This document shows, piece by piece, positions 1 through 40,626 of a stretch of 40,626 bases of DNA. The notes under the pieces are model-generated. The model made no database searches and was not told the DNA's origin. It saw only the letters and a program-made list of their open reading frames with translations. This stretch comes from Salinivirgaceae bacterium (GTDB taxonomy: Bacteria > Bacteroidota > Bacteroidia > Bacteroidales > SZUA-534), in the NCBI GenBank assembly GCA_017650325.1, contig JAGCFC010000169.1, positions 1-40,626 of the forward strand, written 5' to 3'. The position numbers and the translations under genes are program-made. The stretch's first letter is position 1. Every line of letters starts with the position of its first letter.

Positions 1-1339
1 CAATCACAACCAGCAGCGCGCCCACCAGCCAGCGGTTCCGCTCGTAGTGGTAGGCGTTGATTTTTTCGATGAACCGCAGCATCCGTCCGCGTTTCACATC
101 GGCCTGACCTTTAAGGAAATGCGGCAGAAAAATCAGGCAGAAAAGCGTGGTGCCGATGAGCGTGAGCGATGCAAAAAGCCCGAAATCGCGCAGCAGCGCC
201 GACGATGTGAAAACCAGCGCAAAAAAGGCGCCGATGGTGGTGAAACTGCCCACCGTGAGCGGGTAGGCCAGTTCGTCGATGAGTTGCTCGACGGTGCGCA
301 CGTGGTTCTGGTGCGCCAGCATATGGATTGAGTAACTCAGCGCAATGCCGATGACCGCCGCGCCCGCCCCGATGGCTATCGACGAGATTTCGCCTTTCAG
401 CAGAGCGATGAGCGCCAGTGCGAAAAGGCAGCCGAAAAGTGCGGGAACGATTATCAGCGGAACGGTGCGTTTGCGTTTGAAAATGAGCGAGATGAACACC
501 ACAATCACAATCAGCGCCACGATTGAAGTCAGGGCGGTGTCGTTCTTGATTTGTCGCGCGTTGTAGACGCTCACCGATGCGCCTCCGAAATATTCGGTCT
601 TGACGCCAGTGTGCATTTTGTTCATTTTGCCGATGTTATCCTCGATGATGGTTACCAGCCCTTCGTTCTCACCTATGCGCCCCATATTGAATTTTGGTGT
701 GAGCACCATCATCAAGGTCGATGAGTCGGCGGTGAACAGGTAGCTGTCGACCACCACATTGTCCGATTCTATTTCGAAATCTTGCAGATTCTCAAGTGTT
801 TGCAAACCCATTCCCATCGGGTCGCGCAAGATGAACTGCCGTGAGCCCACACCGATGGGCGACACCAGGTTCTGGTAGTTCTGGCGCATCCGACTGGCAA
901 TGCCGTCGCGGGTGATGATGGTGTCGAGCCGCACATAGTCGCTGTCGGTCAGGAAGATGGGTAGATGCGCATAGACGAAATCGCTTACGCCGCCAATCAT
1001 CTGGTTGTCGATGCGCAGCAGAATGCCGCTCAGGTAGTCGGCGGCTTCGGTCAGCAGGGTTTGCTCAAGTTCTTCGGCTGCTTGAATCAGACTGTCGGCA
1101 GGCTCACCCGCACGCGGCGAGAAGAGTATCACAATCTTATCCTTAACGTTCAGATTCTGAAATACTTCGGCGGTCTTGTCGTTGTCGCCTGCCGCAGGAA
1201 AGAAATCGGTTACGTTCTGACGGAAGCTGATTCGTGACACAGCCACGGCCATCAGCGCAATGCTGACCACCAAAAAACTGTAAAACAGCACCTTGTGGTG
1301 TTCGAAAAAATTGTAGAGTGCTATGAAAATTTTGCTCAC
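1..1339 (-). CDS. MMPL/RND-family exporter, 3' end cut by window edge
   Basis: Translating the minus strand gives about 446 residues of a predicted inner-membrane exporter; the C-terminus lies beyond base 1. There is a first membrane helix (about residues 14-32), a large soluble loop, then a block of helices containing the glycine-rich segment SIAIGAGAAVIGIALSYSIH, which resembles the fourth-helix region of MMPL/RND proteins. The GTG start is chosen because it overlaps the TGA of the upstream glycosyltransferase gene by four bases, and no in-frame ATG occurs before about residue 30, which would remove half of the first helix. In pigment clusters of Bacteroidota such exporters are thought to move a lipid-linked product towards the outer membrane. 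The substrate is inferred from neighbours only. Confidence 0.85.
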   Translation of the reverse strand, partial: MSKIFIALYNFFEHHKVLFYSFLVVSIALMAVAVSRISFRQNVTDFFPAAGDNDKTAEVFQNLNVKDKIVILFSPRAGEPADSLIQAAEELEQTLLTEAADYLSGILLRIDNQMIGGVSDFVYAHLPIFLTDSDYVRLDTIITRDGIASRMRQNYQNLVSPIGVGSRQFILRDPMGMGLQTLENLQDFEIESDNVVVDSYLFTADSSTLMMVLTPKFNMGRIGENEGLVTIIEDNIGKMNKMHTGVKTEYFGGASVSVYNARQIKNDTALTSIVALIVIVVFISLIFKRKRTVPLIIVPALFGCLFALALIALLKGEISSIAIGAGAAVIGIALSYSIHMLAHQNHVRTVEQLIDELAYPLTVGSFTTIGAFFALVFTSSALLRDFGLFASLTLIGTTLFCLIFLPHFLKGQADVKRGRMLRFIEKINAYHYERNRWLVGALLVVI

Positions 1340-2532
1340 GACTGTTTCTTTTTGTGTCTGAACACCGTCAGCAGTCCGAACGTAACAACGCCCACCGCCA
1401 CGCTGCACAGTGCCGCAAATATAACGCTTCCCACAATATATGGTAGAACTGAATGTTTAACGCTCTCAAGAGTTATGTTGCTCAATGTCAATTCAACAGG
1501 CACCCGCAAAACCTTGCAGCCGGTGTAGTAACTGCCGTAAATCAGGAATGGCAGCATTGGCGGCAGGCTGATGTTCGATGCCACAAGAGTTAGTATTTTG
1601 TTCAGTTTTAGAAAATGAGCAATGGCGAAGGCTATAATCATTTGGTAGCCCCACACAGGCACAATGCCCATAAAAATGCCCAGCATAATGGCCGCTGTGA
1701 GCCGCGCATTCGAGTCGGGCGAATGGGTTATATTATTGTTAATGAATAGCTTAATGTTCTCGCGAGTGAATTTGCGGCAAAAGTTGCGCGGATAAATCCA
1801 CAGCAGCGCAATCAGCACCAGCACTGTGTTCAGAATGCTGATTCGTGTGAAATCGCGCCCCGGGCGGAAGTGCGAAACGCGCTCACCTTCAGGCGGATAA
1901 TAGACGTGAACAGGTATGTTTTTAACCGTGATTCCCGCCCACGATGCAAACACAAGCGCTTCTAATTCGAACTCGTATTTAGCTGTGTAGTAGCGTTTTT
2001 CGACATTCATCAGTTGCACCGGGTAGAGCCTGTAGCCCGATTGTGTGTCGGGAAGGTTGATGCCGGTCTCAACCTTGAACCAGAAGTTCGAGAATTTGTT
2101 GGCAAAGGTGTTTTTGCCGGGCATATTGTCGGCTTGAATGTTGCGCGAGCCAACAAGCAGGCAGTCAGGCGTTTGCTCAATCTCGCTGACAAACGTCGGG
2201 ATGTCCGATGCAAAGTGCTGCCCGTCGCTGTCGATGGTGATGGCGTAGCGGAAGCCCGCCGCTTTGGCTCGGCACAGGCCGTTTTTCAGGGCCGTTCCCT
2301 TGCCGCTGTTGCACTCGTGAGTTATAATCTCAATACCGTCTATCTTGCTTAAAATCTGCGCAGTGTCATCAGTCGAGCCATCGTTGACAACAATAATGTG
2401 ATTGGCGTACTGCTTCACATCGGTCACAACCTGCCCAATGGTCTTGCAGTTGTTGTAGGTTGGGATGACAACCACAATGCCAAGCCTGTCGAGCGTTGCG
2501 CGCCAATCGGTATCGGTTCCGTTCTGATTCAT
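1336..2532 (-). CDS. Family 2 glycosyltransferase fused to DUF2062 membrane domain
   Basis: The N-terminal half is a GT-A type family 2 glycosyltransferase: VVVIPTYNN near residue 20, VNDGSTDDT near 50 and the metal/nucleotide motif DSDGQH near 102. The C-terminal part (about 255-395) is a DUF2062 domain with hydrophobic helices and the segment MGIVPVWGYQ. This fusion is characteristic of aryl-polyene/flexirubin-type clusters in Bacteroidota, where it is thought to add a sugar or head group to the pigment lipid. The ATG at 2532 is preferred over an in-frame TTG three codons upstream. The stop overlaps the GTG of the exporter gene by four bases, so the two are translationally coupled. The acceptor is unknown. 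Confidence 0.88.
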   Translation of the reverse strand: MNQNGTDTDWRATLDRLGIVVVIPTYNNCKTIGQVVTDVKQYANHIIVVNDGSTDDTAQILSKIDGIEIITHECNSGKGTALKNGLCRAKAAGFRYAITIDSDGQHFASDIPTFVSEIEQTPDCLLVGSRNIQADNMPGKNTFANKFSNFWFKVETGINLPDTQSGYRLYPVQLMNVEKRYYTAKYEFELEALVFASWAGITVKNIPVHVYYPPEGERVSHFRPGRDFTRISILNTVLVLIALLWIYPRNFCRKFTRENIKLFINNNITHSPDSNARLTAAIMLGIFMGIVPVWGYQMIIAFAIAHFLKLNKILTLVASNISLPPMLPFLIYGSYYTGCKVLRVPVELTLSNITLESVKHSVLPYIVGSVIFAALCSVAVGVVTFGLLTVFRHKKKQS

Positions 2533-2576
2533 AGTGGGCAAAGGTAGTTATTTTTGGTGTTTGGTGTTGGATTTTA

Positions 2577-2706
2577 GGCATTAGGCACTAGGCATTAGGG
2601 GTTAGGATTTAGTAGCGGCTAGTCTGTCTGTTGTCTGAAGTCAAAAAAAACTAAACTTCTTACCTTCTAAACTTTCTCGGGCACTAGGCATTAGGTGTTA
2701 GGATTT
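2577..2706. repeat. Intergenic short repeats of a TTAGGCA-type unit
   Basis: The 197-base gap between the glycosyltransferase and the small secreted protein contains clustered variants of GGCATTAG/GGCACTAG. A 26-base block is present twice (2585-2610 and 2681-2706) with one mismatch; each copy begins GCACTAGGCATTAGG and ends GTTAGGATTT. An extra partial unit precedes the first copy (2577-2584). No reading frame or hairpin explains them. Confidence 0.7.
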
Positions 2707-2729
2707 TTGCAAAGTTGGGGTCGCTCGCT

Positions 2730-3254
2730 TCACGAATCCTTCGATCCTTCTTTCAATTCCTCAACTGTCATCCGCAGCCTTATCCACGGATGTTTAATCA
2801 GCACTTGCTCAACGTTTCCTTCGGCGTTGTAGATTATTGTGTAGACCGATTTGGCGAATCCCGTTCCGCTTTTCCGCAGCTCTTTGCCGGGCGTCTGTTT
2901 TTTCAGCTTGGCGCCATTGCGGTCCACAAGCAGCACGCGCAGGTCGCGCTCGAGCAGTTGCAGTGCTTTCGGACGGCGCATCGGCTCAACGCAGCTGTTC
3001 ACTTTTAGCGAGTCGGGTGTTAGGCTGAAATCGAAAATGGTCGGGCCGAAGTACGATGTGGCCAGAACGCGCGGTCCGTTGGCGGTTTGGCGGGCAATCA
3101 TCATGCCGCTCAAGTGGTTGCCGCGTGCATCGACCTGAAGGTTGTGGCGGGCGGTTTTGCCAGGTGCGATTATCGGCTGCGCCAAGCCCGAGTGTGCTGC
3201 AGCGAGCCATATAATGCTAATTGTCAATATTTTGAGTAAGCCGCGGGACATCAT
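2730..3254 (-). CDS. Small secreted protein, LolB/DUF3261-like by context
   Basis: A 174-residue protein with a signal peptide ending near LAAAHSGLAQ (about residue 26) and no lipobox cysteine there. The body contains GPRVLATSYFGPTIFDFSLT followed by a conserved-looking helix LQLLERDLRVLL, a pattern reminiscent of LolB-like/DUF3261 proteins that sit beside LolA and MMPL genes in aryl-polyene clusters. That family placement is a weak inference from length, position and pattern. Its ATG overlaps the TGA of the upstream LolA-like gene (ATGA), showing translational coupling. It is likely periplasmic and part of the same export route. Confidence 0.65.
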   Translation of the reverse strand: MMSRGLLKILTISIIWLAAAHSGLAQPIIAPGKTARHNLQVDARGNHLSGMMIARQTANGPRVLATSYFGPTIFDFSLTPDSLKVNSCVEPMRRPKALQLLERDLRVLLVDRNGAKLKKQTPGKELRKSGTGFAKSVYTIIYNAEGNVEQVLIKHPWIRLRMTVEELKEGSKDS

Positions 3255-3886
3255 TGCACTGAGAAGCGGCTCTCGTCTTTCAGTTGGTTGAAGCGTTTGT
3301 TGGTAAACCGATAGTCGGTGTAATCGGCATCGTTCTCATACATCCGCAGCTGGTCAACCGACATATCGGCTTTGCTCAGCCTAATCTCAATTGCCGACAC
3401 ATATTCTTTCACCGTCTTGCTCCGAGGAGTGATGCCGACAATATATTGCTTGTCATCCTCCTGATAATTAAGTTCGTAACTGTTGTTCATGCGGTTCAGG
3501 TCGCCAACCATGCAGGCGGTTATCATATCCTGCATCTCGTTCATCATCTTGTTCGAGTTGAGCTGCATAATGCTTTTCTTGCCGTCGGCCACAATTTTCA
3601 GTCTGCTGCCGTTAATCACAATCAGATAGTTCAGAGGCTGTGAGTAGTCGAGACTTATCTTGTTGTCTTTCAGATAGTAGAAACGACCTTTCGACACCAC
3701 ATCCTCGTCAAACATATCGAGGTGTTTCACTTGCGTGAATTCGCTTTCGATTGATGTCAGCTTGTCGGCTGTAGTCTTCAGTTGCTCTTCAAACTTCTGC
3801 ATATCAGCCACTTTGCGAGGCTGCGCCATCGCTGTCTGTGCCATCAGGGCCACCGCAATTATTGTCAACAGATGTTTCATTGTCAT
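3251..3886 (-). CDS. LolA-like outer-membrane lipoprotein carrier homologue
   Basis: A 211-residue secreted protein: signal peptide MKHLLTIIAVALMAQTAMAQ, then a LolA-type body in which a helix near residues 30-55 (KLTSIESEFTQVKHL) precedes beta strands such as KGRFYYLKDNKISLDYSQP and KIVADGKKSIM. LolA folds are open beta barrels that shuttle lipids or lipoproteins across the periplasm. Copies next to MMPL exporters and GT2-DUF2062 fusions are assumed to serve the pigment lipid rather than general lipoprotein sorting. It is the first gene of the four-gene minus-strand set. An alternative ATG lies two codons in. No strong promoter was recognised upstream. Confidence 0.8.
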   Translation of the reverse strand: MTMKHLLTIIAVALMAQTAMAQPRKVADMQKFEEQLKTTADKLTSIESEFTQVKHLDMFDEDVVSKGRFYYLKDNKISLDYSQPLNYLIVINGSRLKIVADGKKSIMQLNSNKMMNEMQDMITACMVGDLNRMNNSYELNYQEDDKQYIVGITPRSKTVKEYVSAIEIRLSKADMSVDQLRMYENDADYTDYRFTNKRFNQLKDESRFSVQ

Positions 3887-3998
3887 GTTTTTTAGGGCCG
3901 CAAGTTAAGTGTTTTTAATAACCGAATAATTTATTGAATGCAGAACGTTCGGGAATGGTCATTTGTTTTTCAAAAAAAGGCCGTTTGTTAAAAAAATC

Positions 3999-4028
3999 TT
4001 TGTGAATGAAAAAATGTTGCTACCTTCG
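3999..4028 (+). promoter_or_regulatory. Bacteroidota-type promoter for the lipoprotein gene
   Basis: TTTG at 3999-4002 and TACCTTCG at 4021-4028 match the -33 TTTG and -7 TAnnTTTG consensus (one mismatch in the latter) with an 18-base spacer, slightly shorter than usual. It lies about 50 bases before the ATG at 4076, and the leader is A/T-rich. Confidence 0.5.
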
Positions 4029-4075
4029 CTCTTCGATTTAAAAATATTTTAAAACAACTTTAAAAATTTAAAGAC

Positions 4076-4690
4076 ATGAAAAAATTTGGATTTAAAGGTT
4101 TGGCAGCTCTTGCACTTGCAGCTACCGCAGCATTTACATCTTGCAAAAAAGACGATGATGGCAACTCTCTTTTGGATGTAGTAAGCAATTTCGAAGTAAC
4201 ATCGGGCTTAGATGGTTTTAAAACTAATGTTGTGTATGCCGATAAGGCCGACGCTAAAACAGCTAAAAAGTCGACAGCGTTATTTGATGCAGATAAACAA
4301 ACAACTATTTATGCTGTTAAGGATAAGAACTTCATGAGCATTACTTTCAACGGTAGCGAGAAGGGTGATTACAAACTTGAGTTGACTGGTACTAACCCGA
4401 ACACAATGATTATCAACTACCTGACAACTGATGAGACTTTGGACGAGACAATCATGAACAGTTTCAGCGCTGAGACAGGTTGCTTGATTATGTACGGCTC
4501 TGCAGAAGACGGCGCCAGCGCAGAATCGTTGTATGTTTCAACTAAAGCTGAAGTAAGCATTACTTCGATTATGAAGAGCAAAAAAGCAGGCAGTGCTACC
4601 AAAATCACTGGTACATTCAAAGCAACTCTTATGAACTCAGCTAACGACAAGAAAGAGGTTGAGGGCAAATTCACTTGCTTAGGTGTGTAA
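4076..4690 (+). CDS. Predicted surface lipoprotein of unknown family
   Basis: A 204-residue protein with a clear lipoprotein signal: charged start MKKFGFKG, hydrophobic core, lipobox FTSC with the lipid cysteine at residue 23. The cysteine is followed by KKDDDGN, which fits the acidic export signal that routes Bacteroidota lipoproteins to the cell surface. The remainder is hydrophilic and probably beta-rich, rich in Thr/Ser/Lys, with no recognised domain. It stands alone between its own promoter and a strong terminator. Function is unknown. Confidence 0.8.
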   Translation: MKKFGFKGLAALALAATAAFTSCKKDDDGNSLLDVVSNFEVTSGLDGFKTNVVYADKADAKTAKKSTALFDADKQTTIYAVKDKNFMSITFNGSEKGDYKLELTGTNPNTMIINYLTTDETLDETIMNSFSAETGCLIMYGSAEDGASAESLYVSTKAEVSITSIMKSKKAGSATKITGTFKATLMNSANDKKEVEGKFTCLGV

Positions 4691-4710
4691 TTGAATCATA
4701 ACCAATAAGA

Positions 4711-4737
4711 AAGCCGACTATACAGTCGGCTTTTTTT
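4711..4737 (+). terminator. Rho-independent terminator after the lipoprotein gene
   Basis: AAGCCGAC (4711-4718) pairs with GTCGGCTT (4725-4732) around a six-base loop and runs into seven T residues. It lies between two convergent genes and could partly serve the opposite strand too. Confidence 0.85.
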
Positions 4738-4765
4738 ATGCTGTGAAGTCAAGTTCAACCTAAAC

Positions 4766-5458
4766 TTATTTGTTGCTTCCGCGCCGTGTGTAAACCACAA
4801 TGGCGCCGTTGCCGCCCTGAGCGCCGTAGATATTGGCGTCTTTCAAAATCTCAACGTGGTCAACAGTGTGGACATCGATGCCGAATAACGATTCAACAAT
4901 CACTCCATCAACAACATAGAGAGCCTCAGTTGGACCACTAAGTGAAGCTGAGGCACGGATGTTGGCTTGTGCGCCTTCGCCAAACTCGCCCCGGGTTATT
5001 CTAAGACCCGGAACCAAACCTTGCAAAGCTTCAACAAGGTCGAAACGGCCTGTTTTCACAAGGTCGTCGCCGGTAATGGTAGAGCCGGCAGTGAACCGTT
5101 CACGTGTTTTCACATAGTCGTAGCCGATGCTTACCAGACTCTCGTCGCCGGTGGCCGAGTATTGCGACTGGTCGGCAAGGCGGATGCGGATGCTCTTTAG
5201 CCCGTCGACAGGAATGTCGTACAACTCGTTGCGGTATTTCACATGCAGAGTGTCGGTTGGATTCACATCGGTCAGGCCGAAACGCCCCTGGCGGTCCGAT
5301 TGCGCATAGCGATTCACGTCTTTGACGTAAATACGGGCGTGCTTTACGGGATTATTGTTGACATCAACAATCACGCCGTTGAACGGCACTCCCTGACTGC
5401 CTGTTTGCGACATTGCGGCAAGAGGCAGCATTGCTAAAACAACTAACATCCGTTTCAT
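4766..5458 (-). CDS. Stand-alone carboxypeptidase-regulatory plus TonB plug protein
   Basis: The 230-residue product has a signal peptide (MKRMLVVLAMLPLAAMSQ), a carboxypeptidase-regulatory-like beta sandwich (about 26-95) and a SusC/RagA-type plug domain (about 125-227) with GLVPGLRI, YVVDGVI and VEILKDANIYGAQGGNGAIVV. It ends at TRRGSNK, just where a TonB-dependent receptor would enter its 22-strand barrel, and a stop codon follows. No barrel remnant lies downstream: the next 28 bases lead into a terminator. Such plug-only proteins exist in Bacteroidota; the role is unclear and could be periplasmic or surface assembly. It may instead be an old truncation, but the frame is intact from signal peptide to stop. 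Confidence 0.8.
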   Translation of the reverse strand: MKRMLVVLAMLPLAAMSQTGSQGVPFNGVIVDVNNNPVKHARIYVKDVNRYAQSDRQGRFGLTDVNPTDTLHVKYRNELYDIPVDGLKSIRIRLADQSQYSATGDESLVSIGYDYVKTRERFTAGSTITGDDLVKTGRFDLVEALQGLVPGLRITRGEFGEGAQANIRASASLSGPTEALYVVDGVIVESLFGIDVHTVDHVEILKDANIYGAQGGNGAIVVYTRRGSNK

Positions 5459-5565
5459 AGCTCAAAAATTTTTCACTAAAGTGCGATTTTTTCTTCAGAA
5501 ACGTGCTCTTTTTTCGATGTTTGGGCAAAATAAAACGCTAATCTTTTCCATACCGATAAAATTCG

Positions 5566-5573
5566 TAAACTTG
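5566..5573 (+). promoter_or_regulatory. Possible -7 element upstream of the epimerase gene
   Basis: TAAACTTG matches TAnnTTTG at seven of eight positions and lies 47 bases before the ATG at 5620. No clear TTTG sits at the right distance upstream, so this is tentative. Confidence 0.3.
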
Positions 5574-5619
5574 CAGACTGATGGCCGATGGTGGCCGTCG
5601 CTGATTAAAATACGCAGAA

Positions 5620-6585
5620 ATGATAGTAGTTACAGGGGCCGCGGGCTTCATCGGTAGTTGTGTGGTGAGCCGTTTGAACGCCGACAATTTCAACGATATT
5701 GTGATTGTTGACGATTTCAGCAATCCTGAAAAGAACAAGAATTTCGAGGGTAAGCGGTACACCGCCAAAGTTGACCGTATGGAGTTTTTCGATTGGCTCG
5801 ACGCCAACCACCGCTTTGTGGAGTTCATCTTCCATTTGGGCGCACGATCGGCCACGACGGGATTCCCCAAAGAAGTTTACGACCAACTCAATCTGAACTA
5901 CACCAAAACTCTTTGGACAAAGTGCGTTGAGTATGGCCTGCCGATTGTATATGCTTCGTCAGCAGCGACTTACGGCATGGGCGAGTTTGGTTTCGACGAC
6001 AGTCACGAGATTGTGAGCAAGCTGAAACCGATGAACCTTTACGGCGAGTCGAAAAACGATTTCGACAAGTGGGCGCTGGCGCAGGAACGCAAGCCGTTCT
6101 TCTGGGCCGGACTGAAGTTCTTCAATGTTTACGGTCCCAACGAGTATCACAAAGGCCGCATGGCATCGGTCATTCTGCACGCTTTCCATCAGATTCAGGA
6201 AACCGGCAAGATGAAACTTTTCAAATCGCACAATCCGCAGTATGCCGACGGCGGACAAACGCGCGATTTTGTCTATGTGAAAGACCTTTGCGAGGTGATG
6301 ATATTCCTGATGCACCACCGCCGCGACTCTGGTCTTTACAATGTGGGCACGGGCAAGGGCCGCACTTTTGCCGACTTGACAATCAATACTTTCCGCGGCA
6401 TGGGGCTTGAGCCTAACATCGAGTACATCGATATGCCGATGGATATCCGCGACAAGTACCAGTATTTTACCGAGGCCAATATGAGCAAACTGCGCTCCAT
6501 CGGCTACGACCAGCCGTTCTACTCGCTCGAGGATGGCGTGACCGACTACGTTAAGAACTATCTGATACCTAACAAATACTACTAA
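5620..6585 (+). CDS. rfaD: ADP-L-glycero-D-manno-heptose 6-epimerase
   Basis: A 321-residue extended short-chain dehydrogenase/epimerase. The NADP-binding motif TGAAGFIG starts at residue 5; the catalytic region has SSAATYG (113-119) and YGESK (141-145, Tyr and Lys of the dyad); VYVKDLC and YNVGTG are also typical. The family-specific stretch ARSATT near residues 75-80 and the overall length fit RfaD/HldD, which makes the L,D-heptose precursor for the lipopolysaccharide inner core in the cytosol. It is followed after 35 bases by the TerC-type gene with no terminator between, so the two may be cotranscribed. Confidence 0.85.
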   Translation: MIVVTGAAGFIGSCVVSRLNADNFNDIVIVDDFSNPEKNKNFEGKRYTAKVDRMEFFDWLDANHRFVEFIFHLGARSATTGFPKEVYDQLNLNYTKTLWTKCVEYGLPIVYASSAATYGMGEFGFDDSHEIVSKLKPMNLYGESKNDFDKWALAQERKPFFWAGLKFFNVYGPNEYHKGRMASVILHAFHQIQETGKMKLFKSHNPQYADGGQTRDFVYVKDLCEVMIFLMHHRRDSGLYNVGTGKGRTFADLTINTFRGMGLEPNIEYIDMPMDIRDKYQYFTEANMSKLRSIGYDQPFYSLEDGVTDYVKNYLIPNKYY

Positions 6586-6620
6586 TCTGACAAACCACAT
6601 TAATTCAATTAATTATTCAA

Positions 6621-7706
6621 ATGGACAATCTTTTTTTACTGATATTCATATTATTTATAATCGGAGTGCTGATGTTCGACCTTCTCTGTGTGGGGCGCGG
6701 TCATCATGTGGTGAGCATTAAAGAAGCTTCGGTTTGGACGGTGGTGTGGGTAACGCTCGCACTCGGTTTTTTCCTGTTTCTCCGTTTCGACGGCCATCTG
6801 GTGCATGGCATCGACTCGTTCGAAGAACTGTGGGCCGTTACGGCAAAATACAACCTCAACTACAAATACGACGGAATGTCACTCGAGGAGGCCGAAGCTA
6901 GCGGCTTAGCCTTTGAGTCGGCCATCAGCCAGTATCAGCACGGAATGTCAATCGATTTTCTGTCGGGTTATCTGATTGAGGAGACGTTATCGATTGATAA
7001 TCTGTTTGTTATGCTGATGCTGCTTATTGGATTTGGTGTCCGCAAGCAGGACTATAAATCGGTGCTTTTCTGGGGTATCCTGGGCGCCATTATCCTCCGG
7101 TTTGCCTTTATTTTCCTTGGTTCGACGCTCATTCAGAAATTCAATTGGATTCTGCTCGTCTTTGGTGTCTATCTTGCCTACATGGGTATTAAGATGTTCT
7201 TCAAAAAGGAGGAGGAAAACGTCAACACCGACCCGCGCGACCATAAATTGGTGAAATTCCTTTCGAAACATTTCAACGTTTATCCGCGATATGTCAACGG
7301 CCGCTTCTTTATCCGCGACCGCAAGCATAAACTTTTTGTTACACCGCTGCTCGTGGTGGTAATGACCATCGAGTTCACCGACCTTATTTTCGCCTTCGAC
7401 AGCATTCCGGCCATTTTCTCGGTAACCTGCGACCCCTACGTGGTGTTCTTTTCGAACATTTTCGCCATAATCGGACTGAGGTCGATGTTCTTTATGCTTG
7501 CAGGGGCTGTGGATAAGTTCTGCTACCTGAAGCAAGGCGTAGCCGTGCTGCTGCTTTTTGTGGGCGCAAAACTGCTGTTGCATCATTGGCTCGACCAGAT
7601 AGGCTTTAGCTCGGTACACTCGCTCTACATCATTCTGGGAATCATAACGTTGAGCATTGTGCTCTCGCTGCTTTTCCCGAAAAAGAAAACGGAAGTTATT
7701 AATTAA
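6621..7706 (+). CDS. TerC/Alx-family integral membrane protein
   Basis: A 361-residue polytopic protein. It carries the two hallmark acidic helices of the TerC family: IEETLSIDNLFV (about 119-130) and EFTDLIFAFDSIPA (about 251-264). Family members include Alx-type manganese exporters and proteins thought to metalate exported enzymes. Compared with the typical layout, a longer hydrophilic stretch (about residues 57-110) separates the second helix from the SIDNL helix. The 35-base leader is too short for the manganese riboswitch found before some relatives. The small predicted barrel gene follows after 11 bases. The transported ion is inferred from family only. Confidence 0.85.
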   Translation: MDNLFLLIFILFIIGVLMFDLLCVGRGHHVVSIKEASVWTVVWVTLALGFFLFLRFDGHLVHGIDSFEELWAVTAKYNLNYKYDGMSLEEAEASGLAFESAISQYQHGMSIDFLSGYLIEETLSIDNLFVMLMLLIGFGVRKQDYKSVLFWGILGAIILRFAFIFLGSTLIQKFNWILLVFGVYLAYMGIKMFFKKEEENVNTDPRDHKLVKFLSKHFNVYPRYVNGRFFIRDRKHKLFVTPLLVVVMTIEFTDLIFAFDSIPAIFSVTCDPYVVFFSNIFAIIGLRSMFFMLAGAVDKFCYLKQGVAVLLLFVGAKLLLHHWLDQIGFSSVHSLYIILGIITLSIVLSLLFPKKKTEVIN

Positions 7707-7717
7707 CAATTGATTAA

Positions 7718-8290
7718 ATGAGAAATCTGTTTTTTGCCTCAACAATTTTTGCCTCATTTATAATAGTGCTGACCAGACAGGCCAATGCACAGTTCGTGGT
7801 TAGCGGAAGTCTCGGTCTGACTTCCATTACCGATAAGATTGACGGCGACAAGCAGGCGCAGGCTTTGAGTTTCGAGGTTTGTCCGTCGGTGGGCTATGTG
7901 TTTGGCGATTGGGAGTTTGGCGCTTTGTTTGAGTACTCGCACAGCAAAACCACCTATACGAACGACAACGACCGTACCGAAACGGAGTCGGCATGGGCTG
8001 CCGGGCCGTATGCCAATTATTGTTTTGCCAGTGTGGGGAAGTTTTTCTTCAGTGTTGAGGCAACGTCGCTGTTCGGGTTTGCCGAAGATGAGCATACAAT
8101 CGACCTTAAGCTGCTGCCACTGGCCACCTACGAAATCAACGACCGCTGGGATGTTGATATTTATTCCGATGTTCTGAGCATCAATTACTTATGGACCAAA
8201 AACACTGACAATGACCACGCTGTTGGAAAACTCGATTTTCTGGCCAATTACGGGCAACTGTTCGGAGTAGGATTTACATTTAAGTTTTAG
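7718..8290 (+). CDS. Small predicted outer-membrane beta-barrel protein
   Basis: A 190-residue secreted protein with an N-terminal hydrophobic signal ending near RQANAQ (about residue 24). The body alternates polar and apolar residues as in small barrels: SVGYVFGDWEFGALFEYSHS, AAGPYANYCF, and a C-terminal strand LFGVGFTFKF ending in Phe, as recognised by outer-membrane assembly machinery. It resembles the generic outer-membrane beta-barrel families of Bacteroidota. It lies 11 bases after the TerC-type gene and is probably cotranscribed with it. No specific role can be assigned. Confidence 0.7.
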   Translation: MRNLFFASTIFASFIIVLTRQANAQFVVSGSLGLTSITDKIDGDKQAQALSFEVCPSVGYVFGDWEFGALFEYSHSKTTYTNDNDRTETESAWAAGPYANYCFASVGKFFFSVEATSLFGFAEDEHTIDLKLLPLATYEINDRWDVDIYSDVLSINYLWTKNTDNDHAVGKLDFLANYGQLFGVGFTFKF

Positions 8291-8378
8291 GTAATAGCAC
8301 GTAAGTCAGTGGTTAACAATGAACTATTGGCTGCGATAATTGGCGGTAACCAAATATTTTATTTTGTTTTTTAGTGAA

Positions 8379-8401
8379 TCATAGCGGGATTTATGCTATG
8401 A
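8379..8401. other. Inverted repeat upstream of the phosphate uptake operon
   Basis: TCATAGC and GCTATGA (7-base perfect arms, 9-base loop) lie about 80 bases before the DUF47 start in a 190-base gap. There is no T-run, so it is not an obvious terminator; it may be an operator or a hairpin in the leader. Confidence 0.4.
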
Positions 8402-8480
8402 ACAGACCCCCATTAGTAGCTAATTGTTTTCGTTTTTGTCAATTTTCCATATCTTAGACATCGGAATAACACATTGAGTT

Positions 8481-9131
8481 ATGGAAAGTATATTGAAAAC
8501 AGCAGGCGCGGTAATCCGCCAAATCGATAGTTTTATTGATGAGATTGAGAACGGATTGCTGCTTTTCCGTGAAGCGGTAAACAATTACACCGACGCCCGA
8601 ACTGACGATTTTGAGAAACGTCTTCACATGGTTGAGGAGAAGGAGTCGGCAGCCGACAGATTGCAGCGCAGCATTGAGAACGATTTTCTGGTTCACTCGC
8701 TTCTGCCGCAGTTTGCAAGCGATGTGCTCCACCTTTTGGACAAGACCGACGACCTGCTTGACAAATCGAAGTACGTGCTGCAGCAGTTCAGCGTTGAGAG
8801 GCCGCAATTGCCCGACACCATCAAAACTGATTTCAAGAGTCTGAACGAGATGTCGATGGAGGCTTCGATGGAGGCAATAGCGTCGGTTAGGGTGTTTTTC
8901 ACATCTCCCGAATCGGCCAAAGAGCACATCAACAAAATATATTTCTACGAGCGCGAGAGTGACCGTGCGGCCAACGACCTGCGGCGTGTTATTTTTCAGC
9001 AGACGCCAGGCATCGATCTTGCGCAGATGGAGCAGTTGCGTTATTTCACACGTCACGTTGAGCAGTTGAGCGATGCTGCCGAAGATGTGGCCGACATACT
9101 TTCGTTGTTGATAATCAAAGTGATGCTGTAA
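8481..9131 (+). CDS. DUF47/PhoU-like Pit accessory protein
   Basis: A 216-residue, largely helical cytosolic protein of the DUF47 (PhoU_div) family: segments such as MVEEKESAADRL, YERESDRAANDLRR and HVEQLSDAAEDVADIL match the acidic, metal-binding four-helix pattern of PhoU-type proteins. It is encoded directly before the Pit permease, with one base between stop and start. In many bacteria this pair works together, with the DUF47 protein modulating low-affinity phosphate uptake. The ATG at 8481 follows an A/T-rich leader. Confidence 0.88.
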   Translation: MESILKTAGAVIRQIDSFIDEIENGLLLFREAVNNYTDARTDDFEKRLHMVEEKESAADRLQRSIENDFLVHSLLPQFASDVLHLLDKTDDLLDKSKYVLQQFSVERPQLPDTIKTDFKSLNEMSMEASMEAIASVRVFFTSPESAKEHINKIYFYERESDRAANDLRRVIFQQTPGIDLAQMEQLRYFTRHVEQLSDAAEDVADILSLLIIKVML

Positions 9132-9132
9132 G

Positions 9133-10170
9133 ATGCTGTTGCTTTTTCTGTCGAGCGGACTGTTTTTGGGCTGGAGCCTTGGCGCCAACGACGCGGCCAA
9201 TATTTTCGGGTCGGCGGTGGGGACGCGCATGGTACGGTTTCGCACGGCTGCCGTGGTGGCGAGCCTCTTTGTTATTTTGGGCGCCACGTTTCAGGGTGAG
9301 GGAGGAGCCGATACGCTGGGGCGGCTGGGTTCAATCAACCAGCTGGCCGGAGCCTTTACTGTGGCACTGGCATCGGCGCTCACTATATTCATGATGGTAA
9401 AGTCGAGCCTCATAGTATCGACATCGCAGGCTATTGTGGGCGCCATCATCGGGTGGAACATCTTTGCCGGCCGCTCCACCGATACATTGCTGCTCGGACA
9501 GATTGCCACATCGTGGGTTGCGGGGATGCTGCTCGGCGCAGTGTTCGCCATCTTATTATACATAATTGTACATCAGATGTTTAAACGGCTTCATCTGCAT
9601 CTTCTGTGGAAGCATACTGTTTTAAAGATACTGCTATTGCTGATTGGTGCGTTTGGTGCCTATAGTCTTGGCGCAAACAACATTGTTAATGTTATGGGTG
9701 TTTTTGTGAACGCAGTCAGTCTGCCAGCGCTTAGCGCCGGGCCATTGTCGCTGTCGAGCAACCAGCAGTTGTTTTTTCTTGGTGCGGTGGCCATTTCGGT
9801 GGGCATTTTCACCTACTCGCAGCGCACGATGAAGGTTGTGGGCAACGATCTCATGCCGCTTTCGGCAGAGACAGCCATGGTGGTTGTGCTGGCGCAGAGT
9901 CTTGTTCTGTTCGTCTTTTCGTCGCAAGGATTATCAAATGCTATTGCCAGCCTTGGGTTGGGGCATATTCCTCAGGTGCCGGTGTCGAGTACGCAGGTTG
10001 TTATTGGTTCAATTGTAGGCATAGGCTTGCTTAAAGGCGGACGGAGCATCAAGTACAAGGTTTTGTTTAACATTATGCTCGGATGGGTGGCCACCCCGCT
10101 CATAGCTGGTATTACAACTTATATTCTACTGTTTGTTGTGGGTAATTTATTCCAATTGCCAGTCTGCTAA
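9133..10170 (+). CDS. Pit-family inorganic phosphate transporter
   Basis: A 345-residue membrane protein with about ten helices. The two inverted halves each carry the family signature: GWSLGANDAANIFG near residue 14 and YSLGANNIVNVMG near residue 177. These motifs bind phosphate and cation in PiT/SLC20 transporters, which import metal-phosphate with protons or sodium. It is preceded by its DUF47 partner and followed by a strong bidirectional terminator, so the two genes form a complete operon. Confidence 0.9.
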   Translation: MLLLFLSSGLFLGWSLGANDAANIFGSAVGTRMVRFRTAAVVASLFVILGATFQGEGGADTLGRLGSINQLAGAFTVALASALTIFMMVKSSLIVSTSQAIVGAIIGWNIFAGRSTDTLLLGQIATSWVAGMLLGAVFAILLYIIVHQMFKRLHLHLLWKHTVLKILLLLIGAFGAYSLGANNIVNVMGVFVNAVSLPALSAGPLSLSSNQQLFFLGAVAISVGIFTYSQRTMKVVGNDLMPLSAETAMVVVLAQSLVLFVFSSQGLSNAIASLGLGHIPQVPVSSTQVVIGSIVGIGLLKGGRSIKYKVLFNIMLGWVATPLIAGITTYILLFVVGNLFQLPVC

Positions 10171-10210
10171 AATCAGGCTCATTTGAGCACCGAAGACGCT
10201 TATACTTAAA

Positions 10211-10249
10211 GTAAAAATGCCACAACCATACCGGCTGTGGCATTTTTAC
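10211..10249. terminator. Bidirectional terminator between pit-type gene and fibre gene
   Basis: GTAAAAATGCCACA (10211-10224) pairs perfectly with TGTGGCATTTTTAC (10236-10249) over an 11-base loop, with a T-run on both strands. It serves the plus-strand phosphate operon and the minus-strand fibre gene that end on either side. Confidence 0.88.
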
Positions 10250-10276
10250 GAATATTAATGAAACGCTTCTCTTCTG

Positions 10277-13200
10277 TTACTTATTCATCAGTTGTTCTAC
10301 CATGCGCTTCAGCTCATCAATCTGCTTCTGCTGCTCTTTGATGGCCTCGATAAGAACAGGTGCGAGTTTTGTGTAATCGACTGATTTGAAGCCGTCGGCA
10401 TCGGTACTTACAAGCTCGGGATAAATCTCTTCAACCTCTTGCGCTATAACACCTATCTGCTTGCCTTCTTCATAATCAAAACCTAAACTATCAGCCGAAA
10501 CGCCTTTGACTGCGGCCACCTCCTCGCGATTCTTCCAATAGTAGCTTACGCCACGCAGTTTCAACACTTTATCCAGTGCTCCGTCAAGTGTCTGGATGTC
10601 TTTTTTCAGGCGTTTATCTGAACTCTCAATTATCGAACCGTTTACATAAATTCTATTTAAAAAATATCCAGCAAAAGCATTCGTGCCTGTTGCCGAAGCA
10701 TGAATACCTACATTCTGATTTGAACCGCCACTTGCTTGTGCCCAAACACCAAAATTGTTTGCGGCTGATGTTGATGCTCCATCAGGCTTGCGAGAAATAC
10801 CGCGTACTGCAATATTTTGGCTACCTGTCTTCACATTATCAACAATTGCGTTTACGGCATAAACATTGTCGGTTGAAGCCGTGTTTGATACATATGCGTC
10901 GAAAACATAAATTGAATTGGATGTTGTAGATATGTTTATACGGTCACCATACGCAACTTTAGCTTTACCTGTAACATCTGTTTGAGAACCAAATACATTA
11001 TTTGATGTTGTGGCGCCTTTTGATTCTGCATAAATAGCATAATTTGTGCCAGTACCGTGTGCATAAGCATGAATGCCATGACTGGTGACGCACTCTCCTT
11101 CAGATTCTCCCATGATTCCAGTATTAATATTCTTACCGATAGCTGCTCTGCCGTAAACACCATAATTCTTGACAGAAGTTCCATTGCTACTAACAGCATT
11201 TGCATATAATCCATAATTTTGGCTAGAGCCATTTCTTGCAGCAACATTTATACCATAAGCAAGGCTACCTGTGCATTTATTTTCTACAGTCAAGCTTGCA
11301 GAATTTGTTTCCGCTTCCACAGTAAGAGAACCATTAATGTTCAAATATTTGGAGCTGAAATCACCCATTATTAATGGTGTTGAAGAAACGCCATTATCAA
11401 TATATAGTCTATTATTGACAGATAGAGTTGAAAAACCCGCCTTATGCCCAATAAACACATTATTAGAACCAGTGTTTTTATAACCTGCACTATCGCCAAT
11501 AAATACATTATTGTTGCCGTTCCCATTTTGGCAGCCTGATTTTGCACCAATAAATACATTATTGTTACCGTTCTTAATTCCGGCACCTGATGTTGCACCA
11601 ATTAATACATTGAGGTTGCCTGTCTCAATTCCATTACCCGATGAGACACCTATCAATACGTTTTGACTACCAGATTTATTAAAATGCCCTGCCATATCAC
11701 CGATAACTACATTTGAATAACCTGATGTATCGTGTCTACAAACTTCATCACCGATAAGAATGTTTCCAGAGGCATTGTTTTGCCATCCCGCCATTCGACC
11801 AATAAAAATATTATAATGCCCTGTTTTGGCCATACTTCCAGCTTCTTGTCCTATAAAAATATTATTGTAACCATGTTTATTAGAGTATCCTGCTTTTTCC
11901 CCAAAATACACATTGCGGTATCCGGTAATGTTTGAATATCCAGCTTGACTGCCAACGAATACATTCATAGTTCCATTGGTATTTGAATAGGCTACGCTGT
12001 CGCCAATAAACACGTTTCTCCACCCAACGGTATTTGAGAATCCTGCATTGTTGCCTAAAAATACATTGTTTGCACCTGTTGTATTTTTGTAACCAGCCTG
12101 ATAACCAATAAACACATCGTCGGTTGAAGTTGATGACTCTGAGCCCCGACCAGCATTCTCGCCAATGGCAATGGTACGTTGCATGCTGTCAGCCTTCTGT
12201 GCGGCATAAGTACCTAATACCACGTTGCTTGAGCCTACTTTGTTGGCCTTACCAGCTTGATTACCCAAAAAGACATTGTTTTTACCAGTGGTGTTACTGT
12301 AACCTGCACTATCACCAATGAATATATCATTTTCACTGGTTGTTTCGGCAGAACCGTGGCCTGCATAATAGCCAATGGCGATTGTTTTGTTCATTTTTCC
12401 GGCTCTTCCGGCAGCCATATAGCCCAGTATCGTGTTGTAATTGCTTACTGACAAGCGTTGGCCGGAATGCGCACCCATAAGAATATTATACCTACCATAT
12501 GCCTGGTATCCTGCTGCATATCCTAAAAAAATATTGTCTGAACTTGCAGTATCGTTTGCTCCTGCAAAATAGCCGAGATAAATATTGTCGCCACCTGATT
12601 TATTCTTGAATCCGGCTTTATAACCCATATAAATATTCATTTGGCCGTCAGTGTTTGATTTTCCTGCCGACGGACCAATAAAGACATTACTTGTACCATC
12701 TTCGTTAGAAAAACCTGCAGAATCACCTAAAAACACATTCAATGCACCTGTAATATTGGAAAAGCCGGCATTGTTTCCAACAAATGTGTTAGCAAAACCC
12801 TCATCTTCAGATTCATTAGGTTTTGTATTCCTTCCCGCATCATATCCTGCAAAGAAGTTCTCCGCCGTAATATTCATATAACCAGCGTTGCCGTTTGCGC
12901 CTTTCTCCGTTACAGCAAAACCACTTTTGTTTCCCGCTCCATCTTTACCTTCTACACCGAAGCCGCTCTTGCTGCTGCCGCCGTTAACATAAACGCGGGT
13001 GCTGTCGGAGGTAACTTCAAGAATATCAGAGTCGGTGCCTTTGGCGCTGCGTCCGGTAACAATCAGGCCGCTGCGCTTGTTTTTTGCGCTGTTATCATCG
13101 AAACTGATTTTGGTGCCGTCGGTGGCCACTTTCATATAATTAGAGGCCTCGCCCTTAGTGTTGCGCCCTGTAACAATAAATCCGCTGCGTGGCACCTTGC

Positions 13201-14461
13201 TATCGCCTTCAAGCTCGTCGTCAACAATAACCTGTGTACCATTGGGGTCAACAACCAGATAATCCTGTTCACCGTCGCCTTTGGTGTTGCGGCCGGTAAC
13301 GCGCAGGCCGCTGCGTGGAACCTTGCCGTCGCCTTCGTCAACAATAACCTGCGTACCACTCGGGTTCACAACCAGATAATCCTGTTCTGCTTCGCCTTTG
13401 GTGTTGCGGCCCGTTACAATTAAGCCACTACGTTTAACCTTGCCGTCGTTCTCGTCAACAATAACCTGCGTACCTGTGGGGTTGACAACCAGATAGTCCT
13501 GCTCGGCATCGCCTTTGGTGTTGCGGCCGGTTACAATAAGTCCGCTGCGCTTAACCTTACCATCGTTCTCATCAACAATAACCTGCGTACCAGTGGGGTT
13601 AACAATCAGGTAGTCCTGCGGGGTTTCGCCTTTGGTGTTACGTCCGGTTACAATAAGTCCGCTGCGTTTAACCTTGCCGTCGTTCTCATCAACAAACACC
13701 TGTGTGCCTGTTGGGTCAACAACCAGATAGTCCTGCTCGCCGTCGCCTTTGGTGTTGCGGCCGGTAACGCGCAGTCCGCTTCGTGGAACCTTGCCATCGC
13801 CCTCGTCAACAATAACCTGCGTGCCGGTAGTATTTACCACCAGATAGTCCTGATCGCCGTCGCCCTTGGTGTTGCGTCCTGTAACACGCAGGCCGCTGCG
13901 TGGAACTTTGCCGTCTTTGCCGTCGTTCTCATCGACATACACGCGCACCTCGTTGGGATAGACTGCGAACACAACATTGCCGTCGTTGTCTTTTACCTCG
14001 AAAAGAGCGTCGCTTGAGTCGGTTGGATTGTTCGCACCGCTGTTTTGAGAGCTGTTGCCACTCCTTACCGCATAGAGGGCGTAAGGCACAGCCTGAATTT
14101 TTGTTGCACCGAAACTGGTGTAGCTGCTGCCACCGTTAATATCGATGCCGATGTGTAACCAAGCCTGGCTTCCGGCCCAGTCAACGTTCGAAAGACTGCC
14201 GCCGTTCTGCGGCGTTCCGCTGCCGACAGTCACGCCCAACACGCCATAGGCGTTGGTACGAGCGTTCTGCGTCTCGCTGTACATCACTTTTGTGCCGGTG
14301 CTATCGGCAATAGTGAGCTGAAGGCCAACGCTCTTGTTGCTCACAAGTTCGCCGTTGGAGTCACGCACCACTGCCTGGTACGAGAAACCGTTAGTTTGCG
14401 CCACTGCTGCCATGGTGGTCAGCGTTGTGACAATTGAGAGAATTAAACTTCTAATTTTCAT
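10277..14461 (-). CDS. Giant repetitive surface fibre with S74 autocleaving chaperone domain
   Basis: The 1394-residue product has a signal peptide (to about residue 21), then an N-terminal domain common in Bacteroidota fibre proteins (FSYQAVVRDSNGELV to VPYALYAV). About residues 165-490 hold eight 39-residue repeats with core RSGLxVTGRNTKG. About 555-1015 hold some 27 repeats of about 17 residues with core NVFIGxxAGxxNTxG, resembling the left-handed beta-roll of YadA-type heads. A Gly/Asn/Ala-rich neck follows, then a peptidase S74 domain (about 1279-1394) with a Ser1281-Lys1286 pair in SSDKRLKKD, spaced like the catalytic pair of endosialidase chaperones, and a coiled-coil end. S74 domains trimerise a fibre and then cut themselves off. 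No T9SS signal or membrane anchor is visible, so attachment is unknown. Confidence 0.85.
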   Translation of the reverse strand: MKIRSLILSIVTTLTTMAAVAQTNGFSYQAVVRDSNGELVSNKSVGLQLTIADSTGTKVMYSETQNARTNAYGVLGVTVGSGTPQNGGSLSNVDWAGSQAWLHIGIDINGGSSYTSFGATKIQAVPYALYAVRSGNSSQNSGANNPTDSSDALFEVKDNDGNVVFAVYPNEVRVYVDENDGKDGKVPRSGLRVTGRNTKGDGDQDYLVVNTTGTQVIVDEGDGKVPRSGLRVTGRNTKGDGEQDYLVVDPTGTQVFVDENDGKVKRSGLIVTGRNTKGETPQDYLIVNPTGTQVIVDENDGKVKRSGLIVTGRNTKGDAEQDYLVVNPTGTQVIVDENDGKVKRSGLIVTGRNTKGEAEQDYLVVNPSGTQVIVDEGDGKVPRSGLRVTGRNTKGDGEQDYLVVDPNGTQVIVDDELEGDSKVPRSGFIVTGRNTKGEASNYMKVATDGTKISFDDNSAKNKRSGLIVTGRSAKGTDSDILEVTSDSTRVYVNGGSSKSGFGVEGKDGAGNKSGFAVTEKGANGNAGYMNITAENFFAGYDAGRNTKPNESEDEGFANTFVGNNAGFSNITGALNVFLGDSAGFSNEDGTSNVFIGPSAGKSNTDGQMNIYMGYKAGFKNKSGGDNIYLGYFAGANDTASSDNIFLGYAAGYQAYGRYNILMGAHSGQRLSVSNYNTILGYMAAGRAGKMNKTIAIGYYAGHGSAETTSENDIFIGDSAGYSNTTGKNNVFLGNQAGKANKVGSSNVVLGTYAAQKADSMQRTIAIGENAGRGSESSTSTDDVFIGYQAGYKNTTGANNVFLGNNAGFSNTVGWRNVFIGDSVAYSNTNGTMNVFVGSQAGYSNITGYRNVYFGEKAGYSNKHGYNNIFIGQEAGSMAKTGHYNIFIGRMAGWQNNASGNILIGDEVCRHDTSGYSNVVIGDMAGHFNKSGSQNVLIGVSSGNGIETGNLNVLIGATSGAGIKNGNNNVFIGAKSGCQNGNGNNNVFIGDSAGYKNTGSNNVFIGHKAGFSTLSVNNRLYIDNGVSSTPLIMGDFSSKYLNINGSLTVEAETNSASLTVENKCTGSLAYGINVAARNGSSQNYGLYANAVSSNGTSVKNYGVYGRAAIGKNINTGIMGESEGECVTSHGIHAYAHGTGTNYAIYAESKGATTSNNVFGSQTDVTGKAKVAYGDRINISTTSNSIYVFDAYVSNTASTDNVYAVNAIVDNVKTGSQNIAVRGISRKPDGASTSAANNFGVWAQASGGSNQNVGIHASATGTNAFAGYFLNRIYVNGSIIESSDKRLKKDIQTLDGALDKVLKLRGVSYYWKNREEVAAVKGVSADSLGFDYEEGKQIGVIAQEVEEIYPELVSTDADGFKSVDYTKLAPVLIEAIKEQQKQIDELKRMVEQLMNK
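11420..12795 (-). repeat. About 27 coding repeats of about 17 residues (beta-roll-like)
   Basis: Within the fibre gene, units of 16-19 codons repeat with the pattern N-V/I-F-I/L-G-x-x-A-G-x-x-N-x-x-G. Copies are diverged at DNA level, unlike the 39-codon array, indicating older duplication. The regular G and A positions fit stacked turns of a beta-roll. Confidence 0.8.
13003..13950 (-). repeat. Tandem 117-base coding repeats (39 residues)
   Basis: Eight copies of a 39-codon unit lie in tandem in the fibre gene; homologous positions such as 13351 and 13468 are exactly 117 bases apart. Each copy contains RSG(L/F)xVTGR and most contain DYLVV and GTQVIVDE. Several copies are near-identical in DNA, which would allow copy-number change by recombination. 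Confidence 0.85.
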
Positions 14462-14589
14462 GGTTTTGTTTTTTAAATTATTTATGAATTATGAATTGAT
14501 TTCTCATAAAAAATATGCATAGCGCAGGCGTTTTAGCGCATGAGCGATGGAAACCCTGCGGAAAAATATGTTTGAAAATGAATGATTTG

Positions 14590-14607
14590 TACGAGAGACT
14601 TCTCGTA
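14590..14607. other. Inverted repeat in the fibre gene leader
   Basis: TACGAGA and TCTCGTA form perfect 7-base arms around GACT, about 130 bases upstream of the fibre start codon. It could be an operator or a leader hairpin; no T-run follows. Confidence 0.4.
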
Positions 14608-14650
14608 TCTTTCCTTATACCAATAAAATACAGATATACCGCGAGATGTA

Positions 14651-14659
14651 GGGGGGGGG
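14651..14659. repeat. Homopolymeric G9 tract upstream of the fibre gene
   Basis: Nine consecutive G on the plus strand (C9 in the direction of the fibre gene), about 190 bases before the fibre start. It stands out in otherwise A/T-rich DNA and is of a length known to slip in phase-variable genes. Confidence 0.6.
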
Positions 14660-14880
14660 TAAAATGTTGGTATTCAGCAAATTAGAAATAATTGCTGTCA
14701 GGTTACCCATACTAATTGCCTTGCAGTGCATTTGTAAAGAGTTTGGTTCAAATAGTATTTTTTTGTTAAGCGAATGTCTGCACATTCACTTTAAAAATAT
14801 TTACAAATATATTTTGTTTTAGCCAACAATGTGCTCACTTTTAGATTCTTTTGCCAAATTGCTTCACAAATATATAAAAA

Positions 14881-15115
14881 ATGAGACTATCGATTCCGGC
14901 AATAGCCATTGCAGCACTTCTAATGAGTGCCTGTCATTCTTCATCCGTTCGCAAGGGCGAAAAATATGGCGGCACTCTGCGCGTTAATATCAGCGACATT
15001 CCACACACAATTTTTCCCAGTCAGGTGTAGAAACGCAGCGAACAAATACTGGTTAATTAATAAGCTCTTACATTATGTATGAACAATTTGTCCGGGTCGA
15101 TAAAAAGTCTCATAA
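14881..15115 (+). pseudogene. Decayed 5' end of a family 5 solute-binding lipoprotein
   Basis: From an ATG at 14881 the frame encodes a lipoprotein signal (LLMSAC, lipid Cys at residue 18) and then KYGGTLRVNISDIP, the start typical of family 5 (peptide/oligopeptide) ABC-transporter binding proteins. A TAG at 15028-15030 ends it at 49 residues. Read through, the same frame continues KRSEQILVN to two further stops. In a different frame, YEQFVRVDKK (from about 15078) matches what should follow in this family. So there is at least one nonsense change and one frameshift. Homology fades before the convergent TPR gene end at 15213, and the rest of the gene (normally over 500 residues) is missing from the window. 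Confidence 0.65.
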
Positions 15116-15212
15116 CATACAAAGACAACCATTTTTCTATACACGTAACCCGCTGAGTGATATTTTTTTTGAGGCTATGCGCAACGATGGGAAACACGAA
15201 ATGGCAGAATCG

Positions 15213-16631
15213 TTACTCCATCTCGTGTCGGGCCTTTTGGTGGATGCTCTCGCCATAGATTGGCGAACTGGTTTTGCGGCAAGCTTTAAAATATTCATTG
15301 GCTTTCGCCTTATTTCCCTCTGCCTTATATATCATTCCAATGTAATATGCCGCATAGCATGGATAATAAAGCGTTTTTTCAAGATTATGGTCGATGGCGG
15401 CCTCATAGAAGCGCTTGGCGTTATCCAAATCGCCGGTCTTATGGCAGACGCGGCCCATGCGGTAGGCATACTCATTGGCCTGAATAGGTGTGAATTGTGA
15501 TTTGCGCTGTGCCGCTGAATCAAGAATCGACTTACAGAGCCTATAATCAGCGGCATCGAATGCCAAGCGTGCGCGTAACAGCTGCATATCCCAATAATGA
15601 TACATGGCACACTCGTATTTGGCCTGTGCATCAGACTGAGTGACAGCTGCCGACTGTATAACTTTTTGGCACAGCGACTCATACTTGGCTGTTTCCCCTT
15701 TCAGAAAACAATGCCAGGCCAGTTTGAATTTTGCATACAGCACATCCGACGGCGTTGTTTGGGTGTCGATAAACCGGTTAAGATAGGATTCGCACGAGTC
15801 GTTACCCACATTGAGCATTGAGCAACCCACCAGAAGGTTAAGCCTGTTAAACTTGCCATATCCCATTTGCAAGGCCTTTTCAAGTATTTTCATTGCCGAC
15901 AGCGTGCTGTCTGCCGCAATCAGTCGCTCGGCAGCCGTAAAAGCCTCAAGAGGGCCGCTAGCAGGCCATTCACGGCCAAAACCATACAACAACCTTAATC
16001 CCGCATTGCAATTGCTGCTAACCAGCGGAAACAGCAAAAGCGAAGCCACCTTCAGCTCGTTTCTGAATTGTTCGGGCACATCGGCATTTTGCGTTAATTG
16101 CTCGACTGTACTGCAATATTTTTCGGTTCGCTCGCCATCGGTCAGATTGTCGGCGAACAATGGCGCCACGTTTTGCAACTGACTGTCATATATCAGTTCT
16201 ATAAGCCCAAAACGCAGCCTGCGCCAATCATCCGGCTGCAGACTGCCAATTGCCTGCCGAGCTTGCGTGTATGCCGTGTACGAAGCCATATACGAGCCAT
16301 TCACAAAACAAGCATAGCAGCGCATAAGATAGATGTCGCTGAGACATTGCTGGTAATCGGGTGAATTGGTGTGGTAGTGGCGCACGGCCTTCAATAACTC
16401 GGCAAAAGCATCGGGGTCGGGTTTGTCGAGTTTGGCAAGCTGCTCCACAAACAACGCATATGATGACAACCAAACGGTTCTGTAGCCGGCTGGCAGTTTA
16501 TCAATCTGAGTCCGGGCTTCATCGAAGCGAAGGTTTAGAATCAAACTTTGGCAACTGTCGGGTTGCGGCAGCGTTACTGCCGGCATCAGCAGTCCTACAG
16601 TCAGCAGCAAAATCAATTTAATTCTATGCAT
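15213..16631 (-). CDS. Secreted tetratricopeptide-repeat protein
   Basis: The 472-residue product has an N-terminal signal (MHRIKLILLLTVGLLMPAV) and an all-helical body. The clearest TPR units are near the C-terminus: YRMGRVCHKTGDLDNAKRFYEAAI followed by AYYIGMIYKAEGNKAKANEYFKA, each with the G/A/Y/A pattern of the 34-residue repeat. Similar but weaker helical pairs fill the middle. It probably sits in the periplasm as a scaffold. It lies downstream of the giant adhesin gene on the same strand but is separated by a terminator and has its own promoter. A functional link with either neighbouring surface protein is possible but unproven. Confidence 0.75.
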   Translation of the reverse strand: MHRIKLILLLTVGLLMPAVTLPQPDSCQSLILNLRFDEARTQIDKLPAGYRTVWLSSYALFVEQLAKLDKPDPDAFAELLKAVRHYHTNSPDYQQCLSDIYLMRCYACFVNGSYMASYTAYTQARQAIGSLQPDDWRRLRFGLIELIYDSQLQNVAPLFADNLTDGERTEKYCSTVEQLTQNADVPEQFRNELKVASLLLFPLVSSNCNAGLRLLYGFGREWPASGPLEAFTAAERLIAADSTLSAMKILEKALQMGYGKFNRLNLLVGCSMLNVGNDSCESYLNRFIDTQTTPSDVLYAKFKLAWHCFLKGETAKYESLCQKVIQSAAVTQSDAQAKYECAMYHYWDMQLLRARLAFDAADYRLCKSILDSAAQRKSQFTPIQANEYAYRMGRVCHKTGDLDNAKRFYEAAIDHNLEKTLYYPCYAAYYIGMIYKAEGNKAKANEYFKACRKTSSPIYGESIHQKARHEME

Positions 16632-16692
16632 CGCGCAAGTTTTTTCGAGCGGTTAATTTACACCATCTTTTCGAATTTGAGCATCAGAGTTG

Positions 16693-16726
16693 CAAAGATA
16701 CAAAAGCACCCAAATGCGCCGACAAG
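16693..16726 (-). promoter_or_regulatory. Bacteroidota-type promoter for the TPR gene
   Basis: On the minus strand, TATCTTTG (16693-16700) matches the -7 consensus TAnnTTTG at every position. CTTG (16723-16726), three of four bases of the -33 element, lies 22 bases upstream. The start codon at 16631 follows about 60 bases later. Confidence 0.55.
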
Positions 16727-16756
16727 AACTCTCTCCGCTCATTACCTCTTTATCAT

Positions 16757-16790
16757 AAAAGGAAAGCCGGCTTTTAACCGGCTTCCTTTT
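16757..16790 (-). terminator. Terminator at the end of the giant adhesin gene
   Basis: A hairpin with arms 16757-16770 and 16778-16790 (AGCCGG/CCGGCT core plus GGAA/TTCC with one bulge) ends in TTTT on the minus strand. It begins at the stop codon of the giant gene and isolates the TPR gene. Confidence 0.8.
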
Positions 16791-19700
16791 TAATATTTAA
16801 CAACTTTGTGTTGCAAAACCTTACTGTTGCTTACGTACTGCAAAATATAGACGCCATCTGGCAAATCGCTGATATCGAGACTTTGCTCATAACCTTCGAT
16901 TTCGAATATTCTGACAACCTGTCCGCTCTGCGACATCAGACGAACTGTGCCGTCGGCCATTCCGGCGCTGACATTGATACGGAACAAACCATGTGTCGGA
17001 TTGGGCACAACTGTCAGCCAATCGGCCTCATCGCCTGCGTAAACCAGAGCCACAACCTTATCGGCATAGTCGCGTTTGCCGTCGAAATCGACTTGCGACA
17101 GACGATAGTAGAGTTGTCCTTGCTCAGGAGCGTTATCGCTGAACGAGTAATCGATACGTCCGTTCGAATCGCCAGCACCACTGACGTAACCAATTGTGAC
17201 ATAGTTGATGCCATCAACCGAGCGTTCAATCTCGAAGTAGTCGTTGTTGTTCTCCGACATTGTTGTCCATTCAAGCACAACGCTGTTGCCATCCTGACGG
17301 CCTGTAAAGGCGGCGAAGGTTACCGGAAGCGGGTTGATTTCGGGGTCGACATTCGTTGCACCAAATGTGAATGCGCTGTAAGATCTCACCTCGTCTTTAG
17401 TGCGTATCGAATTGCCACCAACAATTACACCTTCGAGTTTTTCCCAAGTACCATCACTCTTTTCATGTGCAATAACCAAACCATCAGTTGTCGTAACTCC
17501 GCTGTAATCTGACCAATAAAGTGTGATATAGCTATTTACATTGCCATGAATATCCCACAAATCCTGAGCACTTACACGTTCAACACCTGTGGGTAACTTC
17601 TCTTTATCGGTAATTGCAGGTTTAGATGCATCGAAAGCGTAGTTGACGGTGAACTCTGCTCCCGCCGCTGTTGGCGTTACATCCACGGTCGCAGCGTGTT
17701 TTCTGTCGCCCTCGCCACTACCTACCAGGAATTTAAACAATCCCATGTTGTCCCATGTCTTATGCACTTTACCATTTACCCAACTGCTGCCTGTCATGTA
17801 GCCACTAGGACCAATATTGATTTGATTGTCAGCCTTGACAATACCTCCGTCAAGAGCCATAGCGTGATTGATTGTTGGAGCATCCACTACCTCAACAACG
17901 CTGCTGTTGCTGAAAGTAATATCGTAGAACGTTCCGCCGCCTTTAATCTGCTGACCTTCGCCACCGGCGATTTTAACATCGCCAGCGCCCTCGAAGATTC
18001 CGCCGTTGTTCAGCGTACCAGTTACTTCAATAGTGCTATTGGCAGTTACTGTGCCACTATTGGTCAGATTTTTAAATTTAACCGATGAGCCTTGAACCGT
18101 ATGTTCACCGCTGCTAAATTCAACAGTACCACTACCCTTGAACTCGCCAGCACTCTCTACATTGCCGTTGATAGTCAGTTTCTTGTCACCATCAACCTCA
18201 ATGCTGCCCGACTCAAGTTTAATGTTCTTGACAACTGCATCCTCAGCAACAACCTTTGGCAAATCGAGCGGCGTGTCATCCGAAGTCGTACTTTCTTTGG
18301 TAATCTTCTTGCCCTCGCGAACAACTACGTTTGTACCTTCGTCGGGTATGTCTTTTGCCCACCAGTTGGTTGGGTCATTCCACGCTCCATCTGCAGTTAA
18401 GCCTCGCCAGAGGTAATCATTACTGATTGCTTGTTCAGCAATATCGTAAGTCGACGAGCAAATCTTGTTATTCGCTTCCTCGTCTTTTACTGTCAGCACA
18501 CCTTTCATCTTATCGGCCTTCGGAACTTCGATTTTTATTGTCCTGCCAGACACGAATTTGCCAGTAAAATCATCCGGTTTACCGCCTGTATAGACAACAC
18601 CTTCGCTACCATAAGCAAACGAATAGTTGGCTGGATTGGTAGAACTTGTCTTCTCCCACTGGATTTGTGCAAGGTTGCCGATGTACATATCGTTAATGTC
18701 GAGCGAAAGGTCGTCACCCTTGAGAGTTGGTGTCTCGCGGACAGTAAGTGGTTTTTCTACTGTATATGAACGGCTGCAACCACCATTGCTGACCCTAACT
18801 TTAAGGTTATATGTTCCTGGCGTCATATATGTTCCTGCCTGTAGTTGCGATGTCCCTGAGCCCATCACTCTTGTTTCACCACACAACGAAGTAGAACCGT
18901 TAAACAATTCATAATACAAATCGGCAGGATTCGTAACTTGCACCTCAGCATAAGTGTTGTTGCAAGCATCTGCTATGATATCCAAACGATTGGCAGCAAA
19001 TGCGAAATTATCACGAAGAGTGATTGATCGTTCTTTGTACCCAGATATACCGTCATGTCCATCAATATTAGCGGTTTCAATAACTTTCAGTATTGCAGTT
19101 GCTCCCACAAAATTTTTATTCCAAACAACAGTAACTGTATTTTGCGTGTTATCACCAATTATCGTTCCTGCGCCAACAGTTTCAATTGACCACACGTACG
19201 TGTGAGAACCCACCCTTTCCGTTTTATAGGTATATTTATCGCCCTCATCGTATGGTTCGGTAGCCGCCTTACAAGCAATAAACTCGTCGCCTGTGGCTTC
19301 GTTGATTACAACTGCATGAATATCAGGTTGCGGTCTATTCATGACATTCACATTCATCGAACTCGTCCGTTTACATGTTTTCGATGGATTAATCGCAGTT
19401 GCAGGCACACTGTAATTCATCTCTATTTTCAAGGTCACACCATATTCTTGTCGTGATCCATTAACTTTATTTCCCAAACCAAATGTAACTTGTGGGTTAT
19501 AAATGTTGGTTGCTGAGAATACTGGTTTCGCAGAATTGCCTGTATCATAACTCCACGAATATGAGTTATTGTCCCATTTTGTTGTAGCAACAGTGTATTC
19601 GCGAGAGTCTTCCATTCCCACATATTTTGCACCAGTAATTGTTGGAACAGCATTGTAGAATACAGTAACATCGACCTTGTTCCTTGTATGAGCCACACCT

Positions 19701-22700
19701 GCAACTCCACCTTCCGAAACCGTAAGAAGTTCAATGGTATAAGCCATAGGCTCACCCTCAGCATCCTCTTTGAATCCATTGTCGCGGCCAAACAATGCAG
19801 CCAAATCGTTACCAGAGAATGACAAAACATCTGCGCCTGACTCACCTGGAGTAAATGTTATAGTCGAAGTTTTCGAAACGCCATCGACCGTCACCTTATA
19901 ACCAACAGTGTATGGTCCGCCCTTACCAGTGAAATAAATTGGAATAGAAGTTACGTCTTCATCTCCATCACATATTTCATATTTTGTATGAACGTCGCTT
20001 TCGGCAATCGGATTTACAAGACGCGCCGTTGTACTTGCATAACCGATGGTATAGCAAGTATGCCCGCTAAGCGTAATTCTGTCAGTTGTCTGCACGTTTG
20101 CCTGCGGAAGCGAGCCATCCTTGTATGAACTTGGTATTTTCTCCCATTTATTGAAATTCTCACCAGCCTCTTTTATCAAACCAGCAACAGCCAATCGGTC
20201 GAGGGCTGAGTTCGAAAGTGATTGAAGGGTAAATTCGCCGGCTCTGATTTTCAGTTTAGCCTGTGCGCCATCGACACTCGAAGCCACAGTCCAATATTCT
20301 GTTTGACTAGCAGCTGTGAGAGGTCCTAAAACTTCGTTTCCACCATACTCTTCGCTACTATGGAAAGTAACGGTATAGAATCCTGCCGCCGAAGTACTGC
20401 TAAGTTCTGTAGGAGCAAACGTTGCATCGCCCACAGGGAAGATGAAACCACTGCTCGCCGTCATCTGCTTAGTCAACGGACCTTTGACATACGAGGTTTC
20501 TGTAGTTCCTGTCACATCACCCGACGAACTGATAATCAAATGGCTGTCATCAGTACCAGTGATGCACCCATTGCCCATCAACAGACGATAGCCAATTGTT
20601 ACATTGGCATCAGCGTCTCCCGCTTTTTCCAATTCTACACCATTCGGATTGTTAATTTTCAGATTCCAGAACGATGATGAATTGTTCGACAAAATGATTT
20701 TTTGAGTCTTGGTTCCATTGAACTCTACAAGAGAATTGCTGTTATGGCTTCCCGGCACGAAACCAGAACCGACTGTATTTTCATCAATCCAATTTCCTTT
20801 GATATGAATCTTTGTATTACCAAAGTGCAACTTCGCTCCACTTTCTATTGTTAAATTACCATTGATGTACTCGCCATCCTCTTTGGTCAGAGTTTTGGTT
20901 CCCGTTCCCGACAGAATCACATTCTGCAATGGCTGCGATGAGTGACCGACAATAGAGTTCGGCAATAAGCCGTCTATATCACCGCTAAACTCGATAATGC
21001 TATGCTCGTTATTCAAGAATTCCTCGAAGTCGCCTGCAGGCAGTTTATAATAATTATCGCCACCATTTTGTGGAACTATCGGACTCATTATCAAATGTCC
21101 AACGCCATCAACATGTCCGAAATCGCTACCCGAAGTTGCGCCAATATCAAGTTTACCCAAAGAATTGTTTGGAGTTCCGTCTTTATCGGTTTTGTCGAAA
21201 TACAGACAATATGCCTTCTGCGGAGTTGTCATCCTGATTGTATGCCCCGGTCTAATGTGAATCGGGTTGCCCTTTGGAGCGACTTTATAAGGATGCCATT
21301 GGCTGTCGTCGTTACTATAATACTCCCAACTCCAACCTTCTTCTCCAACACCTTCGTCGTTTTCCCAATTTCCAACACTCTTTGCCGTGTACAAAACTGG
21401 CAACTCTGTATATATTGACGTTGAGTTTACAACACCTGCAGTGTAATCGCCCGCAATGTGGCCAAAAGGTCCGAAGGTTATTGTTTTGTTATCAGCATCA
21501 ACACTTGCAACATCAGTCACGTCAACCCATTGGTATTCCGTCAATCCTCCATAATACATATACTCTGGTAACAGATCGCCTTCTGTTCCTTCCACTTTAC
21601 CATCGGTATAAGTGTAAGTTTGAGTAACACTGAAGTTTGCGATGCGGTCATTAATGTCGCGCTCGTCATCGCCAAAGCCGGTAGTCTTTACAACCCAATA
21701 GTAGTTAAGCCACTTCGACGGCTCTACCGACAAGTTCTTATGCAACGAGTTTATTGTTTTTACTGTGATTGAAGCATCATCGTTATCGTTACTTGCAAAT
21801 TGGTACCGCACCGGTGTGTAATGTCCGGTTATACCTATAGGTAATGTGAAATCCGACGCTCCTTTTTTCACGTATTTAACTACACCATGGTCCTCGTGTT
21901 CACCGTTAAGACGGATCATGTGAGTATTGTCGAATGCATTTTCTTTTGGAACCACCGTTGCATCCTTGTCAAGAATAACGCGGCTACGATTGATGTATAA
22001 CAACGAGCCTATAACCAACTGGTTGGTAATCCTCATATCGGTATTAAGCCAAACCTCGTTTTGATTGCTTACGATGACTTTGCCTATCGAGCCCAAACCA
22101 CTGCCGCCAATAGTCTGGCGCGCATCGCTACGAACAAAGTCGATACCGCCGGTTCCCACGAATGAACCATCGTACATCAAATTGCCGTAAAGAGTTATGG
22201 TATTGCCATTATCGTGAACTGTACCGCTATTTTGAGTCAGATTGCCTGCCACACGGATATTTGAGCAACCTTCAGTCATCGACAGGTCACCATTAATTTC
22301 AAGAGTACCAAATTGTGTTGCAATACCGCTATAGCCTTCAATTTGCATGTCGGTTCCATCGAAAACGGTGAGTTGGTCAGGCGAGCCTGCAACAAATCCC
22401 TTGCTCATGGTGGCAACAAGGTCATCGGCCACGTTGTTGTGGTTTACAAACGCTTTGCGGATTGTAAGTTTATGGCCTGCGGCATTGTAAACACCAGTGT
22501 TGGCAATGGTAAGTGTATGCAAATTAACATCGTTTACAACTTGCAGTTCGCTGCCATTCTTAATTTCTATCTCATGCAACTTTATATTTGTCCGCAATTC
22601 GGCAGTTTTACCTGAACAATCGACTATGATTTTGCCACCAGTGCAACTATTGTCTGCTGCATAGAGGTAGATATCGCCATATTCACCTCCCGTGCCATTT

Positions 22701-25700
22701 TTAATTGTGATTGTTCCTCCGCTCATATCGAACTTACCAGTGTTGATAATTTCGAATATTGCACGTTTAATTTGGTTTGTGTTACGGTCTTGTCCTTTAA
22801 TCAACACATCGCCTCCGCTTTGATTCCAAACAAGCGAACCTGTCGCCTGATCGGTTAGACGGCAAATCTGTCCGTTCACAATCAGTTCACCATCCGTTAT
22901 GGTAATCGACGGAAGACCATCAGCCGCATAGAATATGCTACTATGAGTACCAGATACGGTATTTCTACCAACATACAGTTTTCCTCCCGATATTGTAATG
23001 TGACCATTTAAGGTAAGATTCTTTTGGTTCGACGTGTTTGCAATAACTGCGCTACCCGAAACTATCGACAAACAAGCCGACCCTGGAATTGACATGTCTT
23101 TGTCATTTGTCAAATAAACTTCATTGCCTTCTCCAATAGCCACTTCAAATGTTCCTCGTTTCAATTCCAAAAGTTCAAACGTACTCTGCGTTTTGATTCC
23201 TGGGGTGTTAAGTACCAATTTTGTTTCAAGATTGTCTTTTTGGCAAACAAACTTATTGAAACTGTAATTGTTGCCTGTGGCCGAACCGGAAATATGCGAC
23301 TCGTTTGAACCGACAAATTCAACATCGAATTTATTGTTAGCGCTATATGCGTTAAAAATACCATCAACAACAAGGTCGCCTTCGATTCTTACAAGGTTTG
23401 TTTTACCATTGGCTTTTGATCCTCCAGTCTGTATTTTTGCGTTACTGCTAACGGTAACATTACCTTTAACATTGTAAGTCTCTAAATTGTTGTCTGCTGT
23501 ATTCCACATTTCGAAAGTGCCGTTCTCCGCAATTTCAAAATCCCTATCGATATTCACAGTGCGATTGTTAGCGTATGCGCTACGGGCATATCCGCTAACC
23601 GTAAAATCGTTGAACACTGTGATATTTGCATCAGGCATTTGAATCGGACTAGCCGATGTACCACCACTAATAACCAAATTGTAGTAATTTGCAGGTGCCG
23701 ATGGTATGGTGTACCGTGTAGCACCATAATACTCAACCGTACCACCATGGTCACCGTTAAACTTTTCAAAGTTGACACCATTGTTGGGGAATGCTCCTGT
23801 TGCAATACGTATTGTTCCCGCATAGATGGCTTCATCGACATCGACAATCGACGGCACAAAATCCGTATTGGCTTGAACATCGAGAGTCGAGCCTGGAGCA
23901 ATGCTTAGGCTTGCACATCTTAATCCATCCTCATTGAGAACAACTGTATGCTGGTGATCGATATCGCCAATCACTATTGTAGTGTTTTCGTCAATTACTA
24001 CCGATGTACAAGGCGTACCACCAACGAATTCTGTCGACCACGTATCGGCATCAGTCCAATTGTGGGGATTTTCATCGTCGACATTGCTCGATGTGTAAAG
24101 CACTGTGCTTGCTATAAACGATTCGTTTTCACCGCACGAATAGTAACCATTTACGCTTTTAACATTTGAATAAGAGAAGGTCATGTGACGCTCATTCGCA
24201 TCGCTGCCGGTGCCAACCAAAACTGGTGTATCGCGCAAATCCCATTCACCGTTCAAATAACGGCCACCACGCCACGTTGAACTAACAATACTTTCAACTC
24301 CGTCACCATAATCGTAGAACAAACCGTTACCAAACCATTGGTAAGTCTGCGTCAAAGATCCCACATTTTCAAACCCTGTCTGTGAACTAATCCAATAAGC
24401 GTTGAGTGATTCAGGTTTACGGAAGGCGCGGCCCGAAACCGGACGCACCGTTACACTACCGTAAACATCGGCGGCAGTATAACTGATGGTGGCAGGCGCA
24501 TAATAATGAACTCCGCCCAACTCGAATCCGAACGGGAACATAAACAACCTGACATCTTCCGAATAAACCTTTGTAACTCCAAGACTGCTCGTACCAACAG
24601 TTTGTATCATGCGGTCAGGACCAAACTCACCATCGCCAGCCGCAACTGTGCCATTGATACCAAAAGTCAGGTTGCTACTACCGATATTGAAGATTGTCGG
24701 TTTAGTGAAATTCAATTTGCCATTGATTGTCAGTTTTGTCTGACGTCCTTCGCTGTTGGGGTCGAGCAATTTCATTTCACTGTCGCTATTAATATCGACA
24801 TTGCAAAGCACTCCATTGCCATTACTGTAAATAGTGTTGCCGTTTAGGACAAGTTTACCGGCACTGGCGCTTCGTCTCACATGGGTACCATTAACCTCAA
24901 CATTGCCGTTCATGGTGTAAATGTTGTTGTCGGCACCATCGTGCAATTCGGCACCATCGGCAATTGTAAACATATTGTTTACCGCGATATTGTTGTTAAT
25001 GTACAATTTAGAATTCTCGTCGATAACCAAATCGTGGAATCCTGTTTTGTTATCAGCCGTGCCACTAACAATATTGCCAACCGATGACAATTGTTGTTCG
25101 TTGCCACCACCATTAAACACCACACTTCCTGTTTTTGTTTTTACGATTGCGCCACTCTTGACAATCAGATTTCCACCAACTTCAATATTCTTAACCTCTG
25201 TATTTGTTCCAACTGTAAATTTTACACGCTCGTCTATTGTAAGATTATTTTTTACATATAGGTTATCGGGATTTACAGTGACATTAACACTATAGACTTT
25301 TCCCGAGAAATTCTTATATATATACTCATATCCCTTGTTGCCCGCATCGGTAAGCGTCAGATTGTAAAGTGGTATACTGCAAATCATATAATATTTTGTG
25401 CCGTTGACGCCACCTACCGCATCGGCTGTGCTGATACGTATTTCGCCGCCATCAATATTACTATTGTCAGGGTTACAATTGATAACAAATGCACCAGCAC
25501 CATCTTGCGCACTATGAATATCGAGAAGACCGCCTGTCATTTTGAACGTATAAGTGCTGAACGGCATGTAGAAAGTAGCATATCCACTTTTACCTTCGCC
25601 TTGTCCGTCAAACTTGGCCGTACCTCCAGTCATAATAAAGGTTGTTTTGCCATTGGCAGCATATTGCGATGGGCGGAATATCGACCCGTGCAATTCACCA

Positions 25701-28700
25701 CCGTTTACTATAATTTCCGATGTGTTGCGGAACACCACACCTGCGCTTTTTTGACAATCAAGTTTGCCCTTATCGATAACCACCTTTCCTGCCGGCATCA
25801 AACAAGCATTAGATTTCGTCCCTGTGCTTGGGAAGCAAACATCAACCTCAACATTGTCGCCGTTCAAATACAAGCAACCATTCAACGGAATAAAGGCGTT
25901 ATCGTTTACATTTGGTTCCGAAAGTGTCTTAATGTGAATATCGCCTGTGAGTTCAAGCGTTCCGTTTTTCAACCACAAGGGTTTCAATAACAATGGAGGG
26001 TTATCCTGATCGGCAAAACTGTCGTCCATCTCATTTGCCCTTCCTGTCAATGCAAAGTGATTTCTGTTGTCGGCAAATAGCGTAACACTATGTGTTTGGC
26101 CAATACCTTTGTCGATAATCAATTGGCTAATTTGGGTTGTGTTCCAGCACTCGAATCGGGCATCGGCTTCGCCAATGAAGTGTAAAATACCACGGCCTGC
26201 GGCATTCTCGTCGGCCCTTGCCAAAGTCTCTGTATAGCCACCGAAAGTTCGCCGTGTAATAGCCAACTCGCCATGGTTAATCAAGTCGCCACCCACTTCC
26301 AAGGTTATGTAATTATTCTTATTACCATCTTTCACATCGCCATGGATGCCGATTTTGCCCTTTTCGTCAAGCGTGATATTCTTTCCGACAGTGATAATCT
26401 GTCCGTTTCGGCGGAATTCGAGTTTACCATTATCAATTTGCAAATTGCCGTTTATCACTAAATGCTTTGAAGCGTTATTGGGCAAACGCATTGTAACATT
26501 ATTAGTTGTAAAGTTGATTTTCAAATTGTTAAACTCCATCTGTTCCAACTCGTATGTACTGCCAGCTGCCGGCGAGCCGTAGAACTCAGTTGTTCCGCCA
26601 TCGGCTGCCATAAATTTCTCAGGATTGACAATTCCTGATGGGAAATCGCCACGTCCCTCAATACGCAATACTCCATTACCCGACAAGTTGTTGATATGTA
26701 CATAGTCGCTCAAGCAGGCTGTTCTAATCTCTAACCTCGATGACTCTTCTTTTTTAAGCAATACCGAACGGGCTTGTATTCCGGTCAATGTGCCAGTTGT
26801 AATGGTGCGGCCTTCAAGAATAACAACATCGGTTTTTGGACCAGGTGTTTTATGGCCAGGATTACCTTCGTCCAAACCAATGGAACCTGCCGATTTTAAT
26901 GTCCATGTTTGCCAATCACCCCACTCGCCGCTCGTATAAGAGTATAGCGTTATAATTTCCGGATCCTCAACTGCCGTCCATATACCGCAGATTTTCCCGT
27001 CCTCAATATTTATTGTATTATCAGTATACTTACTATGGTTGTTATAATCGTAGGTCGGCTCAGCATCACCCACCTTATGCATCAGAATCCAATATTGCTG
27101 ATCGCTTGCACCATAACCGTTAACATCATCGGCATCGACATAAGTGAACGCAAGCGCACCTGTTGTGTTGGCATCGGAGCTGCTTACTGTCCAGTAGCGC
27201 ACAAGGTCGTTTGATGTACCACGGTAGGCTTCGCCTTTAACATTCACCGAAACATAACCATCATTTGCTATTGATGAAAGACCCGTAAGAGTGGCCGGAG
27301 AGTATAGATATTGCATTTCGCCCATGCTGGTGGTAGTGGTGGTACCAATAGGCATTGTCAAATCCAAACCTGTCTGTGCCGCACCTGTATTGTTCAGATA
27401 TGTCAGTTGGCTGTTACCGCTCATAATAATCATGTGGTCGCCATTAAACGTACCTGTGAATGCATTGGTAACAGTCAAATTCTTCCCGTTCAAAGCAATA
27501 CGTCCGTTTGCCCACGATAGTGTGCCGTTAACAATGGCATCGTCGAACAACGATATGTTTTTCGTGGCAGCCGTGCTGAGTGTCAGGTTGTTATATGTGC
27601 CTGGCAACATACTTGTACAACTTGCAGCGTATGTAACTGTTCCAGTGCTGTTGAAATGCATACTTGCTGTAGGAGCGTTGGGATTAACCTTCAAATCGTT
27701 GATAGTTACGGCAGCAGCCGAGAAATTGATGTTGCCCGTGGTTCCTGTAAAATCAGTAGCCTCAGTAAATGTCACATTGGCGGCATCAAGATTCAAAGTT
27801 CCCGCAACACATAATTTGCCATCGAGTGTAATATCGCTGGCAATTCCTATTATGCCTGCCAAGGTAAGTGTAGCCGAATGAGCACTTATCTTGCGAGCAT
27901 CTGCAGAGCCCCACGCCAAAGTTGCATCGGTTCCGCCGCCCGTAATGGTGGCGTTGTTGTTAACCACCAATGCGTTGTTAAGGGTTATACCTTTATTAAT
28001 AGTAAGATTTGCATCTGCGGCCAATTCAACATTCGAAGTCTGGATGTTGCTTGCGCCACCAGATGTAATAGTAGCATCGCCCGCCACTTGCAATGCTGTA
28101 GTGCTGACTTTTAATGTCGAACCATCAGCTATAGTGATAGTACCGGCATTAACCGACATGTCTTTAACAGTTGTGATATCGGCGGTAGCAGCAGCGAATG
28201 TCGCATCTGGATTTACAGTGACTTTATTGAGTGTCTTGTTATTATTATACGTGAATGTTCCTCCGTTAACCACAACTTCGCCAACCTTGACTGTTGTAGT
28301 GCTTGTACCAACATCTACACTTGCAAATGTTGTAAGCGTTTTTCCATCGGCTGTCAATCCTGTACCAACAACCAATTTACCTCCACCTTTAATTATCTGG
28401 TCATTATTGAAGGTCAGGTCCTTGCTGTCACCAATTGTGAAAACACTACCATCGGTTATCTCAATATCACCATCTCCGGCAAACACCACATGGTTGGTTC
28501 TGGTTTTTACATCTCCCGCAATAGTCAACTGATTCGGAGAATTGACCGTTATTTGCTTAACATTTATCCGAGTTGTACCACCATCGTAACCTATGGTTGG
28601 ATTTACATCATTGAATGTTAAATATTTACCTCCAGAAATAGTATCTTTAATAATAAAATTATTAGAACTACCATTTATTATAAATGGACCGTTTCCTGTT

Positions 28701-31700
28701 TTAGTAGGATAGAATTTTTTAATGGCTACATCTCCGCAAATTGTTACTTCTGTCGACTTTAATGTCAACGCACCATAATTACTTGAAGCAAAGATGTATG
28801 TACATTCCGCATCATACTCAATACTTTTCTCATTTGCATCAAACTCAAAGCCAGCAAAGCAATCTGTCGGGTTCAAATTACTAATATTCACATTAATGGC
28901 GGCAACATATTTTCCCGACATTGTTTCAATTCCATCAAAATTGATATCTCCTCTTAATTTTAAAGCACTACCATAATTATTGATAACCGAACCTGATAAT
29001 TTTGAATTCTCTATTGTTGTCTCTCCATTAGCCTCCGACTGAGCACTGCCATTCATGGCCAGTCCAACCAAAAATGTTTTTTCTTCAAGAACAACTTTAC
29101 CATTATTATTGATTGTCAGATTATTAAACTCAACTCCATCCTTTGTCCTCCTACTAACAGTCAATAAGCCTCCATCAACAACTATTGTTGCTTCAGGTGC
29201 TCTCTCGTCGCCACTCAACTCAAAGTTTGCAACTGTTGTGTTAATCTGATATGGGGAGAATCCACCTGAAACAGATAATTTTCCTGTTCCCGAAACGCTT
29301 GTGCCACTTGCCCCAAAATTAAGATTGGTTGTTGCCACTACTCCGCTAATCTCTGCTTCCGAACTTAATTGTAAATTGTCAATAGTAAGTGAGCCTTTCA
29401 AATCTTGTTCATTAGCCAAAACCAGATTTCCATTACCTGTTATTGTTGCCTCTGTCTCTGCTGCCGTTCCTCTATTAAGTGTAAGAGCCATATTTTCAGC
29501 AACATCGAAATCGCCCAACAGTTTTACACTATTAGCAATTTCTACATTTTCAGCAACCGAAACACTTGCACCGGAAGCCGAAGCATCGATTACCGCTGCC
29601 GAAACCGTGCGCGCACTGCTGAACGACAGTTTTTGGTCCGCACCTATAATAATATTACCGCCAACAGTCAACGACTCAGTTCCTGCAAAAGCAATGTTGC
29701 TACCCGTCAAAGTCAGGTCGCCAAGTATTGTTGCATTGTCGGGCGATACCGATGTTACACTGTTATCATTGTTCAGCACCAAGTTGTTGAATTCCCAATA
29801 TGCCTGACTGCCGAAATTGCCTCTCAGTTCAACCGTGCCGCCTTCGGCCGACATAAACTGAGTATAATCGCGAGTGCTGTTTTGAGTAAAATCTTGTGTA
29901 CCATCAACTCTCAAAGTTCCTGTACCATACACAAGTCTAAAGGCAGGTGTGTTTTTGCCATAATCCAATGTACCAACAATCTTCACAGATTTGGCTTCGG
30001 CAGCACCGTTTATTGAAATATCAGCATCCTCAAGAATCTCAACATTGTCGTATGATGTAGGCACATCAGTGTTGCCCGAATCCGAACCATCAGGATTGAG
30101 TGTCCAAGTTGTAGCCAAACCCCAATCGGTAGTGGCACCAGCATCGGTACGTGAATAGAACACTTTTCCATTATCGACGGCTGTCCAGCGGCCAACAATG
30201 GTCGAAAGTCCGCTTGCGCTGATTGTGTTGTCTCCTTCATTCAAAACTGATGTTTCCGGATTTCCGTCGCGTGTAAGTGCACTGAAAAGTTCGGTATCGC
30301 TGTCATCGTCATCGTATTTAAAGGTTACAGCAGCATCGCTTACGCTGATATTTTCAGCATCAATGTCCCACCAGCGTTTCAAGTTCAAAGGCGAACCTGA
30401 AGGAACAATTGCATTAGCCGATGTTATGCCAACCCATGCATCAGCACTTTCCGCTGATACTCCGCTTGTTATTTCAACAGGCGAATACTGTGTGTTACCA
30501 CTCTGAGTTGTACCGATAGGGAACAACAACGCGCCGAAGTTGCTGATTTTCAGCGCGCCGGAAGTTTCACCATCTTTACCCACAACAATCATATGGGTAG
30601 AACCAAAAGTGGTGTTGCCCGAAATTGCTGCGCTGGAACTTGTCAATGCCAGTTCATGGCCAGCGAGCGTAATATTGCCTGCAGTCCATGTCAGAACGTT
30701 ATCGACTGTAACATTATCGCAAAGTGTCACATCTCCTCCAATTGTCATATTATAATATGTATCGGACCAAACGTATGTCGAGGTTGATTCGTAAGTGATA
30801 TTTTTATGACCTTCGTTGTCAGCAACAATCTCAACACCATCAAGGCATTTCACAAGATTGCCCACTGTTGAGCCGCTGGCCACGTGAACACTACCTTCGC
30901 CACCGATTGTTGTGTTTGCGCCAAAATTGATTGTGCCGTCGAGCGTCAGTGTTTGGGTATTGTCCACTGATACTGCGCCTTCCAATGTGGCATTGGTTGC
31001 GTTAACCGATTCTCCGAAATTGGCAGTACCATCACTTGCCACGTTGAGCGCAGAGAGTGCGGTTGTGCGGTCATAGTTAAGTGTGCCGCCACCCGTAACC
31101 GCCAATTGTGGTTGAACCGCTGCATCAACTACCGCACCACCAATATTCAATGTTATTCCATCGGCTGTCAAAGTTTTGTCAGCACCATTAATAACGCCGT
31201 TAAGCGAAAGTTCATAACCTCCCGATATTGCTGCACTATTGGCAACTTCGAACACACCGCTTACCGTTACGTTGTCACAAAGTTCGGCATTGGCACTTAC
31301 AGTCAGATTACTATAATTGCCACCCAAAATAATGTCGGATTCTGTTCCATAACTGATTTCGGCATTATTGGCCACCGTTACATTGAGGCAGCTTGCCAAT
31401 CCGTTGATGGTTGAACCACTGGCAATTTGAACATCGCTGCCACTGGTAATAGTTGTATTTGCACCAAATGTTATGTCGCCACTGAGCATCAACGTTTCGC
31501 CACCGACTACCGACACTGTTCCCAACAAAGTGGGATCGGTTACAGTTACAGTTGAGCCAAATGCCACCGTACTACCGCTTGCCACATTCAGTTCTGCCAA
31601 ATCGTTGTTGCGGTTGTAATTCAAAGTGCCATTAGCGGTTACTGCAAATTTCGCATCCAATGCGCCATCGCCATCAACTGTCATTGTTATTCCGTTGGCT

Positions 31701-33439
31701 GTAATGGTTTTACCGCCACTTATCGCACTATTGAACGTAAGGTTTGCACCCGAAAGGGTAACATCGTTGCTTGTGGTAAAAGTGCTGGCAACTGTCGAAG
31801 CGCCGCACAGCGTAACAACGCCGCCATCAATTGTCAAGGTTCCATAATCAGCCGCAAGAACATGTGTCGAAGACACGTAAGTTATATTCTTGCCTGTCTG
31901 AATTTCGGCACGGTTATCAAGACAACTTGCCAGACCGCTGATGGTTGCATTGCTGTTGATTTCCACCATACTACCAGTTGCAATACTTGTGTTCTCACCG
32001 AATGTTACAGTTGAGCCTGTGAACGTGATGGCGTTATTTCCCGTCAGTGTGCCTTGCAATGTGAGTGAGTTGGTAACTCCTATTCCACGAGTCGAGAATG
32101 TTGCACCATCGGCAACAACAATATTTGCCATTTCAACTAAGCGAAGGTTTGTGAAAGTACCTGCAGCGACATTGATTGTTGTAATTCCATTGAACTCACC
32201 AACGGCTGCCAACCTTGTGTTCACCTCTGTTGTAAAAGTTGAGTTTGTACCACCAGTTAAATTACCAGTTATTGACAATGTACCTGTCCCTGTTTCGCCT
32301 TTCAAAATGGTAATAACATCGCCACCACTAAAAGTAGTATTATTCAAAGTAAGTGCTCCACCATCGGCCACCTTTAACGCTCCCGGTCCCGTAAACTCTA
32401 TTCCATCAAAAGTTCTTGTACCATCAATTGTTAAAGTTGCATCAGCTGCTATATATATTTTTTTAACATCTAGAGTTCCGTTTCCTTTTAATGTAGAATT
32501 ACCTGTTACTTCTAAAACCTTTTCTCCACCAGTCACAGAAAGCTTTGACCCTGTCGCAATCTCAAGCGTACCACCCTCCATTTTAAAAGTACTACTTGAA
32601 ACAGTTTGCTTGCCATCTTTGTTATTGTTAATTGTAACCGTTGCATTTGGCTTTACAACAATGTTAGCGAACTCAAGTTTAGCATTATTTTTGGTTACAT
32701 CGGTCTGACGTGTTATAGTAAGTGACTTTAATACGTTAATGGAAATAGCGTCACCTAACGTATTGTTTTCTATACCTGCTGGATTGTCGTATTTGGGTGC
32801 AATTTCAACATCGATATCTGCTGTAAGAATTCTACCCGCACTTTGAAAAAAGTTGTTAAAAAGAATTAGTTTTCCTCCACCAGTGATTTCTTGATTTTTT
32901 TCCAATTTAAATTTTTTACAAGCTATAAGCGAAGCCCCTTCATTTATTATTAACGTCCCTTTTTTATATGTATAAACAGGGTCTGCACCACTTCCTGTAA
33001 GGAATAGATTATCATTCAGTGTTAAATATGCATTTCCATCCAATGTTAAACTTTGAATATTAAAAATGGTGTTAAAACTTGAATTTTGCATTTGTCGGTA
33101 ATCTGCATAATAATAACTACTCATATCTGGCATAGTTATTTCTCTGTTTACAGTAACCTTTCCTCCTCCAAAATTTCCATATGGGTTATTTTTAAACAAT
33201 CTCTGTCCGGGAAAATAACCATTTGCATTACCACTACCACTTGGAGTCCAGTTATTTGCGTCTGTCCATAATATACCAGGCCCTTTTGAAGTATAGGTCA
33301 TGTTCTGATCTTTATTATTTACTATACTTGGAGTTTGTCCCCACGCCACATTGTTTGCTCCCACTAAAAGCGCCAATCCTAAAAGACAGAAAACTCTGAT
33401 TTTTGCTACTGTTGCCATATTTGAAACTAACCTTTTCAT
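16790..33439 (-). CDS. Giant T9SS-secreted modular adhesin-like protein (about 5550 residues)
   Basis: An uninterrupted frame of about 16.65 kb. Signal peptide near residues 1-35 (FCLLGLALLVGANNVAWG). Most of the length is Gly/Asn/Thr/Ser/Val-rich, beta-solenoid-like sequence. It is punctuated by Trp-rich entry boxes (near 58, 1105, 2175, 3130, 4030, 5025) and FPxG/YW modules (near 980, 2030, 2970, 3870, 4340, 5235). PKD-like domains lie at about 4600-4900, a fibronectin-like domain (FEIERSVDG, YYRLSQVDFDG) at about 5370-5465, and a type A T9SS sorting domain at the end (VVPNPTHGLFRINV to KVVKY). It should be exported by T9SS and held at the surface. The ATG at 33439 is chosen because GGAGG lies 8 bases before it; the ATG at 33445 would leave a 2-base spacer. 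No enzymatic domain was recognised; adhesion is an inference. Confidence 0.85.
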   Translation of the reverse strand: MKRLVSNMATVAKIRVFCLLGLALLVGANNVAWGQTPSIVNNKDQNMTYTSKGPGILWTDANNWTPSGSGNANGYFPGQRLFKNNPYGNFGGGKVTVNREITMPDMSSYYYADYRQMQNSSFNTIFNIQSLTLDGNAYLTLNDNLFLTGSGADPVYTYKKGTLIINEGASLIACKKFKLEKNQEITGGGKLILFNNFFQSAGRILTADIDVEIAPKYDNPAGIENNTLGDAISINVLKSLTITRQTDVTKNNAKLEFANIVVKPNATVTINNNKDGKQTVSSSTFKMEGGTLEIATGSKLSVTGGEKVLEVTGNSTLKGNGTLDVKKIYIAADATLTIDGTRTFDGIEFTGPGALKVADGGALTLNNTTFSGGDVITILKGETGTGTLSITGNLTGGTNSTFTTEVNTRLAAVGEFNGITTINVAAGTFTNLRLVEMANIVVADGATFSTRGIGVTNSLTLQGTLTGNNAITFTGSTVTFGENTSIATGSMVEINSNATISGLASCLDNRAEIQTGKNITYVSSTHVLAADYGTLTIDGGVVTLCGASTVASTFTTSNDVTLSGANLTFNSAISGGKTITANGITMTVDGDGALDAKFAVTANGTLNYNRNNDLAELNVASGSTVAFGSTVTVTDPTLLGTVSVVGGETLMLSGDITFGANTTITSGSDVQIASGSTINGLASCLNVTVANNAEISYGTESDIILGGNYSNLTVSANAELCDNVTVSGVFEVANSAAISGGYELSLNGVINGADKTLTADGITLNIGGAVVDAAVQPQLAVTGGGTLNYDRTTALSALNVASDGTANFGESVNATNATLEGAVSVDNTQTLTLDGTINFGANTTIGGEGSVHVASGSTVGNLVKCLDGVEIVADNEGHKNITYESTSTYVWSDTYYNMTIGGDVTLCDNVTVDNVLTWTAGNITLAGHELALTSSSAAISGNTTFGSTHMIVVGKDGETSGALKISNFGALLFPIGTTQSGNTQYSPVEITSGVSAESADAWVGITSANAIVPSGSPLNLKRWWDIDAENISVSDAAVTFKYDDDDSDTELFSALTRDGNPETSVLNEGDNTISASGLSTIVGRWTAVDNGKVFYSRTDAGATTDWGLATTWTLNPDGSDSGNTDVPTSYDNVEILEDADISINGAAEAKSVKIVGTLDYGKNTPAFRLVYGTGTLRVDGTQDFTQNSTRDYTQFMSAEGGTVELRGNFGSQAYWEFNNLVLNNDNSVTSVSPDNATILGDLTLTGSNIAFAGTESLTVGGNIIIGADQKLSFSSARTVSAAVIDASASGASVSVAENVEIANSVKLLGDFDVAENMALTLNRGTAAETEATITGNGNLVLANEQDLKGSLTIDNLQLSSEAEISGVVATTNLNFGASGTSVSGTGKLSVSGGFSPYQINTTVANFELSGDERAPEATIVVDGGLLTVSRRTKDGVEFNNLTINNNGKVVLEEKTFLVGLAMNGSAQSEANGETTIENSKLSGSVINNYGSALKLRGDINFDGIETMSGKYVAAINVNISNLNPTDCFAGFEFDANEKSIEYDAECTYIFASSNYGALTLKSTEVTICGDVAIKKFYPTKTGNGPFIINGSSNNFIIKDTISGGKYLTFNDVNPTIGYDGGTTRINVKQITVNSPNQLTIAGDVKTRTNHVVFAGDGDIEITDGSVFTIGDSKDLTFNNDQIIKGGGKLVVGTGLTADGKTLTTFASVDVGTSTTTVKVGEVVVNGGTFTYNNNKTLNKVTVNPDATFAAATADITTVKDMSVNAGTITIADGSTLKVSTTALQVAGDATITSGGASNIQTSNVELAADANLTINKGITLNNALVVNNNATITGGGTDATLAWGSADARKISAHSATLTLAGIIGIASDITLDGKLCVAGTLNLDAANVTFTEATDFTGTTGNINFSAAAVTINDLKVNPNAPTASMHFNSTGTVTYAASCTSMLPGTYNNLTLSTAATKNISLFDDAIVNGTLSWANGRIALNGKNLTVTNAFTGTFNGDHMIIMSGNSQLTYLNNTGAAQTGLDLTMPIGTTTTTSMGEMQYLYSPATLTGLSSIANDGYVSVNVKGEAYRGTSNDLVRYWTVSSSDANTTGALAFTYVDADDVNGYGASDQQYWILMHKVGDAEPTYDYNNHSKYTDNTINIEDGKICGIWTAVEDPEIITLYSYTSGEWGDWQTWTLKSAGSIGLDEGNPGHKTPGPKTDVVILEGRTITTGTLTGIQARSVLLKKEESSRLEIRTACLSDYVHINNLSGNGVLRIEGRGDFPSGIVNPEKFMAADGGTTEFYGSPAAGSTYELEQMEFNNLKINFTTNNVTMRLPNNASKHLVINGNLQIDNGKLEFRRNGQIITVGKNITLDEKGKIGIHGDVKDGNKNNYITLEVGGDLINHGELAITRRTFGGYTETLARADENAAGRGILHFIGEADARFECWNTTQISQLIIDKGIGQTHSVTLFADNRNHFALTGRANEMDDSFADQDNPPLLLKPLWLKNGTLELTGDIHIKTLSEPNVNDNAFIPLNGCLYLNGDNVEVDVCFPSTGTKSNACLMPAGKVVIDKGKLDCQKSAGVVFRNTSEIIVNGGELHGSIFRPSQYAANGKTTFIMTGGTAKFDGQGEGKSGYATFYMPFSTYTFKMTGGLLDIHSAQDGAGAFVINCNPDNSNIDGGEIRISTADAVGGVNGTKYYMICSIPLYNLTLTDAGNKGYEYIYKNFSGKVYSVNVTVNPDNLYVKNNLTIDERVKFTVGTNTEVKNIEVGGNLIVKSGAIVKTKTGSVVFNGGGNEQQLSSVGNIVSGTADNKTGFHDLVIDENSKLYINNNIAVNNMFTIADGAELHDGADNNIYTMNGNVEVNGTHVRRSASAGKLVLNGNTIYSNGNGVLCNVDINSDSEMKLLDPNSEGRQTKLTINGKLNFTKPTIFNIGSSNLTFGINGTVAAGDGEFGPDRMIQTVGTSSLGVTKVYSEDVRLFMFPFGFELGGVHYYAPATISYTAADVYGSVTVRPVSGRAFRKPESLNAYWISSQTGFENVGSLTQTYQWFGNGLFYDYGDGVESIVSSTWRGGRYLNGEWDLRDTPVLVGTGSDANERHMTFSYSNVKSVNGYYSCGENESFIASTVLYTSSNVDDENPHNWTDADTWSTEFVGGTPCTSVVIDENTTIVIGDIDHQHTVVLNEDGLRCASLSIAPGSTLDVQANTDFVPSIVDVDEAIYAGTIRIATGAFPNNGVNFEKFNGDHGGTVEYYGATRYTIPSAPANYYNLVISGGTSASPIQMPDANITVFNDFTVSGYARSAYANNRTVNIDRDFEIAENGTFEMWNTADNNLETYNVKGNVTVSSNAKIQTGGSKANGKTNLVRIEGDLVVDGIFNAYSANNKFDVEFVGSNESHISGSATGNNYSFNKFVCQKDNLETKLVLNTPGIKTQSTFELLELKRGTFEVAIGEGNEVYLTNDKDMSIPGSACLSIVSGSAVIANTSNQKNLTLNGHITISGGKLYVGRNTVSGTHSSIFYAADGLPSITITDGELIVNGQICRLTDQATGSLVWNQSGGDVLIKGQDRNTNQIKRAIFEIINTGKFDMSGGTITIKNGTGGEYGDIYLYAADNSCTGGKIIVDCSGKTAELRTNIKLHEIEIKNGSELQVVNDVNLHTLTIANTGVYNAAGHKLTIRKAFVNHNNVADDLVATMSKGFVAGSPDQLTVFDGTDMQIEGYSGIATQFGTLEINGDLSMTEGCSNIRVAGNLTQNSGTVHDNGNTITLYGNLMYDGSFVGTGGIDFVRSDARQTIGGSGLGSIGKVIVSNQNEVWLNTDMRITNQLVIGSLLYINRSRVILDKDATVVPKENAFDNTHMIRLNGEHEDHGVVKYVKKGASDFTLPIGITGHYTPVRYQFASNDNDDASITVKTINSLHKNLSVEPSKWLNYYWVVKTTGFGDDERDINDRIANFSVTQTYTYTDGKVEGTEGDLLPEYMYYGGLTEYQWVDVTDVASVDADNKTITFGPFGHIAGDYTAGVVNSTSIYTELPVLYTAKSVGNWENDEGVGEEGWSWEYYSNDDSQWHPYKVAPKGNPIHIRPGHTIRMTTPQKAYCLYFDKTDKDGTPNNSLGKLDIGATSGSDFGHVDGVGHLIMSPIVPQNGGDNYYKLPAGDFEEFLNNEHSIIEFSGDIDGLLPNSIVGHSSQPLQNVILSGTGTKTLTKEDGEYINGNLTIESGAKLHFGNTKIHIKGNWIDENTVGSGFVPGSHNSNSLVEFNGTKTQKIILSNNSSSFWNLKINNPNGVELEKAGDADANVTIGYRLLMGNGCITGTDDSHLIISSSGDVTGTTETSYVKGPLTKQMTASSGFIFPVGDATFAPTELSSTSAAGFYTVTFHSSEEYGGNEVLGPLTAASQTEYWTVASSVDGAQAKLKIRAGEFTLQSLSNSALDRLAVAGLIKEAGENFNKWEKIPSSYKDGSLPQANVQTTDRITLSGHTCYTIGYASTTARLVNPIAESDVHTKYEICDGDEDVTSIPIYFTGKGGPYTVGYKVTVDGVSKTSTITFTPGESGADVLSFSGNDLAALFGRDNGFKEDAEGEPMAYTIELLTVSEGGVAGVAHTRNKVDVTVFYNAVPTITGAKYVGMEDSREYTVATTKWDNNSYSWSYDTGNSAKPVFSATNIYNPQVTFGLGNKVNGSRQEYGVTLKIEMNYSVPATAINPSKTCKRTSSMNVNVMNRPQPDIHAVVINEATGDEFIACKAATEPYDEGDKYTYKTERVGSHTYVWSIETVGAGTIIGDNTQNTVTVVWNKNFVGATAILKVIETANIDGHDGISGYKERSITLRDNFAFAANRLDIIADACNNTYAEVQVTNPADLYYELFNGSTSLCGETRVMGSGTSQLQAGTYMTPGTYNLKVRVSNGGCSRSYTVEKPLTVRETPTLKGDDLSLDINDMYIGNLAQIQWEKTSSTNPANYSFAYGSEGVVYTGGKPDDFTGKFVSGRTIKIEVPKADKMKGVLTVKDEEANNKICSSTYDIAEQAISNDYLWRGLTADGAWNDPTNWWAKDIPDEGTNVVVREGKKITKESTTSDDTPLDLPKVVAEDAVVKNIKLESGSIEVDGDKKLTINGNVESAGEFKGSGTVEFSSGEHTVQGSSVKFKNLTNSGTVTANSTIEVTGTLNNGGIFEGAGDVKIAGGEGQQIKGGGTFYDITFSNSSVVEVVDAPTINHAMALDGGIVKADNQINIGPSGYMTGSSWVNGKVHKTWDNMGLFKFLVGSGEGDRKHAATVDVTPTAAGAEFTVNYAFDASKPAITDKEKLPTGVERVSAQDLWDIHGNVNSYITLYWSDYSGVTTTDGLVIAHEKSDGTWEKLEGVIVGGNSIRTKDEVRSYSAFTFGATNVDPEINPLPVTFAAFTGRQDGNSVVLEWTTMSENNNDYFEIERSVDGINYVTIGYVSGAGDSNGRIDYSFSDNAPEQGQLYYRLSQVDFDGKRDYADKVVALVYAGDEADWLTVVPNPTHGLFRINVSAGMADGTVRLMSQSGQVVRIFEIEGYEQSLDISDLPDGVYILQYVSNSKVLQHKVVKY
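30700..32000 (-). repeat. Three tandem ~180-residue repeats with paired cysteines in the giant protein
   Basis: Cysteine codons in the motif (S/K)CL(D/N) occur at about 31922, 31388 and 30845, spaced 534 and 543 bases. Each is followed 36-41 residues later by a second cysteine in the motif LC(G/D). Between them lies a shared pattern with ItY and an LTI/LTV strand. A fourth, more distant copy lies near 28735-28870. Confidence 0.65.
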
Positions 33440-33470
33440 AGTCATGTCCTCCCAACTTTGTTTTAATCTG

Positions 33471-33478
33471 CAAAAATA
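33471..33478 (-). promoter_or_regulatory. -7 promoter element of the giant adhesin gene
   Basis: TATTTTTG on the minus strand is a full match to TAnnTTTG, 32 bases upstream of the chosen ATG, giving a leader of roughly 25 bases that includes GGGAGG. No TTTG is present at the -33 position; that region is occupied instead by an A/T-rich inverted repeat, so an activator may be needed. Confidence 0.5.
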
Positions 33479-33503
33479 CCTATATAAAGCATTTCCGCCT
33501 GCT

Positions 33504-33524
33504 CATATACGCATATAATATATG
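33504..33524. other. A/T-rich inverted repeat over the -33 region of the giant gene
   Basis: CATATA (33504-33509) and TATATG (33519-33524) flank a 9-base spacer about 35-55 bases upstream of the predicted transcript start. Its position suits an activator or repressor site, but the arms are short and the DNA A/T-rich. Confidence 0.35.
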
Positions 33525-33742
33525 GGAGGTTTTTATTTTTTTGATAATTGGCGGAAAAAGTGGGGTGAACGGATGGCTAGCAGAAAACGTTTTTCGAGTA
33601 ACCTCCTGCGTATCCCCGAGTAATCCCCTCGCGGGGTTATCGCAAACTTTCCCGCACAAACCAACCGAAAACAAAAGGAAACTACAACAAAACCGCACAA
33701 AACAACTTTATTACAACAGAAACCGCACAAAGCAGCAATAAA

Positions 33743-33769
33743 AAATGCCGACTTCTTCAATCGGCATTT
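33743..33769 (-). terminator. Terminator after the sulfhydrylase gene
   Basis: AAATGCCGA (33743-33751) pairs with TCGGCATTT (33761-33769) around a 9-base loop; on the minus strand the hairpin is followed by a T-run. It closes the glycosyltransferase-sulfhydrylase transcript. Confidence 0.8.
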
Positions 33770-33857
33770 CTATTTTGTTTATTTCTAACCAAATAAACCC
33801 AAATTAATCCAATGTGATTTTTTTGTTTTGTTTGGATTCGTTTGGTTAGAGCCCAAA

Positions 33858-35144
33858 TTAAATCTTTGCCAAAGCCTGGTCCAAATCGGCAATAATATCC
33901 TCAACATCCTCAATACCAACCGAGAAGCGGATAAGGTCAGGTTTAACGCCAGCCTCAAGCAGTTGCTCGTCGGTCAACTGACGGTGAGTGTGGCTTGCGG
34001 GGTGAAGCACGCAGGTACGGGCATCGGCAACGTGAGTTACAATGCAGGCAAGCTGCAGGCTGTCCATAAAGGTGATGGCCTTTTCGCGGCCGCCCTTGAC
34101 GCCAAATGTTACCACACCGCACGATTGGCCGTTGGTGAACTGTTTCTGAGCCAGTTCGTAGTACGGGCTCGACTTCAGACCCGAATAATTGACCCAAGCC
34201 ACTTTCGGGTGTTTCTCGAGATATTCGGCAACAGCCAGAGCGTTTGAGCAGTGACGCGGCATACGCACGTGCAGAGTTTCAAGTCCAAGGTTGAGCAGGA
34301 ATGCGTTCTGCGGTGCCTGAATCGAGCCAAGGTCGCGCATCAGTTGTGCTGTGGCTTTGGTGATGTATGCACCCTTGCCGAAAGCCTTGCTGTAGGCCAG
34401 CCCGTGGTACGACGGGTCGGGTTGGGTCAGGCCTGGAAACTTGTCCTTGTGAGCTTCCCAATCGAAGTTACCGCTATCGACAATGCAGCCGCCAACGTTG
34501 GTGGCGTGGCCATCCATATATTTAGTGGTGGCGTGAGTCACAATGTCGCAGCCGAACTCAAACGGACGGCAGTTGATTGGAGTCGGGAAAGTGTTGTCAA
34601 CAATCAATGGCACACCATGCGAGTGAGCAATGCGGGCGAATTTCTCGATGTCGAGCACGCTCAAAACCGGATTGGCTATGGTCTCGCCGAACAAACATTT
34701 GGTGTTCGGGCGGAAAGCCTTGCTGATTTCCTCTTCCGAAGCATCGGGGTCAACAAATGTGCACTCGATACCTAACTTCTTCATTGTCACCGCAAACAGG
34801 TTGTATGTTCCGCCATAGATGGTCGATGACGAAACGAAGTGGTCGCCGGCCTCGCACACGTTGAAAACTGAGTAGAAGCTGGCTGCCTGGCCCGACGATG
34901 TAAGCATTGCTGCCACACCGCCCTCGAGCGCACAGATTTTTGCAGCTACGGCGTCGTTTGTCGGGTTTTGCAGACGGGTGTAGAAGTAGCCCGATGCCTT
35001 CAGGTCGAACAGGTCGGCCATTTGCTCAGTGTTGTCGTACTTGAACGTTGTACTCTGATAGATGGGCAACACACGCGGCTCACCCTTGGTAGGCTTCCAT
35101 CCTTCCTGTACACAGATGGTGCCTAAATTATGTTTCTTACTCAT
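33858..35144 (-). CDS. metY: O-acetylhomoserine sulfhydrylase-like PLP enzyme
   Basis: A 428-residue member of the Cys/Met metabolism PLP family. The Schiff-base lysine is Lys208 in HATTKYMDGHATNVGG; IVDNTFPTPI (181-190) supplies the aspartate that contacts the PLP ring, and YTRLQNPTND and SSGQAA are also conserved. Length and the DGHAT segment favour the sulfhydrylase group (O-acetylhomoserine plus sulfide to homocysteine) over the roughly 380-residue cystathionine enzymes. It starts 20 bases after the stop of the family 39 glycosyltransferase gene on the same strand, so the two are likely cotranscribed. Substrate choice within the family is not certain. Confidence 0.85.
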   Translation of the reverse strand: MSKKHNLGTICVQEGWKPTKGEPRVLPIYQSTTFKYDNTEQMADLFDLKASGYFYTRLQNPTNDAVAAKICALEGGVAAMLTSSGQAASFYSVFNVCEAGDHFVSSSTIYGGTYNLFAVTMKKLGIECTFVDPDASEEEISKAFRPNTKCLFGETIANPVLSVLDIEKFARIAHSHGVPLIVDNTFPTPINCRPFEFGCDIVTHATTKYMDGHATNVGGCIVDSGNFDWEAHKDKFPGLTQPDPSYHGLAYSKAFGKGAYITKATAQLMRDLGSIQAPQNAFLLNLGLETLHVRMPRHCSNALAVAEYLEKHPKVAWVNYSGLKSSPYYELAQKQFTNGQSCGVVTFGVKGGREKAITFMDSLQLACIVTHVADARTCVLHPASHTHRQLTDEQLLEAGVKPDLIRFSVGIEDVEDIIADLDQALAKI

Positions 35145-35164
35145 TGTTTATAATGTATTGTAAT

Positions 35165-36598
35165 CTATTTTTCGCTAACTCCCTTATAACCTTTGCAGTA
35201 GAACACGTTGTAAGCTTCCGGCTCACCAGGCACTTTCACGCAATACATCCAGCGCACATCGGCAAAATAATTATTAATCAGCGGGAACTGACTATTACTA
35301 CTGCTCATTTTAGGCTTTACCCAAATTCCGTCACGTCCCTTCAGTTTATCAGTGTCGAGACCAATATAACCAAAATGGTATGGGGTCTGCCCGATAATCT
35401 GCGGACCATAGACGGTATCGTTTCTGTTGTAAAAACTGATCTTCGATGCTGTTTTATATCCATCGGTAGCAAAAACAAACGTGTTTGGATTGGACTTGTG
35501 AATTGAATCTATTGAACTCGCAAGCCGCACGGAATCAAGTCCCAAATCGTAACGAACATAATCAGAATGCGGTGCGATCCAAATCACATAAATGGCAACC
35601 ACATGCACAGCAATCGAGCAATACCAATTCCACCTCTGCCAGCGCAATTCCATAAATCGAGCCATCAGCACAATGCCACTTATATAGGTTGGAATCAGCC
35701 AATTATATTTTACTTCGCCGAATAACGACACAAGATATACACCTAAGAAAATCGGCATGAAGAAGCAGAACAAGAACCAAACCTCAGGATTGGTCTGATT
35801 GGGTTTTGTGACAATGCGCCACATATATTTCCCGAAAAGTTGCCAAAGTCCAACAAAAAGCACTGGCATCAGTATGATTATCTGCGAAAGAACAAATTGG
35901 AAAATATTCTGAGGTGTCATGTCATCGAATGGTCCGGAACGCAACACCGAGTTGATGCGGAACGAGACAAAACCATTCTGCGCGTTCCAAATGAGAACCG
36001 GCAAAGCCAGTGCCACCATTATCAATATCGACAGATACGGCCAAGGTTTGGTAAGCATATGACGGTAGCGCCCCGAAAAGAGCAGGAATACCAGCAAGCC
36101 TGCCGGCAACCCGATGGCCGGATATTTGCTATCGAAAGCCAACCCCATGAAAATGCCGGCATAAATCCAAAATCTGTTTTCGCCATCGAAAATAGCACGA
36201 TAAAGCGCCCATAAAGACAGCGTCCAAAAGAGCGTCAGAACCACATCGGGGCAGTTTTGCAGCGACAGCGATGTCACCATCATCGACGAGCAGAATATCA
36301 CCCATGCCAAATATTTGCGGTCGCTGCGCAAAACTCGTGACGACAATGCGAAAAATGCCAGCTGAGCCAACAGCGTTATAACAAACGAAGCGAATTTAAC
36401 CGCAAACATATTATGCCCGAACAACTTCATAAACAACCAAATCGTATATCCCACCATTGGGGGATGGTCGTAATATGAAAGAGACAAATGGTCGGCATAA
36501 TAGGCGAAATACGATTCCTGCGGCGTGAGGCCAATAAATGGCATAAAAGCTAACCGCAATATATTTAGTATGATAACTATTATCAGAGCTTTCTTCAT
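35165..36598 (-). CDS. Family 39 (ArnT/PMT-like) membrane glycosyltransferase
   Basis: A 477-residue protein with many hydrophobic helices and a C-terminal soluble part. The N-terminal motif PQESYFAYYADHLSLSYYD followed by DHPPMVGY is typical of bacterial GT39 enzymes, which use polyprenyl-phosphate sugars and act on the outer face of the inner membrane. Relatives transfer aminoarabinose to lipid A or mannose to proteins; which applies here cannot be told. The ATG at 36598 gives a normal first helix. It is followed closely by the sulfhydrylase gene, a pairing without an obvious metabolic reason. Confidence 0.8.
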   Translation of the reverse strand: MKKALIIVIILNILRLAFMPFIGLTPQESYFAYYADHLSLSYYDHPPMVGYTIWLFMKLFGHNMFAVKFASFVITLLAQLAFFALSSRVLRSDRKYLAWVIFCSSMMVTSLSLQNCPDVVLTLFWTLSLWALYRAIFDGENRFWIYAGIFMGLAFDSKYPAIGLPAGLLVFLLFSGRYRHMLTKPWPYLSILIMVALALPVLIWNAQNGFVSFRINSVLRSGPFDDMTPQNIFQFVLSQIIILMPVLFVGLWQLFGKYMWRIVTKPNQTNPEVWFLFCFFMPIFLGVYLVSLFGEVKYNWLIPTYISGIVLMARFMELRWQRWNWYCSIAVHVVAIYVIWIAPHSDYVRYDLGLDSVRLASSIDSIHKSNPNTFVFATDGYKTASKISFYNRNDTVYGPQIIGQTPYHFGYIGLDTDKLKGRDGIWVKPKMSSSNSQFPLINNYFADVRWMYCVKVPGEPEAYNVFYCKGYKGVSEK

Positions 36599-36662
36599 AT
36601 CTCGTTTTTCAACTGCGCTAAATTACAGCAATATTTTTAGTTACATCCTTCTTTGGTCAAAA

Positions 36663-36690
36663 AAAAAGGAAACCTTGCGGCTTCCTTTTT
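36663..36690. terminator. Terminator between nfnB and the glycosyltransferase gene
   Basis: AAAAAGGAA (36663-36671) pairs with TTCCTTTTT (36682-36690) over a 10-base loop, with A/T runs on both sides. It lies downstream of nfnB on the minus strand. Confidence 0.65.
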
Positions 36691-36763
36691 AATCAAGCGT
36701 TTATCAGACTCTTTGGCTCCTGCAACTATCAAGTTTAATGCATGTTGCCTTATGTCTTTAATT

Positions 36764-38245
36764 CTACTTTTTCAGATACTCGTCCATTGCACCAGCGGCT
36801 TTGCGGCCATCGCCCATTGCAAGGATAACGGTTGCACCACCGCGAACAATGTCGCCACCTGCAAACACATCGCTCACAGCCGATTGCATTGTCTCTTCGC
36901 CGACAACGATTGTGCCTTTCTTTGAAATTTCCAAACCTTTGAAGTTGGTCGGGATAATCGGGTTTGGCGATACGCCGATTGCAACAATCACAAGGTCAGC
37001 CGGAATGGTTTCGGTCTTGCCCTCAACGGCAACTGGCGAACGACGTCCCGAAGCGTCGGGCTCACCCAACTCCATCACCTGAAGCACAGCCTCTTTCACG
37101 CGGCCGTTCTCGTCGCCGTGATACTCAAGCGGATTATGCAGCACGTGGAAATCGATGCCTTCCTCCATTGCGTGGTGAACCTCCTCGGCACGTGCCGGAA
37201 GTTCGTCAAGACCACGACGGTAAACCAAAGTAACAGTCTCGGCACCCATACGTTTTGCTGTGCGGGCAGAGTCCATTGCAGTGTTACCACCGCCGCACAC
37301 AACCACGTTCTTGCCTTTCAGCACAGGAGTGTCGAAACCTTGACCGCGACCAGCGCCCATCAGGTTGATGCGTGTCAAATACTCGTTCGACGACATCACA
37401 CCAATAAGGTTCTCGCCTGGGATATTCATAAAGCGCGGCAGACCGGCTCCCGAACCGACGAAAATGCCGTCGAAGCCCATCTCGTGCAGTTGCTCGTAAC
37501 TAATTGTCTTGCCGATGATTGTGTTCGGCTGGAAGTTAACTCCCATCTTGCGCAGAGTGTCGATTTCAGCATCAACCACGCTGTTTGGCAGACGGAATTC
37601 AGGAATACCATATTTGAGCACACCGCCAATCTCGTGAAGTGCCTCAAACACAGTCACATCGTAACCCAATTTAATCATATCGGCTGCAAAAGCCAAAGCC
37701 GACGGGCCTGAACCAACGGTGCAGACTTTCTTGCCATTCTTTGCGGCGCATTCGGGTGCTTTCATCTTTCCCGATTCACGCTCGTAGTCGGCGGCAAAAC
37801 GCTCCAGATAACCGATAGCTACCGGTTTCTGTTTCATTTTCAACTTTATACAGTTGCCCTCGCACTGTTTCTCCTGCGGGCAGACACGTCCGCAGACAGC
37901 CGGCAGGCTCGATGTCTTTTTAATGGTGGCGATGGCACCTTCAAAATCCTCGTTTTCAATCTGTTTAACGAATGTCGGGATGTTGATTCCAACCGGGCAG
38001 CCCTTCATACACGATGGATCGGCGCAGTCAAGGCAGCGTTGTGCTTCAGCCACAGCCATCTCCTTTGTCAGACCTTGTTGAACCTCCTCGGTGAAAGTTT
38101 TCACGCGGTAGTCGGGTGTCAGTTCGGGCATTTTCACGCGCTCCAGAGCACCACGGTCTTTCGGACTCATCTTCTTGCGCAACTCATCGCGCCACGGCTC
38201 ATTGCGCAGAGCCAATATTTCTTCTTTTGTCATAGTCGTAATCAT
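36764..38245 (-). CDS. nfnB: NfnB-like subunit (NADPH-dependent glutamate synthase small-subunit family)
   Basis: The 493-residue flavoprotein carries two [4Fe-4S] cysteine sets (Cys71/74/79/83 and Cys118/122/128/132), an FAD-binding GSGPSALAFAADM (178-190) and a second dinucleotide site VVCGGGNTAMDSARTAKRMG (about 310-330). This is the GltD-type layout. Its ATG overlaps the stop of the upstream ferredoxin-NADP reductase-type gene (ATGA), and that pairing identifies it as NfnB rather than a true glutamate synthase subunit: no large glutamate synthase gene is adjacent. NfnAB couples NADH and reduced ferredoxin oxidation to NADP reduction by flavin-based bifurcation in the cytosol. Annotation pipelines often call it gltA. 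Confidence 0.85.
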   Translation of the reverse strand: MITTMTKEEILALRNEPWRDELRKKMSPKDRGALERVKMPELTPDYRVKTFTEEVQQGLTKEMAVAEAQRCLDCADPSCMKGCPVGINIPTFVKQIENEDFEGAIATIKKTSSLPAVCGRVCPQEKQCEGNCIKLKMKQKPVAIGYLERFAADYERESGKMKAPECAAKNGKKVCTVGSGPSALAFAADMIKLGYDVTVFEALHEIGGVLKYGIPEFRLPNSVVDAEIDTLRKMGVNFQPNTIIGKTISYEQLHEMGFDGIFVGSGAGLPRFMNIPGENLIGVMSSNEYLTRINLMGAGRGQGFDTPVLKGKNVVVCGGGNTAMDSARTAKRMGAETVTLVYRRGLDELPARAEEVHHAMEEGIDFHVLHNPLEYHGDENGRVKEAVLQVMELGEPDASGRRSPVAVEGKTETIPADLVIVAIGVSPNPIIPTNFKGLEISKKGTIVVGEETMQSAVSDVFAGGDIVRGGATVILAMGDGRKAAGAMDEYLKK

Positions 38246-39063
38246 TTATTGTTAAACGCCGCAAGTGCCTCTGCCTCTTCGGTTTTGTAGGCGCGCATAC
38301 GTGTCATAACCTCGTCGAAATCGATTTTGTGGGCATCGAACTCAGGACCGTCAACGCAAACAAATTTTGTTTTGCCATCGACAGTCACACGGCAGGCGCC
38401 GCACATTCCGGTGCCGTCCACCATAATGGTGTTAAGACTGGCCACTGTTGGGATTTCGTATTTTTTTGTCGTGAGCGACGCAAATTTCATCATAATGGTC
38501 GGACCGATAACTATAGCCTTGTCAATCTTCTCTTTAGCGATGGCCTTCTCCATACCAACGGTCACGTTTCCTTGCTCGCCGTACGAGCCGTCGTCGGTCA
38601 TAATAATCACCTCGTCAGACCATTTACGCATCTGGTCTTCGAGAATGATAAGGTCTTTTGAACGGGCGGCCAGAATCGAAATCACGCGGTTGCCGGCTTT
38701 CTTCATTGCCTCAACAATCGGCAGAAGCGGGGCAACACCCACACCACCGCCGCAGGCAAGAACGGTGCCGAAATTCTCGATTTCGGTTGCGCGGCCAAGC
38801 GGGCCAACAAGGTCAGTCACGTAGTCGCCGACGTTCAGGTCGGTGAGCTTGCGCGATGACACGCCGATGCGTTGCACCACCAGGTCGATGGTTCCTTTTT
38901 CAATGCTGGCGTCGCTGATAGTGAGCGGAATACGCTCGCCCTTGTCGCCAATCTTAACTATCACAAAATTGCCCGCCTTGCGCGATTTGGCAATCAGGGG
39001 GGCTTCAATCTCGAGCCTTACTACATTCTCAGAGAAGTACTCTTTTGCAACAATCTTGTTCAC
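38242..39063 (-). CDS. nfnA: NfnA-like subunit (ferredoxin-NADP reductase fold)
   Basis: A 273-residue protein of the PyrK/ferredoxin reductase type. The FAD site is at RIPLTIS (44-50), the nucleotide site at CGGGVGVAPLLPI (104-116). The C-terminal [2Fe-2S] site reads D-x4-C-x2-C-x11-C (Asp216, Cys221, Cys224, Cys236), the unusual Asp-plus-three-Cys ligand set described for Thermotoga NfnA. This detail, and the 4-base overlap with the NfnB gene, support the bifurcating transhydrogenase over dihydroorotate dehydrogenase or sulfide dehydrogenase subunits. It is transcribed away from the acyl-CoA synthetase gene. Confidence 0.85.
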   Translation of the reverse strand: MNKIVAKEYFSENVVRLEIEAPLIAKSRKAGNFVIVKIGDKGERIPLTISDASIEKGTIDLVVQRIGVSSRKLTDLNVGDYVTDLVGPLGRATEIENFGTVLACGGGVGVAPLLPIVEAMKKAGNRVISILAARSKDLIILEDQMRKWSDEVIIMTDDGSYGEQGNVTVGMEKAIAKEKIDKAIVIGPTIMMKFASLTTKKYEIPTVASLNTIMVDGTGMCGACRVTVDGKTKFVCVDGPEFDAHKIDFDEVMTRMRAYKTEEAEALAAFNNK

Positions 39064-39137
39064 TTAATAAATGTTTTTTATTGATTATCATCAATTTGCC
39101 GACAACCGGCAACTGTTTTTCTTCTACAAAAAGTGGG

Positions 39138-39145
39138 CAAATGTA
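39138..39145 (-). promoter_or_regulatory. -7 element for the nfnA-nfnB operon
   Basis: TACATTTG on the minus strand matches TAnnTTTG fully and lies about 75 bases before the nfnA ATG. The nearest TTTG upstream is 25 bases away, somewhat far for a -33 element. Confidence 0.45.
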
Positions 39146-39345
39146 TTAAACAATTTCGATTTGCGCCCGGCAAATCCCCCGTTATCGTATGGCACAACCG
39201 TCTCACATCTGCTTTACTTGCTGTAATTCAATGGCGAACAGCCGCGATAAGTGATTTTCGTAAATAAAATTGACAGTAAAACACCCCGTCTATACAATTA
39301 AAAAATGAATGCCGTTTGTCGATAAAAACCAGTCTCACCCTCAAC

Positions 39346-39360
39346 TGGCACATTTTTTGC
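39346..39360 (+). promoter_or_regulatory. Sigma-54 (-24/-12) promoter
   Basis: TGGCAC (39346-39351), five bases, TTGC (39357-39360), then T: an exact match to the core TGGCAC-N5-TTGC. The invariant GG (39347-39348) and GC (39359-39360) are separated by the required ten bases. The predicted transcript start near 39372 leaves a leader of about 23 bases before the ATG at 39395. Confidence 0.75.
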
Positions 39361-39394
39361 TTTTTACCATTGTGTTTTAAAAAATAATAACGTT

Positions 39395-40626
39395 ATGGTT
39401 GTACAAGGCAATTTGGTCAAGGCTTTCGAGTCGACCTTCAAGAAACACTGGGATTTACCGGCCCTGTCGATTTACAAGGGCGAAACCCTTACCTACGGCG
39501 ATATGGCCGTGTTGGTTGAGAAAATCCACATTATGTTTGGACAGTGCGGCGTGAAGCCGGGCGACAAAATCGCACTTATCGGCAAGAGCCACCCACATTG
39601 GGCGGTATCATACATTGCCACAATCACCTATGGCTGCACCATTGTGCCGATTCTGGTCGATTTCCATCCAAACGATGTGCAAAACCTTATCACTCACTCT
39701 GATGCAGTGATGCTCTTCTGCGGCGACATGGTTCTGCCATCACTTTCGGCTGAGAAAATGCCGCTGTTGCGCGCTATTATCAATATGACCAACTACACCG
39801 TTGCCTTTGAGCGCGACGAGTACAACGTGAAAGCCGTGATGGACAACATCGACGAGCTTTTCGCAAAAAAATATCCTAACGGATTCACTGCAAACGATGT
39901 GAATTATGAAGCCGTTGACGGCGAGGCTCTTGCAGTAATCAGCTATACATCAGGTACAACGGGCTTCTCGAAAGGCGTTATGCTGCCGCATCGCAGTCTG
40001 ATGGCCAATATCGAGTACGCCATCCGCAATATGCAACTCGACGCTGGTGACCGCATGTTGAGCATCCTGCCGCTGGCACACGCTTATGGCTGCGCTTTCG
40101 AGCTTCTGTGGCCGTTATGCGTAGGTACCCACGTTACATTCCTTGGCCGCTCGGCCGGTCCGTCGGTGCTGCTCGAGGCCTTCAAGGTTGTGAAACCGCA
40201 CCTTTTGCTGCTGGTTCCGCTGCTCATCGAGAAGATTTACAAGAAACAAGTGCTGCCAAAAATCAGCACCACTGGTATGAAAATCGCAATGCACATACCA
40301 ATACTCAGCGGTATCATCTGCAAGAAGATACGCGAGTCGCTAGCCGCATCGTTTGGCGATTGCTTCCGCGAGGTTGTGATTGGCGGTGCCGCTCTCAATC
40401 CTGAGGTTGAGGCGTTCCTGCATAAAATCAAATTCCACTATTCTGTTGGCTATGGTATGACCGAATGCGGTCCGCTGGTAAGCTACGCTGGCTGGCGTTC
40501 GGCTCGTATGGGTTCTTGCGGCAAGCTTGTTGATGCTCTTGAGATGACAATCGACTCTCCGGATCCAGAGAAACAGGCTGGCGAGATTATGGTTCGCGGC
40601 GAGGGCGCAATGCTCGGCTACTACAA
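39395..40626 (+). CDS. AMP-forming long-chain acyl-CoA synthetase-like, 3' end cut by window edge
   Basis: About 410 residues are visible. The ATP/AMP signature SYTSGTTGFSKGVMLPH is at about 183-199, and GYGMTECGPL (the aromatic-x-x-T-E motif) is at about 351-360; LPLAHAYG lies between them. These place it in the ANL superfamily of acyl-adenylating enzymes, FadD-like by overall pattern, which activate fatty acids with ATP and CoA. Its C-terminal hinge and small domain lie outside the window. The ATG at 39395 follows an A/T-rich leader behind the sigma-54 promoter, implying control by an enhancer-binding activator. The actual acid substrate is unknown. Confidence 0.85.
   Translation, partial: MVVQGNLVKAFESTFKKHWDLPALSIYKGETLTYGDMAVLVEKIHIMFGQCGVKPGDKIALIGKSHPHWAVSYIATITYGCTIVPILVDFHPNDVQNLITHSDAVMLFCGDMVLPSLSAEKMPLLRAIINMTNYTVAFERDEYNVKAVMDNIDELFAKKYPNGFTANDVNYEAVDGEALAVISYTSGTTGFSKGVMLPHRSLMANIEYAIRNMQLDAGDRMLSILPLAHAYGCAFELLWPLCVGTHVTFLGRSAGPSVLLEAFKVVKPHLLLLVPLLIEKIYKKQVLPKISTTGMKIAMHIPILSGIICKKIRESLAASFGDCFREVVIGGAALNPEVEAFLHKIKFHYSVGYGMTECGPLVSYAGWRSARMGSCGKLVDALEMTIDSPDPEKQAGEIMVRGEGAMLGYY

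Follow-up and report, generated by a model that had tools for sequence, protein, structure and literature searches.

An S74-ended secreted protein of a Salinivirgaceae bacterium as a probable Bacteroidota mosaic adhesive trimer, and linkage of its homologs to a small T9SS sorting-domain protein

Mosaic adhesive trimer (MAT) fibers were described as a predator's prey-recognition tool. They have been shown on the surface of the predator Bdellovibrio, and the text on one of them, Bd3182, reports that S74 cleavage was blocked by the substitution S782A (PMC10769870). The Discussion of that paper leaves open what holds the MAT base domain to the cell and refers to supplementary tables of the domains in other bacteria, predatory and nonpredatory; its main text contains no word starting with "Bacteroid." In the literature that we searched (mostly open access), we found no description of the N-terminal base domain (N-domain) in Bacteroidota or of the gene pair that it forms there and no experiment on a Bacteroidota member of these fibers. 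A second described group consists of the type IX system (T9SS) adhesins. For SprB-type adhesins, a helper gene is described as often adjoining the adhesin gene (PMC12618676).

The window analyzed here, a stretch of 40,626 nucleotides, carries a gene whose product (P0001) is, we think, probably a chromosomally encoded secreted adhesin fiber from a Bacteroidota branch of the MAT kind. The initial annotation gave its coordinates and its length of 1394 residues correctly (the ATG is at 14461 and the stop at 10277-10279) and gave no strand; the gene lies on the minus strand. Its features are as follows.

10277..14461, minus strand: S74-ended MAT-like fiber gene, 1394 aa (ORF with S74 and Bdello_MAT_N matches)
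14396..14461, minus strand: signal peptide, residues 1-22 (by eye)
14054..14395, minus strand: conserved base domain at the N terminus (residues 23-136), resembling Bdello_MAT_N (profile matches)
12962..13903, minus strand: repeat array 1, 8 units of ~39 aa (RSGLxVTGRNTKG...), ~residues 187-500 (lag identity)
11357..12841, minus strand: repeat array 2, 17-aa period (NNVFIGxxAGxxNxxG), within ~residues 541-1035 (lag identity; PHROG tail/virion matches)
10622..11356, minus strand: tip region, ~residues 1036-1280 (comparison with paralogs of the same genome)
10280..10621, minus strand: S74 intramolecular chaperone/protease, residues 1281-1394 (PF13884; PDB-entry matches)
10619..10621, minus strand: Ser1281 codon, predicted nucleophile and cleavage point (sequence)
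10604..10606, minus strand: Lys1286 codon, predicted catalytic partner (sequence)
14651..14659, minus strand: C9 tract, candidate phase-variable element (sequence)

The signal peptide and the two distinct repeat arrays had both been claimed before, and both held up. The protein begins MKIRSLILSIVTTLTTMAAVAQ, which by eye looks like a signal peptide, and the same layout was common to it and five other complete paralogs inspected in this genome. In a lag-identity test against 200 shuffles, array 1 had an identity of 0.52 at lag 39 (shuffle maximum, 0.15), and the 17-aa array had an identity of 0.35 (0.14 in shuffles). Array 2 would form a beta-helical shaft. By eye, the S74 region ends in a coiled-coil-like helix.

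As initially annotated, the C terminus carries an S74 domain with an intact Ser1281/Lys1286 pair. We found that PF13884 covers residues 1281-1351 at 64.1 bits (gathering cutoff, 22) and that both residues sit in SDKRLK, an instance of the pattern SDxxxK. The S74 part also matches PDB entries 6f45 (phage long tail fiber distal subunit) and 7dc3 (MYRF). The pattern is present in 36 of the 39 ORFs with both S74 and the N-domain; in two of the other three, the S74 match starts beyond the motif, and the third (L117 8184-9920) lacks it. SDxxxK is common to the window protein and the peptidase S74 proteins K1F endosialidase, T5 L-shaped fiber, and MYRF, but here the domain sits on a secreted cellular fiber and not on a virion protein or transcription factor. 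The expected C-terminal fragment of ~13 kDa agrees with the 12.9 kDa computed from Ser1281 onward. Because the protein belongs to the S74 family, and given the published work on Bd3182, we infer that the window fiber trimerizes and cleaves itself; it would also be displayed on the surface and serve in adhesion. Like the fibers with which Bdellovibrio grips its prey, the related fibers of this genome probably detach their folding helper themselves.

According to our model, the fiber chain would be exported by Sec via its signal peptide, and three chains would come together along their repeat shafts, the C-terminal S74 domain acting as the trimerizing chaperone. After folding, the Ser1281/Lys1286 pair would cut before Ser1281, and the release of the chaperone would expose the tip. 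The N-domain would stay at the cell end and hold the fiber to an outer-membrane partner. The genome would thereby maintain a repertoire in which one base, combined with shuffled shafts and tips, provides a set of receptors for other cells or surfaces.

The N-domain resembles that of the Bdellovibrio fibers. The NCBIfam model Bdello_MAT_N (NF053851) matched P0001 at 39.2 bits (E 5.6e-10) and matched 14 places in the genome at 22.6 to 48.8 bits (best E 1.2e-12, in the best paralog), all under the curated cutoff of 60; 11 of these 14 go no further than position 83 of 162. The same 14 places were found by an independent N-domain profile, which added two short contig-end matches. The probable relation is drawn from the NCBIfam model, and in a comparison of the N-domain profile with solved structures the best relative reached only E 0.33. 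There is also a likeness to the MAT superfamily (PMC10769870, NF053851) in architecture. Both have a signal peptide (by eye here), a conserved and probably related base domain of ~115-130 aa, a long repeat-rich shaft, and either S74 with SDxxxK or exchanged tips (lectin-like and C1q in Bacteroidota, TNF-like and C-type lectin in Bdellovibrio). The number of S74 loci is also alike, with 13 over the cutoff here (10 of them long fiber ORFs) and 13 in Bdellovibrio. In contrast to the Bdellovibrio MATs, the Bacteroidota N-domain scores under the family cutoff, the host has no known predation, the window protein has 39-aa arrays and its relatives have collagen segments, and many members have a partner gene with a T9SS C-terminal sorting domain (CTD).

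A search for homologs with the same N-domain, proposed in the initial annotation, revealed a paralogous family and a wide spread in Bacteroidota. The N-domain profile has 16 matches in this genome and 11 to 31 in each of 11 genomes of the genus. In this gut-type bacterium, about a dozen related fibers, the window protein among them, share one base and carry different tips: one end is common, and the other is diversified. Along the window protein, the closest paralogs change from C118/C179 for the N-domain (83-85% identity) to C38/C190 for array 1 (86-87%) and C190/C179 for S74 (64%), and thus the protein is a mosaic. The tip is the region least alike among the paralogs of this genome (23-36% identity; 9 of 19 align). 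We also scanned the C-terminal 230 aa of 138 of the 141 N-domain ORFs with a complete C terminus, leaving out two that contain X and a third that is 134 aa long. Among the 25 of 39 Pfam families listed, S74 was found in 43 ends, Lcl_C in 20, collagen in 13, Fib_succ_major in 12, and C1q in 1. Of 19 relatives checked in this genome, 5 contain collagen-like Gly-X-Y runs, a motif of trimers and thus an indirect sign. Tips of the kinds known from the collagen-like adhesin Lcl (Lcl_C) and FISUMP proteins (Fib_succ_major) are thus found on homologs, whereas the window protein ends in S74 and has no collagen match in Pfam. A diversity-generating reverse transcriptase beside the FISUMP-tipped members was also considered, and none was found by regular expression over the ORFs examined.

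The protein had initially been read as a phage-like fiber encoded on the chromosome for use at the cell surface. That it is chromosomal, cellular, and fiber type is well supported, since the paralogous family adjoins ordinary bacterial genes, the N-domain is widespread in Bacteroidota, and viral relatives are few (2.9 million viral contigs, when scanned, gave 5). A phage-fiber-like protein at the cell surface is not in itself new, as Bdellovibrio MATs are exactly such proteins. A domesticated or resident prophage tail fiber, or the fiber of an extracellular contractile injection system, would fit the matches of shaft and S74 to PHROG tail families (phrog_4636 is the strongest, at 2.5e-48) and the description of contractile-injection fibers as able to bear S74 or C1q (PMC12923769). 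We consider this very improbable. In keeping with the initial annotation, none of the families listed for the neighbors was a phage structural one. For 71 of the 73 proteins taken beside the S74 loci of this genome (all ≤1500 aa), the PHROG names were nonstructural or blank, with no phage structural gene among the 25 of 53 families listed, and the Pfams were ordinary bacterial ones, e.g., MreB, TsaD, and RNB (25 of 129 listed). We therefore rejected a prophage tail fiber, on the signal peptide (by eye) and the absence of listed phage structural flanks, and a contractile-injection fiber, as no sheath, tube, or baseplate gene was named among the listed neighbors of the window gene and the S74 loci. 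Two of the five viral contigs with N-domain relatives also carry the T9SS partner gene directly upstream; the viral scan used two peptide patterns and the genome scan used one and gave a lower bound, so their counts are not strictly comparable.

The new observation here is that many N-domain homologs adjoin a gene whose small secreted product (~160 aa) bears a T9SS sorting domain of type A. The window fiber has no such signal, as had been claimed: its last 230 aa had no NCBIfam match at E 0.01, and the last 230 aa of the neighboring 5551-aa protein, our positive control, matched TIGR04183. Among the 138 fiber ends, none of the 17 NCBIfam families matched (complete list) was a T9SS sorting domain; in the partial Pfam listing of these ends, a lone T9SS match might not show. 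We therefore rejected the fiber as direct T9SS cargo, since it has no C-terminal sorting domain of type A, B, or C. A first neighbor cluster, with 63 of 130 loci, was too large because it had taken in matches to the sorting domain alone, among them the 5551-aa protein of the window. The partner core model excludes the sorting domain, and all genome-wide partner counts come from it. Its seeds required a PNP-like sorting-domain motif, so the match of 30 of 30 partners to TIGR04183 and PF18962 is partly by construction. Among the 22 that remained after removal of the 8 seeds from the 30 core-model matches fetched in family genomes, 21 matched TIGR04183; most of the 22 are related members of a single genus.

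In a scan of 392 genomes, we found the partner in 47, the N-domain in at least 89, and both in at least 43 (Fisher p 1e-27; within the 310 SprA-bearing genomes, p 4e-23; both values ignore kinship). The N-domain counts are lower bounds, with 10 candidates per genome (this genome gives 10 of its 16). At least 52 of 64 partner matches adjoin an N-domain gene, which in at least 44 cases follows on the same strand within 1000 bp and in at least 8 lies just upstream, as measured from the N-domain places among the matches listed. These scans are independent, in contrast to the local adjacency counts, for which the loci were chosen for N-domain genes. All 89 N-domain genomes carry SprA, and 0 of 82 SprA-less genomes gave an N-domain among the matches listed. 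Within the family, the partner and the N-domain each occur in 18 of 20 genomes, and these 18 are identical. Shared ancestry could partly be reflected in both the linkage and the SprA restriction.

How the fiber leaves the cell and is held there can be read in two ways. The earlier statement that it has no barrel anchor was borne out as an absence of any Pfam match besides S74 at E 0.001, and the YadA-type C-terminal barrel of trimeric autotransporters was likewise not found in that search. One candidate for the carrier or anchor is the T9SS-borne partner, on the evidence of gene linkage, which is not seen at the window gene. It is quite possible, if short of likely, that the partner binds the N-domain and carries or tethers the fiber at the outer membrane, a reading that refines the MAT-type adhesin explanation and does not oppose it. 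The co-occurrence and adjacency of the two genes, the confinement of the N-domain to SprA-bearing genomes in the sample, the sorting domains on the nonseed partners, and the fiber ends without any T9SS NCBIfam model all favor it, as do the three partners of this genome, all above the TIGR04183 cutoff. Against it, no partner lies ≤300 bp upstream of any of the 20 S74 fibers of the family, the window gene among them, and one does so in only 3 of 17 named S74 fibers; it is directly downstream of two (L106 and L119). In addition, 46 of the 89 N-domain genomes gave no partner match, and this genome has 3 partners for 14 to 16 N-domain loci. In this reading, the window fiber and other S74 fibers would depend on a partner whose gene lies elsewhere. 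Moreover, Bdellovibrio has MATs and, to our knowledge, no T9SS.

Alternatively, and possible with rather more doubt, the fibers would use another Bacteroidota export or retention route (e.g., a BAM/TamL-type or lipoprotein-export route), and the partner would merely be coregulated, e.g., as a matrix or adhesin protein in its own right. This agrees with the lack of a neighboring partner at most S74 fibers examined and with the lipobox-like VAGC at the start of one N-domain protein of this genome (L079), but the strong partner/N-domain linkage and the SprA restriction speak against it. If the partner does carry the fiber, the arrangement would resemble T9SS adhesins (SprB with SprF; type A CTD cargo) in that both are surface proteins of SprA-bearing Bacteroidota, and it would differ in that the fiber itself has no CTD, which is borne instead by a small second protein; compared with the PorP/SprF shuttle, the partner is cargo-like. 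Such hitchhiking on a sorting-domain protein would be a possible second use of the type IX system. We regard as unlikely, though coherent, a phylum-wide two-gene fiber display, in which a CTD-less MAT-type trimer with an S74 or lectin tip hitchhikes, for export or anchoring, on a small type A T9SS cargo that binds its N-domain, and in which this rumen-type genus has raised its S74 members to about a dozen copies that share partners in trans, with some switched by poly-C promoters.

The presence of the same kind of fiber in Bacteroidota, with a linked T9SS protein, makes the question of base-domain attachment directly testable. It would also place a large shuffled receptor repertoire in gut and aquatic Bacteroidota, which could control how they attach to plant fiber, the host, phages, or other microbes. 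Upstream of the window gene, a supposed solute-binding-protein remnant had no Pfam match and was dropped. A candidate phase-variable element, the C9 tract within TTTTACCCCCCCCC, precedes the ATG by 198 bp.

We found that the window gene encodes a fibre protein composed of the following parts.

10277-14461, minus strand: fibre gene, an ORF of 1394 aa
residues 1-22, minus strand: signal-peptide-like segment
residues 23-136, minus strand: conserved base domain (N-domain)
repeat array 1: 8 units of ~39 aa each (RSGLxVTGRNTKG...)
repeat array 2: 17-aa units
tip: ~245 aa, periodicity not above shuffles
C-terminus: S74 domain and a terminal heptad-like helix (helix by eye)

Periodicity was 0.52 at lag 39 in array 1 (0.15 in shuffles) and 0.35 at lag 17 in array 2 (0.14 in shuffles), each exceeding all 200 shuffles. 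The S74 domain scored 64.1 bits against PF13884 (cut-off, 22), and the SDKRLK motif contains Ser1281 and Lys1286; the fragment starting at Ser1281 has a computed mass of 12.9 kDa. Protein Data Bank structures matching the S74 part were 6f45, a phage long tail fibre (6.3e-08), and 7dc3, myelin regulatory factor, which matched weakly (0.0044); the N-domain profile reached a best E of only 0.33. The fibre did not match the type A T9SS sorting model. The initial annotation was thus borne out in its 1394 residues, two different repeat arrays, C-terminal S74 domain with a Ser1281/Lys1286 pair, and absent T9SS signal.

Bdellovibrio displays mosaic adhesive trimers (MATs) on its cell surface and has 21 of them, 13 with and 8 without S74; a domain of ~130 aa after the signal peptide is common to them, and their tips are swapped (PMC10769870). 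Self-cleavage of Bd3182 is abolished by S782A (PMC10769870). The window fibre and its kin have the same architecture, repertoire, and tip logic as MATs. We found that the NCBIfam model Bdello_MAT_N matches residues 12-115 of the window protein (5.6e-10) and 14 places in its own genome (best, 1.2e-12), which are the matches to our N-domain profile minus two contig-end pieces. These matches (22.6 to 48.8 bits), however, all fall below the curated cut-off of 60 bits, and we therefore call the fibre MAT-like. In another N-domain protein of this genome (L079, ORF 5247-6605), a lipobox-like VAGC closes the signal peptide, suggesting a membrane-proximal N-terminus.

Across the 3.22 Mb of the own genome (244 contigs), 13 S74 places exceeded the cut-off. 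Six are complete fibre genes carrying the N-domain, including that of the window, and four are long ORFs truncated at a contig start (594-1760 aa); the others are a short S74-only frame of 217 aa (C9), a contig-end fragment (C10), and a short S74 protein of a different class, interrupted by an in-frame stop (C107). A profile built on the six N-domains found 16 places, two being short contig-end pieces. Across the genus (11 genomes), N-domain counts were 11-31 and S74 counts 5-15. Named relatives at 50-55% N-domain identity include Salinivirgaceae MAGs of ruminant stomachs (omasum, reticulum, abomasum), and the window's source therefore probably belongs to this family.

Among 19 relatives from its own genome, those closest to the window protein differed region by region: C118/C179 for the N-domain (83-85%), C38/C190 for array 1 (86-87%), and C190/C179 for S74 (64%). 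The tip aligned at all with only 9 of the 19, at 23-36%. We scanned the last 230 aa of each of 138 N-domain proteins at E 0.01 and found S74 in 43, Lcl_C in 20, collagen in 13, and Fib_succ_major in 12, with C1q, H-lectin, or BclA_C as single cases. A second S74 class is short (329-427 aa), lacks the N-domain, and has a T9SS-type tail following S74 (9 ORFs by eye); three of four tested exceed the TIGR04183 cut-off, and L253 does not. Its loci are as follows.

L251, L252, L253, L254, L255, L256, L260, L261: short S74 class
L025, 8086-9126: own-genome copy, with an in-frame TAG

S74 could also mark a phage fibre. However, the window gene is flanked by a phosphate transporter pair (PHO4, DUF47), TerC, an epimerase, a TPR protein, and a 5551-aa T9SS protein. 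We also scanned 71 proteins encoded near 11 S74 loci of the own genome; among the matches listed (25 families per database), those to Pfam were ordinary bacterial (MreB, TsaD, RNB, AICARFT, and others) and those to PHROG were metabolic, enzymatic, or blank, in keeping with the initial annotation's statement that no phage genes are nearby. The N-domain had at least 560 relatives in genome contigs, all 79 loci kept carrying Bacteroidota names in their titles, versus 5 in 2.9 million viral contigs. We rejected the phage reading on these grounds and concluded that the fibre is real, chromosomal, and MAT-like. Two of the five viral-contig matches (L194, L195) are probably host DNA at provirus edges, since a T9SS partner gene (below) lies directly upstream. 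The 5551-aa secreted protein (16790-33445) has a type A T9SS sorting domain, and its gene and the fibre gene share a strand and are 2.3 kb apart, separated by the TPR gene. A 230-aa ORF at 4766-5458 has CarboxypepD_reg and a TonB-receptor Plug with no barrel match, and is either a plug-only protein or a remnant.

When we clustered the neighbours of N-domain genes, one small ORF recurred. This partner has a signal peptide, a core (GGxx...GSxSxTxGE...LTQGFQQ), and a type A T9SS sorting domain. The sorting model matched 30/30 seed partners, partly by construction; independently, of 22 non-seed ORFs that the core model identified as partners, it matched 21 (the exception may be L221, a frame of only 121 aa). 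All three own-genome partners were above its cut-off, and the NCBIfam matches to 138 fibre ends included no sorting model. With the core-only model, we counted upstream partners at ≤300 bp for genes preceded by 700 bp of sequence. A partner lay upstream of 31/76 non-S74 versus 3/17 S74 genes at named loci, and of 7/19 versus 0/20 in the family (20 genomes), the window gene being among the 20. The counts were 4/21 and 1/10 for genes with a cut C-terminus and 2/4 in viral contigs; downstream partners accompanied 11/90 named and 2/38 family genes. Across 392 genomes of the phylum, 89 had the N-domain, 47 the partner, and 43 both (Fisher p 1e-27, kinship not corrected). An N-domain followed within 1000 bp in 44 of the 64 partner matches; 8 came after an N-domain within 4 kb, 4 lay farther away (three at 1.3-1.6 kb), and 8 had no N-domain listed on the contig. 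The same two family genomes lacked both. SprA was present in 310 of the 392, including all 89 N-domain genomes.

This phylum-wide link to a partner bearing a T9SS signal is the unusual part and, as linkage, is statistically strong. Because of the linkage, the co-occurrence with SprA, and the sorting domain being on the partner rather than the fibre, we propose, as a possible rather than probable mechanism behind it, that N-domain fibres would be carried or tethered by the partner. Two points speak against this reading: no partner is adjacent to the window gene or its S74 kin, which would have to share one in trans, and 46 of the 89 N-domain genomes had no partner match at the sensitivity used.

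Poly-C tracts were found at the following places.

14651-14659 (G9 on plus): C9 run in TTTTACCCCCCCCC, 198 bp upstream of the fibre ATG
L072, L100, L101, L231-L250: further tract loci

The genus loci chosen around N-domain genes (547 kb) contain four C/G runs of at least 9, and each lies upstream of an N-domain gene, at 186-231 bp and in the same orientation. We found 20 occurrences of WTTTACCCCCCCC in 10 of the 11 genomes and none of the reversed control. Eight precede N-domain fibres, nine lie before the starts of other signal-peptide or lipoprotein ORFs (by eye), and three were of neither class or could not be judged. The runs are 8-14 long and lie ~125-250 bp upstream of surface-protein starts. 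The tracts look like candidate phase-variable promoters common to surface proteins.
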